A stretch of 64,000 nucleotides of DNA from Sphingobacteriaceae bacterium (GTDB lineage: Bacteria; Bacteroidota; Bacteroidia; B-17B0; Aurantibacillaceae). The notes under the pieces are model-generated. The model made no database searches. It worked only from the letters and a program-made list of their open reading frames with translations, and had not been told where the DNA came from. Positions within the stretch are counted from its first letter, which is position 1. Each line of letters opens with the position of its first letter. The stretch covers positions 2,542,001-2,606,000 of the forward strand of contig NVQB01000001.1 of NCBI GenBank assembly GCA_002319075.1. Reading direction: 5' to 3'. Made by a program: the position numbers and the translations under genes. This document shows, in pieces, positions 1 to 64,000 of the stretch.

Positions 1-65
1 GCCCAATATTTCGTAGTAATTGATCAAACGTTTTTAATGTGCAAAAATTTTCTGTGGTTTTTAGA

Positions 66-1508
66 TTATAATTTAATGCAGACATTCTTAGGTTCAGTAA
101 AAAAGTCAAGCGCTTCAAAACCTCCTTCACGACCAACACCACTGGCTTTTACGCCGCCAAAAGGTGTGCGCAGATCACGCAGCAACCAGCAATTTATCCA
201 CACAATGCCGGCATGAAGCGAATTTGCCAGGCGATGCGCGCGGGTTAAATTTTCCGTCCACACAATACTTGCAAGTCCGTAAATGGTAGAGTTGGCCATC
301 ATCAAAGCTTCGTCTTCTGTGTCAAAGGGTGTTATAGTTACTACAGGCCCAAAAATTTCTTCCTGATTCGTTCTGCAATCGTAGCTCAAACCTTCAATAA
401 TGGTGGGTTCAATGTAATATCCCTCTGACAGGTTTCCTGGCGCTGTGAATTTCTTTCCGCCGCAAAGCACCGTGCCTCCTTCTTGTTTGGCGAGTTCTAC
501 ATAGCTTAAAACTTTTTCCTGGTGTGGCTTAGAAACTACGGCGCCAATCCGCGTCTTCTCATCTAAAGGATCACCGATGATCATAGCCTTGGTTTTAGCA
601 ACAAAATCGGTTTTAAATTTTTCGTAAATACTTCTTTCCACAAAAATGCGTGAACCGCAAAGGCAAATTTGTCCCTGGTTAGCGAAAGACGAATTCAAAG
701 TCATGCTTAACATTTTATCATAATCGCAATCGGCGAAAATGATGTTTGGATTTTTTCCGCCAAGCTCTAAGGATAATTTTTTAAACATCGGAGCCGCAAT
801 AGATGCGATCTGTTTTCCGGTAACCGTGCCACCGGTAAAAGAAATAAGCGGAATATCTTTATGACTTACAATGGCATTTCCAACCTTGCCACCTAAGCCA
901 TGCACTATATTTAATACACCGGCAGGTAAGCCGGCTTCAATACAAATTTCTGAAAGCAAATAGGCGGTCATTGGGGTAATTTCCGAAGGCTTTGCAACTA
1001 CGGTACACCCTGCTGCAAGCGCGGGTGCTATCTTCCAGCTAAATAAATACAAAGGCAAATTCCAGGGAGATATGCAACCGGCAACACCAACAGGTTGACG
1101 TAAAGTATAATTTATTGCAGAGTCTTCCATGCTATGCGCATGTGAAGCGTAATGCAAAATGCCTGTTCCATAAAAATGAAAATTAGCAGCTGCTCTTGGA
1201 ATATCTACAGATTTTGCGAGTTTCAGCGGTTTGCCATTATCACTACTTTCAGCAAGCGCGAGTTTATCAAGATTTTTTTCGATAAGTGCAGCAATCTTTA
1301 ATAAATATTGCGAACGCTTATCTTTTGGTGTAATGCTCCATTCTTTAAAAGCCGCATTAGCAGCGGCATAAGCTAAGTCTACATCTTTTTCATCACTATC
1401 AGGAATGTAAGAATAGACTTTGCCGGTAGAAGGATTATAATTATCTAAATAGGATTTAGAAACGGGTTCTATAAGTTGACCGTTAATGTAATTTTTTATG
1501 TACTGCAT
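66..1508 (-). CDS. NAD-dependent aldehyde dehydrogenase
   Basis: Oxidises an aldehyde to the acid with NAD(P)+ in the cytoplasm. The 480 residues match the usual length of the soluble ALDH superfamily. Visible landmarks: SPWN with the oxyanion Asn at about 150, the cofactor-binding AKPSE around 172-176 (Glu at this place is typical of NAD+ preference), the general-base Glu in LELGGKNP at about 248, the nucleophile Cys282 in GQIC, and EEIFGPV near 383-389. The sequence resembles the hydroxymuconic-semialdehyde/betaine-aldehyde type, but the substrate cannot be read from sequence. It stands alone on the minus strand, divergent from the secreted protein that follows. About 65 bases remain downstream in the window, and nothing was recognised in them. 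Confidence 0.93.
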   Translation of the reverse strand: MQYIKNYINGQLIEPVSKSYLDNYNPSTGKVYSYIPDSDEKDVDLAYAAANAAFKEWSITPKDKRSQYLLKIAALIEKNLDKLALAESSDNGKPLKLAKSVDIPRAAANFHFYGTGILHYASHAHSMEDSAINYTLRQPVGVAGCISPWNLPLYLFSWKIAPALAAGCTVVAKPSEITPMTAYLLSEICIEAGLPAGVLNIVHGLGGKVGNAIVSHKDIPLISFTGGTVTGKQIASIAAPMFKKLSLELGGKNPNIIFADCDYDKMLSMTLNSSFANQGQICLCGSRIFVERSIYEKFKTDFVAKTKAMIIGDPLDEKTRIGAVVSKPHQEKVLSYVELAKQEGGTVLCGGKKFTAPGNLSEGYYIEPTIIEGLSYDCRTNQEEIFGPVVTITPFDTEDEALMMANSTIYGLASIVWTENLTRAHRLANSLHAGIVWINCWLLRDLRTPFGGVKASGVGREGGFEALDFFTEPKNVCIKL

Positions 1509-1630
1509 GAATAAGTATGAACCCTTAAAAATAGTATTTTATTACGCACTTGCAGAGAGATTAATCGCAAATTCTGATAAAAAGCGCCATTTTAAAGGCT
1601 TTTTACCCCTTTTTTTAACTTTTAAAGGCA

Positions 1631-1660
1631 TTGTTGCCTGATCAATTTGTTTTAATTTTA
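1631..1660 (+). promoter_or_regulatory. Bacteroidota-type promoter for the 1695 gene
   Basis: TTG at 1631-1633, a 19-nt spacer, then TAATTTTA at 1653-1660, one base from the TAnnTTTG consensus. This would start the transcript near 1667, leaving a leader of about 28 nt. Confidence 0.45.
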
Positions 1661-1694
1661 CTAACTAAAAATTATCATAAAAACCCACCTCAAA

Positions 1695-3221
1695 ATGAAA
1701 AAATTTACGAAAGGCGCTCTTTTTGTTGCAAGTCTTTTTTTAACGACTCTCAACTTTCAGGCTCAGAATCAACAAACAAAACTGGCAGAAATTCCAAAAA
1801 GCAAATCTACCACTAACACAACTCACAAAGCTCTTGTGGCTTCGTCAGAATCTTTAGCAAAGCCGCAAAATTCTGCATACGTTGCAGGAAAATCAATGGC
1901 GCTTAATACCTGTACTGATCTAATAGAGTACGTGGGTAACACTGGTAGTAATTATATAACTATTGGAAGTAACACAAATACTTCGTCCACATGGGAAATT
2001 GGATCATTTCAAGTGTACCCGGCATATACAGGAGCAGTTGTAGGTGTTCAAATGGCTGTTGCAAAATATAGCACCACTTACAGTCCTAAATTGTATGTGG
2101 CTATTTTTGATTTAGACGGTTTTGGCCAACCTGACGAGTCAAGTCAATTAAACGTTGCACAAGTAACAGTTACCAATACTACCGGCGCATTTGTACCGGT
2201 TACATTTACCAGTCCCGTTACTGTGAGCAATGGTTTCGCCATTGGGCTTTATGTACTCGGTCAGGATTCCGTTAAGACCTATGCAGGACCTACGCTTCCA
2301 AATGTGTCTCCTTACTATTCTTACGTTTATAATTCTTTAGGAAACATGTATTCTATGAGTTATTACTTTAACGTTAATTTAAATTTTCTTTCTCAACCTA
2401 TTGTTACAACAAGCGTAAATCCAACCTGGTTATCCGCCAAAACATCTACCGGTTGTGGTATTCCTGTAGTTTATAATTTTACAAATACAACGGCAGCCTC
2501 CCCGGCGTATGCTACCAACACCATAATTACCGCAGGCATTACACGTTCTGTAGATTTTGGTGATGGAACGCCCGTATTAAACTCTTTCCCGACATCTCCT
2601 TCGCCGGTAACCCATTCTTACACAGCCCTTGGAACCTTTACAGCAGGCTACACCCAAACTTATTTGGGTTGGACAAATAATTGCGTGCAAACAGAAACAA
2701 TTCTTGTAGTAGTGGATAATCCACTGCCATCATTTACTTATAATACTAGCGGTTTAACTGTAAATTTTACAAATACTTCTACTGACATGAGTACTTTTAC
2801 ATGGAATTTTGGAGATCTCTCTACTTCTACACAAACAGATCCAACTCATACCTTTTCTTCTCCCGGCACTTATGTTGTTGAGTTAGAAGGAACAGCTGCT
2901 TGCGGAACTGTGAAGTATTCAACAAGTGTTGTTGTAACAGGAAGTGGAGTTGGCATTAAAGAGAATACAACCATCAGTCGCATGATCCGTATTTTCCCTA
3001 ATCCTGCAGCAAACACATTGCAAATAAGCAATCAATCGCAAGATGCTCTTAATTCACGAATCGAAATTTTAAGTTCTGTTGGCGCTTTGGTTAAAGTTGT
3101 AAATGCAGTAAGTATTTCCGGAACAACAAGCGTTGACATATCTGATCTTTCAAAGGGGATGTATTTTATTAAATTAAAAAGTACCCAGGGCGATATCGTT
3201 AAATCTTTTGTGAAAGAGTAA
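1695..3221 (+). CDS. secreted PKD-domain protein with T9SS type A sorting tail
   Basis: A 508-residue exported protein of unknown function. It opens with a clear signal peptide (Lys-rich start, hydrophobic stretch, end near residue 24 at FQAQ). Residues 60-240 form a Ser/Thr-rich beta region. Two PKD-like beta-sandwiches follow, carrying VDFGDGT and TWNFGD motifs and ending in the usual HSYTALGTF and HTFSSPGTY strands. The last 80 residues are a type A T9SS sorting domain (RIFPNPA at its start, then GMYFIKL near the end). Known for the family: such tails direct passage through the outer membrane and often surface anchoring. A longer reading in another frame at 1631 is discarded because this frame has the signal peptide and domains. 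Confidence 0.88.
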   Translation: MKKFTKGALFVASLFLTTLNFQAQNQQTKLAEIPKSKSTTNTTHKALVASSESLAKPQNSAYVAGKSMALNTCTDLIEYVGNTGSNYITIGSNTNTSSTWEIGSFQVYPAYTGAVVGVQMAVAKYSTTYSPKLYVAIFDLDGFGQPDESSQLNVAQVTVTNTTGAFVPVTFTSPVTVSNGFAIGLYVLGQDSVKTYAGPTLPNVSPYYSYVYNSLGNMYSMSYYFNVNLNFLSQPIVTTSVNPTWLSAKTSTGCGIPVVYNFTNTTAASPAYATNTIITAGITRSVDFGDGTPVLNSFPTSPSPVTHSYTALGTFTAGYTQTYLGWTNNCVQTETILVVVDNPLPSFTYNTSGLTVNFTNTSTDMSTFTWNFGDLSTSTQTDPTHTFSSPGTYVVELEGTAACGTVKYSTSVVVTGSGVGIKENTTISRMIRIFPNPAANTLQISNQSQDALNSRIEILSSVGALVKVVNAVSISGTTSVDISDLSKGMYFIKLKSTQGDIVKSFVKE

Positions 3222-3237
3222 ATTCTTTCTTAATACG

Positions 3238-3283
3238 TAAGCAGAGCATGAGTTTTAAAATTCATACTCTGCTTATTGTTTTT
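3238..3283 (+). terminator. rho-independent terminator after the 1695 gene
   Basis: The arms TAAGCAGAG(c)ATG and CATACTCTGCTTA pair with one mismatch around an AT-rich loop. The hairpin is followed by TTGTTTTT. It starts 16 bases after the stop codon. Confidence 0.8.
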
Positions 3284-3342
3284 AAACAAATTCAAATAGG
3301 AAGTAACGTTCTGATTGCCACAACAAAAAATAATAGCAAACT

Positions 3343-5196
3343 ATGAAAAAACAACTATTCTCTTTTTTATCCTTGTTAACGCTGTCAGCCTTTGGTCAGG
3401 GCTTTCCATCTACAAATATCAATTGGCCTTTGCCCGATGGGGGGCGCATTTCAGCTGGAAAATTTTATGGCTATAACACTACAAATAATGTAGCTTTTCC
3501 TTCTGAAAACGCGGGTTCACAATCCTGGTTTCTTTCCGATATGAATGGCGACAAATCTCCTGATCTTATTGTGAGCGCGCAAAAGCAAGGAAATGATGTT
3601 ACATGTTTTTCTCCCGGACTAAATCAATACTGGAAAGTATACTTGAGCACAAGTACAGGGTATTCTACCATGCCTATCAATTGGGCATTGCCGAACGGAG
3701 GAACGATAAGAAATGCTATAATCTATGGTTTTGATGCAGCGGGAGGATTTGCTTTTTCCAGTGATAATGCGGGTTCGCAAAGCTGGAGTTTAATGGATAT
3801 GGATGGCGATGGCAAATCTGATCTTGTTGTAACGGCGCAGTTGCAGGGCGGTTTTGTAACTTGTTTTTCACCAGGTTCAGGGGCGTACTGGAAAGTGTAC
3901 TTAAATACAGGAAACGGTTTTTCGACCAATGCTGTAAACTGGAATTTGCCAAATGGCGGAAGGCTGTCCGGCGGTACCACTTATGGCTTTAATGCTATCA
4001 GCAGTGTAGCTTTTACTTCAGAGAACACAGGTTCTCAATCCTGGTCGGTACTAGATATGGATGGCGATAAAAAACCTGATCTGGTAGTTACAGCGCAATT
4101 ACAAGGCGGCAAAGTCACCTGCTTCTCACCGGGATCTGGTCAATACTGGAAAGTTTATTTAAATAACGGAAGTGCTTTTGATAATACAGCTGTAAACTGG
4201 TCGCTGCCGAATGGCGGTAGATTAAACGGTGGTACTACTTTTGGTTACGATCAATTATCCGGCACCGCTGTGTCATCCGATAACACAGGATCTCAAAGTT
4301 GGTCAGTAATAGATATGGAAGGAGATGGCAAGCCGGATCTGGTTGTTACCGCACAATTACAGGGAGGAAACGTCACCTGCTTTTCTCCCGGATCTAACCA
4401 GTACTGGAAAGTTTCTTCAAACACTTCTACCGGCTTTTCTAATTCTGCTACTAACTGGTCTTTGCCAAATGGAGGTAAAATTACTGGTGGCGTAACTTAT
4501 GGATATAATAGCATTTCTGGCATTGCAGCCAATTCAGATAATACAGGTTCTCAAAGCTGGAATGTTTTAAATCTTGATGAGTACGCCTCGCCAGAACTGG
4601 TTGTTACCGCGCAATTGCAAGGGGGTAACGTCACTTGTTTTTCGCCGGGAAATAATCAATACTGGAAAGTTTACAAAAATGATAATCCGGGGTATTCAAC
4701 TAACGCTATAAATTTTAGTTTGCCTATCGGCGGAAAGTTAAATGGAGGCACAACTTTCGGGTTTGACTTTACAAATAGAGTAGCGCAAACATCTGACAAT
4801 ACCGGTTCACAAACCTGGATGATTACCGACATGAACTCTGACAAGATTCCAGATCTGGTAATTACAGCCCAATTGCAGGCAGGTGATGTTACTTCTTTTT
4901 CTCCAACATCTTCGCAGTACTGGAAAGTTTACAAAAGTGATTTTGTTACAGGCATTAAAGAGAATAGCCGTAATAAAGCTACTTTCTCACTTTTCCCAAA
5001 TCCAAATGCGGGAGCCTTTTATATTCAATCTACTACTGAAGAGACCTTGGTAGTAAGCAACGAGTTGGGACAGGAGATCAAAAGAATTGAACTTAATAGC
5101 ATCACAAATAATTCAGCAAAGATAGAAGGTTTAAAAAGCGGAATTTATTTCGTTTCCGGAAAATCTGGAACTCTAAAAATTGTAGTGCTTAATTAA
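3343..5196 (+). CDS. secreted six-repeat FG-GAP/VCBS-like protein with T9SS type A tail
   Basis: A 617-residue exported repeat protein. After a signal peptide ending near FGQG (about residue 19) there are six tandem repeats of about 88 residues. Each begins with a variant of NWxLPNGG, runs through TGSQSW and DMDGDxKPDLVVTAQ, and closes with FSPGxxQYWKVY. The DxDGDxxxD core resembles the calcium-binding loop of FG-GAP/VCBS repeats, which suggests a beta-propeller. Repeats 5 and 6 have partly lost the Asp-rich loop (LDEYASPEL, MNSDKIPDL). The last 80 residues are a type A T9SS sorting domain (FSLFPNPN, then GIYFVSG). No catalytic motif is visible; a surface binding or structural role is an inference. 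Confidence 0.87.
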   Translation: MKKQLFSFLSLLTLSAFGQGFPSTNINWPLPDGGRISAGKFYGYNTTNNVAFPSENAGSQSWFLSDMNGDKSPDLIVSAQKQGNDVTCFSPGLNQYWKVYLSTSTGYSTMPINWALPNGGTIRNAIIYGFDAAGGFAFSSDNAGSQSWSLMDMDGDGKSDLVVTAQLQGGFVTCFSPGSGAYWKVYLNTGNGFSTNAVNWNLPNGGRLSGGTTYGFNAISSVAFTSENTGSQSWSVLDMDGDKKPDLVVTAQLQGGKVTCFSPGSGQYWKVYLNNGSAFDNTAVNWSLPNGGRLNGGTTFGYDQLSGTAVSSDNTGSQSWSVIDMEGDGKPDLVVTAQLQGGNVTCFSPGSNQYWKVSSNTSTGFSNSATNWSLPNGGKITGGVTYGYNSISGIAANSDNTGSQSWNVLNLDEYASPELVVTAQLQGGNVTCFSPGNNQYWKVYKNDNPGYSTNAINFSLPIGGKLNGGTTFGFDFTNRVAQTSDNTGSQTWMITDMNSDKIPDLVITAQLQAGDVTSFSPTSSQYWKVYKSDFVTGIKENSRNKATFSLFPNPNAGAFYIQSTTEETLVVSNELGQEIKRIELNSITNNSAKIEGLKSGIYFVSGKSGTLKIVVLN

Positions 5197-5213
5197 TTTG
5201 TGTTTATCATTTA

Positions 5214-5247
5214 AAAAAACGCGGAAGATCTACCTTCCGCGTTTTTT
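5214..5247 (+). terminator. strong rho-independent terminator
   Basis: Perfect stem of ACGCGGAAG against CTTCCGCGT around a 6-nt loop, with A's before it and TTTTTT after it. It lies about 20 bases after the FG-GAP gene stop and could act in both directions. Confidence 0.88.
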
Positions 5248-5276
5248 ATGATGACAGTCTGCAAAACAGATTCAAA

Positions 5277-5307
5277 TTTGCGCTCTTTCCCAAAATTGAT
5301 ATCTTTA
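5277..5307 (+). promoter_or_regulatory. promoter for the HTH-flavoprotein pair
   Basis: TTTG at 5277-5280, a 19-nt spacer, then TATCTTTA at 5300-5307, matching the Bacteroidota TTTG-N19-TAnnTTTG layout except for the last base. The start codon is 17 nt further on. Confidence 0.5.
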
Positions 5308-5324
5308 TGAAGCATTAAAAAATT

Positions 5325-6341
5325 ATGGCAGCTAAAAAGGTTTCGAAAACCGGAAAATCAGATACGGAAATCCAGAGCCATTTTATTTCCCGTTTCAAAC
5401 AGGTCTTACCTCCGGGAATGGGTTTTGCTGAGGAAATGGCGGATGTTTTAGAGGTGAGCATAGACAGTGCTTACCGCCGTATTCGCGGAGAGACAGAGTT
5501 AACTATAGACGAAATTTATAAGATTACAAAAAAATACGCCATTAGTATGGATGAAGTATTTAGCAATCGTGGCGATACTGTTACGTTTGCCTATACTAAA
5601 CTTACCGACAGTGCTAAAAACTTTAAAGACTACCTGACGCGCTTATACACGCATTTAAATACCATCAATAAGTTCGAGAATAAAAAAATTTATTACGTAG
5701 CGGAAGAAATTCCCATGTTTTATTCTTTCTTTTCCAGGAAGCTTAGCGATTTTAAATTATTCTATTGGCAGCGCAGTGTTTTAAATATACCAGAGTACCA
5801 ACAAACAAAATTTGCTTACGGCATTGTACCCGAAGAGCTCGTAACTATTGCGCATAACTCCTATCAGGAATACTTAACTATACCAAGCACTGAAGTTTGG
5901 ACAGATGAAACAGTTTACACAGGCTTAAGACAAATTCGTTTTTACCTTGATAGTGGCATTCTTACTAAAGAAATAGCGCTTGAACTTTTTCAGGAATACC
6001 GTAGCATGATTGAAATGGTGCATAAAAATGCAGAGAACGGGCGCAAAAACATCAGCGATAAAACCGAAACTTACATGCTTTATAACAGTGAAGTGGTATT
6101 AGGAACCAATTGTATTTACGCCATCATGGGCGAAGCACGCTACTCTTACATTTCTTTTAACAGCATTAATTCACTTACCACCAATAATCCTGAATTCTGC
6201 GAAGAAACAGAACATTGGATGCGAAATCTGGAAAAGAAAAGTACGTTGATAAGTGGTGTAGGAGAAAAGCAACGTTATCAATTCTTCAGCCAAATGTATA
6301 AGCAGATCGATGCGTTTATTGAAAAAGTACGCAACGAATAG
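5325..6341 (+). CDS. HTH-domain regulator of Bacteroidota type
   Basis: A 338-residue cytoplasmic protein. Residues 15-80 look like an XRE/Cro-type helix-turn-helix: FAEEMADVLEVS as the first helices, then DSAYRRIRGETEL as the recognition helix region. The remaining 250 residues are mostly helical (YxEYLTIP, ELFQEYRSMIEMV) and match no domain I can name. Proteins of this layout are common in Bacteroidota and are annotated only as HTH proteins. The stop codon TAG shares its last base with the GTG start of the next gene, so the two are very likely co-translated. A role in controlling the flavoprotein is possible but nothing in the sequence shows it. Confidence 0.75.
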   Translation: MAAKKVSKTGKSDTEIQSHFISRFKQVLPPGMGFAEEMADVLEVSIDSAYRRIRGETELTIDEIYKITKKYAISMDEVFSNRGDTVTFAYTKLTDSAKNFKDYLTRLYTHLNTINKFENKKIYYVAEEIPMFYSFFSRKLSDFKLFYWQRSVLNIPEYQQTKFAYGIVPEELVTIAHNSYQEYLTIPSTEVWTDETVYTGLRQIRFYLDSGILTKEIALELFQEYRSMIEMVHKNAENGRKNISDKTETYMLYNSEVVLGTNCIYAIMGEARYSYISFNSINSLTTNNPEFCEETEHWMRNLEKKSTLISGVGEKQRYQFFSQMYKQIDAFIEKVRNE

Positions 6342-7546
6342 TGAAAACAAAAATCTCTATAGTGGGCGGCGGCGCATGCGCTCTCATGCTTGGCTGCGAA
6401 TTGGATCCCGAAAAATTTGAAGTAACACTTTACGAAAAAAATGCCGCGCTCGGAAGAAAATTTTTGGTGGCAGGCGAAGGTGGATTAAATCTGACACATT
6501 CTGAAAACACAGCAAATTTCATCAAACGCTACACTCCGTATGGTTTTTTTGAAGAAGCATTCTCACACTTCTCTAATGAAGAACTTAGAACGTGGTTTAA
6601 AAATCTCGGTATTGAAACCTATGTTGGGAGCAGTGGTCGCGTGTTTCCTCTAACTGGAACGAAGCCTATTGAAGTCTTGAATAAACTACTGGAGCGTCTT
6701 AAAAAAAACAAAGTTTTTGTCTTAACAAAACATACTTTGCTTGATTTCACGAAAGATAAAGAACTTGTTTTTGAAACAAATGGAATAAAAAAAACGATTA
6801 AAAGCGATCTGGTAATTTTTTGCATGGGCGGTGCCAGCTGGCCTGTAACAGGAAGCACGGGCAACTGGGATGAACTTTTAAAAAGCCACGCAATCAAAAT
6901 AAATCCTTTCCAGGCAAGCAATTCATCTTTTAAAATCGAATGGCCGCAGCAATTAATTGCTAAACTGGAAGGCAAAGTTTTAAAAAATATTTCCATTACA
7001 TGTCAAACTAAAACACAAATGGGAGAGGTGGTTTTAACACGGTTTGGTATCGAAGGAAGTGGCATTTATCCTTTTAGTCCCGACATTCGATTGCTACTGG
7101 AGCAGAAGGGCAAAGCAGAAATATGCATAGATTTAAAACCTTCTTTTTCTTTAGAAAAGATCATAGAAAAATTAAAGCAAAAACCCGAAAAGATAAATCT
7201 GACCGAATATTTAAAAACAAACCTTCATCTCAGTGACATACAAGTGGTTCTTATTAAGAATTTTTTATCTAAAGAAGACTACCTGGATGTGAGTTCTCTT
7301 GCCACTCGTATAAAACAATTTACACTCTCTGTAACGGCAATGGGCCCTATCGAAGACGCTATTTCTACTGTAGGTGGGGTAGATCTTTCAGAAATTAGTG
7401 CAGATTTTGAATTAAAAAAAATTCCACGGCATTTTGTTGTGGGCGAGATGCTTGATTACGACGCGCCTACAGGTGGTTACTTATTGCAATCTTGTTTCAG
7501 TATGGCCTGTTTTTTAGCAAAGCGTATAAATTTAAGTCATTTTTAA
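6341..7546 (+). CDS. HI0933/YhiN-like FAD-dependent oxidoreductase
   Basis: A 401-residue flavoprotein of the HI0933-like group. The N-terminal Rossmann motif IVGGGACAL with Glu at the end of the second strand (LYEKN) binds FAD. GRKFLVAGEGGLNLTH is the family signature, and the C-terminal AMGPIEDAISTVGGV, VGEMLDYDAPTGGY block closes the FAD site. The TYVGSSGRVFP segment and the length recall the PP_4765-like subgroup. The reaction is not established for this subgroup; the related BaiN/RdsA enzymes reduce unsaturated or steroid substrates. The start is GTG in TAGTG, overlapping the HTH gene by one base; no in-frame ATG comes early enough to keep the FAD motif. Confidence 0.85.
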   Translation: MKTKISIVGGGACALMLGCELDPEKFEVTLYEKNAALGRKFLVAGEGGLNLTHSENTANFIKRYTPYGFFEEAFSHFSNEELRTWFKNLGIETYVGSSGRVFPLTGTKPIEVLNKLLERLKKNKVFVLTKHTLLDFTKDKELVFETNGIKKTIKSDLVIFCMGGASWPVTGSTGNWDELLKSHAIKINPFQASNSSFKIEWPQQLIAKLEGKVLKNISITCQTKTQMGEVVLTRFGIEGSGIYPFSPDIRLLLEQKGKAEICIDLKPSFSLEKIIEKLKQKPEKINLTEYLKTNLHLSDIQVVLIKNFLSKEDYLDVSSLATRIKQFTLSVTAMGPIEDAISTVGGVDLSEISADFELKKIPRHFVVGEMLDYDAPTGGYLLQSCFSMACFLAKRINLSHF

Positions 7547-7611
7547 CTTTAGGTTTTATAGGCCAATTTTCCCAATTTATCCCGTAAATACACGTTTTCA
7601 GCGGTAAAAAC

Positions 7612-7632
7612 TTATTCACCACCTGTGAATAA
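7612..7632. repeat. inverted repeat resembling two DnaA boxes
   Basis: TTATTCAC at 7612-7619 and GTGAATAA at 7625-7632 pair perfectly around a 5-nt loop. A T-tract follows at 7639-7646, so this may simply be a weak terminator for the flavoprotein gene. Read outward, the minus-strand copy extends to TTATTCACA, which fits the TTATNCACA DnaA-box consensus. Confidence 0.5.
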
Positions 7633-7660
7633 ATATGCTTTTTTTTACGCTCAATAAGTC

Positions 7661-7668
7661 TATATTTG
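7661..7668 (+). promoter_or_regulatory. -7 promoter element for enoyl-CoA hydratase gene
   Basis: TATATTTG is a perfect TAnnTTTG match, 20 nt before the ATG. The -33 region is only a T-run. Confidence 0.55.
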
Positions 7669-7688
7669 TCCAGTTTTAAAAAATAGAC

Positions 7689-8477
7689 ATGGTGGCAACA
7701 AGCGAGTTCATAGTATGTGAAATGAAAAACAGCGTGTTGGTTATTACAATCAACCGACCTGATAAATTAAATGCGTTAAATAAACAAACCATAGAAGAGC
7801 TTCACGAAGCCCTGGTTGAAGCAGAGAACCAGGAGGATATCCGCGCGATCATTATTACTGGTTCAGGACAAAAAGCTTTTGTGGCAGGCGCTGATATTGC
7901 GGAGTTTGCAAACTTTTCGGTTACAGAAGGAAAACAATTAAGCTCTTTAGGGCATTTTAAAGTATTTAATTTTATAGAAAACTATAGCAAACCCATCATT
8001 GCTGCTGTAAATGGCTTCGCGCTGGGTGGTGGTTTGGAGCTTGCAATGGCTTGTCATTTAAGAGTTGTAAGCGATAACGCTAAAATGGGTTTACCGGAAG
8101 TGAGTCTTGGGTTAATTCCGGGATATGGCGGAACACAACGTTTAGCCCAACTATTAGGAAAAGGAAAAGCTTTTGAGATGATTGTCACAGCAGATATGAT
8201 CAATGCTCAGGATGCTTATAAATGGGGACTTGCCAACTATGTAACTACCCAGGAAGACTTATTAACTAAGTGTTTCGAAATTACTTCTAAAATCGCGACT
8301 AAAAGTCCAACGGCCATTAAAACAGCCATCAAAGTAATAAATGCCGGTTACAATAATAACCTCAACGGTTACGAAGTAGAAATTGAAGAATTTGGCAAAG
8401 CTTTCGGCACAAAGGATTTTAAAGAAGGTGTAAGTGCCTTTATGGAAAAACGAAAAGCAGATTTCAAAGGAGAATAG
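7689..8477 (+). CDS. enoyl-CoA hydratase
   Basis: Adds water to 2-enoyl-CoA, giving 3-hydroxyacyl-CoA in fatty-acid beta-oxidation or a related CoA pathway; cytoplasmic. The 262 residues are the standard crotonase length. The oxyanion-hole loop AFVAGADI (about 63-70), the ALGGGLELAMAC segment with Glu117, and MGLPEVSLGLIPGYGGTQRL with Glu137 hold both catalytic acids at the family spacing of 20 residues, so it should be a hydratase rather than a non-acid crotonase. It is a single gene between a promoter and a strong terminator. Pathway partners are not in the window. Confidence 0.93.
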   Translation: MVATSEFIVCEMKNSVLVITINRPDKLNALNKQTIEELHEALVEAENQEDIRAIIITGSGQKAFVAGADIAEFANFSVTEGKQLSSLGHFKVFNFIENYSKPIIAAVNGFALGGGLELAMACHLRVVSDNAKMGLPEVSLGLIPGYGGTQRLAQLLGKGKAFEMIVTADMINAQDAYKWGLANYVTTQEDLLTKCFEITSKIATKSPTAIKTAIKVINAGYNNNLNGYEVEIEEFGKAFGTKDFKEGVSAFMEKRKADFKGE

Positions 8478-8483
8478 AATGAG

Positions 8484-8512
8484 AAACCCCGAATTTTCGG
8501 GGTTTTATTTTT
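8484..8512 (+). terminator. rho-independent terminator after enoyl-CoA hydratase
   Basis: AAACCCCGA pairs with TCGGGGTTT around a very short AT loop, followed by TATTTTTT. It begins six bases after the stop codon. Confidence 0.88.
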
Positions 8513-8535
8513 TACGGCGCATGCAGAATTATCCG

Positions 8536-8543
8536 TAAATTTG
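8536..8543 (+). promoter_or_regulatory. -7 element abutting the GTG start at 8548
   Basis: TAAATTTG is a perfect TAnnTTTG match and ends only 4 nt before the GTG, which predicts a leaderless or nearly leaderless mRNA. No clear -33 element is visible. Confidence 0.45.
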
Positions 8544-8547
8544 AGCA

Positions 8548-8823
8548 GTGAAAAACAAGAAAATATATCTTACTTTTTTTGTGCTTGTACTAAGCCTGTT
8601 TGTATTTCATACTGAGGTTTCTGCGCAATGCGCCATGTGTAAACAAGCTGCCGAAACCTCCATGCGTTCCAATCCAAATTCAATGGCTCGTAGTCTTAAT
8701 ACGGGTATTCTGTACCTCATGGCTGTTCCTTACCTGATGATCATGTTTATCTTCAGAAAACAGATCGTTCAGCTCTGGAAAAGTAAATTCGGAAAAGTTT
8801 CTAAAACCGAAGTGGAAGGTTAA
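8548..8823 (+). CDS. small exported CxxC membrane protein
   Basis: A 91-residue protein. A signal peptide covers residues 1-27 (ending EVSAQ). The mature protein begins at once with the pair Cys28/Cys31 in CAMC. A second hydrophobic segment lies at about 52-70 and the tail is basic (KQIVQLWKSKFGK). Similar small proteins with a CAMC motif right after the signal peptide occur across Bacteroidota and have no known function; I recognise the type but not a gene name. The CxxC faces the periplasm and could be a redox or metal site (inference). The start is GTG; no in-frame ATG exists before the signal peptide. Confidence 0.78.
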   Translation: MKNKKIYLTFFVLVLSLFVFHTEVSAQCAMCKQAAETSMRSNPNSMARSLNTGILYLMAVPYLMIMFIFRKQIVQLWKSKFGKVSKTEVEG

Positions 8824-8886
8824 GCACTCCCTATCGCTATCGGGAATTCACAAAAATAAAGTTTCTAATTCTCTCAGCAATTACAT

Positions 8887-8967
8887 ATGCGCTACCAAAG
8901 CATAGCATCGCTTGTACTATGTGTTGTCTTTAGTGTAATTGGTGGAATTAGTATTGAAACAGGTTAG
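8887..8967 (+). CDS. possible 26-residue membrane peptide or gene remnant
   Basis: ATG to TAG encodes a peptide with a basic-polar start and the hydrophobic run IASLVLCVVFSVIGGI, like a free signal peptide. Its stop overlaps the gatC stop on the other strand. It may be the leftover 5' end of a lost gene, a tiny membrane protein, or chance. No RBS or promoter was found. Confidence 0.2.
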   Translation: MRYQSIASLVLCVVFSVIGGISIETG

Positions 8968-9266
8968 CGATTTTGCTCTATCACTTTCGGTGCTTTAAAA
9001 TAATCGCTGTCTTTTTTTGGAGCGTTTTTTAAAGCCTCTTTTTGAGTGAGGGTTGTTTCAGGAATATCCGCACGAAGGATATTTTTCTCATTAGTCATGT
9101 AGATCAAAGGTTCTACATGAGTTGTATCCAGTTCATTTAGTTTGTCTACAAAACTCAGCATACGGTTAATATCGTTCATGATCTCCGGTTTCGAAGTCTC
9201 ATCAAATTCTAAACGCGCCAGATGCGCAATCTCGTCTACTGTTTTTATGTCAATCTTATTTGCCAT
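8964..9266 (-). CDS. gatC: Asp/Glu-tRNA amidotransferase subunit C
   Basis: The small subunit of GatCAB, which amidates misacylated Glu-tRNA(Gln) or Asp-tRNA(Asn) and so supplies Gln/Asn-tRNA. At 100 residues it has the family length. It shows the conserved order: VDEIAHLARLEF near the N-terminus, INRMLSFVDKLNELDT in the middle helix, VEPLIY, and the C-terminal DSDYFKAPKVIEQ segment that wraps round GatA. It sits 30 nt downstream of the acyltransferase gene on the same strand and is probably co-transcribed; a GATCA...TGATC inverted repeat lies in that gap. GatA and GatB are not in the window. Confidence 0.95.
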   Translation of the reverse strand: MANKIDIKTVDEIAHLARLEFDETSKPEIMNDINRMLSFVDKLNELDTTHVEPLIYMTNEKNILRADIPETTLTQKEALKNAPKKDSDYFKAPKVIEQNR

Positions 9267-9296
9267 TTTGTTTTTTAGGATCAGCTAATAGTTGAT

Positions 9297-10043
9297 CTAT
9301 TTTGTTTTATACCGTTCTAATTCTGCGTTTATAAAGGTAGTAACTTTCTCTTTAAGTTCCGGGATATTTTCTTCCGTCAAGCCTGTGGTATAAATGGGGT
9401 CACCTACCACAATCCTGGGCACACCCGGTCGTCCATTACTTTTAAAAAAGCCGCCATTTTGCAAAAACTTCCAGTTATTCACATTCGCAACGGGAACAAT
9501 CGGTACTTGTTTTTCCACCGCCAATTTAAAAGCGCCATTTTTAAAAGGCCTTAGTTTTCCATTTTCACTAATAGTTCCTTCTGGATAAATAACCTGGCTC
9601 AAACCTTCATCCAGTTTTTTACCGGCATCAGAAAAAGCTTTGTGCGCATCTTTAATGCTTTTGCGGTTTACCGGAATATCCAGGTAAACAAAAAAATACT
9701 TAAACAATGGAATTTGAAGCAATTCGTACTTGCCCATATAAACGGCGGTATGATCGATGTAGAAAGGACTAAAAATAATATCCAGATAAGATGTATGATT
9801 TGAAACTATAATGCAGGGTTTTGGCAAGGCGTATTTTTTTGATTTGTAAATCACAACCGGGTATAAAAACGATCCAATAGAAATAATCCTCGCCCAGAAA
9901 CGTTTAAGCTTATATACAAAATCAAATTTTTTAGTTACCAGGGCAATGTAAAAAAGTGGAAACATTACCAGGAAAGGCAGTGCAAACCACAACACAAACC
10001 AAATCTTCCACAGGGGGCGCAGTATGACTGAAATTACTTTCAT
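9297..10043 (-). CDS. plsC: 1-acyl-sn-glycerol-3-phosphate acyltransferase
   Basis: Transfers an acyl group to lysophosphatidic acid in phospholipid synthesis, at the inner membrane. The 248 residues carry an N-terminal hydrophobic anchor (about 10-36), the catalytic HxxxxD box in NHTSYLD (His83, Asp88), the substrate-binding IPVNR near 123-127, and YPEGTIS near 153-159 in place of the usual FPEGT(R/S). PIVPV later in the chain is also typical. A minus-strand box TAAATTAG at 10056-10063 lies 12 nt before the start. The exact acyl acceptor is inferred from family membership only. Confidence 0.9.
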   Translation of the reverse strand: MKVISVILRPLWKIWFVLWFALPFLVMFPLFYIALVTKKFDFVYKLKRFWARIISIGSFLYPVVIYKSKKYALPKPCIIVSNHTSYLDIIFSPFYIDHTAVYMGKYELLQIPLFKYFFVYLDIPVNRKSIKDAHKAFSDAGKKLDEGLSQVIYPEGTISENGKLRPFKNGAFKLAVEKQVPIVPVANVNNWKFLQNGGFFKSNGRPGVPRIVVGDPIYTTGLTEENIPELKEKVTTFINAELERYKTK

Positions 10044-10211
10044 GAGTGAAGATTGCTAATTTACATTTTTAATTGCAAGAGCCTGCTTAGAAAGTCTCTT
10101 AAAATCAGTAGAAAAAGAGGATTTTTTTTATTACTTTAACAGAGCTGTTTAACTACAGCTGTTATATCTCAAACAGATTCTGTAAGAACTTTAACCCCAA
10201 ATTGAGTTTGC

Positions 10212-11528
10212 ATGAAAAAGTTACATTTTCTTTTCACAGTTCTGATTTTATTAGTTACCGCATCTTTTTCCCAAAACACCCATGAAAAGGTTATAATTGA
10301 TGCGAAAACAAAATTTCCTATCGATTATGTATATGTAAACTCTGATGGCAATCGCATTAATTTAATGAGTAATAGTGAAGGCAGACTTATTTTAACTGCC
10401 GATCCAAAGACGAAGTCCTTCACTTTCTATAAAATCGGTTACTATCCTAAAACTGTTTCGGTTGAAGATCTTGCATTAACGGATTCGGTTTTTTTGAAAG
10501 AAAAGTCCGTTACCCTATCTGAAGTAACCATCACTACCGGTGTTCTGGAAACCATTGTGAAAGACAAAAAATATTATGTAGATGATTATCTGGTTCTTCC
10601 GAATAAAGATTTTCTCCTCATCACAAGCGTAATTAATATCGAAGCTTTCGAAGTCTCTTATTATAAAAAAGACAAAGGGATTACCTGCAAAAAAAGATTT
10701 ACAAATGAAGAAGGAGAGTATCTGTTTACAGATTGTTTTAAAAATATCCACCTCGTTACTAAGAATTTTTCGAGACAAATAGTTTTTACATCCGACAGTT
10801 CATTTGATTTCTTACATAGATACACGAGAGCAAAATTTGATAGCACGCTGGCTAATTGTGTGTTAAAAGTAGATACGCAGCTGATCTTTAAAATTTATCC
10901 GCCTCCTGTTAAAGTTGAATTGCCAAACTTTAGTTACATGCAAAATGCTACTCATTTAACTTACATGAAAGTTTATAAAAAGAAACGAGATTATTTTTAT
11001 ACACTGGCGTTTAATGAACGCTTAATGGAGATGTATAAAAATGAGGTTTCAGATAAATTGCACTCAAGACAAAATATCTCTTTAGTAGGCGGTCGTGGTC
11101 AGTGTGCGGAGGCAGACGAATCGCAAATAGAATATTTCTTCCGCAAGGTAGCTAAGCCAATATATGCGCCTGTGTTCCTTGTAAAAGACACCGTGATAAT
11201 TTTTAATTTTGAGGAAGGCGTGATTGTTTTTTTAAACAAAGAAGGAAAACTACTTAACGAAGTTAAACTTAAAGACAAAGAAATCTCCACCTTTCATGAC
11301 TTTGAAATTCTGTATGATCCAACAAAAATAAAATTCTATTTCAAAACAAAGGAGTTTGATAAATCTGTTTTAAGTAGCATTGATATTTATTCTGGATCGG
11401 TTAAAGAAAAAATTCATCTGGAGAAGATCTTTGCAAAAAATATTCAGGTACTTAATGATAAGCTCTATTACCTGGTAAAAGAAAAGGAGTGGGACGATAC
11501 CTGTTACCTCTATCAGCAAAATTTATAA
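10212..11528 (+). CDS. exported protein with carboxypeptidase-regulatory-like N-domain
   Basis: A 438-residue protein of unknown function. It has a signal peptide (residues 1-20, ending SFSQ). Residues 25-110 resemble a carboxypeptidase-D regulatory-like beta-sandwich: VIIDAKTKFPIDYVYV, then SNSEGRL and FYKIGYYPKTV, ending SVTLSEVTI as in TonB-receptor plug linkers. The rest is beta-rich with repeated short strands (VFLVKDTVIIFN, GVIVFLNKEGKLLNEV, LNDKLYYLV), suggesting a propeller-like fold that I cannot name. No T9SS tail is present. It is 46 nt before the hydrolase gene on the same strand and may share its transcript. Confidence 0.7.
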   Translation: MKKLHFLFTVLILLVTASFSQNTHEKVIIDAKTKFPIDYVYVNSDGNRINLMSNSEGRLILTADPKTKSFTFYKIGYYPKTVSVEDLALTDSVFLKEKSVTLSEVTITTGVLETIVKDKKYYVDDYLVLPNKDFLLITSVINIEAFEVSYYKKDKGITCKKRFTNEEGEYLFTDCFKNIHLVTKNFSRQIVFTSDSSFDFLHRYTRAKFDSTLANCVLKVDTQLIFKIYPPPVKVELPNFSYMQNATHLTYMKVYKKKRDYFYTLAFNERLMEMYKNEVSDKLHSRQNISLVGGRGQCAEADESQIEYFFRKVAKPIYAPVFLVKDTVIIFNFEEGVIVFLNKEGKLLNEVKLKDKEISTFHDFEILYDPTKIKFYFKTKEFDKSVLSSIDIYSGSVKEKIHLEKIFAKNIQVLNDKLYYLVKEKEWDDTCYLYQQNL

Positions 11529-11574
11529 GTAATAAAATAGCAAATTTTGCTAAATTCGTTAGAAACAATTCTTT

Positions 11575-13065
11575 ATGGCTTCCTTACTTCTTGTATTTGT
11601 ACACGGCTACAGCGTAACCAATCTTGATACTTATGGTGAACTGCCGCTTCGTCTTCGTAACGAAGCCCTAGCTCGCGGAATAGAGGCGAGAATAGAGAAT
11701 ATCTTTTTAGGGCGCTACATTAGTTTCAACGATGAGGTACGCCTGGATGATGTCTCACGTGCCATGCACCTGGCAGTTCAGGAGCAAATTCCTAAGAACA
11801 TGCGCTTTGTCTGCATTACGCATTCAACGGGCGGCCCGGTGGTGCGCAACTGGCACCATTTATTTTATGAAAATCAAACTGCTGTTTGTCCCATGTCACA
11901 CCTCATTATGTTAGCTCCGGCTAATAATGGATCTGCATTGGCTCAATTAGGCAAGACAAAATTAAGCCGCGTAAAATCCTGGTTTGATGGAGTGGAGCCA
12001 GGACAAAAAATTCTTGATTGGTTAGAACTGGGAAGCAGTCAGGCCTGGGATCTGAATAAAAACTGGATCGTAAATGGCGACAAAGAAATTTCTGAGCAAG
12101 GCATTTTTCCATTTGTATTAACCGGGCAAGACATTGATCGCAAATTATACGATCATATAAATTCCTATACCGGCGAATTAGGATCAGACGGAGTTGTACG
12201 GGTGGCTTCGGCAAATTTGAATTCCAATTATATTTCTTTAAGACAACAAACTCCGGTTTCCAGCGGAACAAGAATCGCAGCAATAAGCCTGGAAGTCGAA
12301 AGAACAAAAGAAGCCCCGCAAACGGCAATGCGCATTATTTCACAGAAATCACATTCCGGAGATAAAATGGGCATCATGCGCAGCGTATTGCAAGAAACTT
12401 CAGATCAACACAATGCAGAAACGGTGAAAGCTATTTTTGATTGCATGGAAGTAAGATCTACAGCCGATTATCTGAAAGTTTGCGAGCTTTTTTCCGCTGA
12501 AACAAATCAGTTGCAAAAAGATTTTCTGATTGAAACAGAAAAGAAACTTCTAAAAACAACCATCTACATTCACGACCGTTATTGCATGGTGATATTTCGT
12601 ATTAAAGATAGCGAAGGATATGCGTTGACAAATTTCGACCTTGTGCTTACGGGGCCAAATGATGATCCGGATATGTTGCCTTCAGGATTTTTTGCAGACA
12701 GGCAAAGCAACAAAAATAACCCTTCCATCTTAACCTACTACTTTAATTACGACGTAATGGTGGGGGCTCCGGCTGTTGTTAAGGATGGAGAAGAAATTCG
12801 TAAAGCTTTACCGGGTATTGATAGCCTTGGATTAATAATATCACCACGACCAGACGAAGGCTTTGTGCGCTATTTGCCCTGCAAACTAAGTGCTACTAGA
12901 GAATTGTTTGAAAAGGCAATTAAACCCAATGCAACTACATTGATTGAGATACAACTGCAACGCATTGTAAGCACAGAGACTTTTCGCTTTGAAAATCCAG
13001 AGCCCGATAAGTTAACCGAAAGAAGTTTTAAGAATACCGATCCGGGGAATGGGATATTGGGATAG
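11575..13065 (+). CDS. alpha/beta-hydrolase, lipase/esterase-like
   Basis: A 496-residue cytoplasmic protein (no signal peptide). The first 270 residues form an alpha/beta-hydrolase: LLVFVHGYS near residue 5 gives the oxyanion strand-loop, and ITHSTGGPVV holds nucleophile Ser84 in a HSxGG elbow where the usual first Gly is Thr. Asp205 in SDGVVRVASA and His260 in KSHSGDKMG complete a plausible triad in the layout of lipases and PGAP1-like esterases. The last 200 residues are a separate beta-rich domain with no recognised family. The substrate is unknown. A TAAATTCG box at 11551-11558 lies 16 nt before the ATG. Confidence 0.75.
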   Translation: MASLLLVFVHGYSVTNLDTYGELPLRLRNEALARGIEARIENIFLGRYISFNDEVRLDDVSRAMHLAVQEQIPKNMRFVCITHSTGGPVVRNWHHLFYENQTAVCPMSHLIMLAPANNGSALAQLGKTKLSRVKSWFDGVEPGQKILDWLELGSSQAWDLNKNWIVNGDKEISEQGIFPFVLTGQDIDRKLYDHINSYTGELGSDGVVRVASANLNSNYISLRQQTPVSSGTRIAAISLEVERTKEAPQTAMRIISQKSHSGDKMGIMRSVLQETSDQHNAETVKAIFDCMEVRSTADYLKVCELFSAETNQLQKDFLIETEKKLLKTTIYIHDRYCMVIFRIKDSEGYALTNFDLVLTGPNDDPDMLPSGFFADRQSNKNNPSILTYYFNYDVMVGAPAVVKDGEEIRKALPGIDSLGLIISPRPDEGFVRYLPCKLSATRELFEKAIKPNATTLIEIQLQRIVSTETFRFENPEPDKLTERSFKNTDPGNGILG

Positions 13066-13236
13066 AGGACAGGGTTTGCCGCAGATTATAAGGATAACAC
13101 AGATACTTGATAAAGGCTTACAATCGTGAGAAGAAGTAACTACGTTAAGGTGTACAACTCGTAGTTATCATAAAGGTCTCTCCAACTCAAAGATCTAAAT
13201 TTTCTCAAAAGATAATCCAAGCAATCAGTGGCAAGT
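13066..13236. repeat. convergent intergenic region with inverted repeat and dispersed-repeat fragment
   Basis: Between two convergent genes. TAACTACG (13137-13144) and CGTAGTTA (13160-13167) pair perfectly around a 15-nt loop, without a T-tract. At 13079-13106 the sequence resembles the GCAGATTA...ACACAGAT type of dispersed intergenic repeat seen in several bacterial phyla; this is from memory. Confidence 0.4.
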
Positions 13237-14211
13237 TTAGTCAGCTAAAAACCCAAACTTCCCGGCATTGTAATCTTCAATCGCTTGTTTGATTTCTGCT
13301 TCGGTATTCATTACAAAAGGACCATAACTTACATATGGCTCATTTAAGGGCTGTCCGCTCAAAACCAACAAAACACTTTTTTTTGTTGCTTTGATGTGAA
13401 TTTCGCCGGCTTCGTTTTTAAATTGCGCATAATGATTTTCATCTACCTTATGTTCATTATTTACTGTCACGCCTCCGTCAATAACAAGAATTGCAGAATT
13501 AAAATCTGGCGGTAGAGTGAAAGAAACTTCACCATTTGTATTCAGATGAAAATCATAAATATGCACCGGAGAAAAAGCAGAAGCAATTCCTTTAATACCG
13601 TTGTAGTCGCCCGCTACCACATGCACGGAGCCCATATTATTAGGAAGTTGTACTGCGGGTTTATCTTTATGTAAAATGCTTTGGTATTTTGGTTTTGTCA
13701 TTTTGTGTTGCTTCGGAAGATTGATCCAGAGCTGCACCATTTCAAAAGCGCCCCCTTTTTTATCGAAATTCTTTTCGTGGTATTCTTTGTGAAGCACACC
13801 ACCGCCGGCTGTCATCCACTGAACATCACCAGGATTGATCACTCCCGAATTTCCGGCACTATCGTGATGTGCCACCGAGCCTTTATAAGCAAAGGTAATA
13901 GTCTCAATTCCACGATGCGGGTGAACGCCCACACCACGCGAAATTTCAGAGGGAGGAAAATTTACTTCAGCATTAAAATCCAATAGAAAAAACGGGCTCA
14001 TGCGTTCTTCAAAACCTTTTCCGTTTGGAAAAAAATTCATCACTTTAAACCCATCTCCAACCATGTGCGTGTTGGTGGGAGAAAAAACACCTTCAATACC
14101 ACGGTAATGAGAGAGCCTTGTGCTTGCTGCAAATAGGTTTGTAAAGGTTGATGAAAGGCCAAGGAAAAAAGCACTCATGCTTCCCTTTTTAATAAAATCT
14201 TTTCTGTCCAT
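13237..14211 (-). CDS. pirin-family cupin protein with export signal
   Basis: A bicupin of the pirin/YhhW type; family members include iron-dependent quercetin dioxygenases. Metal ligands are visible at the family spacing: His97 and His99 in HPHRG, then His141 and Glu143 in HKEYHE. QWMTAGGGVLH and the C-terminal SGQPLNEPYVSYGPFVMNT signature are also present. At 324 residues it exceeds the usual 230-300 because of an N-terminal leader with a hydrophobic stretch (about residues 12-29) preceded by RKDFIKKG, like a short Tat/Sec signal; there is no twin arginine. An exported pirin is less common. The substrate is unknown. Confidence 0.88.
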   Translation of the reverse strand: MDRKDFIKKGSMSAFFLGLSSTFTNLFAASTRLSHYRGIEGVFSPTNTHMVGDGFKVMNFFPNGKGFEERMSPFFLLDFNAEVNFPPSEISRGVGVHPHRGIETITFAYKGSVAHHDSAGNSGVINPGDVQWMTAGGGVLHKEYHEKNFDKKGGAFEMVQLWINLPKQHKMTKPKYQSILHKDKPAVQLPNNMGSVHVVAGDYNGIKGIASAFSPVHIYDFHLNTNGEVSFTLPPDFNSAILVIDGGVTVNNEHKVDENHYAQFKNEAGEIHIKATKKSVLLVLSGQPLNEPYVSYGPFVMNTEAEIKQAIEDYNAGKFGFLAD

Positions 14212-14320
14212 TTAAAAAATTGCTTTAAACGAATTTACTTATTCTTCACAAGAAAAGATTCGGAACAATCTTAAAATTTATCATTTCAGGTTTAAATGCC
14301 TTGTTAATTCAAGCCTGGTT

Positions 14321-14767
14321 GACTGTCACTTCGAGCAGGATTAACATCCAGTGGATGTTAAGGCCAGCTTGTGTGTAGTTGACTGTCACTTCGAGCAGGA
14401 TTAACATCCAGTGGATGTTAAGGCCAGCCTGTGTGAGTCGACTGTCACTTCGAGCAGGATTGACATCCAGTGGAAGTTAAGGCCAGCTTGTGTGTAGTTG
14501 ACTGTCACTTCGAGCAGGATTGACATCTAGTGGATGTTAAGGCCAGCCTGTGTGTAGTTGACTGTCACTTCGAGCAGGGTTGACATCCGGTGGATGTTAA
14601 GGCCAGCTTGTGTGTAGTTGACTGTCACTTCGAGCAGGATTGACATCTAGTGGATGTTAAGGCCAGCCTGTGTGTAGTTGACTGTCACTTCGAGCAGGGT
14701 TGACATCCGGTGGATGTTAAGGCCAGCTTGTGTGTAGTCGACTGTCACTTCGAGCGTAGTCGAGAAG
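14321..14767. repeat. 60-bp tandem repeat array, seven units plus a partial eighth
   Basis: Units begin with GACTGTCACTTCGAGCAG at 14321, 14381, 14440, 14500, 14560, 14620, 14680 and a partial one at 14740. Each unit holds an inverted repeat (in units 1 and 2 TTAACATCCA-g-TGGATGTTAA) followed by AGGCCAGC. Units 4 and 6 are identical, and 5 and 7 differ in one base, so a 120-bp dimer was duplicated recently. The last partial unit changes to CGAGCGTAGTCGAGAAG, a sequence I associate with a dispersed repeat in Bacteroidota. The array ends against the stop codon of the next gene. 14212-14320 holds only a TAAATTCG box for the pirin gene (14230-14237, minus). Confidence 0.93.
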
Positions 14768-16345
14768 TTACTGACTCTTGCTACTTTTCTTGAGCATGAT
14801 ATTTTTGGTACGCTCCAGATTTACCTTGCCCATGTCGCTTACAACAAGATCTTCTTTGTAACGTACAAAGCCTTTAGAATGTGTTACCAACTTGTAATTG
14901 CCGGCTGGCAAGGCCATTACATAACGGCCGGTTTTTGAATGCGGTGTAAAAGTATATTCGTAGTTGGTAGAAGTATTTGTAACGGTAATATCAATGGCAT
15001 AATTTTTAGGTTGATTGGCAGGAATAGTATCCCCCATAAAAAACTGTCCCGTATAAATTACACTAACAGGCTCAGTGTCTTCAAATTTGATACGGTAAAT
15101 ATCCAGGTCGCCAAACCCGTTCGGACGATAAGCGCTTAAATAGGCGAGACGATTATCCTGCGTTACGCAAATACTGCGATCATCATCGGTTGAATTAACC
15201 GGGTATCCCAAATTTTCAGGCTTCGAAAAAGTAGTTGTTTTTTGATTCCAGCTGCATTTAAAAAGATCGTAGCCACCCATAGAATTAGGCCCATCGCTTG
15301 AAAAATACAAAGTTTTCATGTCTATTGAAAGAAAAGGCAAATCTTCATTATAAGGCGAATTAATAAAATCAGGAAGTTTTTGCGGAATACCCCATTTACC
15401 GCTCGGTAAACGCCGTGCCATATAGAGATCGCTATTATCATTCATCCCTTCACGTCGCGCAAAAAAGAGTACGCTTCCATCTTCACTCACACAGCCGCTG
15501 GTTTCAATTTTTTCGTTTACAATGGGGTCTACAATTTTTGCCTTTCCGAAATCAATGCCTGCATCTTTTCGGGAAGTGATATAGATATCACCGAATTTAT
15601 CAATGTGGTCGAGGTACACGTACATTTCCATGCCATCAGAACGCAAACCTGTTACTTGTTCATCGAGATTTGTATTTACTCCTTTACCCGCATTTCTTGC
15701 GCTAGTCCACTTACCGTGAGAATCCAGGTTACTTTGATAAATATCGCTACTCCGATAGCCATCCATCTCTACTTTTTTTCCACCAAGATTATCTTTTCTA
15801 CGCGAAGTAAAAACCAGGTACATTTCATCTTTATCTATAAAGGGATAATAATCGGGTTCACTGCTGTTGATTTCGCTACCGAGATTTTGAAAACTAACAT
15901 TGTTAGGCTTTTTCATCAGCTTGGCAGCATTCTCGCATTGTTCGATATTGCGTTCAACTTCAGGAGCACGCTTAGGTTTAAGTTCTGCAAATTTTTCGAA
16001 CGCGGCGATAGCATCTTCTATGCGATTATTTAAATGATAAGCTCTTCCTAAATAGGCCCATACATCTTCTTCCAATTTGGGATCTTTGGAGGCTGCTTCC
16101 AGAAAGGTTACGGCTTTATCGCGGTCGATGCGCGTATTCAGATAACACAAACCCAGTTTGTACTTTATTTTAGAATTATCTGGATCTTTTTTGAGTTCGG
16201 CTGTATAAATAGGTATAGCGGCGAAATAATTTCCGTGTTTAAAGTGTTCGGTCGCATCTTCGATTTGCAGCGTTTTAGCAGGTTGTGCAAACACGAAAAC
16301 AGAGCTGATTAAATAAATAAGTATGAGTACTTTTCTAAGGGTCAT
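14768..16345 (-). CDS. TPR and PD40-propeller envelope protein, PorE-like without OmpA
   Basis: An exported protein with domains in the PorE order of the T9SS: TPR repeats (about residues 15-130 of this start), a PD40/WD40-like beta-propeller (about 150-420; blades such as DKDEMYLVFTSRR, GSVLFFARR, KTLYFSSDGPNSMGGYDLF) and a C-terminal carboxypeptidase-regulatory-like sandwich (YVMALPAGNYKLVTHSKGF). It lacks the OmpA peptidoglycan-binding domain of PorE. I chose the second Met (MTLRKVLILIYLISS...) because it gives a proper signal peptide and a promoter lies inside the longer 5' reading, which would start at 16387. It may be a T9SS accessory or an unrelated scaffold. Confidence 0.8.
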   Translation of the reverse strand: MTLRKVLILIYLISSVFVFAQPAKTLQIEDATEHFKHGNYFAAIPIYTAELKKDPDNSKIKYKLGLCYLNTRIDRDKAVTFLEAASKDPKLEEDVWAYLGRAYHLNNRIEDAIAAFEKFAELKPKRAPEVERNIEQCENAAKLMKKPNNVSFQNLGSEINSSEPDYYPFIDKDEMYLVFTSRRKDNLGGKKVEMDGYRSSDIYQSNLDSHGKWTSARNAGKGVNTNLDEQVTGLRSDGMEMYVYLDHIDKFGDIYITSRKDAGIDFGKAKIVDPIVNEKIETSGCVSEDGSVLFFARREGMNDNSDLYMARRLPSGKWGIPQKLPDFINSPYNEDLPFLSIDMKTLYFSSDGPNSMGGYDLFKCSWNQKTTTFSKPENLGYPVNSTDDDRSICVTQDNRLAYLSAYRPNGFGDLDIYRIKFEDTEPVSVIYTGQFFMGDTIPANQPKNYAIDITVTNTSTNYEYTFTPHSKTGRYVMALPAGNYKLVTHSKGFVRYKEDLVVSDMGKVNLERTKNIMLKKSSKSQ

Positions 16346-16356
16346 TACAGGCTCCA

Positions 16357-16388
16357 CTAATATAGACGAAAACAAGATGTTCTGCAAA
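16357..16388 (-). promoter_or_regulatory. promoter for the TPR/PD40 gene
   Basis: On the minus strand, TTTG (16385-16388), exactly 20 nt, then TATATTAG (16357-16364). This is the Bacteroidota layout with one mismatch. It predicts a leader of only about 5 nt to the ATG at 16345 and makes the upstream Met at 16387 unlikely. Confidence 0.5.
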
Positions 16389-16563
16389 AAGCAGAATTTG
16401 ATTTATTAACAATTGGCTCCTTAAGATTTAATTGGAAGTTAATTGAAGGTGCCGCAGAGGTATATTTTGTGTTTGGCAAAAATCTATAGTAATTCCGGGC
16501 TATAGCTCCCATATAATAGATAGATACGGAACTGAAGTTCTACAGAGTTTTGACAGATCGATG

Positions 16564-17397
16564 CTATTTTTTTTGAGAAAGCCTGAACAGCTCATCTTTT
16601 TCACTTTTAGTAAGACTGTCATAACCACTTTTTGAGATCTTGTCAAGCAGTTCATCCATTGTGTGCTCTTCGGTAGATTTTGGTTTAACCGAAGTTGTAG
16701 TGTAGGTTTTGTTGTTGCTCACTACCTTTAATTTACTTTTCTTTTTAAAGCCAAAAGAAAATTTAAAAAGATCGTTTCCGTTTTTTAGAGCATAGCCGTA
16801 AATTACTCCAAACAAAGCTCCGCCCATGTGCGAAATTTTTCCGCCGGTATTCTCAGAGAGGTCGATAAGCGTTGTAACCACAAATATGATCAAATAAAAA
16901 TATTTGTAAGGCAATTGAAAAACCCCGAATAAAAAAACAGTGTAGTTGGGTGAATAAATCGCCATTACGGCTCCAACACCAAGCACAGATGCTGAGGCTC
17001 CGATAAGTGTTGCATTTCCCTGATTAAAAGCTGCCGGAAAAAGCATTCCCAGAATTATCAGTAAAGCGCCTCCTGTTATACCACTCATAACATAGAGATA
17101 AAGCAACGTTCTTTGGCCCATGATGGTGAAAAAGATCTGCGCCATAAAATAAAAATTTACCATATTCCAGAACACATGACCTAAACCTTCGTGGGTGAAC
17201 ATATAAGTAAACAAAGTCCAGAATTTTCGTAAAAAGGAATTTGAATTTACAGGCATTCCAAGGTAATCTACCAACTGCAAATGCGATACGTTACCAACAA
17301 TGTTAACGGTTAGAAAAATAGCAACGTTAACGATGATAATCTGCGTTAAAACTTGTTGTCTCTGAAAAGTATCTTTAAGGTCCCCGAAAATGCTCAT
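16564..17397 (-). CDS. rhomboid intramembrane serine protease
   Basis: A 277-residue multi-span protein of the rhomboid family, cutting transmembrane substrates inside the inner membrane. The L1-loop and helix-2 HxxxN-like region is GLGHVFWNMVNFYF (about 71-84). The nucleophile is Ser135 in IGASAS, with Ala in place of the usual Gly after the Ser. The catalytic His190 is in SHMGGALFG. A hydrophilic C-terminal tail (about 205-277) ends in the conserved TMDELLDKI and LTKSEKDELF segment typical of Bacteroidota rhomboids. It follows the other rhomboid gene by 13 nt. Substrates are unknown. Confidence 0.9.
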   Translation of the reverse strand: MSIFGDLKDTFQRQQVLTQIIIVNVAIFLTVNIVGNVSHLQLVDYLGMPVNSNSFLRKFWTLFTYMFTHEGLGHVFWNMVNFYFMAQIFFTIMGQRTLLYLYVMSGITGGALLIILGMLFPAAFNQGNATLIGASASVLGVGAVMAIYSPNYTVFLFGVFQLPYKYFYLIIFVVTTLIDLSENTGGKISHMGGALFGVIYGYALKNGNDLFKFSFGFKKKSKLKVVSNNKTYTTTSVKPKSTEEHTMDELLDKISKSGYDSLTKSEKDELFRLSQKK

Positions 17398-17410
17398 CTG
17401 TCTTTTCTCT

Positions 17411-18136
17411 TTAATAAAAATTTCTTCTGTCTCGTCGCCAGATCAATACTAAAATTAAACCCACAAATAGTCCGCCAAGATGCGCGAAGTGAGCTACATT
17501 GTCCATACGATCATTGCGTAAACCTGAAAATAATTCAATAGCGCCGTAACCTATAACCAGCCACTTGGCCTTGATAGGAAAAAAATAAATATAAATTTCT
17601 CTGTTTGGAAATAACAAACCGAAAGCTCCTAACAATCCAAATAAAGATCCTGAAGCACCAACCACAACAAGTCTGTTGAGGTATGTAAATTTCCCGTCTA
17701 TTAGTTCGGCAATTTCACTTGGCGAGGTATCCGGTGCATTAATACGGTCGTTAAAATAGGCTATGATTTCCTGTGCCTGAAAATGCATAATGATGTACTG
17801 TCCCGCAGCAGCTCCAAGTCCTGTCACAATATAAAAAATCAGGTAACGCTTTGGCCCCCAAACCTGCTCTAAGGCCTGGCCAAAAACAAAAATCCCGATC
17901 ATATTAAAAAAGATATGCTGGAAATCTGCATGCATAAAAATGTAAGTAATAAACTGGTGAGGTTTAAAGTCAGGAGCAAGGTAATAGTGAAGCCCCAGGT
18001 ACGCATCAAGGTCGACTCCTCTTGATCGCCCCAGCAGAGTCATGATAAATACGATCACGTTAATAATGATAATATTTTTGGTCACCACAGGTAAGCCGCC
18101 AAAGCTTCCGGGACGGTATTGATTGTTGAAATTCAT
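17411..18136 (-). CDS. rhomboid intramembrane serine protease
   Basis: A 241-residue rhomboid paralogue. HADFQHIFFNMIGIFVFG (about 69-86) is the family HxxxN motif. Nucleophile Ser162 lies in the canonical GASGS, and His219 in HFAHLGGLFVG. There are six hydrophobic segments and an extra soluble insert at about 122-150. The ATG overlaps the mutL stop (TAATG), which means translational coupling. The pairing of mutL with two rhomboid genes is, as far as I recall, a common Bacteroidota arrangement; a functional link to mismatch repair is not implied. Confidence 0.92.
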   Translation of the reverse strand: MNFNNQYRPGSFGGLPVVTKNIIIINVIVFIMTLLGRSRGVDLDAYLGLHYYLAPDFKPHQFITYIFMHADFQHIFFNMIGIFVFGQALEQVWGPKRYLIFYIVTGLGAAAGQYIIMHFQAQEIIAYFNDRINAPDTSPSEIAELIDGKFTYLNRLVVVGASGSLFGLLGAFGLLFPNREIYIYFFPIKAKWLVIGYGAIELFSGLRNDRMDNVAHFAHLGGLFVGLILVLIWRRDRRNFY

Positions 18137-19962
18137 TATTTTTTAAAGAATCTTTCTATGTCGTTGTATTCCATGTCCATCATTACCACTTTGCCATTAG
18201 CCGTGTATAAAGGATTTTCGCATTGCATTAAATGATTAAGCAATAATTTCATTTCTTCGGTTTCGAGCACCTTGCCATATTTAATGCCAATGTTTTTTGC
18301 GATAGACCTGCATAAATTATCATGTTTTTCTACCTTGGCATCTATGGTATTTAATTTGTAAGTTTCAATAATTCCTTCAATGGTCTGAACCACGTTAAAC
18401 TCCTGCATGTCAACAGGAGTGCCATTTACAACAATACTATTCTTGCCGAAGATCTCAAGATCAAAGCCCAGGAATTTAAATTCTTCGAACAAACTTTTAA
18501 CCAGGGTAAAATCGTTTGCGCTCATCTCAATTTGTTCGGGAAACAATAATTGCTGAGAAGCAATACTGTTTTCCTTTTTCGAATTCATGTAATGCTCGTA
18601 AACGATCCGTTCGTGGGCCCTTTGCTGATCAACGATCATCACGTTTTGATTGTAGGCAGTAACTATGTATTTGAAATTTAACTGGAACACATTAAAATCA
18701 ATGGCTTCTTTTTTTATAGACTCCATAAATTGCTGTTCCTGTTCAGGCGCTACAGTTAGTGTATCGGCGCTGTTTTTAAATCCCTCAAACATACTTTCCC
18801 AATTTTGTTTGTTGGCCTTTTCAAGACCCGGATTGCCGGCATTGGCCGCTGAAGAATTGAAAGGATTGTAATTTGTATTGTAACTTACTTTAGGTTGCGT
18901 GTAAACTCTTCCCACCTCAGCAGTATCCTGCATACTCATTTCAGATTCAAAATCAAGCGAAGGAGAAACGTTGGCTTTTCCTAAGGCACGTTTTATAGAA
19001 CTAACCAGGAGCATGTAAACCGTTTTATCATCGGTAAATTTTACTTCCGTTTTTGTGGGATGAATATTAATATCAATGTGTTTTGGATCTAATTCCAAAA
19101 AAATAAAATATTTAGGATGTGATTGAAATCCGATCAATTCTTTATAGGCTTCGTAAATAGCATGATTTAAAAAGGGGTTACGCACGAAGCGGTTATTTAC
19201 AAAAAAATACTGTTCTTTCTTTGTTTTTACAGCGTTTTCGGGCAAACTTACATAGCCATGAATTTTTACAAAAGAAGTAGTCTCATCAATGAGTACCAGC
19301 TCTTTTTGAATATAACTTCCTAAAAGCGATTTGATGCGTTGCATTAAATTTCCGGCAGGAAGATTTAAAATTTCGTTACCATTACTCTGCAAAGTAAAAT
19401 GAATACCCGTATGCGGAATAGCAACACGCTCAACCTCATCAATAATGTGTTTTTGCTCGATCTGGTCGCTCTTTAAAAAATTTCTGCGGGCAGGAATATT
19501 GTAAAATAAATTCTTAACAATAAAACTTGTTCCCGTAGCCGTCTGGCATTCTTCCTGTGAGATGATTTTTCCACCCTCCATAACCAGGTGCTGACCCACA
19601 ACGTCTTCTTCCTGTTTTGTTTTTAATTCTACCTGCGCAATGGCTCCTATACTTGCTAAGGCCTCGCCACGAAACCCTTTGGTAGTAAGCGTAAAAAGAT
19701 CATCTGCCTTATTTATTTTTGAAGTGGCGTGCCGTTCAAAACACATACGCGCATCAAAAGGATTCATTCCTTTTCCATTATCAATTATCTGGATAAGACT
19801 TTTTCCGGCATCTTTTATAATGATACGAATATGTGTGGCACCAGCATCAATGGCGTTTTCGAGGAGTTCTTTCACCACACTGGCAGGACGCTGCACAACT
19901 TCACCGGCGGCAATCTGGTTGGCTACGTGATCTGGTAAAAGTGCGATGGTATTGCTTGACAT
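18136..19962 (-). CDS. mutL: DNA mismatch repair protein MutL
   Basis: Links MutS mismatch recognition to strand removal. The N-terminal GHKL ATPase is complete: KELLENAIDAG (catalytic Glu32, Mg-binding Asn36), DNGKGM at 61-66, and GFRGEALASIG at 96-106. The C-terminal dimerisation region (about 420-608) is recognisable, but the endonuclease motif is altered: DQQRAHE at 445-451 where DQHAxxE is usual, and the late CPHGRP block reads CENPLYTANGK. It heads an operon with two rhomboid genes. The start follows a perfect TAAATTTG box by 7 nt. Confidence 0.95.
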   Translation of the reverse strand: MSSNTIALLPDHVANQIAAGEVVQRPASVVKELLENAIDAGATHIRIIIKDAGKSLIQIIDNGKGMNPFDARMCFERHATSKINKADDLFTLTTKGFRGEALASIGAIAQVELKTKQEEDVVGQHLVMEGGKIISQEECQTATGTSFIVKNLFYNIPARRNFLKSDQIEQKHIIDEVERVAIPHTGIHFTLQSNGNEILNLPAGNLMQRIKSLLGSYIQKELVLIDETTSFVKIHGYVSLPENAVKTKKEQYFFVNNRFVRNPFLNHAIYEAYKELIGFQSHPKYFIFLELDPKHIDINIHPTKTEVKFTDDKTVYMLLVSSIKRALGKANVSPSLDFESEMSMQDTAEVGRVYTQPKVSYNTNYNPFNSSAANAGNPGLEKANKQNWESMFEGFKNSADTLTVAPEQEQQFMESIKKEAIDFNVFQLNFKYIVTAYNQNVMIVDQQRAHERIVYEHYMNSKKENSIASQQLLFPEQIEMSANDFTLVKSLFEEFKFLGFDLEIFGKNSIVVNGTPVDMQEFNVVQTIEGIIETYKLNTIDAKVEKHDNLCRSIAKNIGIKYGKVLETEEMKLLLNHLMQCENPLYTANGKVVMMDMEYNDIERFFKK

Positions 19963-19969
19963 AAACCCT

Positions 19970-19977
19970 CAAATTTA
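19970..19977 (-). promoter_or_regulatory. -7 element for the mutL operon
   Basis: TAAATTTG on the minus strand is a perfect TAnnTTTG match ending 7 nt before the mutL ATG, giving an almost leaderless mRNA. No -33 TTG is visible. Confidence 0.5.
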
Positions 19978-20122
19978 GTGAAATTTGGGTGGTTATTTTT
20001 ATCCGGAATTTTAATTAATACTAAAAGTTTAAAAGATCTATTCCACAAAAAATCAGGCAAAGGTGCAAATTATAGCGCCGTAGTTTATTCAGACAAAATC
20101 ATGCGATAAAATTCACAACTTA

Positions 20123-20150
20123 TTGACAGATTGACTATTGTGTAGTTTTG
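20123..20150 (+). promoter_or_regulatory. promoter for the giant adhesin operon
   Basis: TTG at 20123-20125, 17 nt, then TAGTTTTG at 20143-20150: a full match to TTG-N17-TAnnTTTG. The transcript would start near 20156 with a leader of about 195 nt, unusually long here. The leader holds two hairpins (20168-20194; 20202-20239) and a 10-codon reading frame, MKDFSTLFTK, at 20176-20208. The rest of the 388-bp gap (19963-20350) holds only the mutL promoter. Confidence 0.5.
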
Positions 20151-20350
20151 TGTTTTTTTGACAAAAAGCGTAAAAATGAAAGATTTTTCAACGCTCTTTA
20201 CTAAATAAGTTGTGATTTTCGGCTTTTTGATCTTATTTAAGTTGCTGATTACTAGTTCCTTAAAAAAGGTTGGGTGAAAATCAAAAATTTTGCAAAAAAT
20301 TGTTTAAAAAAATGTAGTAAGTTTAGTGTCAATATAAGAGATATTATTTT

Positions 20351-23300
20351 ATGAGATCACCACGTCTACTGGTCATTTTTTTGGCCGTATTTTCTTTTTT
20401 TAACACCGATTTATCTGCCCAGATAAATCATTTTTCTTTCGCTCCTGTTCTGGCACAAGATTCGCTCGCGGGCTTTAACGAACCCGCAGTTCAGCAGATT
20501 GCACTCAAAGAAGGAATTTTTGGATTAGCTTATCAAAACCTCCTGGCACAGAAAAAGAGAAGTTATGTAAACCTCAAATATAAACTTTACTCTACCCCTC
20601 AGGGAGCCTCTCCCATGTTGAGTTTTAGCAATGCTAAACCTATAGGTGGTGGAATGGGTGCTGTTATTAATGCATCGCCCTGCGTAAATGAAGGCTTTGA
20701 ATCTAATAGTCTTAATGGATGGTCGACAGGAAGTGGTTTTAACCTTACTAATTCTTGTGCTACAGTGGTAACAACGGGTACTAACCCGGTATTAGCTGTA
20801 ATGTCTACACCCTTTACTGACGCCGTTATAGGAACAGTTCCTAATTCGCCGTTCACAGGTTCTAAAGTTTTAAAGATTAATGATGATATTGCCGATTGGG
20901 GTGTAACAAGAATCTCACAAACTTTTCCAGTAACAACCGCTAACTTTTTGTACGAATTTGCCTACATGGCTGTAATGGCTACGCAGCACTCGTGTTGTGA
21001 ACAAACCTACATGCAAGTGAAACTTTATAATTTTCAGGGAACACCTTTATCATGCCCCCTGTTTACATTTGCGCCTCCGCCTCCATCAGGTCCTACTTGT
21101 TCTTCGCCGGGTATTGCGTGGACGTCCACAACTTCAGGAGGGTTAAACGTAGCTTATAACGCCAGCTGGCAAAACTATTCGATAGACTTAACCAATTATA
21201 TGAACCAGAACGTAACTATAGAGGTTACTGTTGCCGATTGCATTTATGGCGGACACTGGGGTTATTCTTATTTTGACTCTAACTGTAATCAACTTGGCTT
21301 TACTTTAAACGGCAGTACCTTCGTAACCGCGCCATCTCAAACGGTAAATCTCGCGGGACAATGTAGCCAAACGGCTACCATTACAGCCCCCTTTGGTTTA
21401 GCTCCCTACTCATGGACCGGCCCATCTTTTACCAGCACAAACCAAACCATTTCTACTGGTGTTCCGGGCAACTATACACTATCCATGAATCCAGCAGGAT
21501 CTTGTTTACCTATTACCCGTATTGTCAATCTTACTTTTCCACCTCCAACAACCATTACAGCATCTTCCTCTAATCTTTGTTCTTCCGGTACAAATACAGC
21601 TGCTACTCTAACAGCTGTGGGAGCATCGGCCTACACCTGGCAACCGGGGGGATCTACTTCATCCGTCATTGTCGTAAGTCCTGCTTCGACGACAATTTAT
21701 ACTGTGACTGCCCAAACAGGAACCTGCGTGGGAACATATACTACTTTGATTACCGTTAATACCGATCCGAATGTTTCTACACTCGCAAGTACTTTTAGCG
21801 TATGTCCAGGCGAAAGCGCCACCATTACCGCCTTAGGAGCGAGTTCGTATGTTTGGAATCCGGGAGGGATGACTGGAAGTATTATTGTGGTTACTCCTGT
21901 TTCAACGACTTCTTACACCACCATTGGTACTTCCACTGCAGGCTGTACGGGTAGTTTTGTCACAACAATAAACGTATCCTCGCCCTTAACATTAACGCTA
22001 CAAACTTTTGCTACACCCTCACTTTGTATAGGAGGCACACCAGTAACGGTTGTTGCAGGTGGTGCCACTACCTTTACATGGCTTCCGGGTGGATCGAATA
22101 TCTTTTTTCAGTCTCTATCGCCTACAGTAACAACTCAGTATACTGTTATCGGAGCTTCCGGAGCGTGTACTGCTACGGCAAATATTACCGTAACTGTCGA
22201 TCCGGGTCCAAGTATTACCATTACTCCTAATCCAACTATAACTTGTCCGGGAAATACCACTACTTTAACAGCTACAAGTGCGGCAGCTGTTGGATCATTT
22301 ACCTGGGCTCCCGGCGCTTCAAATGCTGCTGCCATCACTGTTACCAATGCTTTAGCGGGTGGTTATTCGGTAAGTGCAGTTAATTCTAACGGATGTAGAT
22401 CCACATTTACTTCAAATCCTAATTTAAGTCCTGTGCCGGTTATTAATGTTACCCCGGCAAGTCCTTCTGTCTGTGCTGGCGGTTCTATAACGCTTTCAGC
22501 TACAGGAGCTGTAAATTACACCTGGACGCCTACCGGTCAAACAGGTGCCAGCGCAGTCTTTACGCCAAGTGCTACTACTACTTACACAGTACTGGGTGAA
22601 AACGGCGCCGGTTGTATCGGTCAAACTACTGTTTCTATAGTTGTTGTTCCTATTCCTGTTATCAATGCTTCTGCTTCTCCAACAGCTATCTGCGCTGGAA
22701 GCTGTGCTACCATTATTCCGGGAGGTGCATCTACCTACACTATTTCAGGAGGTTCTTTTATAGTATGCCCTTCATCAAATGCAACTTTCACGGTTACCGG
22801 CAGCAGCGCAAATGGTTGTGTAAGCAATCCTATCAATGTGCCTGTAGTGGTTAACAGTCTACCTGTAATTACAGCGAGCGCTAACCCTGCATCCTTTTGC
22901 GCAGGAAGTAGCTCTACCTTAACCGCTTCAGGGGGTATCAATTATCTCTGGTCAGATGGAACGGTTGGCGCTGTAGATGTAGTTTCTCCACCGTCAAATC
23001 AAACTTTCACTGTAACAGGCGATAACGCATTCGGCTGCTCCAACTCCACAGTGGTTGCGGTAACAGTTATTCCTTTACCTGCAATTTCAATAAGTCCTGC
23101 CGCATCTACTATTTGTCCGGGAGGTTCTGTTTCTCCTTTGGCAAGCGGGGCTACAAATTATACCTGGATGCCGGGAAATATCACGGGTGCAAATCCTACA
23201 TTCAATCCTGCATCAAGTACTATATATACTGTAACAGGTGCTAATGGCGCCTGTACGGGTCAAACTTTATATCCTGTAACGGTTGCTCCTGCACCGGTTA

Positions 23301-26300
23301 TAACCGCCACTTACGTTCCGGGAACTATTTGTGCCGGCGATTGTGCTACACTCTCTACCACAGGTGCTGCTACTAACTTTATCGTAACTGGTTTAAGTCC
23401 GGTGGCATGCCCTACAATTACCACTAACTACACCGTTGTTGGTGTAAGCATTGATGGATGTTTAAGTAATACCGTTACCGGAACATTGTTCGTTAATAAT
23501 CCGCCGACACTTTTTGCTACGGCTAACCCTACGGCCATTTGCCCTGGTGATAGCTCTTTGGTTAGCGCAAGTGGCGCCGTTACCTATACCTGGTTGCCAG
23601 GTGGTATCACAACAAACTCATTTTATGCAAAACCAGGCTCTACAACTATTTACACCGTTTCGGGTACCAATGCCAGTGGGTGTGCAGGTACAACTACTAC
23701 TGAAGTGGTGGTTAATCCGATTCCTGTTGTTGGGGTAACGCCAAGTGCTACAACTATCTGTCCTGGCGATCCTGTGACACTTACAGCAAATGGCGCTTCC
23801 ACATATACCTGGGTGCCTAACCTGCCGGGAATCACCCTCATCGATTTCCCTTCAGCAACAACAGTTTATACAGTAGTAGGTTCTATAGGTACATGTACCG
23901 GTATGGCTACTGCTACAGTAACAGTGGCACCTTCGCCTGTTATTACTGCCTCATTTAATCCGCCTTCTATTTGTGCAGGAAGTTGTGCAACCCTTGTTGC
24001 AACAGGAGCTGCATCTTATTCTATAACAGGATTAAGCGGTGTTGATTGCCCGGCAATTACTACTAATTATACGGTTGTTGGAATCAGTTCTTTTGGATGC
24101 AACAGCTTACCTGTGGTTGGAACTTTAACCGTTTTACCTGCACCGAACATTTCAGCTTCGGCAAGTCCCACTGTTATTTGCGCCGGAGATATTACTACCA
24201 TTTCTGGAAGCGGCGGTGTGTCTTACAGCTTTCAGCCTGGCAATGCAACAGGACTTACTTTTGTTGATACTCCATCTGTTACAACAAACTATAGTGTAAC
24301 AGGAACAGACGCCTCGGGTTGTACGAATACAGCAGCGGTTACTGTAAGCGTAAATAGCATTCCAACCGTTTTTGCGATTGCAACACCAACAGCTATTTGT
24401 TCGGGTGATGTTGCTGTTCTCAACGCCGCAGGTGGTACTACCTACAGCTGGTCACCAGGCTTTTTATCAGGGGCTAGCGTTACAGTTTCTCCTGTTGTTA
24501 CAACAATTTACACTGTTACCGCCTTTAATGGAATTTGCAGTAATAGCACTACCGTTCAACTGGATGTGGATATTGCACCAACTGTAAGTATCACCGCATC
24601 GTCACTAACTATGTGTACAGGCGGCTCGGTATCTGTTTTTCTTAGCGGTGCTGCGAGTTACAGTTGGAGTGATGGTGCAACTGGTGCTGTTAGAGTGTTA
24701 ACGCCATCTGTTACAACAACCTATTTTATTACCGGCTTTAGTGCTAATGGTTGCGCTGGTTTGCCGGCTTCGATCACCATAACAGTAAATCCTGCTCCAA
24801 CAATTAGTGCTTCGGCTAGTCCAACTAATATTTGTGCAGGTGGAAGTTCTAATTTAACTGCAACCGGTGGGCTTAATTATTTATGGATGCCAGTTAATGT
24901 TACCGGCGCTTCTATTAATGTAAGCCCATCTGTAACAACTGTTTACCAGGTTACTGGCACAGATGCTTTTGGCTGTTCTGCTACTGACAACGTAACCGTT
25001 ACGGTATCACCAGCTCTTGCTATTACAGCAGCTGCATCACAATCTGCTATTTGTAGTGGTAATAGTACAACACTTTCAGCAACTGCCGGAGCTACAAGTT
25101 ATTCATGGCTTCCAACAAGTTTAACCGGTTCTGTTATTATCCTCGTTCCGGCTGTAAGCACTGTTTACACGCTTGTTGCTACAAATGGAGCCTGCACTAC
25201 GCAAGTAACAGTGCCGGTTGTAGTAAATTCTAGTATTTCGGTGAATGTTTCATCTACTTCTGCTAGTTTGTGTGCCGGATCATGTGCCACATTAACTGCA
25301 ACAGGCGCTTCTTCATATACTTGGAGTGACGGTTCCACTGGACCAGTAACAGTTGTTTGTCCGAGTGTAACTACTTCGTATTCTGTTATTGGCGGAGCTG
25401 GTTCTTGTACAAACTCTGCTCAAACACTAATTGTTGTAAGTTCTATACCTAATTTATCCATTAGCGGAACTCAAAATACTTTATGTCCATCAAATCCTGC
25501 TACTCTTACAGCTTCGGGCGCCTTAACCTATAGCTGGAGTACCGGATCTACCAATTCTATAATTGTTGTTGCTCCCTTAAGTACCACCATCTACACCTTG
25601 GTTGGTTTTAATTCAATTTGTAGCTCCGTTTTACAATATACACAAACGGTTGTTGCTCCAGGCAACTTCAGCATCGTAGCCAGCAGCCCTTCTATATGCG
25701 CTGGATTTACGGTAGGTTTACTTGCAGTGGGTGCTGTAGGAAATTACACCTGGCAACCTGGTACTTTTGTAGGCAATCCTTATGTTGATTCACCAACAAG
25801 TACTACTACTTATACAGCAGAACTAAACAATGGTGGATGCCCGACTACGGCTACCGTTACTGTGTTTGTTAATCCTTTACCTACTGTTAACTTAAGCGCT
25901 AATCCAAGTTCTGTTTGTGTTGGCGGAACGGTTACGGTTACTGCCTCCGGCGCTGTTACTTATAGCTGGATTCCAAGTTTGGTGGGTGGAAATACTTTTA
26001 CTGACGCTCCTTCTGTTGCTACAACATACACCGTTGTGGGCTTCGACGCAGTTGGTTGTCCGAATGCAGATACCATTACGGTTGGCATCATAAATCCAGC
26101 GGCTCTTACCGCCTCGGCAAGCGCCAACAAAATTTGTTCAGGTAGCCCGGTATCTCTTACCGCGAGCGGCTCAACAAATTACACATGGTCTCCTGGCGGA
26201 CAAACCGGAGCCTCAATTATTGAGAATCCAACTTCCACAACAGTTTATACGGTTAGTGGTGGTAACGCAGGATGCCTGGGTACAGCTACAGTTTTAGTAA

Positions 26301-29035
26301 ATGTTGATCTTTTACCAACTATAGTTGCAACGGCTTCAAGTCCTAGCATCTGTCCTGGTTCAACCGTTCAGCTAAACGCTACCGGTGCGGTTAATTATAC
26401 ATGGAATCCTACAGGCCAAAGTGGTCAACAGATCACTGACATTCCTGCTGCTTCAACAAATTATACGGTTACTGGTACCGATGCCAACGGATGTACAGGG
26501 ACTTCTAATGTTTTTGTTTTCGTAAATCCTTTAACTAACATTCTGGCTCTGGCAAGTCCTTCTAATATTTGTGCAGGAGATAGTTCTACACTTACCGCGA
26601 GTGGTGGTTTAAGTTATACCTGGAATCCAGGTGGACAAACTACATCAACACTTGTTGTTAATCCATCTGCAACAACTATCTACACACTACTTGCAAATGA
26701 TGTCAGCGGTTGTACTGGGGCTTTCAGTGTTGTTGTAAATGTTACACCAATTCCAACGCTTAATGTTAGCCCACTTAACTCCTCTATCTGTATTGGATCT
26801 ACGGCTACTTTAACAGCAAGCGGTGCCGGTAATTATACCTGGTTGCCAAGTGGTACAACTTCTTCAGTAACTTTTGAAAATCCTACGGTTCCTACAACTT
26901 ATACTGTAATTGGCGATATAAATGGTATTTGTGCTGTTTCGCAAACGGTAACCGTTTTTGTAAACCCACTTCCAGCTAACGTGGCTGCTGTGAGTTCGGG
27001 CACGGTGAGCTGTACCTCTCCAACAGCGCAACTCTTCGGTTTATCTACAACTACAAATGTTTCCTACTTCTGGGCTAATTCTACTTTCTCAGTGGCAGGA
27101 CAAAATCCAGTAATTTCAGGAGTATGGGGAGTATTTACATTGAGTGTTATTGACAATGTTACAGGTTGTGTAGCAACTGCAACAGTAAATGTTCCTACAG
27201 ACAATTCTATTCCGTTAGTTACTGCAACTACATCAGGCAGTATTACCTGCGCTGTGCCAAGCGTAACGTTAAACGCAGCTAATACAACTGCGCTTCCCGG
27301 GTATAGCTGGTCAGGTCCATCTGCTTTCACTAGTACAGTTCAAAGCCCAGTAGTAACTGCGCAAGGTTCGTATACCATTATAGTTACCGATTTAACGAGT
27401 CTTTGTACTGGTAGCGCCGTTGTATACGTCACTACACATACAACTGTAGCAATGACGGCATCTATTTCTGCTGCTACCTGCAACAGTGTTGGTGGAAGTA
27501 ACAACGACGGAAGTATTTCTGTTTCAGGATTCACGCTCACCGATAAGTATGATCTTGTTAGTGGTGCTACATATACCGGTACAGCCACGTATGCAAATGC
27601 AGCTTCTGTTCCCGTAGGCGGAGTTATTACAAACAACTTGTCTAATCCAACTACTACGCTGGCTTACACATTACGTTTGTTTGATATTGAAGGCTGTACA
27701 AAAGATACAACACTTTACTTAATACCGGTAAACTGCTCTTTACCAAGCTTTGGTATAGCAAAAGCAGTTTCAGTTCCGCAGGTGAATTCAGATGGCTCAT
27801 ATAATTTAACTTACACCGTTGTACTTAAAAACTACAGCAACGCAGTTTTAAATGTTCAGAATGTAGTAGAGAATCTTTCAGCTACTTTCCCGGCGCCCAC
27901 TAGTTTCACAGTAATTCCATCTTCTATGCGTATTTCCGGAAACAGTGGAATAAGTTTAAACAGTGCAGCCTTTGACGGATCTTCACAAACGAATTTAATA
28001 ACGGGTGTAGCCAACCCTCTTGCAGGCGGCGCATCAGATACTATTATATTCGACGTAAGGGTTAAGACTTTAGTGTTTTTTACAAACTTTAAAAATACCA
28101 TCACAGGTCTGGCAGCTGATATTAATAATATAATGATTGCCGATTCGTCTAATGCCGGTCTCGATCCAGATAAGAATTCACCAACGGATGTTGCGGATGG
28201 AAATCCAACTAACAATAACGTTGCAACTTCTGTAATGTTTGAGCCTAATAAATTCTTCGGAATCACCAAGGCTGGAGAAATTCATAAATCAGACAACGAT
28301 AGCTATGATATCACTTATACTATCACGGTTCATAATTTAGGAAATGATACTGTTAGAGATGTTATTCTAAAAGACAGCTTGTTTGAAATGGCTATCAGAA
28401 ATCCTGTTACGTATAGTATACGTTCTGGTCCGATTTCTCTTGGAGGCGGCCTTGTAGGAAATTCTTCCTACGATGGAAAAACCGATATTAATTTGGTTAC
28501 GCCTTTGGCAAGTAAAATTGCTCCGAACACCACAAGTTCTCTTTACTTTATTATAAACGTGGTTCCCGGAACTGTAACAGCCATCAGCAACAGTGCGTAT
28601 GGAAGTGGGGTTGTAGCAAGCGGTTTAACCAGCACTATGGTATTGTCTGATACATCCAATGCCGGTTCAAATCCCGATGCTAACAATAACGGAGTATGGA
28701 ATGAAGCTTCTGACAATGTACCGACAGTTTTACTCATTTCAAATACACACACCTTGTTCATACCAGAAGGGTTCTCTCCTGATGGAGATGCGAACAACCA
28801 GTATTTTGTAATACAAGGTTTATCAGAGTTGGGTAATAATTCACTCACCGTATTTAACCGTTGGGGTAATAAGGTTTACTCTTCATCCAACTACGATAAT
28901 ACGTGGGACGGTACTCCGAATGTAAGCGGCACCATTGGTAAAGATAAATTACCGCCGGGAACCTACTACTACATTCTTGAAATGAAAGGGAGTGGACAGA
29001 AAGCAATTACAGGATTTGTTGTATTACAGTACTAA
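20351..29035 (+). CDS. giant Ig-like repeat surface protein with CHU_C (T9SS type B) domain
   Basis: A 2,894-residue secreted protein. Signal peptide 1-24 (NTDLSAQ). Residues 115-330 form a jelly-roll-like region (FESNSLNGW, WQNYSIDLTNYM). About 400-2205 hold 25 tandem Ig-like repeats of about 73 residues, with a pattern of ICxG, LTAxGA, YxWxPGG, TTxYTVxG, GC. Two divergent Ig repeats follow, then two DUF11-like modules (about 2467-2625 and 2630-2790; TYTVVLKNYSN, TYTITVHNLGN). The last 95 residues are the gliding-motility-associated CHU_C domain (IPEGFSPDGDANNQYF, VFNRWGNKVYSS, PPGTYYYILEM). CHU_C proteins are exported by T9SS with the help of SprF-like proteins, and one follows 18 nt later. 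Adhesin role inferred. Confidence 0.93.
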   Translation: MRSPRLLVIFLAVFSFFNTDLSAQINHFSFAPVLAQDSLAGFNEPAVQQIALKEGIFGLAYQNLLAQKKRSYVNLKYKLYSTPQGASPMLSFSNAKPIGGGMGAVINASPCVNEGFESNSLNGWSTGSGFNLTNSCATVVTTGTNPVLAVMSTPFTDAVIGTVPNSPFTGSKVLKINDDIADWGVTRISQTFPVTTANFLYEFAYMAVMATQHSCCEQTYMQVKLYNFQGTPLSCPLFTFAPPPPSGPTCSSPGIAWTSTTSGGLNVAYNASWQNYSIDLTNYMNQNVTIEVTVADCIYGGHWGYSYFDSNCNQLGFTLNGSTFVTAPSQTVNLAGQCSQTATITAPFGLAPYSWTGPSFTSTNQTISTGVPGNYTLSMNPAGSCLPITRIVNLTFPPPTTITASSSNLCSSGTNTAATLTAVGASAYTWQPGGSTSSVIVVSPASTTIYTVTAQTGTCVGTYTTLITVNTDPNVSTLASTFSVCPGESATITALGASSYVWNPGGMTGSIIVVTPVSTTSYTTIGTSTAGCTGSFVTTINVSSPLTLTLQTFATPSLCIGGTPVTVVAGGATTFTWLPGGSNIFFQSLSPTVTTQYTVIGASGACTATANITVTVDPGPSITITPNPTITCPGNTTTLTATSAAAVGSFTWAPGASNAAAITVTNALAGGYSVSAVNSNGCRSTFTSNPNLSPVPVINVTPASPSVCAGGSITLSATGAVNYTWTPTGQTGASAVFTPSATTTYTVLGENGAGCIGQTTVSIVVVPIPVINASASPTAICAGSCATIIPGGASTYTISGGSFIVCPSSNATFTVTGSSANGCVSNPINVPVVVNSLPVITASANPASFCAGSSSTLTASGGINYLWSDGTVGAVDVVSPPSNQTFTVTGDNAFGCSNSTVVAVTVIPLPAISISPAASTICPGGSVSPLASGATNYTWMPGNITGANPTFNPASSTIYTVTGANGACTGQTLYPVTVAPAPVITATYVPGTICAGDCATLSTTGAATNFIVTGLSPVACPTITTNYTVVGVSIDGCLSNTVTGTLFVNNPPTLFATANPTAICPGDSSLVSASGAVTYTWLPGGITTNSFYAKPGSTTIYTVSGTNASGCAGTTTTEVVVNPIPVVGVTPSATTICPGDPVTLTANGASTYTWVPNLPGITLIDFPSATTVYTVVGSIGTCTGMATATVTVAPSPVITASFNPPSICAGSCATLVATGAASYSITGLSGVDCPAITTNYTVVGISSFGCNSLPVVGTLTVLPAPNISASASPTVICAGDITTISGSGGVSYSFQPGNATGLTFVDTPSVTTNYSVTGTDASGCTNTAAVTVSVNSIPTVFAIATPTAICSGDVAVLNAAGGTTYSWSPGFLSGASVTVSPVVTTIYTVTAFNGICSNSTTVQLDVDIAPTVSITASSLTMCTGGSVSVFLSGAASYSWSDGATGAVRVLTPSVTTTYFITGFSANGCAGLPASITITVNPAPTISASASPTNICAGGSSNLTATGGLNYLWMPVNVTGASINVSPSVTTVYQVTGTDAFGCSATDNVTVTVSPALAITAAASQSAICSGNSTTLSATAGATSYSWLPTSLTGSVIILVPAVSTVYTLVATNGACTTQVTVPVVVNSSISVNVSSTSASLCAGSCATLTATGASSYTWSDGSTGPVTVVCPSVTTSYSVIGGAGSCTNSAQTLIVVSSIPNLSISGTQNTLCPSNPATLTASGALTYSWSTGSTNSIIVVAPLSTTIYTLVGFNSICSSVLQYTQTVVAPGNFSIVASSPSICAGFTVGLLAVGAVGNYTWQPGTFVGNPYVDSPTSTTTYTAELNNGGCPTTATVTVFVNPLPTVNLSANPSSVCVGGTVTVTASGAVTYSWIPSLVGGNTFTDAPSVATTYTVVGFDAVGCPNADTITVGIINPAALTASASANKICSGSPVSLTASGSTNYTWSPGGQTGASIIENPTSTTVYTVSGGNAGCLGTATVLVNVDLLPTIVATASSPSICPGSTVQLNATGAVNYTWNPTGQSGQQITDIPAASTNYTVTGTDANGCTGTSNVFVFVNPLTNILALASPSNICAGDSSTLTASGGLSYTWNPGGQTTSTLVVNPSATTIYTLLANDVSGCTGAFSVVVNVTPIPTLNVSPLNSSICIGSTATLTASGAGNYTWLPSGTTSSVTFENPTVPTTYTVIGDINGICAVSQTVTVFVNPLPANVAAVSSGTVSCTSPTAQLFGLSTTTNVSYFWANSTFSVAGQNPVISGVWGVFTLSVIDNVTGCVATATVNVPTDNSIPLVTATTSGSITCAVPSVTLNAANTTALPGYSWSGPSAFTSTVQSPVVTAQGSYTIIVTDLTSLCTGSAVVYVTTHTTVAMTASISAATCNSVGGSNNDGSISVSGFTLTDKYDLVSGATYTGTATYANAASVPVGGVITNNLSNPTTTLAYTLRLFDIEGCTKDTTLYLIPVNCSLPSFGIAKAVSVPQVNSDGSYNLTYTVVLKNYSNAVLNVQNVVENLSATFPAPTSFTVIPSSMRISGNSGISLNSAAFDGSSQTNLITGVANPLAGGASDTIIFDVRVKTLVFFTNFKNTITGLAADINNIMIADSSNAGLDPDKNSPTDVADGNPTNNNVATSVMFEPNKFFGITKAGEIHKSDNDSYDITYTITVHNLGNDTVRDVILKDSLFEMAIRNPVTYSIRSGPISLGGGLVGNSSYDGKTDINLVTPLASKIAPNTTSSLYFIINVVPGTVTAISNSAYGSGVVASGLTSTMVLSDTSNAGSNPDANNNGVWNEASDNVPTVLLISNTHTLFIPEGFSPDGDANNQYFVIQGLSELGNNSLTVFNRWGNKVYSSSNYDNTWDGTPNVSGTIGKDKLPPGTYYYILEMKGSGQKAITGFVVLQY
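21550..26960 (+). repeat. 25 in-gene Ig-like repeats of about 219 bp
   Basis: Tandem repeats inside the giant gene, one every 72-75 codons. Repeats 5-7, 8-10 and 11-13 form a three-repeat super-unit: the Cys-rich, Trp-less member begins its ICAG motif at 22691, 23330 and 23972, i.e. 639 and 642 bp apart. Confidence 0.88.
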
Positions 29036-29053
29036 TCAGGAAAAAGATATTCT

Positions 29054-30019
29054 ATGAAAACGATCATCATAAAAACAAAAGCAGTTATTCTGGCCACAGG
29101 GCTTCTGTTAGCTGTTAACACGGGTAAAGCACAGTACGATGCTATGTTTACCCAATACATGTTTAATGAAATGTTTATTAATCCTGCCTATGCCGGAAGT
29201 AAAGACGCAATGAGCGCAACCTTACTTCACAGGCAGCAATGGGTAAGTTTCCCGGGCCGTCCGGTAACAACTTCATTCTCTTTGCATGGTCCGCTTGAAG
29301 GAAATAAAATGGGCGTTGGTTTAAGCATTCTTAACGAAAAAGTAGGCGTTATGAATCGTAACCTTATTTACGCGAGTTATGCTTACCGTTTAAAATTTGC
29401 AGATAAAAGCACATTGGCCTTGGGTTTAATGGGCGGACTAGACAATCAAAGCAACCGCTTAAATACTTTAAAAGTCAGCAATGATGTTTCTGCGGTTGCA
29501 GATCCTCAGTTTGGAAATTCGCCCAATGTGGTGGCTCCGAATTTTGGTGCAGGACTTTATTACAGTACTTCTAAATTTTATGCCGGCTTATCTATTCCGC
29601 GTATGATTGATAATAAAGTACGTTTTGGTCCGGATGGCAGTAGTACTATCAGGACTACAAAAGTGGCTGCAAACTTATTCACCTATTATTTAACGGCCGG
29701 CTATTTATTTACACTTAACGAAGAGTTAAAATTAAAAACTACAGTAATGATGAAAGCTGTGCAAAACGCACCGCTGCAAGCAGATATTGGCGCTAACCTT
29801 TTAATTAAAGACGTTATCTGGACAGGCTTAAGCTATAGAACAGGATCTTCTTTATCACTCATTTTAGGTTACCAGATCAATAAACAGTTTTTGGCCTGTT
29901 ATTCTTATGATTACAATTTGAACCAGATTCAAAAGTACTCTTCTGGCTCGCACGAAATTGTTTTAAACTATTTATTCTCGTTTACAGGAAGAAAAGTTAT
30001 CACTCCTCGTTATTTCTAA
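29054..30019 (+). CDS. PorP/SprF-family T9SS outer-membrane protein
   Basis: A 321-residue outer-membrane beta-barrel of the PorP/SprF family, which works with T9SS to secrete CHU_C-type cargo. Signal peptide ends near residue 26 (GKAQ). The family opening FTQYMFNEMFINPAYAGS (about 32-49) is clear, followed by LLHRQQWVSFPGRPVTTSFSLHGPL and MGVGLSILNEKVGV. The last strands end with LACYSYDYNLNQI and HEIVLNYLFSF. It lies 18 nt after the giant gene and 20 nt before the PorE-like gene, so it is probably the private SprF partner of the giant protein (inference from order). Confidence 0.94.
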   Translation: MKTIIIKTKAVILATGLLLAVNTGKAQYDAMFTQYMFNEMFINPAYAGSKDAMSATLLHRQQWVSFPGRPVTTSFSLHGPLEGNKMGVGLSILNEKVGVMNRNLIYASYAYRLKFADKSTLALGLMGGLDNQSNRLNTLKVSNDVSAVADPQFGNSPNVVAPNFGAGLYYSTSKFYAGLSIPRMIDNKVRFGPDGSSTIRTTKVAANLFTYYLTAGYLFTLNEELKLKTTVMMKAVQNAPLQADIGANLLIKDVIWTGLSYRTGSSLSLILGYQINKQFLACYSYDYNLNQIQKYSSGSHEIVLNYLFSFTGRKVITPRYF

Positions 30020-30039
30020 ATTATTACTGGTAAATTATT

Positions 30040-32469
30040 ATGACACATTATAAATTATTTTTGGCCTCTTTATTTTTCAGTGCTTCTTTCGGAATTCACG
30101 CACAAACGGCGGTTCCTGAACAAACAGCAACACCAGCAACCGAAACGCCAGCTGTTGCACCTGCTACAGAAACACCTGCAGCGCCGGCAACTACTGAGTT
30201 AAGCACCACTCCTGCAACAGAAACCCCTGCAGCTACTACTGAACCTGCTGCTGAGGTAGCGGCCGAACCTAAACCTAAAAAGGAGAAAAAACAAAAAGCT
30301 CCTAAATCAAGTGTGCCTGCAAGTGCAAAATCGAAAGAGAATGCCATGAAGAAAGGTAATTTATATTACAGCGAAAAATCTTACGCTGAAGCAATTCCTT
30401 TCTACGAAAAAGTTTTTAAGTCCGATAGTAGTGATAAAATGCTTTTATCAAATCTTGGCGACTGTTACCGTTTAACAAATAATACCGACGGACAATTGCT
30501 TTGTTACGGCGGTCTTGTTCGTCAAGGTAAAGCCGAACCTATTCACGAATTATATTATGGTCAGGCCCTTGTTGAAGCAGGTCAGCCCGAGCAGGCAAAA
30601 TCATATTTTGATAAGTACGCGGCAGATAGCAGAGGATTAAACCTTGCTTCTTCTTTGGCTAAGATGAAAACCTATACGCGTAATGCAGATGCTTATAGCG
30701 TTACACCCGTGGCATACAACTCCCCACAAAATGATATGTGCGCTGTATTGTTTCACGATGCTGTTGTATTTTCTTCTTCCCGCAAAAAAACTTCGTGGAT
30801 CAATAAAACACAAGGCTGGACAGATGGAAGTTACCTGAATGTATACGCTACAGAAAAAGACGAAAATGGTAAAGACATGACACCAACCATGTTTATGGGA
30901 GATTTAAATTCCAAATTCAATGATGGCCCTGTTTGTTTTAGCAGAGATTTTAATATGCTGTATTTTACCCGTAACAATGCCAGTAAAGCAGAAATGGCAA
31001 AAGACGGCACCTACAAATTAAAAATCCTCGAAGCCACTATGGATGAGAATGGCTTCAGTATGGTAAAACCGCTTCCTTTCAATAATAACGATTACAACTT
31101 TGCGCATCCGGCTATTTCAGCAGATGGGTATGTACTTTATTTTTCTTCTGATATGGAAGGCGGTAAAGGGGGTATGGATATTTACATGAGTAAAAAAGAT
31201 TCAGGTGGTGTATGGGGAACTCCGGTAAATCTTGGCGATAAAATAAATACCGCAGGAAATGAAGTGTTTCCTTTTCTTGCTGCAAATGGCGTGCTTTATT
31301 TTTCTTCTAACGGCTTAGATGGCTTAGGCGGACTGGATATCTACGAATCAAAATTACAATTTGATATGCCTACCAAAGTTTACAACATGGGCGAGCCCGT
31401 AAATAGTAAGATGGATGACTTCGGCGTATTTTTAATGGAAGATAATAAAAATGGGTATATCACTTCTAACCGTAAAGAAGGCGGTATGGACGATGATATT
31501 TATCAACTACAAATTCTTCGCGAAATTAAAAGAGGTAAGGAAGTAAAAATTATCACCAAAGATAAAGCATCGGGTGAGGCACTTGCTAATACAAAAATAG
31601 TAATCAATGGCGATACAGTTAAAACAGACGACAAAGGCGAATACATAACCATGGCGGAAGAAGATACCGAATACAAATTGGTAGCCGTAAAAGACGATTA
31701 TTTTAAAGCTGAAGATAACATGTCTAGTAAATCTTCTTTAGACGAAAGTTTTACAAAAGAATTATTGCTTGAAAAAGATCCTAAATTATTTTTACGCGCT
31801 TTAATTACCGATGCAAAAACAAAAGCTTTGTTAGAAGGTGTAACTTTAAAAGTAACAGATATCTCTACCAATACAGAGCTGGACGTTTATACAACCACCG
31901 CTGAAGGAGATTACTTTAAATTTTTATTTGCCAACCGTCTCGGAGATAAACTGACATACCTTATTCGTATTGAAAAACCGGGTTACCTGCAACGTACGGT
32001 GATCTTCACGCACACCATTGAAAAACCAGGTGAAATCAACATGAACGAAACGCTTAACTTATCTCTAGGTAAAGTAGAAGTGGGTATGGACTTAGCAAAG
32101 ATGATTGATATGAAACCTATTTATTTTGATTTAGGAAAATCAACTATCCGTAAAGACGCTGCCATTGAATTAGATAAAATTGTTCAGGTTATGAACGAGT
32201 ATCCAAACATGTCGGTTGAACTAGGTTCACATAGCGATTGCCGTGGAGCTGCTGCGCAAAATTTAAAACTTTCTGCAGCCCGTGCTAAAGCCAGTGCCGC
32301 TTACATTGTGAAGAAAGGAATCAAAAATACAAGAATCGTAGGTAAGGGTTATGGCGAATCTAAACTTCTAAATAATTGCGGTTGCGAAGGCAAAGTGGTA
32401 TCTACTTGTAGCGAAGATGAACATGCAGCAAACAGAAGAACAGAGTTTATCATTACAAAATTGAAATAG
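30040..32469 (+). CDS. PorE-like TPR-PD40-OmpA envelope protein
   Basis: An 809-residue exported protein. Signal peptide 1-22 (GIHAQ), a low-complexity Thr/Pro/Glu/Ala linker with repeated ATETPA (about 23-75) and a Lys-rich patch, TPR repeats (about 95-190), a PD40 beta-propeller (about 210-490; VLYFSSDMEGGKGGMDIY, GVLYFSSNGLDGLGGLDIY), two carboxypeptidase-regulatory-like sandwiches (about 500-660), and a C-terminal OmpA domain (about 690-809; IYFDLGKSTI, ELGSHSDCRG, LSAARAKA) with the Asp and Arg that bind peptidoglycan. A Cys-containing insert (NNCGCEGKVVSTC) sits in the OmpA domain. This is the PorE domain order; here it probably anchors the module to the cell wall. Confidence 0.92.
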   Translation: MTHYKLFLASLFFSASFGIHAQTAVPEQTATPATETPAVAPATETPAAPATTELSTTPATETPAATTEPAAEVAAEPKPKKEKKQKAPKSSVPASAKSKENAMKKGNLYYSEKSYAEAIPFYEKVFKSDSSDKMLLSNLGDCYRLTNNTDGQLLCYGGLVRQGKAEPIHELYYGQALVEAGQPEQAKSYFDKYAADSRGLNLASSLAKMKTYTRNADAYSVTPVAYNSPQNDMCAVLFHDAVVFSSSRKKTSWINKTQGWTDGSYLNVYATEKDENGKDMTPTMFMGDLNSKFNDGPVCFSRDFNMLYFTRNNASKAEMAKDGTYKLKILEATMDENGFSMVKPLPFNNNDYNFAHPAISADGYVLYFSSDMEGGKGGMDIYMSKKDSGGVWGTPVNLGDKINTAGNEVFPFLAANGVLYFSSNGLDGLGGLDIYESKLQFDMPTKVYNMGEPVNSKMDDFGVFLMEDNKNGYITSNRKEGGMDDDIYQLQILREIKRGKEVKIITKDKASGEALANTKIVINGDTVKTDDKGEYITMAEEDTEYKLVAVKDDYFKAEDNMSSKSSLDESFTKELLLEKDPKLFLRALITDAKTKALLEGVTLKVTDISTNTELDVYTTTAEGDYFKFLFANRLGDKLTYLIRIEKPGYLQRTVIFTHTIEKPGEINMNETLNLSLGKVEVGMDLAKMIDMKPIYFDLGKSTIRKDAAIELDKIVQVMNEYPNMSVELGSHSDCRGAAAQNLKLSAARAKASAAYIVKKGIKNTRIVGKGYGESKLLNNCGCEGKVVSTCSEDEHAANRRTEFIITKLK

Positions 32470-32489
32470 GTTTTTTAACGCACTACTTC

Positions 32490-32525
32490 AAAAAAAGAGC
32501 TTCCGGTTTGGAGGCTCTTTTTTTA
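32490..32525. terminator. bidirectional terminator between the two T9SS modules
   Basis: AAAAAAAGAGC(t)TCC pairs with GGA(g)GCTCTTTTTTT around a GGTTT loop. A's on one side and T's on the other make it usable from both converging operons. It lies 20 nt after the PorE-like stop. The remaining 32526-32695 holds small GC-rich hairpins (for example ATGCCA/TGGCAT) but no gene. Confidence 0.85.
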
Positions 32526-32695
32526 TTCACTCAAACTCCGCGCTAGGTAATTGTTTTACGAATTAACATTGGCCTTGGTTACCTTCATTTCACGAAGAAG
32601 GTGGAATGCCACCCAGGCATCTTTTCGAAGCGATGGCATGCGTTTTGCGATACCATATTAATTATTTTCTGGATTTACCTACCAAATTATAGAGG

Positions 32696-35600
32696 CTATT
32701 TATTCCTGATCAAGGTTATATATCCACTGTACTTTTTATTACTCTTCTTAAAAGTAAGAATGTAAAAGTAGGTAGCATCCGGTAGTATTTCTCCGCCCTG
32801 GTTCTTGCCTTCCCAGGTGCTATTGTACTGATCTGCTTCAAAAATCCGTTGATTCCATTGATCAAAGATGACCACTTTATTGTCAGGGTAGTATTGAATG
32901 TTTTTTATTCTCCATGTGTCGTTCATGCCGTTGTTGTCTGGGGTTACCACGTTATAGATAAAAATATCAAGATCGCTGTTTATTTTTACGGTCACTGTAT
33001 CTGTTCCTTTGCAGCCATGAACGTCGGTTCCTTCCACAAAATAGGTTGTGGTGGAATCGGGGTTTGCAAAAGGATTTTTCAAAATGGGATTGTTCAGGCC
33101 ACTTAATGGAAACCAATTGTAGGTAGAAGCTCCCGTGGCAGTTAAACTAATTCCCTGACCTTTATCGATGAGCGTGTCTCTGCTTGCAGTAATTTTTGGA
33201 TTGGAAAAAACTTCTACTAAAAGTGATGTAGAGTCGGTACATAAATTGGCTGAGGTTACTTTTAACCAGACTTTTTTAGAAGCCGCAGTAGTATAACTAT
33301 GTGAAGGAGAATTCTGGTCGGAGGTGGTCTCGTCTCCAAAACGCCAGGATGATGAATACGTTCCTGCCTGTAAAATACTTTGGTTGCTAAAAGTAATTGC
33401 CGTATTGAGACATGTGGCAGAGGCTGTAAATTTGGCAATAGGACCTTCATAAACATTCACAGTCTTTCTTGCTGTGTCTGTGCATCCGTTAGAGGACTTC
33501 CCAATAAGTGTTACCGTATACGTTCCGTCATTCAAATAATCGGAAGATGGATTCAATGCCGAAGAGGTAGAGTTATTGCCGAAGTCCCAAAGATAGCCGC
33601 TTATAATTCCAGTAGTTACAGTTGTAGCATTCGTAAAAGTTATCGGGAAACCATTACAGGCATTGGTAAAATTGAAATTGACTTTTGGTGCGTCGAAAAT
33701 GGTAATGGGTTTTTCGATCGTGTCATAACAATCAGAATTACTTTTTACGATTAGCGTCACCAGATAATTTCCTGGCTGCGAATACAAAGCTGAAGGGGAT
33801 TTCAGAAGACTCGTGCCTACTCCGAGGTTCCAATAATAGGATAGAGTACCACTAGGAATATTGCTAATGTTGTAATACTTCACGCTATCTGCCGTGCAAG
33901 CATTATTAACATTAAAGTCGGCATTAGGTTTAGAATATATGGCTATAGTGTTGTTAATTAGACTTACGCAACCGGAGTCTGTAAGGGCTGTGATAGTTGC
34001 TATGTATGTTCCAGAAGCTGTATAGTTGTGAGAGGTTGTGATATTTGAGCTGGAAGTTCCGTCGCCAAACGATAACAGCACAGAAACGTTAAGTGAGGTT
34101 GGAGTGATGGCAGAATTAAAATTAACCAGGTTTCCCAGGCAAGCATTATTTATAACAGAAGTAATACCGGCTTTTTCGTTCACGGTTATGGTTCCAAAAG
34201 CAGTGTCTTTGCAGTTTTGGTTGGAACTACTAATGAGACTAACGCTGTAAGTGCCTGAAACCGGATAAGTATAAGATGGTGATTGCGCTGATGAGAAATT
34301 TCCATTTCCAAAATTCCAGCTGTGACTTAAGTTGCCATTTGAAATACCGGAGGAGTTATTAAAAAAAGCTAGCGATCCTCTACAAACATTGGCAACTGTA
34401 AAAGAGCTTAGAGGTTTAGGATAAATCGTTACAAATTTGACGGTAGAATCTTTGCATCCGAAATCACTTGTTGCTTTAAGGGAAACAGAATAAGTTCCGC
34501 TGCCAGGGAAAAAATGTATAGCTGGGCTTAATGTGGAATTTGTGCTGCCATCACAGAAGTTAAAAATAAAAGTCGAAATATTACCGGAGGAAATAGTACT
34601 TGCATTTAGAAAAGTTATTTGTGTGCCATAACAGGCTGTATCACTGCTTAAAATGGCAGCCGAAGGTTGTGGATAAATTACGATGGTCTTCTTTAAAGAA
34701 TCAATGCAGCCATAAGAATTAGTGGCCGTAAGTTTTAAGGTGAAAAATCCATCAGCAGAATAAACGTGTGAGGAATGATAGTTGTTCGAGCTTCCGGAAT
34801 CACCAAAATTCCAGGCATAGGTATTACTACCTGAAGTTAAATTCGTAAAAGAAAGCAGAGAAGATTTGCACCCGTTTGCACTATTAAAAGTTACCGTAGG
34901 CACGGGATTTACATTTACACTAAAACTACTGCTAAGCGTAGCAGAACATAAACCATTTTGCACCTGTACCCTGTAAATATAGGGTGAAGGAATATTTGAA
35001 AAGGTTTGAACCATATTGGTATTAGAAATTACAGACCAGTTAGCACCAGCATCGGAAGAATATTCCCAGTGATTTACAGAACCAAGATTAGACAAAAGTT
35101 GCAGAGTGCCTGAATTTGTAGCTGCGCACACCTGCTGCGATCCCGTTATATTTCCGCCATTGCTGGCTTGATCAACGTGAACAGCAAACGCAGGTGACGT
35201 GGCGGCAGCACAATTTGCATTTTGAACACGCACACGGTACCACGTGTTTTGAGTAAGGTTAAGATAAGTTATAGATGTTGTGTTTGTGCTGGATGCAATA
35301 ATACTGTATGGTCCACCCAAAGAAGACGCGCTTTCCCATTGTTGAACAACTCCTAAATAATTTGAAAGAGAAAGCGTTGCACTGTTAGAAGTAGCACAAA
35401 CACTTTGGGTTCCACCAATGGTTCCCCCGCTGCTTGGTGAAGCGGAATTTACGGTAAGCGTATTTGTGTATACAGCCGGGCAAACACCATTTTGTATATA
35501 CGCGCGAACTTGAGTAGTGGTTGTGAGAGAAGAAAGTGTTGCAAGTGTAGTATTGCTAGAAGTGATGGTATTTGTGCTAATCCAGTTGTTTGTAGTAGAC

Positions 35601-36016
35601 TGCCAGGAAATTACGCTTCCGGTATTTCCAGCAAGTGTGGAGGTAAAAGAAGTGTTGATGCACTGTAAGGTGTTAGTTGCAATAGTTCCTGCAACTGTTT
35701 GCAAATCGCAGTTAACAAGAACAGTGTTGCTATACACAGATGGAAACCCGGTTAGTTGCACTAGCACTCGAAAATAGGAAGACTGTGTAATATTAGTATA
35801 ATTGTAGGCATTTCCGTTAAAGCCTAATATCACCCAGGGACCGGTGGAATTGTTGGAAGTTTCCCACCTGATAATAGTTCCCACATTGGCCGTCAGCGTT
35901 AATACACCCTTGTTCATGCCCTGACAAACCGTAGTGTTTGAACTCAGCGTTCCGCCGGAAGATTGTGAAGATACTTTTAGAGATGCGATCAGAATTATGA
36001 AAATAAAATACCTCAT
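32696..36016 (-). CDS. PKD-repeat surface protein with CHU_C (T9SS type B) domain
   Basis: A 1,106-residue secreted protein, last gene of the six-gene operon. Signal peptide 1-17. Residues 20-375 hold four Ig-like repeats with a recurring SGGTI and QSVCA opening. About 385-945 hold seven PKD domains, each opening with a Cys in N/TAC and carrying W-F/L-G-D/N cores such as YAWNFGDSG and YLWDFGNNS. A single Ig-like repeat (LTATGASTYNWFP) follows, then the CHU_C domain from about 1015 (NVVTPDNNGMNDTW, VVIFDQWNQRIF, DATYFYILTFKK). It starts 5 nt after the PorP/SprF-SPOR gene, its likely export partner. Confidence 0.92.
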   Translation of the reverse strand: MRYFIFIILIASLKVSSQSSGGTLSSNTTVCQGMNKGVLTLTANVGTIIRWETSNNSTGPWVILGFNGNAYNYTNITQSSYFRVLVQLTGFPSVYSNTVLVNCDLQTVAGTIATNTLQCINTSFTSTLAGNTGSVISWQSTTNNWISTNTITSSNTTLATLSSLTTTTQVRAYIQNGVCPAVYTNTLTVNSASPSSGGTIGGTQSVCATSNSATLSLSNYLGVVQQWESASSLGGPYSIIASSTNTTSITYLNLTQNTWYRVRVQNANCAAATSPAFAVHVDQASNGGNITGSQQVCAATNSGTLQLLSNLGSVNHWEYSSDAGANWSVISNTNMVQTFSNIPSPYIYRVQVQNGLCSATLSSSFSVNVNPVPTVTFNSANGCKSSLLSFTNLTSGSNTYAWNFGDSGSSNNYHSSHVYSADGFFTLKLTATNSYGCIDSLKKTIVIYPQPSAAILSSDTACYGTQITFLNASTISSGNISTFIFNFCDGSTNSTLSPAIHFFPGSGTYSVSLKATSDFGCKDSTVKFVTIYPKPLSSFTVANVCRGSLAFFNNSSGISNGNLSHSWNFGNGNFSSAQSPSYTYPVSGTYSVSLISSSNQNCKDTAFGTITVNEKAGITSVINNACLGNLVNFNSAITPTSLNVSVLLSFGDGTSSSNITTSHNYTASGTYIATITALTDSGCVSLINNTIAIYSKPNADFNVNNACTADSVKYYNISNIPSGTLSYYWNLGVGTSLLKSPSALYSQPGNYLVTLIVKSNSDCYDTIEKPITIFDAPKVNFNFTNACNGFPITFTNATTVTTGIISGYLWDFGNNSTSSALNPSSDYLNDGTYTVTLIGKSSNGCTDTARKTVNVYEGPIAKFTASATCLNTAITFSNQSILQAGTYSSSWRFGDETTSDQNSPSHSYTTAASKKVWLKVTSANLCTDSTSLLVEVFSNPKITASRDTLIDKGQGISLTATGASTYNWFPLSGLNNPILKNPFANPDSTTTYFVEGTDVHGCKGTDTVTVKINSDLDIFIYNVVTPDNNGMNDTWRIKNIQYYPDNKVVIFDQWNQRIFEADQYNSTWEGKNQGGEILPDATYFYILTFKKSNKKYSGYITLIRNK

Positions 36017-36021
36017 GTAAA

Positions 36022-37515
36022 TTAGTTTAAAGTTTGAAGGATCCAGGCTTCTCCTTTTGTTATTTCAATAGTTTTGGATTTTATTGTTTTTCGAACTGAT
36101 TTAAGTGCGTTTAAACCATCGCTTAACTTAGTGTACTCTACTACCGTGCATACATAAATATAGTTTTTCGGATGCCCGGGAAGTTGTACAAGCTTAGTAT
36201 CCAAATCCAATTCTCGCTTTATAAATTTTTGGAAGTCTTTTGAGTAGCCCGAATTTTGATATACACCCAACACGATTTTATAGTTAGCGTTCTCTGATTC
36301 TTTAAACGACTCAAAATCATTGCCTGTCTTAGCACGTATGACTTTGTATTTTGCAGCAGATTTTTTTCCGGTAGCATCCTCAGGGCTTTCTTTTTTACTG
36401 AGATAAGTTTCAATGGCCTTATTCAAATCTTCTTCGCTAACTTGTTGGTTTTTTAATAAATCTATTTCTGATTTTAAAGCGGCAAGTTTTTTGTCTAATG
36501 AATCTGTTTTTTTGGATACGGTTTCAATTTGCTGATCATGTTTATCAAGACGTTCCAATATTTCGTCGAGCTTACTTTGGCTTAGGGTTTCGGTCTTAGT
36601 TTTCGATGGCCTGTTAGAAAGATTAAAAGTGATACCTAGTTCGTGGCCTCCTTTTGTATGATTCTGGATTCCAAGGCTGTATTCGTAACTGTACATAATT
36701 CTTAACTTTTCATTGATACTGAATCCTAATGTGGCATAGGCGGCATAGTAATTGCGGTACCCCAAAGCGAAAAGAAATTTGTTTTTATAATCAAGTGTAT
36801 TCACAAAATCAAACTGAACCGGTAATCCCTGAGGTGTTCTTAAAATTAATTGGGGAATATAAAACCAGGTTGCGGGCTTTAGGATAAAGGTGTTTTGCAA
36901 AGCAAGAATAAACTGAGAAACAGATTTGTATTGGAGTTCTTTATTGAAGACGGGTTCTTTGTAGATATAGTTTTGTTGCAGCAGTTGTTTAGCCGCAAGG
37001 CTCACTAGTAATTTTTTAAATGAATATACCAATCCGAATGCAGCATCAGGAATAGTAACGGCTTGCTGCGATGGCCATTGGGAAAACTCTGCAGGCGCAT
37101 CTGCTTTCATTTTTGAGAAGTCACTATTCAGCCTTTGGAATCCAGCCGAGATACCAAAAAAAAGTGCGCTTTCTTTATTCAAATTTATTCGATAGCGAAA
37201 AGCACCGGATAGATAAGTCTTAGAAAAGATACCGGCTTTTTCGTTAATGATATTTAAACCTAGTCCGGCCTTATTTTTAGAAGTGGCGCCATCAATCGTG
37301 AGTTGAAGAATTTCAGGACTCTCTGTAATTCCCAACCAATTTTTTTTATAGTGACAATGCGCTGTGGCGTCCGCATTTAAACCAATTGCTGCTGGATTAA
37401 GCGCAAAAGGATTATAGGCCGACTGATTTAGTAAAATGGTTTGCTGCGCTGAACTGCATTTGAAGCAGACGATGCCAACCAAAACAAAAAACGGTTTTTT
37501 AAATTCAGATAGCAT
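36022..37515 (-). CDS. PorP/SprF-family protein fused to coiled coil and SPOR-like tail
   Basis: A 497-residue protein, about 170 longer than ordinary PorP/SprF. Signal peptide 1-23 (KCSSAQ). The PorP/SprF barrel covers about 24-305 (LNQSAYNPFALNPAAIGL, AGLGLNIINEKAGI, RIMYSYEYSLG). Then comes a heptad-rich coiled coil (about 315-370; KLDEILERLDKHDQQIETV, DSLDKKLAALKSEIDLL), a Lys/Glu linker, and a C-terminal domain (about 410-497) with SPOR-like pattern: YKIVLGVYQNSGYSKDF, NYIYVCTVVEYTKLSDGLNAL. SPOR domains bind peptidoglycan stripped of stem peptides; this assignment is by pattern only. It likely exports the flanking CHU_C protein. Confidence 0.85.
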   Translation of the reverse strand: MLSEFKKPFFVLVGIVCFKCSSAQQTILLNQSAYNPFALNPAAIGLNADATAHCHYKKNWLGITESPEILQLTIDGATSKNKAGLGLNIINEKAGIFSKTYLSGAFRYRINLNKESALFFGISAGFQRLNSDFSKMKADAPAEFSQWPSQQAVTIPDAAFGLVYSFKKLLVSLAAKQLLQQNYIYKEPVFNKELQYKSVSQFILALQNTFILKPATWFYIPQLILRTPQGLPVQFDFVNTLDYKNKFLFALGYRNYYAAYATLGFSINEKLRIMYSYEYSLGIQNHTKGGHELGITFNLSNRPSKTKTETLSQSKLDEILERLDKHDQQIETVSKKTDSLDKKLAALKSEIDLLKNQQVSEEDLNKAIETYLSKKESPEDATGKKSAAKYKVIRAKTGNDFESFKESENANYKIVLGVYQNSGYSKDFQKFIKRELDLDTKLVQLPGHPKNYIYVCTVVEYTKLSDGLNALKSVRKTIKSKTIEITKGEAWILQTLN

Positions 37516-37517
37516 TT

Positions 37518-40500
37518 TTAATTTGTTTTGATGAATTTGAGAGTTTTATTAATGTCTCCTTTTAGACTATGACTTTGGAAATGTAAAAAGTAAAGACCGT
37601 TTTTGAATTCGCAGGTGTTTATCACTGAAAAATTTGTAATGGAATTTTCGGCACTGTTCTCTAAGAGTAGTTTTCCTGTGAGATCATAAACTTTCATTTC
37701 GATGTTTGCATAATCATTTAGTTCAAAAGAAATGTTCAAGTAGCTATTTGAAGGATTTGGAAAAGCCATGAGGGAAAGGAGTTCCAGCTTGCGGACGGGT
37801 CTTTGAATTTGAATCGGTGATTGTTTAAACAAAACACTTAGTTGTTTAGTTATTTTATCGCTGCAAAAACCATTACTTACTTCAAGTGTCACGCTAAAGT
37901 CCTGTGGAAGAACATAGGTGTGAACAGGACTTAAGTCTGTACTTGTGAGGCCGTCACCAAAAGTCCACAGTTGATGGATGGGTGTTGGATTACTGAGGTT
38001 GACAAACTTCACCGGTTTGTTTATGGTATCAAGAGTCGATGCTAGAAACGATGCTTGAATTGTATTGCTAGTAGAAATAATTAAAACGGAATCGCTGGCA
38101 CTACATCCAGAGGCACTTACATTTGCCCAATACATGCCGGGCTTAGTGATTATCAGTGAAGGGCTAGTGGCAGACAAACCTAAAGAAGACCCCCAGGTTA
38201 TAACCCCTGTATTAGTGAGTTGCAGGTCTACGGTATTAGTTCCGCAGAGATACCGTATGTCATTGCCGAGTTCAACTATTGGAGCACCTATGAGCGTTAC
38301 AGAAATATAGTCAGACGAAGAGCAGCCGTTAGTGCTTGTAACTGATACGCCATAGACACCGCTGCTTGTAACGGCAATGGTTTGGGTGGTTTGTGAACTA
38401 AGCCAACTATAAGATGAGCCAGTATTTCCAGCGTCTAAAGAGAAACTCAGATTATTACACAAAGTCGTGTCGTTGCCTAGTGAAACTGTCATCAGCGTAT
38501 GAATAGTAACAGTTATTGAATCGTTTTGCGAACAGGCGTTGGTTGTATTTGTTACCGTGATCCAGTATAGTCCGCTACTGGTAAGATTTATGATTTGATT
38601 TGCAGAGCCATTGCTCCATGAATAAGAACAGCCAAAGTTTTGCGCATCTAATAAAGTTGTTCCGCAGGCAGATTTGTCTGGGCCCAATTCTATCTGCGGT
38701 GTGTTTAAGAAATTAATTTGAATTGTATCTCTCGCTTTGCATCCATTGGTGGCTGATGCTTCCAGCCAATAGCTTCCGCCTGATGAGATTGTAATGATTG
38801 ATGTCGTTAAGCCAGTACTCCATAAAAAGCTGGAAGCATTTGAATTTGCAGATAGACTAAAACCATATTTTGGTTTGCAAATTTGCACGTTATTGCCAAG
38901 ATTCACGGTCGGTGGTGCATTTAATACAATAGCAATGCTATCAGTTCCTACGCAACCATTCTGGTCCGTTACCTGAACACTATATATACCGCTTGAACTT
39001 GCGAGAACAGTTTGAGTTGTAGCGCCTGTGTTCCATGCATAAGAACTTCCGGCATAACCCGCATTCAAAACAAGGGCGCCACAGACAGTTGTATCATTTC
39101 CAAGATCGGGATTTACCAAAGCATTTAGTGTAACCATCACGGTTTCGGTGCTGACACAATTATCTGTGTTGGTAACAGTCACGTTATAAAATCCGCTTGT
39201 CAGAACTTGCAGTGTTTGAGTGGTAAGATTTCCAGGTAGCCAAAAAAAAGTAGCGCCCGAGTTATTTGCGTTAAGTGTGTAAGAACTGCCGCATGTAGTT
39301 ATATTGCCGCCCAGTGAAATTTGCGGAGCTGGAACTATGGAAGTAACAAGGGCTGATGTGTCGCTACAACCCCAGGTATTAAAAGCAATAAGCTGTGTGG
39401 TATAAGTTCCGGTGGAGGGATAGGTATAATTTTGACTATGGGCACTTGTTGTAGTGGTCACAACAGTGTTTCCATAATTCCAGATATAATAGAGATTTTG
39501 GCCAGATGAAGTAGACACAAAGTTTGACGCTGATCCAAAACACGCATTACTAACCTGGTACTGTGCCGTAGGCTGCGGTCGAGCTATAACAGGTAAAGTG
39601 AAACTATTCACGCAGCCGGAATCTGATTGTGCACTTAAGGTAATCGTGTAAATTCCTGCACTTGTATAATTTACTACTGCATTTGTACCTGAAAAGGATG
39701 AGTTGCCAAAATTCCAGCTATACGACAAGATATTTCCTGAACTAAGAGTGGAGGTATTTGTGAGGTAAATAAAGTTATTGATGCAGACACTCGTGTTCGT
39801 AGTAACGAATGAAGTAGCCGGTTTAGGATGAATGTATACGTATGAACTTGTAGAGTCGGGACAGCCCTGTGGATTTGTCACCTTAAGTTTAACGGTATAA
39901 AGACCAGAACTTGTGTAAACCTTTTTTGGTACAGCTAACGTAGACTGAGTTGCATCTCCGAAAGACCAGGTGTAACTGCAGCTGCCAGTGTTGCAGGCAG
40001 AAGTGTTTGCGAAATAAACTGTATCATTTAAACAGGAATTGTTTTTTGTGAAGTGAGTTTGGTTGGCAGGAAAGATTACAATGGCCTTAACAACAGAATC
40101 TTTGCAGCCAAAGCTTGTAGTTGCTAAAAGTTTAACGGTGTAAGATCCGCTTGCCGAATATGTTTGTGAGGGAGAATTTAAAGTACTTGTATTTAATGGC
40201 CCCTGACCCAACCACCAAAAAGAACCCGAAATAGCCATTGATGTATGATTACTCACCGAAATGTTTGAAAAGGATACAAGTCCGCTTGAACAATTTAAGC
40301 TCTGCGTAAAAGCAGGAGTAGGCAGAGGATAAACAATAACATTTGTAGAAGATGACGTTGCGGAACATCCAAAATTGGACGTAGCTGTTAATTGAAAACT
40401 GTATAAGCCCGAAGCATTAAATTTCTTTCTGAATAATTTTTGAGGGGTAGAGCTGGCGCTACCATCACTAAATAACCAAGAGTTTGTGGTGGTGCCTGAG

Positions 40501-41855
40501 ATTATTTTAACAGTATCCTTTATCGTTATAGAATCACCGATGCAGGAATTCAAATGATTGAGGTATGTAATTTGTGGATAAGGCGCTTGCGGCGCAATAA
40601 CTATACTATCTTTTGTTTCACAACCGCTGGCGTCCATTAAAGTGACCACGAACTTTTGATAGCCGTTTGTTGGATTCACCGTGTGAGTTTGGGTATATAA
40701 AACGGGACTTGTATTCCATTGCCATCTTAGAGTTGTGTTTTGTATGGAAGAATTATTTCCGGCATCTAAAGTAGCCGTTGTTCCGGCGCAGATATGAAGT
40801 GTGTCAAGCGTCAAAGCAGACACCGGAGGGTTAGGACAATCAGGATCTGCAACAGTGATTCGGAACGCTTTCCCAAGGATATTGATGTGCGGATGATTCA
40901 GGTCAGATAGATTTGCACTCATCCCTCCATTGTTTACCGGGCCAATCGGAGTTACTAAAGTGTTTTGAATTGTGGAAAAAAGAGGCGACCAATTTTGGTC
41001 CTGATTTAAAGAGACAAAAAGTCTAAGTTGCTGTAAGTGAAAATAGGATGCTGGAAAATAACTTGTGTCATTTGCTAAATAATTGACAGTGATGGTATTG
41101 TTTACAAGCGAATGGCCCGGCGAATAGATGTCAAAATACCTTTGTATACTGCCTTTACCTGCATTTACCTGAGGTAAAAAGCCTCTGTAAACACTGAAAG
41201 GAGAGCTAATATTTACAGGTCCGGATATTGAAATTCCCATGTTGGCAGCAAGAGCATTTACTGAAGTATTATAAATGGATTTGTAAATAACCAGCCCGGT
41301 ATCGGTAATGGAGTTTGCAAAAAACTGGGACCCATTCCTTTCATTTTTTATAAAAGGATGATTAATTACTGAGGGTGCGCCAACGGGATCTATGAGATTC
41401 CATTTAAACCCGTTCATTAATACCAGGCCCGTTTTAAAATTTAAAGTGTCTGAACAATTTATATTGGTGCTTAGGGTTAACACTCCGGAGCCTTTATCCA
41501 GCTCTACTTCCCAAAACTTTGGTTCAACGTTTCCTCCAATAACAGCAAATGCTCCAAAAGGATTTGTTAGCGAATTTGTGAAAATGATCCTGGCCTTTTT
41601 TGCGTTGCCTGGTCCTGGAGCTGCTGTAAATTTTAGAAGGTCGTTATTAATAAGACTTCCGGACAGATACAGTGGACCATTAAAACGCACATATTTAGTT
41701 GGATCACATTTTAGGTTTTGGAAATCGCCATCCACGCTTATAAAAGATGTAGAATCTACACGCAAGGAAGCATCCGATCCATTAATGAATAAACCTCTCT
41801 GTCCCCAGGCAGAACCATGAATTACTAAAAGAAGATATATCAGAAATCTTTTCAA
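37518..41855 (-). CDS. large PKD/Ig-repeat protein with T9SS type A tail
   Basis: A 1,445-residue secreted protein. Signal peptide ends near 19 (GSAWGQ). Residues 20-340 are beta-rich, with a first part like Bacteroidota surface proteins (LFINGSDASLRVDS). PKD domains occupy about 430-870 (five; TYTWSFGDAT, SYSWNFGNS), then six Ig-like repeats opening with LGNDTTVC-type motifs (about 875-1300), and one further PKD (HQLWTFGDGL). The final 90 residues are a type A sorting domain (LMAFPNPSNSYLNISFEL, GLYFLHFQ). It carries many paired Cys, so disulfides are likely. It shares the operon with a CHU_C cargo, so both sorting types come from one transcript. Confidence 0.92.
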   Translation of the reverse strand: MKRFLIYLLLVIHGSAWGQRGLFINGSDASLRVDSTSFISVDGDFQNLKCDPTKYVRFNGPLYLSGSLINNDLLKFTAAPGPGNAKKARIIFTNSLTNPFGAFAVIGGNVEPKFWEVELDKGSGVLTLSTNINCSDTLNFKTGLVLMNGFKWNLIDPVGAPSVINHPFIKNERNGSQFFANSITDTGLVIYKSIYNTSVNALAANMGISISGPVNISSPFSVYRGFLPQVNAGKGSIQRYFDIYSPGHSLVNNTITVNYLANDTSYFPASYFHLQQLRLFVSLNQDQNWSPLFSTIQNTLVTPIGPVNNGGMSANLSDLNHPHINILGKAFRITVADPDCPNPPVSALTLDTLHICAGTTATLDAGNNSSIQNTTLRWQWNTSPVLYTQTHTVNPTNGYQKFVVTLMDASGCETKDSIVIAPQAPYPQITYLNHLNSCIGDSITIKDTVKIISGTTTNSWLFSDGSASSTPQKLFRKKFNASGLYSFQLTATSNFGCSATSSSTNVIVYPLPTPAFTQSLNCSSGLVSFSNISVSNHTSMAISGSFWWLGQGPLNTSTLNSPSQTYSASGSYTVKLLATTSFGCKDSVVKAIVIFPANQTHFTKNNSCLNDTVYFANTSACNTGSCSYTWSFGDATQSTLAVPKKVYTSSGLYTVKLKVTNPQGCPDSTSSYVYIHPKPATSFVTTNTSVCINNFIYLTNTSTLSSGNILSYSWNFGNSSFSGTNAVVNYTSAGIYTITLSAQSDSGCVNSFTLPVIARPQPTAQYQVSNACFGSASNFVSTSSGQNLYYIWNYGNTVVTTTTSAHSQNYTYPSTGTYTTQLIAFNTWGCSDTSALVTSIVPAPQISLGGNITTCGSSYTLNANNSGATFFWLPGNLTTQTLQVLTSGFYNVTVTNTDNCVSTETVMVTLNALVNPDLGNDTTVCGALVLNAGYAGSSYAWNTGATTQTVLASSSGIYSVQVTDQNGCVGTDSIAIVLNAPPTVNLGNNVQICKPKYGFSLSANSNASSFLWSTGLTTSIITISSGGSYWLEASATNGCKARDTIQINFLNTPQIELGPDKSACGTTLLDAQNFGCSYSWSNGSANQIINLTSSGLYWITVTNTTNACSQNDSITVTIHTLMTVSLGNDTTLCNNLSFSLDAGNTGSSYSWLSSQTTQTIAVTSSGVYGVSVTSTNGCSSSDYISVTLIGAPIVELGNDIRYLCGTNTVDLQLTNTGVITWGSSLGLSATSPSLIITKPGMYWANVSASGCSASDSVLIISTSNTIQASFLASTLDTINKPVKFVNLSNPTPIHQLWTFGDGLTSTDLSPVHTYVLPQDFSVTLEVSNGFCSDKITKQLSVLFKQSPIQIQRPVRKLELLSLMAFPNPSNSYLNISFELNDYANIEMKVYDLTGKLLLENSAENSITNFSVINTCEFKNGLYFLHFQSHSLKGDINKTLKFIKTN

Positions 41856-41860
41856 ATTTT

Positions 41861-42985
41861 TTAGGGAAGTTTTATGATGTAAGCCAGCACATAATAGGGT
41901 GGTCGATTTTCGTGCATAGTATTGTTTAGACCAGAGCTGGTACCATCCCCTGAATTTCCACCCAGCGTATGATTGTGAGATTTTATATTTACGATGCTAT
42001 TCGAAATAGCACCTCCACCGCCATTCGCAAGGGGACCTCCACTCTGAAACCCTGAAATATCGTCCTGAATAGAAGTGTTAGTTATACTTGACGTACTTCC
42101 ATCCGTTCCATTTTGAAGAGCATGCTGGTGTTTGGGTAATTCCGCGATGACTAAAGTATGACCATTTTCACCGCCAGTATTTCCTATTGTTCCGTAGTTG
42201 ATTACTGTTCCAGTATTGGGCGCTACGGCAGGCGTTGTGCCCGCCCGACCATAAACCAAATGTTGCCCTCCAGCGTTTGTGGTGCCTGCAAAATTGTCTA
42301 CCCCTACAATAAATCTACCTCTAAGATCAGGAGTCAGTAATCCATTATAGGTTCCGCCATCACAAAGACCCCATCCAAGCGGTACTACAGTCCCACTCCA
42401 CATAACAATAATTCCTGTAGGAACTAATGCATTTGAAGCAAAGCCCGGAATACTTAGCGTGCCTGTGATATTTGCATTTCCAGTCACATTGATATTTCCA
42501 CCTGCGCTTATGTTTCCGGATACGGTTGTATTCCCAATGACATCCAATGCTTGAGAAGGATTTTGTTTGTTGATTCCCATGGAAAAGGTAGTTGAAACGG
42601 CTGGTGTTGTTATTATACCGGAAGGACTTGTTGAAGACCCACCCGCAGCTAGTGCTAATGGGCTCATGGATATCCATTTGCTCTGAGATCCATGATAATA
42701 ATAGTGCATGTGATGGTCTTTATCGTATACTACTAATCCATCGGCAGCTGTATTTGTGCCTGAGCTTATGCTAACTCTTTGTACTGTTGTCATAGTGGGA
42801 GTTAGCAATCCTTTAGCCATGCCTGCAGGAGATTCAATCTGCATGGCTGCCGAAGAATGTGGTGTGAGAATATTGACGCCGACCTGCGCGTAGTTCTTAG
42901 TTAACATAAAAAAAAAGAGGACAAGCAAAATGTGTTCGCCCCTTTTTCTTTTCTTATTTTTTGGGTAAGTAGCTTCCATTATCAT
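41861..42985 (-). CDS. exported phage-tail-collar-domain protein
   Basis: A 374-residue protein with a Sec signal (RRGEHILLVLFFFMLTKNYAQ-like, after a basic start) and a beta/Gly-rich N-terminal half with repeated NVTGNANITGTLSI strands, like trimeric fibre stems. Residues 185-240 match the phage tail Collar domain: PTGIIVMWSG, PLGWGLCDGG, TPDLRGRFIVGVDNF. The C-terminal part has His-rich loops (ELPKHQHALQ, SHNHTLGG) and the typical ending ENRPPYYVLAYIIK. No other phage gene is nearby. The gene begins directly after the preceding stop (TAGATG); the Met two codons later is also possible. Confidence 0.88.
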   Translation of the reverse strand: MIMEATYPKNKKRKRGEHILLVLFFFMLTKNYAQVGVNILTPHSSAAMQIESPAGMAKGLLTPTMTTVQRVSISSGTNTAADGLVVYDKDHHMHYYYHGSQSKWISMSPLALAAGGSSTSPSGIITTPAVSTTFSMGINKQNPSQALDVIGNTTVSGNISAGGNINVTGNANITGTLSIPGFASNALVPTGIIVMWSGTVVPLGWGLCDGGTYNGLLTPDLRGRFIVGVDNFAGTTNAGGQHLVYGRAGTTPAVAPNTGTVINYGTIGNTGGENGHTLVIAELPKHQHALQNGTDGSTSSITNTSIQDDISGFQSGGPLANGGGGAISNSIVNIKSHNHTLGGNSGDGTSSGLNNTMHENRPPYYVLAYIIKLP

Positions 42986-44986
42986 CTATTTTATAAAAAG
43001 TGTAATTTTTTCGGATTTAAAAACGTCGCCGTTGCGGTTATAAACTCTCAGTTGGTAGGTGTAATTTTTACCTAACTCTATGTCTTTGTCAGAATGAGAC
43101 ATTTCATCGAGCAGCCCTGTAACTGCAGACATTCCAGTTTCTCCTGTTTTAAGTTTGTAAATAACAGAACCTTTCACATGTGCTTCGTTCCTGAGTTTCC
43201 ATTTAATAATAACTTGTTTCTGTCGTACACTATAATTCACTTTGAAATCGGAAATGCGTAATTGATCATCGTCTTCTTCTAATCTTAACTTGAATTTAAG
43301 ATGATTGGAATTTTTGGATTTGTTGCCGGAACTATCCTGAGCTTCGATGTAATATTCATAGACACCGGTATCTTCTGCATTTCGGTCTGTAAAACGAAAA
43401 ATTACTCTGTCTAAAAGCTTCGCATTTAATTTTTTGTAAGAAGAGGATGAGTCGTTGAGATATTTTCTATAAATAGAATAACCGGCAAGATCAGGTTCGG
43501 CATTCGGAATCCATTCAACGATAATTTGTTTCTTCTCATTAAGAGAAACTGTTTTTAAAAAAGGCAGACCCGGTGAAGTAACGTCCGGCATGCTGGCAAT
43601 TGCGAAATCGGAATAGGCGCTACGGTTTAAACTTTTATCTACTGCCACAACTTTGTAAAGAAATTTGTTTTTAATTTTTTTGGCTAAAACATCGGTATAA
43701 GTATTTGAACTAAGTGGATCGGGAGTAATCTTCACGTAAGTATCCTCCGTATTTATATTTATGGTCCTGTAAACAAGATATCCTTTCAAATCTTTCTCCT
43801 GGTTCTTATTCCAATTTAAAACGATTCGACCCGAATCAGATTCTATGGTGAGGTTTTCTGGTTTTTGCGGAGGTTCATTGTCATATACTTCTATGTGAAA
43901 AGGATTGGATACAGTTTCGTTACTGTCTCTGTCTATACAAGAGACTGCGTACATGTATGAACCGAATTGCTGCACATGATCTATAAAGACAGAGTCTTCT
44001 AGGGCTACCGGTTGTTTGTTGAGCTTAATAAAGTCTGTATCGTTTTGTGTTGTTCGATAAATGTTAAAACCAAGAAGATCTTCCTCTTTATTTTTCTTTT
44101 TCCATTTGATAAAAACATTTTTACCATCCAAAGAATTGTAAATGCTGTCAGGTGACTTTGGCGGGTCGAGATCTTTCAGAAAAACAATTATAGGTTTGGA
44201 TAAAATAGATGCACTTCCAAAAAAGTCGATGGCTTGTAATTGATAATAATATTTAGTGTGAGGTTTTAATTTTCCATCTACAAAAAATTCTTCGCCGTAA
44301 ACCTCTTCATTGTTTTTATTTTTTATTTTGGAAAGAATGATTGGCTCTTTTGTTATTTGACGAAAGGTGCCTGTATCATTGATCTTTCGATATACGTTAA
44401 CACCGAAATAGGCGTCAGGTTCGGGCGTCCATTTAAAAGAAACTTTTTTGTTCCCGGTTTTTGTGATGACGTTTTGAGGAGCATCAATAGGCACATATTT
44501 ATCTGTTTTCAGCTTTTTAGAGATGCCAATTTCCGTTTCTCCGGAAGCAGTGTGAGAAGTTACTTTGTATTCATATTCTTTTCCTTTTATTGCCGTTATG
44601 TCGTCGTAACGTATACCCAGATAGTTAGAAAAGGCATCGCTTTTAAATGATTTTACAAGTACAGCCAATAAAGCCAGATCTTTTATATTCGCTTGAGATG
44701 CGGCGAGTTCCAGGTAACTTTTAAGTTCTTTGTCTTGTCGCAATTCTTCTTCTGAAACTTCGTAAGATTTGTACAAGACAGGTTGAGCATTTATTTTGTC
44801 CCAGTTTGTCGCTGTAATTTCCTTACGGTAAATAGTATATCCCATGCTATTTATTATCGAAGGACAGTACCATTTTATCTGCACCACGTTTTGGTTGTTC
44901 GGACTAACGCGGCACAGCACGGTATTTTGACTCCAGGTTTGGAAACAAACAAAAATCAAAACGGCGTGTATCACTAATCTCTTCAT
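42986..44986 (-). CDS. exported fibronectin type III repeat protein
   Basis: A 666-residue protein with signal peptide 1-19 (QTWSQ). It is built from about six fibronectin type III-like sandwiches; recurring marks are FKWTPEPDAYFGVNVYRK, IKWKKKNKEEDLLGFNIYR, LNWNKNQEKDLKGYLVYR and VEWIPNAEPDLAGYSIYRK, each followed by YYYxLxAxD-type strands. Residues 85-130 form an unusual helical insert in the first repeat (EEELRQDKELKSYLELAAS). There is no T9SS tail, so it probably stays in the periplasm or at the inner face of the outer membrane. One base separates it from the upstream gene. Function unknown; a scaffold for assembly is an inference. Confidence 0.83.
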   Translation of the reverse strand: MKRLVIHAVLIFVCFQTWSQNTVLCRVSPNNQNVVQIKWYCPSIINSMGYTIYRKEITATNWDKINAQPVLYKSYEVSEEELRQDKELKSYLELAASQANIKDLALLAVLVKSFKSDAFSNYLGIRYDDITAIKGKEYEYKVTSHTASGETEIGISKKLKTDKYVPIDAPQNVITKTGNKKVSFKWTPEPDAYFGVNVYRKINDTGTFRQITKEPIILSKIKNKNNEEVYGEEFFVDGKLKPHTKYYYQLQAIDFFGSASILSKPIIVFLKDLDPPKSPDSIYNSLDGKNVFIKWKKKNKEEDLLGFNIYRTTQNDTDFIKLNKQPVALEDSVFIDHVQQFGSYMYAVSCIDRDSNETVSNPFHIEVYDNEPPQKPENLTIESDSGRIVLNWNKNQEKDLKGYLVYRTININTEDTYVKITPDPLSSNTYTDVLAKKIKNKFLYKVVAVDKSLNRSAYSDFAIASMPDVTSPGLPFLKTVSLNEKKQIIVEWIPNAEPDLAGYSIYRKYLNDSSSSYKKLNAKLLDRVIFRFTDRNAEDTGVYEYYIEAQDSSGNKSKNSNHLKFKLRLEEDDDQLRISDFKVNYSVRQKQVIIKWKLRNEAHVKGSVIYKLKTGETGMSAVTGLLDEMSHSDKDIELGKNYTYQLRVYNRNGDVFKSEKITLFIK

Positions 44987-44987
44987 T

Positions 44988-46718
44988 TTACTTTGCCCTT
45001 TTTTTTAACGTGACACCAAAATTATAGACGTAAGAAAGTGAAGCCCTCATCTCACTGAATTGTTGAGCAGTTTGTTTTACCGCGTTTTTTTTGAGGTAAG
45101 AGTAATTTGCTTTTAAGGATTGACATTTATCGAGAGTAAAACTAAAATTGAAGGCATAGGTTTGATTTTTGTTTAAGATCTCGCCATCGATAAAGGTATT
45201 TTGGAAACCTGCATTTAGCTGGAGACGGATTTTGTTTTTGAATAAAGATTTTTGAATTCCGAAATTCGGACCATACCCTTCATTCACTCCCTGACCTTGG
45301 CTTGTTGCTTTATTGTATAGTCCTGCTACTGTTAAACCGAAACCCAAGTCAATTAAATTGGCCGTATAAGAGAACGTTTCGTTAAAAAAAGTAGTAAGGC
45401 CCTGCTTATTTCCACCGGATTCCTGGTAGGTAGCGCTGTTGCTTAAAGTGTGTTTAATTTTCTTTTTACCAAAAGCATAACTTGCATTTAATCCTTCGTT
45501 TTGCGTTAGCTGAACGAATTTTATGGAGTCTGTAAAAACATCTCTTACAGGTAGGGTATTTGAACTAAAATTAGAATAGTTTGCACTAAGATTGAGATTG
45601 GAAGTAATATTGCAGGAAACGTTCAGAGAACCAATGATTCTTTGTGAAGTCATCACCTGAATTTTATCAAGGTTGTTCTTTTGAACTCCCGAAGCTGCGC
45701 TGATGGAGATCTTGTTTTTTAATAGACTAAAATTTGTATTCAATGAGAATTCTTCAATGTCATTGGTAAGAAAAATAGCACCAAGTGTTTTGTAATCTGG
45801 ATCAATACGTTTGTATTTAAATCCTAGAAGGTATTTACCAGGTGTAAAATCAATACCGGCGGTTATGGCTTTATCGTAATGTGAAGATGTGCGTGGTGAA
45901 TAGATTTGATTAATGTAAGTGAACCGCTCTATTTTGTATAGTTCGTCGAAAAGATTTTTTGTATAAAGGCTGTAGGCCAGATGTCCATTAACACTAATAA
46001 ATTTGGTTATTTTTTGTTTGGTCCCTAACGCAAAGATCTGGTTTTCCTGTGGCGTAACGTTTAGAGACGTATCGAAGGCTAAAGAATGGATATTGTCTTG
46101 TATTTTTAAGAAGATAAATTCTCCATAATTATTTTCGGAACCTACTTTTATTTTTCCACCGCCACCCCAGCGCTCGTAAGCAGGCATACTCACAACAATT
46201 CCGTCTACGCCCCCTTTTGGAATAGCTTTCTCGAAACGCCCGTAAAAACCCGCACCACTCACCAAATATTTTTTAGGTTTAACTTCCAACCCTCCTCCTA
46301 AAAACATAGCACCTGACAAAGTGTATTCTGAAAATTCAAGAGATCTGAATCCAGCGTGAACAGTAATCCAGCGGTACTGAGGGCTGATTCCGAATTGATT
46401 GAACGGTTGACTAAACTTATCCAAACCTGACGAGTAATTTTTGTCCTGCTGGGTTATTACGGCGGTAAAAGGCACATTTACCTTATTAAAAAGTGTGAGA
46501 TTAAGATTTGCATTTAGGGTCCAGTAAAAAGGATCGCGGCGTGGCGCAATGCCATCGGCTTTGTAAAAAACCATATTTGCCGCTATAGAACCAGTGACAG
46601 ATAATGGAACTTCATTGGGAATGTTTTTTACATTTCGCAATGTCTGTTCCACATCCTGAGCAAAACCTTTATTGAGTATCATAAAGAGTGAAATCGGTAT
46701 TGTAATTCTATAAATCAA
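44988..46718 (-). CDS. predicted outer-membrane beta-barrel, first gene of the six-gene operon
   Basis: A 576-residue protein with a signal peptide ending at GFAQ. The mature part is almost wholly amphipathic beta strands alternating with short turns (FISVNGHLAYSLYTK, KYLLGFKYKRIDPDY, LNLSANYSNFSSNTL), ending in SLSYVYNFGVTLKKRAK; an outer-membrane barrel is the simplest reading. It matches no named porin I recognise and lacks a TonB plug. The start codon is TTG; the next Met would cut the signal peptide in half. A TAATTTAG box (46724-46731) ends 5 nt before the TTG. It could anchor or export the products of the five genes that follow. Confidence 0.75.
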   Translation of the reverse strand: MIYRITIPISLFMILNKGFAQDVEQTLRNVKNIPNEVPLSVTGSIAANMVFYKADGIAPRRDPFYWTLNANLNLTLFNKVNVPFTAVITQQDKNYSSGLDKFSQPFNQFGISPQYRWITVHAGFRSLEFSEYTLSGAMFLGGGLEVKPKKYLVSGAGFYGRFEKAIPKGGVDGIVVSMPAYERWGGGGKIKVGSENNYGEFIFLKIQDNIHSLAFDTSLNVTPQENQIFALGTKQKITKFISVNGHLAYSLYTKNLFDELYKIERFTYINQIYSPRTSSHYDKAITAGIDFTPGKYLLGFKYKRIDPDYKTLGAIFLTNDIEEFSLNTNFSLLKNKISISAASGVQKNNLDKIQVMTSQRIIGSLNVSCNITSNLNLSANYSNFSSNTLPVRDVFTDSIKFVQLTQNEGLNASYAFGKKKIKHTLSNSATYQESGGNKQGLTTFFNETFSYTANLIDLGFGLTVAGLYNKATSQGQGVNEGYGPNFGIQKSLFKNKIRLQLNAGFQNTFIDGEILNKNQTYAFNFSFTLDKCQSLKANYSYLKKNAVKQTAQQFSEMRASLSYVYNFGVTLKKRAK

Positions 46719-47112
46719 CGGGCCTAAATTAAATTAAAAACCCTGGTATGCTGAGTACGAAGGCCCATTAAGAGCGTTAATTAAGACGGAGAGTTAGCAC
46801 CTGACAACAAGGGAAATGAAACTGTCGATGAACAAAAAATATTTTAACGGATTTATTTTGCAACCTGGAAAGACTTTTTTTAAACAGATATTAGAATGGG
46901 ATTAGAAGGCGGTAAGGGCCGTAAAAACTGACTTTTTGTACTTTGTTGACGTGTGGATAAAAAATTTGCTAAGTCTGGCGTTGCTTTTGCGGTAAACAGA
47001 TATACCTCAGTACTTACAGTTATGTACAAAAGTTCAGCTTTGTCTACAGAAAAAATTGTATCTTTTGCCCATCCCAAATAATTTTTGATAGATAAATTTT
47101 AATTTTTTTAGA
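46719..47112. other. 394-bp divergent intergenic region
   Basis: Between the six-gene operon (minus) and the solo HTH gene (plus). It holds the operon's -7-like box TAATTTAG (minus, 46724-46731) and, for the plus gene, TATCTTTT(G) at 47059-47067 preceded by TTTG at 47039-47042. A 65-codon minus-strand frame at 46880-47077 has no support. No RNA gene seen. Confidence 0.5.
46724..46731 (-). promoter_or_regulatory. -7-like element of the six-gene operon
   Basis: TAATTTAG on the minus strand, one mismatch to TAnnTTTG, ending 5 nt before the TTG start at 46718. The same TAnnTTAG variant precedes the genes starting at 10043 and 16345. Confidence 0.35.
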
Positions 47113-47334
47113 ATGATAGCATTAACTACCAAAGAAACTAAGATCTTAAAAATGGTTTGCGACGATAAAAGTAACATGGAGATCGCTACCAAATTAAAAG
47201 TAAGCCTCAGGTATACCGAGAAACTAAAAACAAAACTCTACGCAAAAACCAAAACCAGCTCCAATGTGGGCCTTTTAAAATGGGCAGTGATAAATAAACT
47301 CTACGTTATCAAAAAAAAGCAGAAAGCTAAGTAG
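47113..47334 (+). CDS. stand-alone LuxR-type HTH protein
   Basis: A 73-residue protein made of little more than a LuxR/GerE helix-turn-helix: LTTKETKILKMVCDDKSNMEIATKLKVS, then RYTEKLKTKLYAKTKT as recognition helix region, and VGLLKWAVINKLY as the last helix. It lacks a receiver domain. In family members this fold binds DNA as a dimer; solo versions may act constitutively or pair with other regulators. Its HTH is close in pattern to that of the response regulator 350 bp downstream. It is divergent from the six-gene surface operon, which makes that operon a possible target (inference from position only). Confidence 0.8.
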   Translation: MIALTTKETKILKMVCDDKSNMEIATKLKVSLRYTEKLKTKLYAKTKTSSNVGLLKWAVINKLYVIKKKQKAK

Positions 47335-47505
47335 TGTAGTTTGTAAATGGGGAATTCAATCGAATAAAGTTCAACACTTATTCCCTTATTATACTCACTT
47401 ATTCTGTTGTGATTTTAACAAACGGTTAAAGTACATGGCACGTCCTGCAAACAGAGTTTTAAGGTCTGTCAAACGGCACTGCACAGTCAAAAATCAGCAA
47501 GCTCT

Positions 47506-47609
47506 GAAAGAGCGGTGCTTAAAGCCATCAGCTCTAAATACAGCCATTATCTAAACCTGCAATTAAGGCAGAGCTATGGGCAGTACTTCCGGGTTTTAAG
47601 CACTCTTTC
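47506..47609. ncRNA. long imperfect inverted repeat, candidate structured RNA
   Basis: In the 353-bp gap 47335-47687. The left arm GAAAGAG-cgg-TGCTTAAA-GCCATCAGCTCT (47506-47535) pairs with the right arm AGAGCTATGGGC...TTTTAAGCACTCTTTC (47570-47609) with small bulges. The left arm can instead fold on itself (GCTCT-gaa-AGAGC at 47501-47513). It could be a small RNA, part of the HTH mRNA, or a decayed repeat. Confidence 0.3.
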
Positions 47610-47642
47610 ACCAGTGGTATAGGTGAGTTATAAAATTTTGAA

Positions 47643-47650
47643 TACATTTG
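47643..47650 (+). promoter_or_regulatory. -7 element for the response regulator
   Basis: TACATTTG is a perfect TAnnTTTG match, 37 nt before the ATG at 47688. No clear -33 TTG at the right distance. Confidence 0.5.
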
Positions 47651-47687
47651 AGTTGTACTCTGTATATCACACACAAACAACTACAAC

Positions 47688-48323
47688 ATGAGTTCAACCC
47701 AAATTATTTTTACAGACAATGTAGAAAGATACAGGACGTCTGTACTCCAGGATTTAAAAAAATTCAACATTACCTGCATAGGTGAGGCATCTAACGGATT
47801 GGAGCTTTTACGCCTGCTTAAAGACAAGCGTCCCGATGTTGTGCTGCTCGATCTTCAAATGCCCGTGATGAATGGAAGTGAGACATTAAACAAGATAGCC
47901 GAAGAATTTCCTTACACCAATGTAATAATACTCAGCATGTACTACGAACCCCTGTTGGTGGAAGATTTTATAAGAAGAGGAGCGAAGGGATACATTGCAA
48001 AAGAGGAACTTCTGGATATCAGGATTCTTTCAGAAGCCATTGAAACGGTAAAAAACGGGGGAATATTTATTTATCCAAAGTCTGCCGCATTAGACGAAAA
48101 GGCTATAAAGTACACGCAAAAGCAAAAGGAGATAACGCCCTTTATGTGCCAGGGATTTACCAATGAACAGATTGCCGCGGAGATGAATGTGAGTGTGCGT
48201 GCGGTAGAAAAACTCAGGAGTAAAATATATGTAAAGGTTGAAGGAGAAAAAGCCATTGACTTTTATCGCTATGCCTTTTCTAAAGGATTGCAGTTTTTAA
48301 AAGTAATACGCAGAAGTAAATGA
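47688..48323 (+). CDS. NarL/LuxR-family response regulator
   Basis: A 211-residue two-component regulator. The receiver domain (about 4-120) has the phosphoacceptor Asp55 in VVLLDLQMP, the switch Ser in NVIILSMYY, and the conserved Lys in GYIAKEE. The LuxR-type HTH (about 142-205) reads KEITPFMCQGFTNEQIAAEMNVS then VRAVEKLRSKIYVKV. The acidic pair after the first strand is weak (TDNVERY), so phosphorylation should be tested rather than assumed. No histidine kinase is in the window. Its stop overlaps the next ATG (ATGA), coupling it to a GNAT acetyltransferase. Confidence 0.9.
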   Translation: MSSTQIIFTDNVERYRTSVLQDLKKFNITCIGEASNGLELLRLLKDKRPDVVLLDLQMPVMNGSETLNKIAEEFPYTNVIILSMYYEPLLVEDFIRRGAKGYIAKEELLDIRILSEAIETVKNGGIFIYPKSAALDEKAIKYTQKQKEITPFMCQGFTNEQIAAEMNVSVRAVEKLRSKIYVKVEGEKAIDFYRYAFSKGLQFLKVIRRSK

Positions 48324-48823
48324 AGGAACCTATTTACAGGAGAGCAGTCCTATCTGACATACCACAGCTTTGCGCCTTAGGCCTCGCATCCTACGGGCAG
48401 TTTAAGCAAACGCTGGGCGAAGAGTGGAAAAAAATGGAGGCCGGGATCGGCAATTCACAAACCTATACCAAACTTTTAGAAGTAGGGGTAGGCTTTGTCT
48501 GCGAACAAAATGATAAACTTCTGGGTATGGCATTTTTGGTGCCGAGAAATAATCCTGTGGGATTTTTTGAAGCAGGCTGGTCGTATATTCGGTTGGTTGG
48601 TGTGCTGCCAGAGCACGGTGGCCAGGGCATAGGCAAAGAACTTACAAAACTTTGTATTAAGCAGGCCAAAGAGAGTGGCGAAGAAATTATTGCCCTGCAT
48701 ACCTCTGAGTTTCAGAATGCTGCGCGGCACATTTATGAAACTATAGGATTTACAAAATTAAAAGAGATCGATAAACTCTTCAATAAACGGTATTGGATCT
48801 ATACTTTAAATTTAAAGGCCTGA
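48320..48823 (+). CDS. GNAT-family N-acetyltransferase
   Basis: A 167-residue acetyl-CoA-dependent acyltransferase of the GNAT fold. The acetyl-CoA pyrophosphate loop is visible in LVGVLPEHGGQGIGKELTKL (about 91-110), followed by strand IIALHTSEF and the ARHIYETIGFTKLKE motif near the end. The acceptor is unknown. Its ATG overlaps the response regulator stop by four bases, an uncommon pairing that suggests a shared regulatory output. It ends immediately against the stop codon of the convergent aminotransferase gene, with no base between. Confidence 0.9.
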   Translation: MKEPIYRRAVLSDIPQLCALGLASYGQFKQTLGEEWKKMEAGIGNSQTYTKLLEVGVGFVCEQNDKLLGMAFLVPRNNPVGFFEAGWSYIRLVGVLPEHGGQGIGKELTKLCIKQAKESGEEIIALHTSEFQNAARHIYETIGFTKLKEIDKLFNKRYWIYTLNLKA

Positions 48824-50014
48824 CTAGTTGCCTGCGTGTTCGCTAACTTCAATAAAATCGGTAACCTCAATAACTTCTTTTAGTGCCATATACAAATGGT
48901 CGAGGTCGGCCTGAGAGTTAAAGCCATTGATAGAGTAGCGCAGGTAACATTTTTCGCGGTGACGCATTACCGGAATTTCGATAGCGTATGTTTGAAATAA
49001 GTAGCGCTGTAATCTTTCTGCGCTTAAAGGTTTTATAGGTATACTAAGCATTTGTACCAGGAATTCGTCATTAACCGGACATAAAGGTTTAGAGCCTAAA
49101 AGATCACAGAAGCGTAAAGCATTTTTCTGTACTAACGCCCTGCAGTTTGACGCAACCTCGTCCCAATTGTTTTCCTTCATAAACTGTAATGCTTTTGGAA
49201 CAGTTAAGAAAGAAGAATATTCGCGCGTGCCCTGCATCTGGTGGTAGTCGAGAAATTGTGAAGCAGAAGGAAATTCGGCCTCGTAGCCCCAGCTAACCAC
49301 CAAAGGATCGAAGAGGTGTTGCAGTGCTTTTGTAACATATAAAAAAGAACAGCCTTTCGGTGTCAACATCCATTTGTGGCAGGCGCCTGTATAAATGTCT
49401 GCTTTTAGTTCTGCAAGGTTTAATGGAATTTGTCCGGGTGCATGTGCACCATCTACTATAGTAATCAGTCCTTTTTCTTTAGCTATTTCGCAAATTTCTT
49501 TTACCGGTAATAGTAAAGCTGTAGAGCTGGTAATATGGCTTATAAATATGGCTTTTGTTTTTGGAGTGAGGCCTTTAAAAAAGTTTTCAATAAAAGCTTC
49601 TTTTGTAGTTAAGGGTAAAGTTATGGCTTGCTGAATATACTTTGCGCCGGCTTTCCTGGTATAGTAGCTCCAGGTGCGGTCGAGCGCGCCATATTCAAGG
49701 TCTGTACTTAATACTTCATCGCCGGCATTTAATTTTAAACTCTTCGCTATAATATTCAGCGCATACGAAGGATTGGTTACAAAAACCAGGTCGTCTGCAG
49801 CACAACCAACGTAGGCACCCAAAGCTTCTCGCGATTCTTTCAAATACTTCAGGCTGTTAACCGTAATAAACTGCACGGGCTCATATTCAAGCTCCATTTG
49901 AAATTTCTGGTAGTCCTCAAAAATTTCTTTCGGACAAGCGCCGAAAGATCCGAAATTGAGATAAGTGACTTCAGGATTAAGAAGAAATTTATCTTTTAGG
50001 TTAAGCGTTGACAT
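48824..50014 (-). CDS. class V aminotransferase, isopenicillin-N-epimerase-like
   Basis: A 396-residue PLP enzyme of the cysteine desulfurase/epimerase fold, cytoplasmic. The PLP Lys214 lies in GACHKWML, and the cofactor-binding Asp188 and His191 in VDGAHAPGQ. FGSFGACPKEI near the start and TREYSSFLTVPKAL in the middle are typical of the CefD-like subgroup of Bacteroidota. It has no C-terminal Cys active-site loop, so a desulfurase role is unlikely. The substrate is unknown; kynureninase-like or epimerase reactions are possible. Confidence 0.86.
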   Translation of the reverse strand: MSTLNLKDKFLLNPEVTYLNFGSFGACPKEIFEDYQKFQMELEYEPVQFITVNSLKYLKESREALGAYVGCAADDLVFVTNPSYALNIIAKSLKLNAGDEVLSTDLEYGALDRTWSYYTRKAGAKYIQQAITLPLTTKEAFIENFFKGLTPKTKAIFISHITSSTALLLPVKEICEIAKEKGLITIVDGAHAPGQIPLNLAELKADIYTGACHKWMLTPKGCSFLYVTKALQHLFDPLVVSWGYEAEFPSASQFLDYHQMQGTREYSSFLTVPKALQFMKENNWDEVASNCRALVQKNALRFCDLLGSKPLCPVNDEFLVQMLSIPIKPLSAERLQRYLFQTYAIEIPVMRHREKCYLRYSINGFNSQADLDHLYMALKEVIEVTDFIEVSEHAGN

Positions 50015-50119
50015 TCTTAAAAAATCTACTGTAGGTGGTTAAAACAAAAATATAAATTTAAATTGTGAAACAGTCTTAAAGTCCAAAAGAGTTCATATCT
50101 GAGTGGTTTTTGTTGATTA

Positions 50120-50298
50120 TTGAGGCCGATCCTCAACTCCTGTTTACTTAACCTGTAACAGGCTCAAAAACGTCTGAAGTCTTTACCCTGCCCGGGTTAA
50201 CACGTAGTGGCTCGCAGTTGCAGGAGCAGAAGTGTGTCACCGGGCAGGATAAGAGCTCCTGGATTGTATAACCTTCGTTAAACAAACTAGTGTTTAAC
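50120..50298. ncRNA. multi-hairpin region, candidate structured RNA or repeat
   Basis: In the 328-bp gap 50015-50342, GC-rich against its surroundings. Hairpins in order: TTGAGG/CCTCAA (50120-50136); CCTG/CAGG near 50152; a long one, TTACCCTGCCCGG (50183-50195) with CCGGGCAGGATAA (50240-50252), one mismatch in 13 pairs, enclosing AACAC/GTGT and GCTC/GAGC; and GTTAAACA/TGTTTAAC (50277-50298). No reading frame fits. Strand cannot be set. The long hairpin alone would be called in most genomes; expression is unproven. Confidence 0.4.
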
Positions 50299-50324
50299 CT
50301 GGCAGAAAAAAATAGCATCGCGCC

Positions 50325-50339
50325 GATGTTAAGGCCAGC
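50325..50339 (+). repeat. dispersed copy of the tandem-array core
   Basis: GATGTTAAGGCCAGC is identical to the core of the 14.3-kb repeat units. As there, it forms the right arm of a hairpin (CATCG-cgc-CGATG, 50316-50328), with different stem bases that still pair. Confidence 0.6.
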
Positions 50340-50342
50340 ACC

Positions 50343-50507
50343 TTAATCAATCATATCAAAAAAACACGAAATGCCGGCACCCGCAGGTTGCATGCTATAC
50401 ATGTGTTTTACATTTTTAAAAATGTTGCTTACGACTATAGCTGTTGTAAAAAGAATAGCAGCTAAAATAAAGGTGTGTACCAATGATTTAAAAGTTAAAG
50501 ATTTCAT
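50343..50507 (-). CDS. 54-residue small membrane protein
   Basis: ATG to TAA encodes a short protein: basic start MKSLTFKSL, one hydrophobic segment FILAAILFTTAIVVSNIF (about 13-30), a short Lys/His stretch, and a polar tail with a single Cys in AGAGISCFFDMID. It was not matched to any family. Support for it being real: a perfect TAATTTTG promoter box (50533-50540, minus) 25 nt upstream, a normal A-rich leader, and a signal-anchor-like composition. It would sit in the inner membrane with the tail outside or inside depending on topology. Confidence 0.55.
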   Translation of the reverse strand: MKSLTFKSLVHTFILAAILFTTAIVVSNIFKNVKHMYSMQPAGAGISCFFDMID

Positions 50508-50532
50508 TTGCGTTTGTTTTTGTTTGTGAGGT

Positions 50533-50540
50533 CAAAATTA
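50533..50540 (-). promoter_or_regulatory. -7 element for the 54-residue gene
   Basis: TAATTTTG on the minus strand, a perfect TAnnTTTG match 25 nt before the ATG at 50507. Confidence 0.45.
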
Positions 50541-50618
50541 CATCCCGCTAAGGCCTGGTGAAAACGACAAATCGCCTGCAAAAACAAGTTTTTAAGGAGA
50601 AGTAGAAAAGCATGGCTT

Positions 50619-50645
50619 AAACACCGCTCAAAAGGTGTTTTTTTT
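50619..50645 (+). terminator. orphan plus-strand terminator-like hairpin
   Basis: AAACACC pairs with GGTGTTT around GCTCAAAA, followed by further T's (eight in a row from 50638). The T-tract points to the plus strand, yet no plus-strand gene lies upstream within 1.7 kb. On the minus strand it could weakly end the 50727 gene. Confidence 0.5.
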
Positions 50646-50726
50646 CAGGAGACAATTAGGAAAGGCTGCAAATTTGCATTTATCGCAAATCTATCCGCTC
50701 AAAAATGCAGAATACAGCAAAGAAAT

Positions 50727-51983
50727 TTAGTTAGAGCGAATGATAATTGCATTGGCAACCCATTGATAGAGAATAAAAGCAATGAGGTAGATGGTCACGA
50801 AAATATTAAAAAAGTCTCCGGATTCGTTAAAATTCACGATTCCTAATACCCCGGTTAAAAGCATGGCGATAGAATAAATAGCCAGGGCCGTTCTGCCTTT
50901 GCTTTTAGCAGCAGCGGCAAATGTGCCGGCAATAGGTATGGCCATGCTAAACATCAAAATGCATAACAGGAGAAATTCATAATTCCGGAAAAGTAAAAAA
51001 GCAATTCCTGAAAGTACCGACACTAAAAGACTAATGCCGGTGAAGTTGGACGACCTGGTTTCATTATCGTCTAAAGCATAACGTCCGTATACATTAAGAC
51101 GTAAAAAAAGATTAGAGAGCGGAGTAATGATCCAGGTAGTTAAAGCAAAAATTGTGTAAAGCACCACTATGGGAACCGTTATAACCTGTATACCTGGATA
51201 GTGATCTCCCAGGGTACGAATAACATTAGAACCAATGTAAAAACCAATAATAACAAACCATTGCGCCTTACCTTTTAAATTTCCTATCCAGAAAGCGTAA
51301 CGTAAAAACAGCCTGTAAAACAAATAACGCGCTTTTAAAGCTTCTACCATGCCCGCGCGGGCATGACTGTTGCCTGGATCGATGGAAAGTGATTGTTTAA
51401 AGTGTTCGAGTGCTTTTTTATGCTCGCTTTTTTCTAAAAGTCCCCAACCAAGATTAGCGTGAGTTGCTGCGTTATCAGGATCGAAATAGAGAGCCTCGTT
51501 AATGGTATCGTAAGCTTGCTGTTTATTGTCGAGTTTAATTAAAGCTTTGGCTCTGGCATTGAGGCAACCAATGTTTTCGGCTTCAATGGCCAGCCCTTCA
51601 TTCGCAGCATCCAGAGCTTTTTGCCACTCTTTTTTATTTAGCAGGAGAATAGATTTTAATTCATAGTATTCTGCTTTATAAGGATTGAGCGTAATGGCCG
51701 AATAACAAAAACTTTCAGCTTCTTTTGAGTCTGTTCCCAAAGCAACAATGGCCGCCACATAAAAACTAAAATCATCAGATGGACTTGAAAAGATGCCTTG
51801 TTTAGCATGACGTTCGGCATCCTTCTTTTTATCAAGATGCAGAGCGCAAAGTGCCAGCATAGAATGGAAATAGCCATTAGTGGGATCGCTGGTAACAAGT
51901 GCTCCGTATTCCTTTTCAGCTTCTGCGTAACGCCTGTGTTCAAAAAGGAGCGCAGCTTTCTGTAGTTGTTTTTCTTCGAACAT
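50727..51983 (-). CDS. TPR protein with six C-terminal membrane segments
   Basis: A 418-residue protein. Residues 1-210 are about six TPR repeats (AEKEYGALVTSDPTNGYFH, AYDTINEALYFDPDNAATHANLGWGLL, ALEHFKQSLSIDPGNSHA). Residues 215-418 contain about six hydrophobic spans (for example VITVPIVVLYTIFALTTWI, LLVSVLSGIAFLLF, ALAIYSIAMLLTGVLGIV). No signal peptide, so the TPR part should face the cytoplasm. It starts 3 nt after the stop of the TPR-AAA gene, and the two N-terminal domains are of the same kind. Probably a membrane partner of that ATPase; function unknown. Confidence 0.78.
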   Translation of the reverse strand: MFEEKQLQKAALLFEHRRYAEAEKEYGALVTSDPTNGYFHSMLALCALHLDKKKDAERHAKQGIFSSPSDDFSFYVAAIVALGTDSKEAESFCYSAITLNPYKAEYYELKSILLLNKKEWQKALDAANEGLAIEAENIGCLNARAKALIKLDNKQQAYDTINEALYFDPDNAATHANLGWGLLEKSEHKKALEHFKQSLSIDPGNSHARAGMVEALKARYLFYRLFLRYAFWIGNLKGKAQWFVIIGFYIGSNVIRTLGDHYPGIQVITVPIVVLYTIFALTTWIITPLSNLFLRLNVYGRYALDDNETRSSNFTGISLLVSVLSGIAFLLFRNYEFLLLCILMFSMAIPIAGTFAAAAKSKGRTALAIYSIAMLLTGVLGIVNFNESGDFFNIFVTIYLIAFILYQWVANAIIIRSN

Positions 51984-51986
51984 AGA

Positions 51987-53312
51987 CTATTTTTTTATTT
52001 TCAGATAGTCTAAAATTTCGTCGTAGAGCCCCGACTCATTGGCATACAAGGCATAATTGCGCGCTACAGTAAACCATTCTTTGGTAGAGGGAACAACACG
52101 TTTTACAGCGGAAGAAAAATCTTTGGTCACAATAGGAGCGGGAATGCCGGTTTTCATGGCTTCTGTGAGCTTATCTTCAATTACCACATCAACCAGTGAT
52201 TTAAGATCTGCGCCCGAAAATTCTTTGGTTTTCGAAACCACATCTGTTGTATCAAGGTCTTTTAAGGGTTTGCCTTTTAAATGAATATCTAAAATTTGTT
52301 TGCGTGCATCTTCATCGGGTGGTTGCACAAAAATAATGCGGTCAAAGCGGCCCGGTCTTCTGAATGCCGGATCTAAATGCCAGGGAGCATTGGTAGCAGC
52401 GAGAATGAGAACCCCTTCGTTGGATGCGTCGAGTCCGTCCATCTCGCTTAAAAATTGATTAATTAAATGTCTGCCAGTAGAATTTTTCATGTCAGAACGA
52501 TTCGCGCCTAAGGCATCTACTTCATCAAAAAATAAAACGCAGGGGGTATTTTTTCTTGCCAGCTCAAATAGTTTGTGAAGGTTTTTTTCACTGTTACCCA
52601 TCCACATATCAAGAATGTCGTTAATGCCAACACTGATAAATTTGGCGTTCACTTCTCCCGCTGTAGCCCTTGCTATGTGTGTCTTTCCGCAACCCGGCGG
52701 TCCGTACAATAAAATGCCTCCACCGGTTTTTTTACCGTAGGCTTTATAAAGTTCAGAATGTGTAATGGGGTGAATGATTTTTAAGCGGATCTCTTCCTTC
52801 ACCTTATTCATGCCGCCAATGTCTTCAAATTTTGTAGAAGGTCGTTCTATAGTTAGCTTATCACTGAATTGTTCTTGTTCTTCGTTTTCTTCGGAGCTTT
52901 GCATTTGCGCAGCGGGACTGCGAAAAACGGCATCTAATTCCTTATCAGAAAGTGTATTATCTTTTGCAAGGGCTTGCTGGTATTGCTCCTGCGCTTGCGA
53001 ATGTTGACCGTCTTTTAAAAGTACTTTCGCAAACAAAAGATGGTATTCGGCAGCAATAGATGGCATAGCGCATAGTTCTTCAAGAAGCACTTCTGCAACC
53101 GCGTAATTTCCCTGGTTGTAACAAGCCTTGCAGAGCCCGCATTTTGCTTCTAAGTTTCCTTTAGAATAGTCGAGTACCAATTTGTATTCTTTTTCTGCGT
53201 CAGCAAAATTAGCGCTACTCATTAATATTTGTGCGAGGTATAAACGCAGGGGAACGTTATCGGGTGAAACCGAGAGGGCTTCTTTCAGGTTTTTGATGGC
53301 TTCAGAACTCAT
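51987..53312 (-). CDS. TPR-AAA+ ATPase
   Basis: A 441-residue cytoplasmic ATPase. Residues 1-120 are TPR repeats (LRLYLAQILMSSANFADAEKEY, AEVLLEEL). After an acidic linker (EENEEQEQFSD) comes a single classic AAA module: FEDIGGMNKVKEEI, Walker A GPPGCGKT at 204-211, pore-loop-like DILDMWMGNSEKN, Walker B FFDE at 261-264, and the second region of homology with Arg fingers (ATNAPWHLDPAFRRPGRFDR). It resembles the Vps4/spastin/ClpV-unrelated single-ring AAA group more than FtsH, as there is no protease domain. The TPR arm probably recruits substrate or its membrane partner. Confidence 0.88.
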   Translation of the reverse strand: MSSEAIKNLKEALSVSPDNVPLRLYLAQILMSSANFADAEKEYKLVLDYSKGNLEAKCGLCKACYNQGNYAVAEVLLEELCAMPSIAAEYHLLFAKVLLKDGQHSQAQEQYQQALAKDNTLSDKELDAVFRSPAAQMQSSEENEEQEQFSDKLTIERPSTKFEDIGGMNKVKEEIRLKIIHPITHSELYKAYGKKTGGGILLYGPPGCGKTHIARATAGEVNAKFISVGINDILDMWMGNSEKNLHKLFELARKNTPCVLFFDEVDALGANRSDMKNSTGRHLINQFLSEMDGLDASNEGVLILAATNAPWHLDPAFRRPGRFDRIIFVQPPDEDARKQILDIHLKGKPLKDLDTTDVVSKTKEFSGADLKSLVDVVIEDKLTEAMKTGIPAPIVTKDFSSAVKRVVPSTKEWFTVARNYALYANESGLYDEILDYLKIKK

Positions 53313-53396
53313 GTTGTAAAATTATCAATTATTATTTGAGGATGCTATTTTAGCGGCAGATTCCAGTGACCTGCAAATACAAAAGCACTATTTGCT

Positions 53397-53404
53397 TATC
53401 TTTA
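53397..53404 (+). promoter_or_regulatory. -7-like element abutting the TTG start at 53409
   Basis: TATCTTTA, one base from TAnnTTTG, ends 4 nt before the TTG start codon. No -33 element seen. Confidence 0.35.
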
Positions 53405-53408
53405 GACT

Positions 53409-53987
53409 TTGACAAACAACTTGAAAATAAGTTTAAACACATCCTTGCTCAGCAAGCTCTTTTTATTTCTGGGTTTGTTGCCTTTTTATGCCATAATTGG
53501 CCAAACTAAAAATACAGAATGGTTGGTTAGTTCATCGTCGGTTACTTTTAAAATAAAGAATGCGGGCCTAACGGTGAATGGTTCGTTTCTGGGTTTAAAT
53601 GCAAAAATTAACTTTGACGCATCAAAAAGTGCCGGTAATTCTATACAAGCCACTGTAGAAGCAAAGACTATTGATACAGATAATAATACGCGCAACGCGC
53701 ATTTAAAAAAAGCGGAATATTTTGATGTAGAGAAGTATCCGAAAATTTCGTTGGTTTCCACTTTTTTCGGAAAAGATAAGGAGGCTTTCAGAGGCTATTT
53801 TAATATTACCATCAAAGACAAAACAAAAGCTGTAACGGTACCATTTACTTTCAGTGAGAAAAATGGCAAAGGGGTTTTTAAGGGAAGCTTTACATTAAAC
53901 CGATTGGACTTTGGGGTAGGCGAGTCCAGCATTATTCTTTCAGATAATGTCACTGTAACTCTTGAAGTAAATGTGCTGAAGAAATAA
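53409..53987 (+). CDS. YceI-family periplasmic protein
   Basis: A 192-residue protein. Signal peptide about 1-31 (KLFLFLGLLPFYAIIGQ). The mature part is the YceI lipocalin-like beta-barrel: TEWLVSSSSVTFKIKNAGLTV, VEAKTIDTDNNTRNAHLKKAEYFDVEKYPKISLVS-type central signature, and LNRLDFGVGE near the end. Family members bind polyisoprenoids or similar lipids in the periplasm, or act in stress; the ligand here is unknown. The start is TTG (a second TTG is four codons on); no ATG exists before the signal peptide. Its stop is directly adjacent to the stop of the convergent ABC ATPase gene. Confidence 0.88.
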   Translation: MTNNLKISLNTSLLSKLFLFLGLLPFYAIIGQTKNTEWLVSSSSVTFKIKNAGLTVNGSFLGLNAKINFDASKSAGNSIQATVEAKTIDTDNNTRNAHLKKAEYFDVEKYPKISLVSTFFGKDKEAFRGYFNITIKDKTKAVTVPFTFSEKNGKGVFKGSFTLNRLDFGVGESSIILSDNVTVTLEVNVLKK

Positions 53988-54662
53988 TTAGTCTGTTTCT
54001 TTCTCTATCCTTCCGTCTAACAAATTAATAATACGCGAACCGTAAGCCGCATTTTTTTCGGAGTGTGTTACCTGGATAATAGTCACATTACTTTCTTTAT
54101 TAAGTTTGCTGAAGAGTTCCATTATTTCTTCGCCCTGTTTAGAATTCAGATTTCCTGTTGGTTCGTCGGCCAATAATAATTTAGGATTGTCAATCAAGGC
54201 TCTGGCAATACCAACTATCTGTTGTTGTCCGCCGGATAATTGCGTGGGAAACAGATCTTTTTTTCCGACAATATTAAAACGGTCGAGCATGTCAGATACG
54301 GCGGCTTTGCGTTCAGAAGACTTCATGTCGCGATACAACAAAGGGGTTTCAATATTTTCGGCAACTGTTAGTTCATCAATTAAGTGGTAAGCCTGGAAGA
54401 CAAATCCAATGTGATCTTTATAGAGTTGTGAACGGTATTTTTCTTTCAATTCCTTCACACTTTTATCCAGGAATTTGTATTCCCCTTCGTCAAAAGTATC
54501 CAACATGCCAATGACGTTTAACAAAGTTGATTTTCCAGAACCCGATGGGCCCATGATGGAAACAAACTCTCCTTCGTTTATAGTTAAATTAATGTCTCGC
54601 AATAAAAATGTTTTATTTCCACCGCTGTTTACATACTTGTAGATGTTTTTTAATTCTATCAT
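53988..54662 (-). CDS. ABC transporter ATPase, MacB/LolD type
   Basis: A 224-residue nucleotide-binding subunit energising MacB/FtsX-type permeases. Walker A GPSGSGKST at 38-46, Q-loop Gln90 (VFQAYHLIDELTV), signature LSGGQ at 142-146, Walker B LLLADEPTGNLNS from 162, H-loop in QVTHSE. The signature continues QQIVGIARAL where QQRVAIARAL is usual; the Arg is replaced by Ile. Last gene of a five-gene operon, 28 nt after the fourth permease. It is the only ATPase, so it probably serves all of them or they act as mixed dimers. Confidence 0.93.
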   Translation of the reverse strand: MIELKNIYKYVNSGGNKTFLLRDINLTINEGEFVSIMGPSGSGKSTLLNVIGMLDTFDEGEYKFLDKSVKELKEKYRSQLYKDHIGFVFQAYHLIDELTVAENIETPLLYRDMKSSERKAAVSDMLDRFNIVGKKDLFPTQLSGGQQQIVGIARALIDNPKLLLADEPTGNLNSKQGEEIMELFSKLNKESNVTIIQVTHSEKNAAYGSRIINLLDGRIEKETD

Positions 54663-54690
54663 AAGAAGTTTAGCTAATTATTAAGTAATG

Positions 54691-57090
54691 TTATTCAGAT
54701 CTTAAACTCTTCACCGGATTTACAATCGCAGCTTTAATAGCCTTATAACTCACGGCTAAGAAGGCAACGCACAAGGAAGTTAGCATGGCAACCACATATA
54801 TGCCGGCGTTCATTTGAATGTGGTAAACAAAATTATTGAGCCATTTACTCATTACTAACCAGGCCAGTGGGGCTGCTATTACAAATGCTACACCAATTAA
54901 AACGGCAAATTCTTTAGAGAAAAGAATCAGAATACTGGGTATACTTGCTCCCAGCACTTTTCTTATTCCCACTTCTTTTGTTTTTTGAACCACCATAAAA
55001 GAAATCAAGCCATACAAACCCAGGCAGGAAATAAAAATCGCTAAGCCTGCGAAGATCTTATAGAGCAGTGCCATTTGCGATTCCTGCTGGTAAAAATTTT
55101 CAATGGTTTCGTCCATAAAGGAGCCGTCGTACACATAGTCTGGAAAGAATTTATCCCAGGTATCCTGAATTTCTCTTTGCGTTTTCAACATATTTTGTGT
55201 TTGCAGTTTTATACAGGTAAGCTGGTAACGATTTCTTTTTGAAGAGATCATAATTGGTTTTACTTCTTCACGTAAAGAATTTGTTTTAAAATCTTTAACC
55301 ACGCCACAAATCGATTTCCATTTTCCACCGCCTATTCTTAGGTCTTTTCCCAGGGCTTGTTCGGGCGATGCGATGTTTAATTTTCTAAGAAGGGTTTCGT
55401 TCACAACTACGGTACTTATTGTGTCGCTCTTAGCGTAGGCTTTCCCTGCGAGGAATTGTAAGCCAAAAGTTTTAAAATAATCTTCATCGCCAAATTTTAA
55501 ATACAAAGTAAAATTTTCGTCGGGTTTATGATCTACGGCAAAATTCGTTCCCTGATTACTATCCGAAGAAGGCATGTCGCTGGCGAAGGAGATTTCTGTT
55601 ACTCCTGGAATTTTTGCAAGTGCTTCTTTAAATGCAGGCTGATTTTTTAGTGTTGTACTATCTGTGTTCCCCCCCAATAATAAAAGGGCATCTTTATTAA
55701 AACCAAGATCAGCGTTACGCACATAATTCATCTGGGAAATAGCTACTATAACACCAATTATCAGTACCTGTGAAATAGCGAACTGAATTACCACTAATGT
55801 TCTGCGTAAAGAAATTCCACCAACTGTTGCGGAGGTAATTTTATTTCTAAGGGCGATGATAGGCGTAAATCCTGATAGGATAAATGAAGGATAAATTCCC
55901 GCAAGCAGGGTAACTAAAATTATGGATAGGATAAAAAAGAGGAAGGTTTGTAAATTAAACAGGCTTAAGTCTTCTTCAATCGAAACAACGTGCTTGATGT
56001 AGGGAAGTGCCAGCCATGCCAGGACGAGAGAAATTAGAGCCGCAATAAGAACAATAAATTTAGTTTCTACGATCATTTGCCAGAACAATTGATGACGGTT
56101 ACTTCCAAGAACTTTACGGATGCCAACCTCCTTAGACCTTCCCACTGCTTGTGCCGTTGAGAGATTTATAAAATTGATGCAAGCCATCAGGATGATCAGA
56201 AAGCCAATTAAAGATAAGGTGGTAAGAGTGCTGCGCGCCATAACGTGTGTTCCAGTATTGCCGATGTTCGTATCGTAATGAATTTCTTTTAAGGGGCGAA
56301 GTAAGTTTAGCCTTAGATTTTTGCCTTCGTTCTTATAGTATTTTTTTGAAAGCCCGACCAATTGTTTTTCAATGGCGTCTTCGGTAACATTTTCCGGGAA
56401 AAGCATGTAGATCTGAAAGTTGCTTGTAGTGGAACCCCAATCATCCTGGTAGTTGTACATTTTGGCATTCTTTATCGTGATAAACGAGCCAATCACATTC
56501 ATGCGAAAATCTGAGTTGTAGGGTGCATCTTCAATTATACCGGCTATCCGAAAATCTATGGCATTATCAAGTCTTAGAGTTTTTCCTACAACTGTTTTCC
56601 AGTCGTTATAATATTTCAATGCAGTACTTTTACTTAGTACCACTGCATTTGGCTGAGACAGTACTGTAGCATTTCCCACTAACCATTTCGCCTGGAGGAT
56701 ATCAAAATACTCTGGATCAGCAAAGTATACGCCGTGATCTTCTACAAATTTTTTGTTTTGCGAGCCTTGTCCTATTGTGATCTGGTTTCCAAAAGTACTG
56801 CAAAACGCGCCGATTTTAATATTCGGGAGATCTGCACGCAATGCTTCAAGGGCAGGAAATGGAATTCCCGGAGTATAATCAATGCCATCTGAATAAGTGT
56901 CCTGCGTATAAATATGATAGATGTTATCGTAATTCGGTCTGAACTTATCGTAGCTCAATTCATAACGCACCACTAGAAATAACAGGAGACAGGCAGCGAT
57001 GCCAATAGCGAGGCCGGCCACATTAATAATTGCATAGCCTTTGTGGCGGATTAGATTTCGGTAAGCGGTTTTAAAATAATTGAGAATCAT
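54691..57090 (-). CDS. MacB/FtsX-family ABC permease
   Basis: A 799-residue permease of the long Bacteroidota MacB/FtsX form. First membrane helix and motif YRNLIRHKGYAIINVAGLAIGIA (about 11-33, split by turns), a periplasmic core (about 45-280), a three-helix FtsX block with FINLSTAQAVGRSKEVGIRKVLGS, a fourth helix, a second periplasmic core (about 450-660), and a final three-helix FtsX block with KTKEVGIRKVLGASIPSI. It ends NPVKSLRSE, the shared terminus of the series. Family members move lipoproteins, peptides or signals across the envelope; substrate unknown. Eleven nt after the preceding permease gene. Confidence 0.92.
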   Translation of the reverse strand: MILNYFKTAYRNLIRHKGYAIINVAGLAIGIAACLLLFLVVRYELSYDKFRPNYDNIYHIYTQDTYSDGIDYTPGIPFPALEALRADLPNIKIGAFCSTFGNQITIGQGSQNKKFVEDHGVYFADPEYFDILQAKWLVGNATVLSQPNAVVLSKSTALKYYNDWKTVVGKTLRLDNAIDFRIAGIIEDAPYNSDFRMNVIGSFITIKNAKMYNYQDDWGSTTSNFQIYMLFPENVTEDAIEKQLVGLSKKYYKNEGKNLRLNLLRPLKEIHYDTNIGNTGTHVMARSTLTTLSLIGFLIILMACINFINLSTAQAVGRSKEVGIRKVLGSNRHQLFWQMIVETKFIVLIAALISLVLAWLALPYIKHVVSIEEDLSLFNLQTFLFFILSIILVTLLAGIYPSFILSGFTPIIALRNKITSATVGGISLRRTLVVIQFAISQVLIIGVIVAISQMNYVRNADLGFNKDALLLLGGNTDSTTLKNQPAFKEALAKIPGVTEISFASDMPSSDSNQGTNFAVDHKPDENFTLYLKFGDEDYFKTFGLQFLAGKAYAKSDTISTVVVNETLLRKLNIASPEQALGKDLRIGGGKWKSICGVVKDFKTNSLREEVKPIMISSKRNRYQLTCIKLQTQNMLKTQREIQDTWDKFFPDYVYDGSFMDETIENFYQQESQMALLYKIFAGLAIFISCLGLYGLISFMVVQKTKEVGIRKVLGASIPSILILFSKEFAVLIGVAFVIAAPLAWLVMSKWLNNFVYHIQMNAGIYVVAMLTSLCVAFLAVSYKAIKAAIVNPVKSLRSE

Positions 57091-57101
57091 ATTAGATGAA
57101 T

Positions 57102-59489
57102 TTATTCGGATCTTAAACTAGTAACTGGATTTGACAGGGCAGCACGAATGGACTGGTAGCTAACGGTTATTAAAGCGAGCAATACAATAAGGCAAATGGG
57201 TAAAACAAACAGTGCGGGTTTTAAGGACATACGGTAGGCATAGAGTTCCAGCCATTTGTTTATAGCCCACCAGGCCGCAGGAACAGAGATGCAGGCTGCA
57301 ATAAAAATTAATTTTAAAAAGTCTGAAGATAGATTTTGTATTATTGATCTTGCCGAAGCTCCCAGAACTTTTCTTATACCCATTTCTTTCGCCCGTCTCT
57401 CGGCAGACAATGCAGCCATGCCAAAGAGTCCGATACAGGAAATGAAAATGGTAAGCAATGCGGAAAAGGCTACAATTTTTTTCCATTTTTCTTCGCTTTC
57501 ATACTGTTTATAAATTGTATCATCGAGAAAGCTATACTGGTAGGGAGTGGCGGGAAACATGGTCTTAATTGTCTTCTCAATATGTCGCAAAGCTGCAGTT
57601 CTGCCGGCTGGGTTTATTTTTACATACAGCAAGTTATAGTGCATTTGCGGGTCCATTGTAAAGAATTGTGATTTCAATTCCTGTGAAAGCGGACCATTTT
57701 GAAAGTTTTTAACAACGCCTATCACGCTATATTTTTTATTGCTGTAATGAAAATCAACAATTTCACCTATTGGATTTTTCCATCCGGCTTCCTTTACAAA
57801 TTTTTCATTTACCATTGCTGAACCGATGGAGTCGGAAGGAAATTCTTTAGAAAAGTTTCGCCCCATAACAACCGGTATCTTTAACAGGGAAAAACTCTCT
57901 TCATCAATTTTGTCCATCTTGAATCCCAGGTTAACTGTTCCATTAACATGCGCCAAGGTATAACGCTCGCCACCTTGTCGACCTGAAACCCTTTGAATTG
58001 CGGGTTCTTTTTGTAGTTCGTTTTTTACACTTTGTAATTTAAAAGCAGTCATATTGCCCGTTAGTACAGAGATGATATTTTCTTTTTCGTATCCAAGATC
58101 GTAGTGAATCATAAAATTGAATTGAGAATAAATAGCAAGTGTTGCGATAATAAAAAAACTTGCTAAAGTAAATTGCAGAACAACTAAACTTTTCGACAGG
58201 TAATTTTTACCTGAAAAGCGTAATTTTCCGTAAAGCGTTTCTACAGGATTGAAGCCCGAGAGAACCAGTGCGGGATAGGAACCGGCAAGAAAACCAGTAA
58301 GTAAAAATAAAAGACTATACCCTAAAATGAGTTCGATATCGAAGAGGTAAGAGAAAGAAAGTTCTTTGCCGGAAACAGAATTAAAAAATGGAAGTACTAA
58401 AACAACCAAAAGAATGGCAAAGACAAAAGAAAATAAGCTCATCACGAAAGATTCACCAAGAAACTGAAGGATCAACTGTTTTCGCTGACTTCCTACAACT
58501 TTACGAATGCCAATTTCTTTTGCTCTTTTTAAAGAACGCGCTACTGTGAGATTCACAAAATTAATGCAGGCTATCAGCAGGATAAATGCGGCAATACCAA
58601 CAAGTATGTAGGAATAAACGGGGTTGCTGCCATCAGAAAGTCCATTGCCTGAAACGTAATTTGTATCCAGATGCATATCACTAAGTGCTTGAAGATGATA
58701 AACATATTTGTCGTCGAATTCGTATTTTTCACGCATTTCTTTTATCTGGATCGCAGCTTCGCTTTGATAAATGCTGTTACATTTTGCAGCTACTATTTTT
58801 AAATCAGATCCTGGTTTTAAAACTACAAAGGTGTTCAGAAAAGAATTCATCCATTCTGTATCATTTTCGTAAAGCTGGTGTAACTTGATAGGTAAAAGCA
58901 TTTGCGCTTTTATGGAAGAGTTTATGGGAGAATTTTTAAGAACTGCAGTTACCGTAAAATCTGAAAAGGCGGTATCTGCATTCATATGTAAGGTTTTCCC
59001 GACAACATCTGATTTCCCGAAATATTTCTTTGCCAGATCTTCTGAGATAACCACAGAGTGGAGATCCTTTAAGGGATTAATCGCATTGCCAAATAAAACC
59101 GGGAAAGTGAAAACTGAAAGAAAATTTTCGTCAACCCATAAAGCGTCTTGCCAGAGGACATCTTTATTTTTCTGAATGTCGCAGGAGGCAAATTGAATTC
59201 TCACAAAATCTTCTATTTCAGGGATATTTTTTTTAAAAGTGGGGCCCGGCATCATGCCTGTGCTGGAAGTATAGCTCACTTCGCCTTTTGAGTCGATCAT
59301 ATCCAGGGTGAGATGATAAATCTGTTCTCCCTTTTTATGAAATCTGTCGAAGCTGGTTTCGTCTTTCGCGTATAAAAAAATAAGCATGCAGCAGGCAATG
59401 CCAAGGCTAAGACCAAAAATATTTATAAAGGAAAAAAATTTGTTCCTCCAGAGATTGCGAAGTGCCGTTATGATATAGTTCTTTAACAT
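57102..59489 (-). CDS. MacB/FtsX-family ABC permease
   Basis: A 795-residue paralogue with the same two-block layout: opening LRNLWRNKFFSFINIFGLSLGIA, first FtsX block with ACINFVNLTVARSLKRAKEIGIRKVVGS, second with RRAKEMGIRKVLGASARSI, and terminus NPVTSLRSE. The periplasmic cores differ strongly from the neighbours, suggesting a distinct substrate or partner surface. It has Cys pairs at IACCMLIF in the first helix. Fifty-eight nt separate it from the previous gene, the largest gap in the operon. Confidence 0.92.
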   Translation of the reverse strand: MLKNYIITALRNLWRNKFFSFINIFGLSLGIACCMLIFLYAKDETSFDRFHKKGEQIYHLTLDMIDSKGEVSYTSSTGMMPGPTFKKNIPEIEDFVRIQFASCDIQKNKDVLWQDALWVDENFLSVFTFPVLFGNAINPLKDLHSVVISEDLAKKYFGKSDVVGKTLHMNADTAFSDFTVTAVLKNSPINSSIKAQMLLPIKLHQLYENDTEWMNSFLNTFVVLKPGSDLKIVAAKCNSIYQSEAAIQIKEMREKYEFDDKYVYHLQALSDMHLDTNYVSGNGLSDGSNPVYSYILVGIAAFILLIACINFVNLTVARSLKRAKEIGIRKVVGSQRKQLILQFLGESFVMSLFSFVFAILLVVLVLPFFNSVSGKELSFSYLFDIELILGYSLLFLLTGFLAGSYPALVLSGFNPVETLYGKLRFSGKNYLSKSLVVLQFTLASFFIIATLAIYSQFNFMIHYDLGYEKENIISVLTGNMTAFKLQSVKNELQKEPAIQRVSGRQGGERYTLAHVNGTVNLGFKMDKIDEESFSLLKIPVVMGRNFSKEFPSDSIGSAMVNEKFVKEAGWKNPIGEIVDFHYSNKKYSVIGVVKNFQNGPLSQELKSQFFTMDPQMHYNLLYVKINPAGRTAALRHIEKTIKTMFPATPYQYSFLDDTIYKQYESEEKWKKIVAFSALLTIFISCIGLFGMAALSAERRAKEMGIRKVLGASARSIIQNLSSDFLKLIFIAACISVPAAWWAINKWLELYAYRMSLKPALFVLPICLIVLLALITVSYQSIRAALSNPVTSLRSE

Positions 59490-59547
59490 TTTAGTAGTAT
59501 GGTTTCATTTAGGTAAATGTTCAAACACTGTTTTTACATATGCTTCA

Positions 59548-61953
59548 CTATTCGGTTCGTAAACTTTTAGCTGGATTTGCGCTGGCCGCTCTAAAAGTTT
59601 GTGAGCTTACTGATAAAACGGCTATCGCTAAAGAAATAATTCCTGCCAGAACGAATACCCACCAGGAGAGATTAATATGGTAAGCATAGTTGCGTAACCA
59701 AAGACTCATAATCCACCAGGCAAGCGGCCAGGCTATGAGATTAGCAATTAAAACAAGTTTTACAAAATCTTTTGAAAGCAACTGAACAATATTTGTTACC
59801 GAGGCACCAAGAACTTTGCGCACACCAATTTCCTTAGTACGCGTCTCAGCAGAATGTAAGGCAAGACCCAATAAGCCCAGGCAGGCAATTATGACAGCGA
59901 GAATTCCCAGACCTGCAACTACTCTGCTCACCTTCATATCATTTTTATAAAGCGTAGCAAAATGTTCATCGAGAAAAATATAGCTAAAAGGATAGGAACT
60001 TATATTCTTTTTGTACGTAGATTCTACAAAAGCAATAGCTTCTCTGACTTTGGCAGCGTCGATTTTTACGGAAATGTCGTGGAAGCCCCGCGTTCTGTAG
60101 TTAACTAAAGCAAGTGTTTCAACTTTGGTATGCAAAGAGTTAAAATTAAAGTCTTCTACTATACCTACTATGGTGCTAACCGAATCATTGCCGGTATCCT
60201 GAAAATCTACCATGAATGTATCACCGATTAAGGATTCGTAAGATGAGTTTGGCTTGTCTTTTAATAGTTCTTTTGCCAGTGATTTATTAATAATGAATTC
60301 CTTGCCGTTTCCATGTTCTGTGAAATTTTTCCCGGCAATCATTTTTATTTCATACAGCGAGATAAAGTCTTCGTCTACTATGATGCTCGAAGAAGACAGA
60401 TCGCGTGCCGGACCGTCTCCTTTATATTTGAAACTACTTTGATGCAAATTATTTCCCAGACTTTGAGATGATCCGCTAACACCTTTTACCAATGGGCCCG
60501 CCTCTAGCGCAGCCTTTAATCGTGTAAAACCGCCATAAGCTCCAGAAATAGTTATAACCTGATCTTTATTAAATCCAAGCTCTTTGCTACGCATAAAATT
60601 TAACTGGCGAATTACAAAAACTGTTGCAATGATCAGGAATGTGGCGCTGGCAAATTGACCAATCACAAGGGAGTTTCTCATATAACTTTTGTTTTTGCTT
60701 TGAAAGACACCCTTTAAAACAAAAACAGGTTTGAAGGACGAGAGATAGAAAGCAGGATAAAGCCCGGCGAGTATACCTACGATTACTGTTGCGAGGAGTA
60801 ATTCAAAAAACATCAGGGGAGATTTCCATGGTAAAAATTGCATATCGTGTTCAGTTAATAAATTCAAATACGGCAGGAAGAGTGTTACAAGAATGGTAGC
60901 TAAAAGCATGGAGGTAAATGCTAATAGCATAGACTCACTCAGGAACTGAAAAACTAATTGTTGGCGGTGTGCGCCTATGGATTTTCGTACCCCTACTTCT
61001 TTCGCCCTGCTGGCTGAACGAGCAGTAGAAAGATTTATAAAATTAATACAGGCAATTAACAAGACTATTACAGCTATAACACTGAAGAGGTTAGTATAAC
61101 TTCGGTCAAATTTTTGATAATTAAAATAATCGTGTGTAATGTCGGAAGAGGTTGCGTGGAGATTTTTAACGGGTTGTAAAAACAGTGAAAGCTCTTTAGT
61201 AATTTCTTTATTCATGTATTTTGTGAGAAATGCCGGGAAGCGGGATTCAAGCTTTTTGATATCTGCGTTGTCGGAAAGTTCAAGATAGGTGATCATCCAA
61301 TTGCCTCCCCAGCTATCACTTTCACTAGCGGGCTTCACAATTGTTGTAAGAGAATATAATCCATCAAATTGTAAATGCGAATTTTCAGGAATATCCTGCA
61401 GGATGCCAGTTACAGTAAAATGGATGGTATCGCGCATATTGTGGGTTGAAAGGGATTTACCTATAGGGTCTTCTTTCCCGAATAATTTCTCTGCACTTTC
61501 TTCCGTTAATACAACACTGTTCTCATTTGCGAGTGCTGATTTTCTATCACCCTTTAGTAATTTGAAATCGAATAAGTCAAAAAAGGAAGCATCTGTCCAG
61601 AATACATTGTCAAGAAAAACTTTTTTTTCGTTGTTGGCAAGTCCGGCCATTTCAAAAGACACGAGGCGGGCATAATTTTTTACTTCAGGGAAATCTGCCT
61701 TTAATGCTGGTCCCATGGGACACATGGAGAGGGCTACTTTTTGAGGCGCAGCCATGCCTTCCGGACTCTGCAACTCATTGAGTCTGTAAATGTTTTTAGT
61801 ATGCATGCCATCGAAATTCTTTTCATACTGCACAAAAAGTAAAATGGTTATACACACCGCCATGCCTAATGACAGTCCAACTATATTGATCGCTGAGAAA
61901 GATTTACTCTTCCATAAATTTCTTAAGGCGAGCTTTATATAATTCTGAAACAT
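59548..61953 (-). CDS. MacB/FtsX-family ABC permease
   Basis: An 801-residue paralogue. Opening LRNLWKSKSFSAINIVGLSLGMA, first FtsX block with ACINFINLSTARSASRAKEVGVRKSIGA, second with TRTKEIGVRKVLGASVTNI, terminus NPAKSLRTE. Both periplasmic cores contain the MacB_PCD-like VVLTEESAEKLFGKEDPIGK pattern. It sits 19 nt after the truncated permease. It is closest in motif detail to that one (both have VGVRKxIGA and end in SLRTE), so these two may be the most recent duplicates. Confidence 0.92.
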   Translation of the reverse strand: MFQNYIKLALRNLWKSKSFSAINIVGLSLGMAVCITILLFVQYEKNFDGMHTKNIYRLNELQSPEGMAAPQKVALSMCPMGPALKADFPEVKNYARLVSFEMAGLANNEKKVFLDNVFWTDASFFDLFDFKLLKGDRKSALANENSVVLTEESAEKLFGKEDPIGKSLSTHNMRDTIHFTVTGILQDIPENSHLQFDGLYSLTTIVKPASESDSWGGNWMITYLELSDNADIKKLESRFPAFLTKYMNKEITKELSLFLQPVKNLHATSSDITHDYFNYQKFDRSYTNLFSVIAVIVLLIACINFINLSTARSASRAKEVGVRKSIGAHRQQLVFQFLSESMLLAFTSMLLATILVTLFLPYLNLLTEHDMQFLPWKSPLMFFELLLATVIVGILAGLYPAFYLSSFKPVFVLKGVFQSKNKSYMRNSLVIGQFASATFLIIATVFVIRQLNFMRSKELGFNKDQVITISGAYGGFTRLKAALEAGPLVKGVSGSSQSLGNNLHQSSFKYKGDGPARDLSSSSIIVDEDFISLYEIKMIAGKNFTEHGNGKEFIINKSLAKELLKDKPNSSYESLIGDTFMVDFQDTGNDSVSTIVGIVEDFNFNSLHTKVETLALVNYRTRGFHDISVKIDAAKVREAIAFVESTYKKNISSYPFSYIFLDEHFATLYKNDMKVSRVVAGLGILAVIIACLGLLGLALHSAETRTKEIGVRKVLGASVTNIVQLLSKDFVKLVLIANLIAWPLAWWIMSLWLRNYAYHINLSWWVFVLAGIISLAIAVLSVSSQTFRAASANPAKSLRTE

Positions 61954-61972
61954 AATTTCTCTATTTTTAAAA

Positions 61973-64000
61973 TCACTCGGTTCGTAAACTTTTAACCGGA
62001 TTTGCTCTTGCTGCTTTCATAGCTTGAAAACCAACTGTCATTAATGCTATAACCAATGCGAGGCATCCTGCTGTCACAAAAACACCAGCGCCAATAGTAA
62101 TTCTGTAAGCGTAATCTAACAGCCATTTATTCATGAGATATAATGCTATAGGCGCAGCAATAATGAATGAGATGACGACAAGCTTTAAAAAGTCTTTCGA
62201 CAAAAGGGAAATGAGACTGGAAACGGAAGCGCCTAAAACTTTTCTTATCCCAACTTCTTTAGTACGGCGTTCGGCAGTATATGCAGCTAAACCAAACAGA
62301 CCAATGCAGGAAATACTAATTGTTAAGAGAGCAAATAGAAAAGAGAGCTTACTTATGAGTGCTTCATTCGCTAGTTTTTTATCCAATTCGTCATTGATAA
62401 ATTTGTAATCGAAAGGATAACCTGGGTTACTTTTTTTCAGAGAAGTTTGAATGGTGATTAAGGCCGTCTCTATGTCGGCAGTTTCTTTAATGCGCATAAA
62501 CAAGGTGTTGGTCTCCGGTGGAGAGCAGAACATTGCTATTGGTTCAGCATTTTTATAGAGGTCATTGTAAACGTAATCTTTAATGATCCCAACAATTTTA
62601 TATTCTGAACCCGAAAATTTCAATGTGGTATTCAATACTTCTTTGTCTGGATTTATAATATCTGCAAAACTTTGATTGATGATAACGCTGCTCGAATCGC
62701 TTTCAGAATCTGAATGAAAGTCCCTGCCCTTGAAAAGTTGAATTCCCGCCGTTTCGAAAAAGCCAGAAGTAATCGCGTCAGTAGAAATCAAAATATTTTT
62801 AGAAGGATCTTTTCCCGGCCAGTCGAAGCCATCAGTGTTAGCGCCCACATTGATGATCATGTTTCCCGAAGCAACGCTTGATACAACGCCGGAGGCTAAT
62901 AATTCTTGTTTTACAAGACTAAGATGATCACGCATGTCTGTATTCATGTCTATACGGATAACATTTTGTGCATTGTAACCCAGGTCGCGGTTTTTAATGT
63001 GACGCAATTGCTGGTAAATGATGATGGTTCCAATAATTAAGACAATGGAGGTGATAAACTGCGCCATTACCAGCCCTTTTCTTACAAAGGCAACACTGCC
63101 ATAACGGTCATAATCCGCACCTTTAAAAATAGCAACTGGTTTAAAGGAAGAAAGGTAAAAGGCAGGATAACTTCCGGAAATAAGTCCGCAAAAAAGTGCC
63201 AGTGATAAAAAGATCAGCCATTGCATTGGATTGCTCGCACCCAGGGATAATTTTTTATCTACAAACGTATTAAAGGCTGGTAGTGCCGCTATTACCAGTA
63301 AACAAGCAATTCCCATAGCCACTATGGAAGTGACAAGCGATTCTGCTAAAAATTGTTTCACGAGGGAACTGCGTTGTGCACCAATTGCTTTTCTTACACC
63401 AACTTCTTTTGCTCTTTTTTGGGCGCGTGCCGTTGAGAGATTCATAAAATTAATACAAGCAATGAGGATGAGCAAAATGGAAATGACACCAAATATTTTC
63501 ACGTATTGAATTCTGCTTTTTTCTTCTGCGGGTTTTCCATTGGCAAAATTGCTTCTCAGCCGCCAGTTTTTCATTGGCATTAAAAAGGGTTTTGAAAGAG
63601 CACCCTCTGCCTTATTACCTATGAAATTATTTATTTTGCGATCAACGCTAACTATATCGTTTTCTGATTTTAATTCAACATAGGTTACCAGGCCGTTCTC
63701 GGTCCAACTGCTGGTCCATGGACAGGCCTCTTCAAACAGTTTAAAGGGTGCGAGCCACTGAAAATGAAGGGTACTGTTTAAAGGTGGATTTTTTATGACA
63801 GCGCTTATCAGATAGTTTTCCTTGTTGTTTACTTTTAGATATTTACCCACGGAGTTAGTTGTACCAAAAAATTTGGTGGACATCAGATCTGTGATCACGA
63901 TTGATTTAGTATTTGGGAAGATAGTCCTGGAATTTCCATAAAGAATTTCAAAAGAAAATAATTCCAGGAAAGAAGGATCAACATAATTGCCACGTTCGTA
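61973..64000 (-). CDS. MacB/FtsX-family ABC permease, 5' end beyond window
   Basis: The reading frame is open to the last base of the window: the 34 codons before the first in-frame start (GTG at 63898) read sensibly as permease (NYVDPSFLELFSFEILYG, FPNTKSIVITD), so that GTG is internal. About 675 residues are present; family length implies about 125 missing, including the first membrane helix. It shows the first FtsX block (ACINFMNLSTARAQKRAKEVGVRKAIGA), the second (RRTKEVGIRKVLGASVSSL) and terminus NPVKSLRTE. It is the first seen gene of the operon. Confidence 0.92.
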   Translation of the reverse strand, partial: YERGNYVDPSFLELFSFEILYGNSRTIFPNTKSIVITDLMSTKFFGTTNSVGKYLKVNNKENYLISAVIKNPPLNSTLHFQWLAPFKLFEEACPWTSSWTENGLVTYVELKSENDIVSVDRKINNFIGNKAEGALSKPFLMPMKNWRLRSNFANGKPAEEKSRIQYVKIFGVISILLILIACINFMNLSTARAQKRAKEVGVRKAIGAQRSSLVKQFLAESLVTSIVAMGIACLLVIAALPAFNTFVDKKLSLGASNPMQWLIFLSLALFCGLISGSYPAFYLSSFKPVAIFKGADYDRYGSVAFVRKGLVMAQFITSIVLIIGTIIIYQQLRHIKNRDLGYNAQNVIRIDMNTDMRDHLSLVKQELLASGVVSSVASGNMIINVGANTDGFDWPGKDPSKNILISTDAITSGFFETAGIQLFKGRDFHSDSESDSSSVIINQSFADIINPDKEVLNTTLKFSGSEYKIVGIIKDYVYNDLYKNAEPIAMFCSPPETNTLFMRIKETADIETALITIQTSLKKSNPGYPFDYKFINDELDKKLANEALISKLSFLFALLTISISCIGLFGLAAYTAERRTKEVGIRKVLGASVSSLISLLSKDFLKLVVISFIIAAPIALYLMNKWLLDYAYRITIGAGVFVTAGCLALVIALMTVGFQAMKAARANPVKSLRTE

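What the first reader, a model, noticed from the sequence alone, without database searches (positions are those of the whole stretch)
32696..46718. Six-gene, gap-free operon that looks like a self-contained T9SS surface-assembly unit
Seen: six minus-strand genes separated by 0-5 bases encode, in order, a predicted outer-membrane barrel, a fibronectin III protein, a collar-domain fibre-like protein, a 1,445-residue PKD/Ig protein with a type A sorting tail, a PorP/SprF protein with a wall-binding-like tail, and a PKD protein with CHU_C. Known: PorP/SprF proteins help T9SS export CHU_C cargo. Inference: the operon makes and anchors one multi-part surface structure, with the cargo exported by both T9SS sorting types. 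I know of no described system with this gene set.
Basis: partly seen in the sequence, partly recalled or inferred. Interest (0 to 1): 0.7.

Follow-up and report, generated by a model that had tools for sequence, protein, structure and literature searches.

The report
Outer-membrane machinery of a toxin system
Six tightly packed genes that look like a surface structure are best read as half of a bacterial weapon system whose toxin half lies elsewhere in the same chromosome, and they point to an unnamed outer-membrane pore protein that accompanies this class of toxins.

Summary
Observation confirmed: six minus-strand genes, gaps of 1, 0, 5, 2 and 5 bases, domains as named. "Self-contained" is wrong. 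The no-family barrel occurs in 108 of 395 Bacteroidota genomes; 89 of these also carry TANFOR (found in 100 of 395), the N-terminal part of a published polymorphic-toxin class (PMC7073777). Of 112 stronger barrel matches, 87 have TANFOR within 10 kb, all same-strand. Six genomes fuse TANFOR and barrel in one ORF. G244 has the window's order with TANFOR inserted. The window's genome has one TANFOR gene, 194 kb away, followed by toxin-like and immunity-like genes. Best reading: the operon makes the outer-membrane and surface part of a TANFOR toxin system: wide barrel, FN3 partner, fibre, two T9SS adhesins, and PorP with a SPOR-like wall-binding tail. Against it: two relatives keep TANFOR without an intact set, and one has the set with no TANFOR found. 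New variant of a known kind; I found no mention of the barrel in the papers searched.

The parts
44988..46718 (-). Gene 1: outer-membrane barrel, 26 strands in the model, no separate plug domain seen; no Pfam/NCBIfam family. Usual partner of TANFOR proteins
42986..44986 (-). Gene 2: fibronectin III protein, the FN3 partner often seen beside the barrel in TANFOR loci
44225..44485 (-). best Pfam fn3 stretch in gene 2
   Evidence: residues 168-254
41861..42985 (-). Gene 3: fibre-like protein with signal-like N-terminus and phage tail Collar domain
42323..42415 (-). Collar domain stretch in gene 3
   Evidence: residues 191-221
37518..41855 (-). Gene 4: 1445-aa PKD/Ig adhesin-like protein with T9SS type A sorting tail
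37566..37763 (-). Por_Secre_tail (type A) in gene 4
   Evidence: residues 1365-1430
36022..37515 (-). Gene 5: PorP/SprF barrel followed by a coiled-coil-like stretch and a SPOR-like tail
36022..36348 (-). SPOR-like tail of gene 5
32696..36016 (-). Gene 6: PKD protein with T9SS type B (CHU_C) sorting tail, presumed cargo of gene 5
32711..32962 (-). CHU_C type B sorting domain in gene 6
   Evidence: residues 1019-1102

Best explanation
The operon makes the outer-membrane and surface part of a TANFOR-class polymorphic-toxin system. Core: the 26-strand barrel and the FN3 protein, which across Bacteroidota go with a TANFOR protein; I infer that the barrel is the outer-membrane port or dock for the TANFOR protein and its toxin. 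Accessories: the type A and type B PKD proteins are exported by T9SS as surface adhesins or filaments; the PorP-SPOR protein collects the type B one and pins it to the cell wall (PorP and PorE jobs in one chain); the collar protein forms a fibre tip that may touch the target cell. The toxin half lies 194 kb away: TANFOR protein (1722 aa), 1127-aa toxin-like protein, 131-aa immunity-like protein, then repeated TNT-like toxin tails with small immunity-like genes. Shown: gene set, conservation, co-occurrence, adjacency, fusions, correlated divergence. Inferred: physical complex, export route, wall pinning, target-cell role, toxicity.
For: 395 Bacteroidota genomes: barrel in 108, TANFOR in 100, both in 89; with bit cut-offs chosen afterwards (60/45) 86 barrel genomes, all 86 among 90 TANFOR genomes. 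112 barrel matches of at least 60 bits: 87 have TANFOR within 10 kb, all same strand, 68 within 1.5 kb. TANFOR and barrel in one ORF in six genomes (L142; L177-L181). Barrel and TANFOR distances over 32 chosen loci: Mantel r 0.93, 0 of 5000 permutations; the two loci of G011 and the two of G244 go separate ways in both trees. NCBI's own TIGR02542, independent of my alignment: 10 of its 11 genomes in the family have the barrel, against 30 of 87 overall. FN3 partner near the barrel in 24 of 39 loci. G244 has barrel-TANFOR-FN3-collar-1880-aa SprB-repeat/type A protein. G046 has the six genes plus a 1640-aa toxin-like gene, a 231-aa gene and TANFOR in one cluster. Own genome: one barrel, one TANFOR, toxin-like cassette. 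TANFOR open frames of 1689-1744 aa in 6 of 87 family genomes; all 6 have a window-type barrel or a piece of one ('window-type' is my grouping, by tree or by 57-72% identity). In both trees G000, G065, G046 and G037 form one clade, support 1.000.
Against: In this genome the toxin genes are not linked to the operon. G003 (one contig, 100% complete) and G031 keep TANFOR but have only a piece of the barrel (in G031 at a contig end) and no strong match to genes 2 to 5. G017 has all six genes, over two contigs, and no TANFOR found (91% complete, 630 contigs, 6% contamination). In the family the match is looser than in the phylum: 24 of 30 barrel genomes have a strong TANFOR, and 6 of 30 strong-TANFOR genomes have no barrel. 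The full set is in only 4 of 87 family genomes, with a fifth partial. Inside the shared clade the two trees branch differently: G000 with G037 for TANFOR (0.999), with G065 and G046 for the barrel (0.955). My TANFOR profile A2 was built from barrel neighbourhoods. TIGR02542 does not reach its cut-off in any of the 87 genomes and misses the window genome's copy. PorP and CHU_C were found beside 0 of 39 phylum barrels, so their part is specific to the window type. No toxin domain in the own-genome cassette passes a curated cut-off. No experiment shows export.
Confidence: 0.66

Rival explanations
1. A six-part adhesin or filament in its own right: barrel and FN3 are old TANFOR-locus parts that were recruited here for anchoring T9SS adhesins and a fibre, and no longer serve the distant toxin genes.
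For: The toxin genes are 194 kb away; two T9SS cargoes, a PorP shuttle and a fibre dominate the operon; G017 has the set with no TANFOR found.
Against: The window genome keeps exactly one barrel and one TANFOR, and both fall in the same clade of their trees; G046 keeps everything in one cluster; G003 and G031, which kept TANFOR, still carry pieces of the barrel.
Confidence: 0.2
2. The barrel is not an exporter but a surface anchor or docking site: TANFOR proteins leave through T9SS, as their discoverers proposed, and then bind the barrel/FN3 complex. (This is a version of the best explanation, not an alternative to the toxin link.)
For: T9SS substrates are enriched near TANFOR genes and over 95% of TANFOR genomes have T9SS (PMC7073777); TANFOR is also fused to the barrel in six genomes, as expected of a docking domain.
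Against: No T9SS sorting tail was detected on the window genome's TANFOR protein or its toxin-like neighbour; the barrel model is wide, with MtrB and pilus ushers among its best structure matches, proteins that, from recall, enclose or pass other proteins.
Confidence: 0.3
3. Chance clustering of common Bacteroidota surface genes.
For: PKD, Fn3, PorP and CHU_C proteins are common in the phylum (recalled).
Against: The set occurs in five genomes (the window's, L031, L034, L032, L033), two of them in a second arrangement; the gene-4 N-terminus and the PorP tail were found only in family genomes that have the set or part of it; barrel-TANFOR co-occurrence is far beyond chance.
Confidence: 0.02

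Closest known systems
TANFOR polymorphic toxins of Bacteroidetes (Jana, Salomon, Bosis 2020, PMC7073777; parts 1-3 of 6 and a term search read)
   Same: TANFOR protein with a separate downstream toxin-like gene and immunity-like gene; Fn3, PKD, SprB-repeat and type A T9SS proteins as companions
   Different: Here the toxin genes are unlinked from the surface genes; the barrel, collar fibre, PorP-SPOR and type B protein are not named in that paper's main text as searched (barrel 0, collar 0, sprf 0); the TANFOR copies in this family are below NCBI's cut-off
T9SS type B cargo with PorP/SprF shuttle and PorE-like wall anchor (PMC9143113, abstract and discussion read; PMC12618676, abstract and passages read)
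   Same: CHU_C cargo beside a PorP/SprF gene; wall anchoring proposed
   Different: The presumed wall-binding part is a SPOR-like tail fused to PorP rather than a separate OmpA-type PorE protein; the window's other cluster (20351-32469) has the usual three-gene form
MtrB (6r2q_B) and pilus ushers PapC/FimD
   Same: Wide outer-membrane barrel (MtrB Z 18.9, rmsd 6.3, 452 residues; PapC Z 14.3, rmsd 5.7, 372 residues)
   Different: 12% identity or less; shared fold only; many unrelated barrels such as AlgE (Z 17.0) score alike

Membership tests
TANFOR polymorphic-toxin class (genome level) | protein with N-terminal TANFOR domain in the genome | tested here: met
   G000:C1:2782320-2783234, E 2.1e-87 with alignment A2; not found by TIGR02542 itself
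TANFOR polymorphic-toxin class (genome level) | C-terminal or adjacent toxin domain with immunity gene | tested here: inconclusive
   1127-aa neighbour shares about its last 230 residues with a toxin-like gene in TANFOR locus L041 (109.8 bits); TNT at 24.7 bits in a short gene, below cut-off 27; immunity by position only
TANFOR polymorphic-toxin class (genome level) | T9SS in the genome (over 95% of TANFOR genomes in the paper) | not tested
   core T9SS genes were not searched; two PorP genes and type A/B cargo are in the window
Linked TANFOR locus as in the 2020 paper | TANFOR gene in or beside the operon | tested here: not met
   it lies 194 kb away; so the operon is not itself a linked TANFOR locus. 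Linked in G046
Linked TANFOR locus as in the 2020 paper | Fn3 and T9SS-tail genes beside the TANFOR gene (enriched, not required) | tested here: not met
   my FN3, type A and CHU_C profiles found none in the 36 kb around the own-genome TANFOR gene (L163, L164); PKD was not searched there. They are in the distant operon
T9SS type B cargo/shuttle pair | CHU_C cargo next to a PorP/SprF gene | tested here: met
T9SS type B cargo/shuttle pair | shuttle needed for export of its cargo | not testable with these tools
   experiment needed
SPOR domain (gene 5 tail) | Pfam SPOR above cut-off | tested here: inconclusive
   window and L032 tails no SPOR hit; L034 tail 20.9 (cut-off 21), L033 tail 12.2
SPOR domain (gene 5 tail) | SPOR fold | tested here: inconclusive
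   RlpA Z 6.8, CwlC 6.8, DedD 6.7, DamX 5.6, next match 4.5, and a 520-residue Burkholderia protein of unstated fold first at 9.4; best Foldseek E 2.3e-03, to CwlC; favours SPOR, but Z under 8 can be a common arrangement
Chaperone-usher or contractile injection system | dedicated chaperone, or sheath/tube/baseplate genes | not tested
   none was named among the 11 window proteins scanned, but the rest of the window was not scanned

The most novel reading that the evidence does not exclude
The unnamed 26-strand barrel, with its FN3 partner, is the dedicated outer-membrane translocon of TANFOR toxins: a secretion route of its own, distinct from the T9SS channel, carried by about a quarter of the Bacteroidota genomes sampled; and the window shows a form in which it is merged with a T9SS-built adhesin and fibre platform that aims the toxin at target cells.
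Probability: 0.3. Interest if true: 0.85.

Novelty: new variant of a known kind. Interest (0 to 1): 0.62.

Why it matters
How TANFOR toxins leave the cell was left open by their discoverers, who suggested T9SS. A widespread barrel that co-occurs with them, usually sits next to them, and is sometimes fused to their TANFOR domain gives that question a gene to delete. It also explains a recurring set of unnamed Bacteroidota surface genes, and suggests a PorP with a built-in wall anchor.

Tried and rejected
The single-protein scan of genome contigs found only 5 loci and spent that scan; an alignment would probably have reached further. TIGR02542 as a TANFOR detector was too weak in this family (11 of 87 genomes, 0 over cut-off), so I first noted that the window genome had no TANFOR hit; the custom alignment changed this. 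The gene-5 tail profile against PDB sequences gave no SPOR match. NCBIfam named nothing in the toxin genes scanned. Pfam named none of eight diverse barrels above cut-off. Considered and dropped: phage remnant (among the six, only the collar protein resembles phage proteins strongly; gene 2 has a weak minor-tail match of 25 bits), contractile injection system, chance clustering. Paper searches: 0 papers; TANFOR: 3 papers, one relevant; 196 papers, 20 listed, listing only; 4 papers; 4 papers; 1 paper. Supplements could not be read, so the barrel may be in the 2020 paper's supplementary tables. The library holds only open-licence PMC papers.

Choices that could flatter the result: the bit cut-offs 60/45 were set after seeing the tables (uncut counts are given too). 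The 40 phylum loci were picked by me, about half from the top scores; 39 of 40 were counted (L133 gave no barrel ORF of 60 bits). The 32 loci were those I chose in which both genes could be paired. A2 rows all come from barrel neighbourhoods. The Fisher values ignore shared ancestry. The match list was cut by the tool ('more matches are not listed'); I left out its TANFOR rows below 46 bits from the distance count, left out second rows that looked like the same gene, and for the uncut genome count added a hand list of 13 handles, 3 of them already present. The six fusions were sought where both matches had the same open frame length.
Full report
The six genes are real and as described. One search gives six minus-strand ORFs of 576, 666, 374, 1445, 497 and 1106 residues with gaps of 1, 0, 5, 2 and 5 bases; searches give the domains: none for gene 1, fn3, Collar (just over its cut-off), PKD with a type A tail, PorP/SprF, PKD with CHU_C. 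The first protein models as an outer-membrane barrel of 26 strands (pLDDT 79); its best structure match is MtrB (Z 18.9, 452 residues, rmsd 6.3), with AlgE at 17.0 and the usher PapC at 14.3. The tail of gene 5 models as a SPOR-like fold (RlpA, CwlC, DedD and DamX SPOR domains at Z 5.6-6.8, the next match at 4.5, and a long Burkholderia protein first at 9.4; best Foldseek E 2.3e-03). One relative's tail scores 20.9 bits against Pfam SPOR (cut-off 21) and the window's own gave no hit.

The set is a conserved unit but the order is not fixed. The same order occurs in L031 (with L187 for the end of the operon) and in L034; in L032/L037 and L033/L038/L170 the genes sit together as two divergent blocks, gene 4 and collar on one strand and PorP, CHU_C protein, barrel and FN3 on the other. 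In the window's family of 87 genomes the gene-4 N-terminal part is in 5, the PorP tail in 4 of them, and a strong collar match in the same 5. G037 is the fifth; its contig ends inside gene 4. A sixth named record, L035, holds only the start of the barrel at a contig end.

The barrel leads elsewhere. With an alignment of 25 sequences it is found in 108 of 395 Bacteroidota genomes. I fetched 40 of these loci and scanned them with my own profiles: of 39 countable loci, 30 have TANFOR, 24 the FN3 partner and 18 a P978 region (my name for a 978-aa family that is also the rear part of many long TANFOR proteins) within five ORFs on the same strand, while collar is near 2 and PorP or CHU_C near none. 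TANFOR is the N-terminal part of a published class of polymorphic toxins (PMC7073777, parts 1-3 of 6 read); that paper reports Fn3, PKD, SprB repeats and type A tails enriched near TANFOR genes, suggests export by T9SS, and has no word beginning with barrel, collar or SprF in its main text.

The link between barrel and TANFOR was tested several ways. In the 395 genomes TANFOR (alignment A2) is in 100, the barrel in 108, both in 89; with cut-offs chosen afterwards, 86 barrel genomes are all among 90 TANFOR genomes. Of 112 barrel matches of 60 bits or more, 87 have TANFOR within 10 kb, each on the same strand. Six genomes carry TANFOR and barrel in one ORF (L142; L177, L178, L179, L180, L181). 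Distances between barrels and between TANFOR domains correlate over 32 loci (Mantel r 0.926, 0 of 5000 permutations); this partly reflects species descent, but the two loci of G011 and the two of G244 part company in both trees. Because A2 was built from barrel neighbourhoods, NCBI's TIGR02542 is the fairer check: 10 of its 11 genomes in the family have the barrel, against 30 of 87. Within the family the match is good but not complete: 24 of 30 barrel genomes and 24 of 30 strong-TANFOR genomes.

The window's genome has the missing half. TIGR02542 misses it, but A2 finds one TANFOR protein at 2782320-2783234, 194 kb from the operon (2574696-2588718), in a gene of 1722 residues. One base after it comes a 1127-aa gene whose last 230 or so residues match a toxin-like gene in TANFOR locus L041 (109.8 bits), then a 131-aa gene, then short genes of 193, 198 and 119 residues that resemble each other and the end of the 912-aa gene near the TANFOR gene of G003; one scores 24.7 bits against TNT (cut-off 27). 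Between them lie small genes in the position of immunity genes. This is the usual look of a polymorphic-toxin locus with spare toxin tails (recalled), though no domain passes a curated cut-off. TANFOR open frames of 1689-1744 residues are found in 6 of 87 family genomes, and all six have a window-type barrel or a piece of one. In both trees the window's genome falls with G065, G046 and G037 (support 1.000 in each), though the branching inside that clade differs. In G046 the whole system is together: PorP, CHU_C protein, barrel, FN3, a 1640-aa gene ending in a nuclease-like stretch (my reading; no Pfam hit), a 231-aa gene and the TANFOR gene. In G244, from another family, the order is barrel, TANFOR, FN3, collar and an 1880-aa protein with SprB repeats (13 stretches) and a type A tail: the window's first four genes with TANFOR inserted.

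Results against this reading: G003, a single-contig genome, and G031 keep TANFOR but only a piece of the barrel (261 residues in G003; a contig-end piece in G031) and no strong match to genes 2 to 5; gene 6 was not searched there. G017 has all six genes and no TANFOR found, perhaps because it is fragmented. So the halves can be lost or separated. PorP-SPOR and the CHU_C protein were seen only with the window-type set, and their link to toxin delivery is by gene order alone.

Most likely mechanism, with steps marked. Shown by sequence: a wide barrel and an FN3 protein that go with TANFOR proteins. Inferred: the barrel is the port or dock of the TANFOR protein. From published work on relatives: type A cargo is linked to LPS, type B cargo is held by its PorP-like protein, and non-moving type B proteins are postulated to be pinned to the wall through PorP-PorE (PMC9143113, abstract and discussion read; PMC12618676, abstract and passages). 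Inferred: here a SPOR-like tail does the wall pinning in one chain, so that the adhesin platform is static. Inferred: the collar fibre recognises a target. The window also holds the ordinary three-gene form next door, a 2894-aa CHU_C protein, PorP and an OmpA-type PorE-like protein at 20351-32469, which shows by contrast what is unusual in the operon.

Verdict: a new variant of a known kind, the TANFOR polymorphic-toxin system, with its surface half in one operon and its toxin half elsewhere. The general result, that an unnamed outer-membrane barrel is the regular partner of TANFOR proteins in the phylum, is the part worth following. I saw it in no paper listed or read, within an open-licence library, mostly from listings, and without supplements.

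Noticed in passing
window 20351-32469 (+): Ordinary T9SS three-gene cluster: 2894-aa CHU_C protein, PorP/SprF, and TPR/PD40/OmpA protein like PorE, convergent with the operon.
   Followed up: partly
window 47688-48323 (+): LuxR-type response regulator upstream of and divergent from the operon; a possible regulator, not tested.
   Followed up: no
L163:4137-10766 (own genome, near 2.77 Mb): Run of repeated TNT-like toxin-tail genes with small immunity-like genes between them, after the TANFOR and toxin-like genes.
   Followed up: partly
L142, L177-L181: Natural fusions of a TANFOR domain with the barrel in one ORF; one search lists further TANFOR matches outside the fusion in five of the six genomes (not G302).
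   Followed up: partly
L114:8785-11244 and similar loci: In several genomes of one family (f5) the barrel's open frame is about 820 aa, with an extra region of unknown kind.
   Followed up: no
L054:9770-13651 and L033:13709-18631: By eye both hold an HExxH metalloprotease-like stretch; one search finds the same region of the 1640-aa gene in TANFOR open frames of six family genomes.
   Followed up: no
G000:C1:3205603-3205740: Small broken copy of the FN3 partner (63% identity over 47 residues, stops inside) elsewhere in the window's genome.
   Followed up: no
L184, L185, L186 (G053, G010, G004): P978 and FN3 genes form a pair away from barrel and TANFOR, so the parts of this system are scattered in several family genomes.
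   Followed up: no
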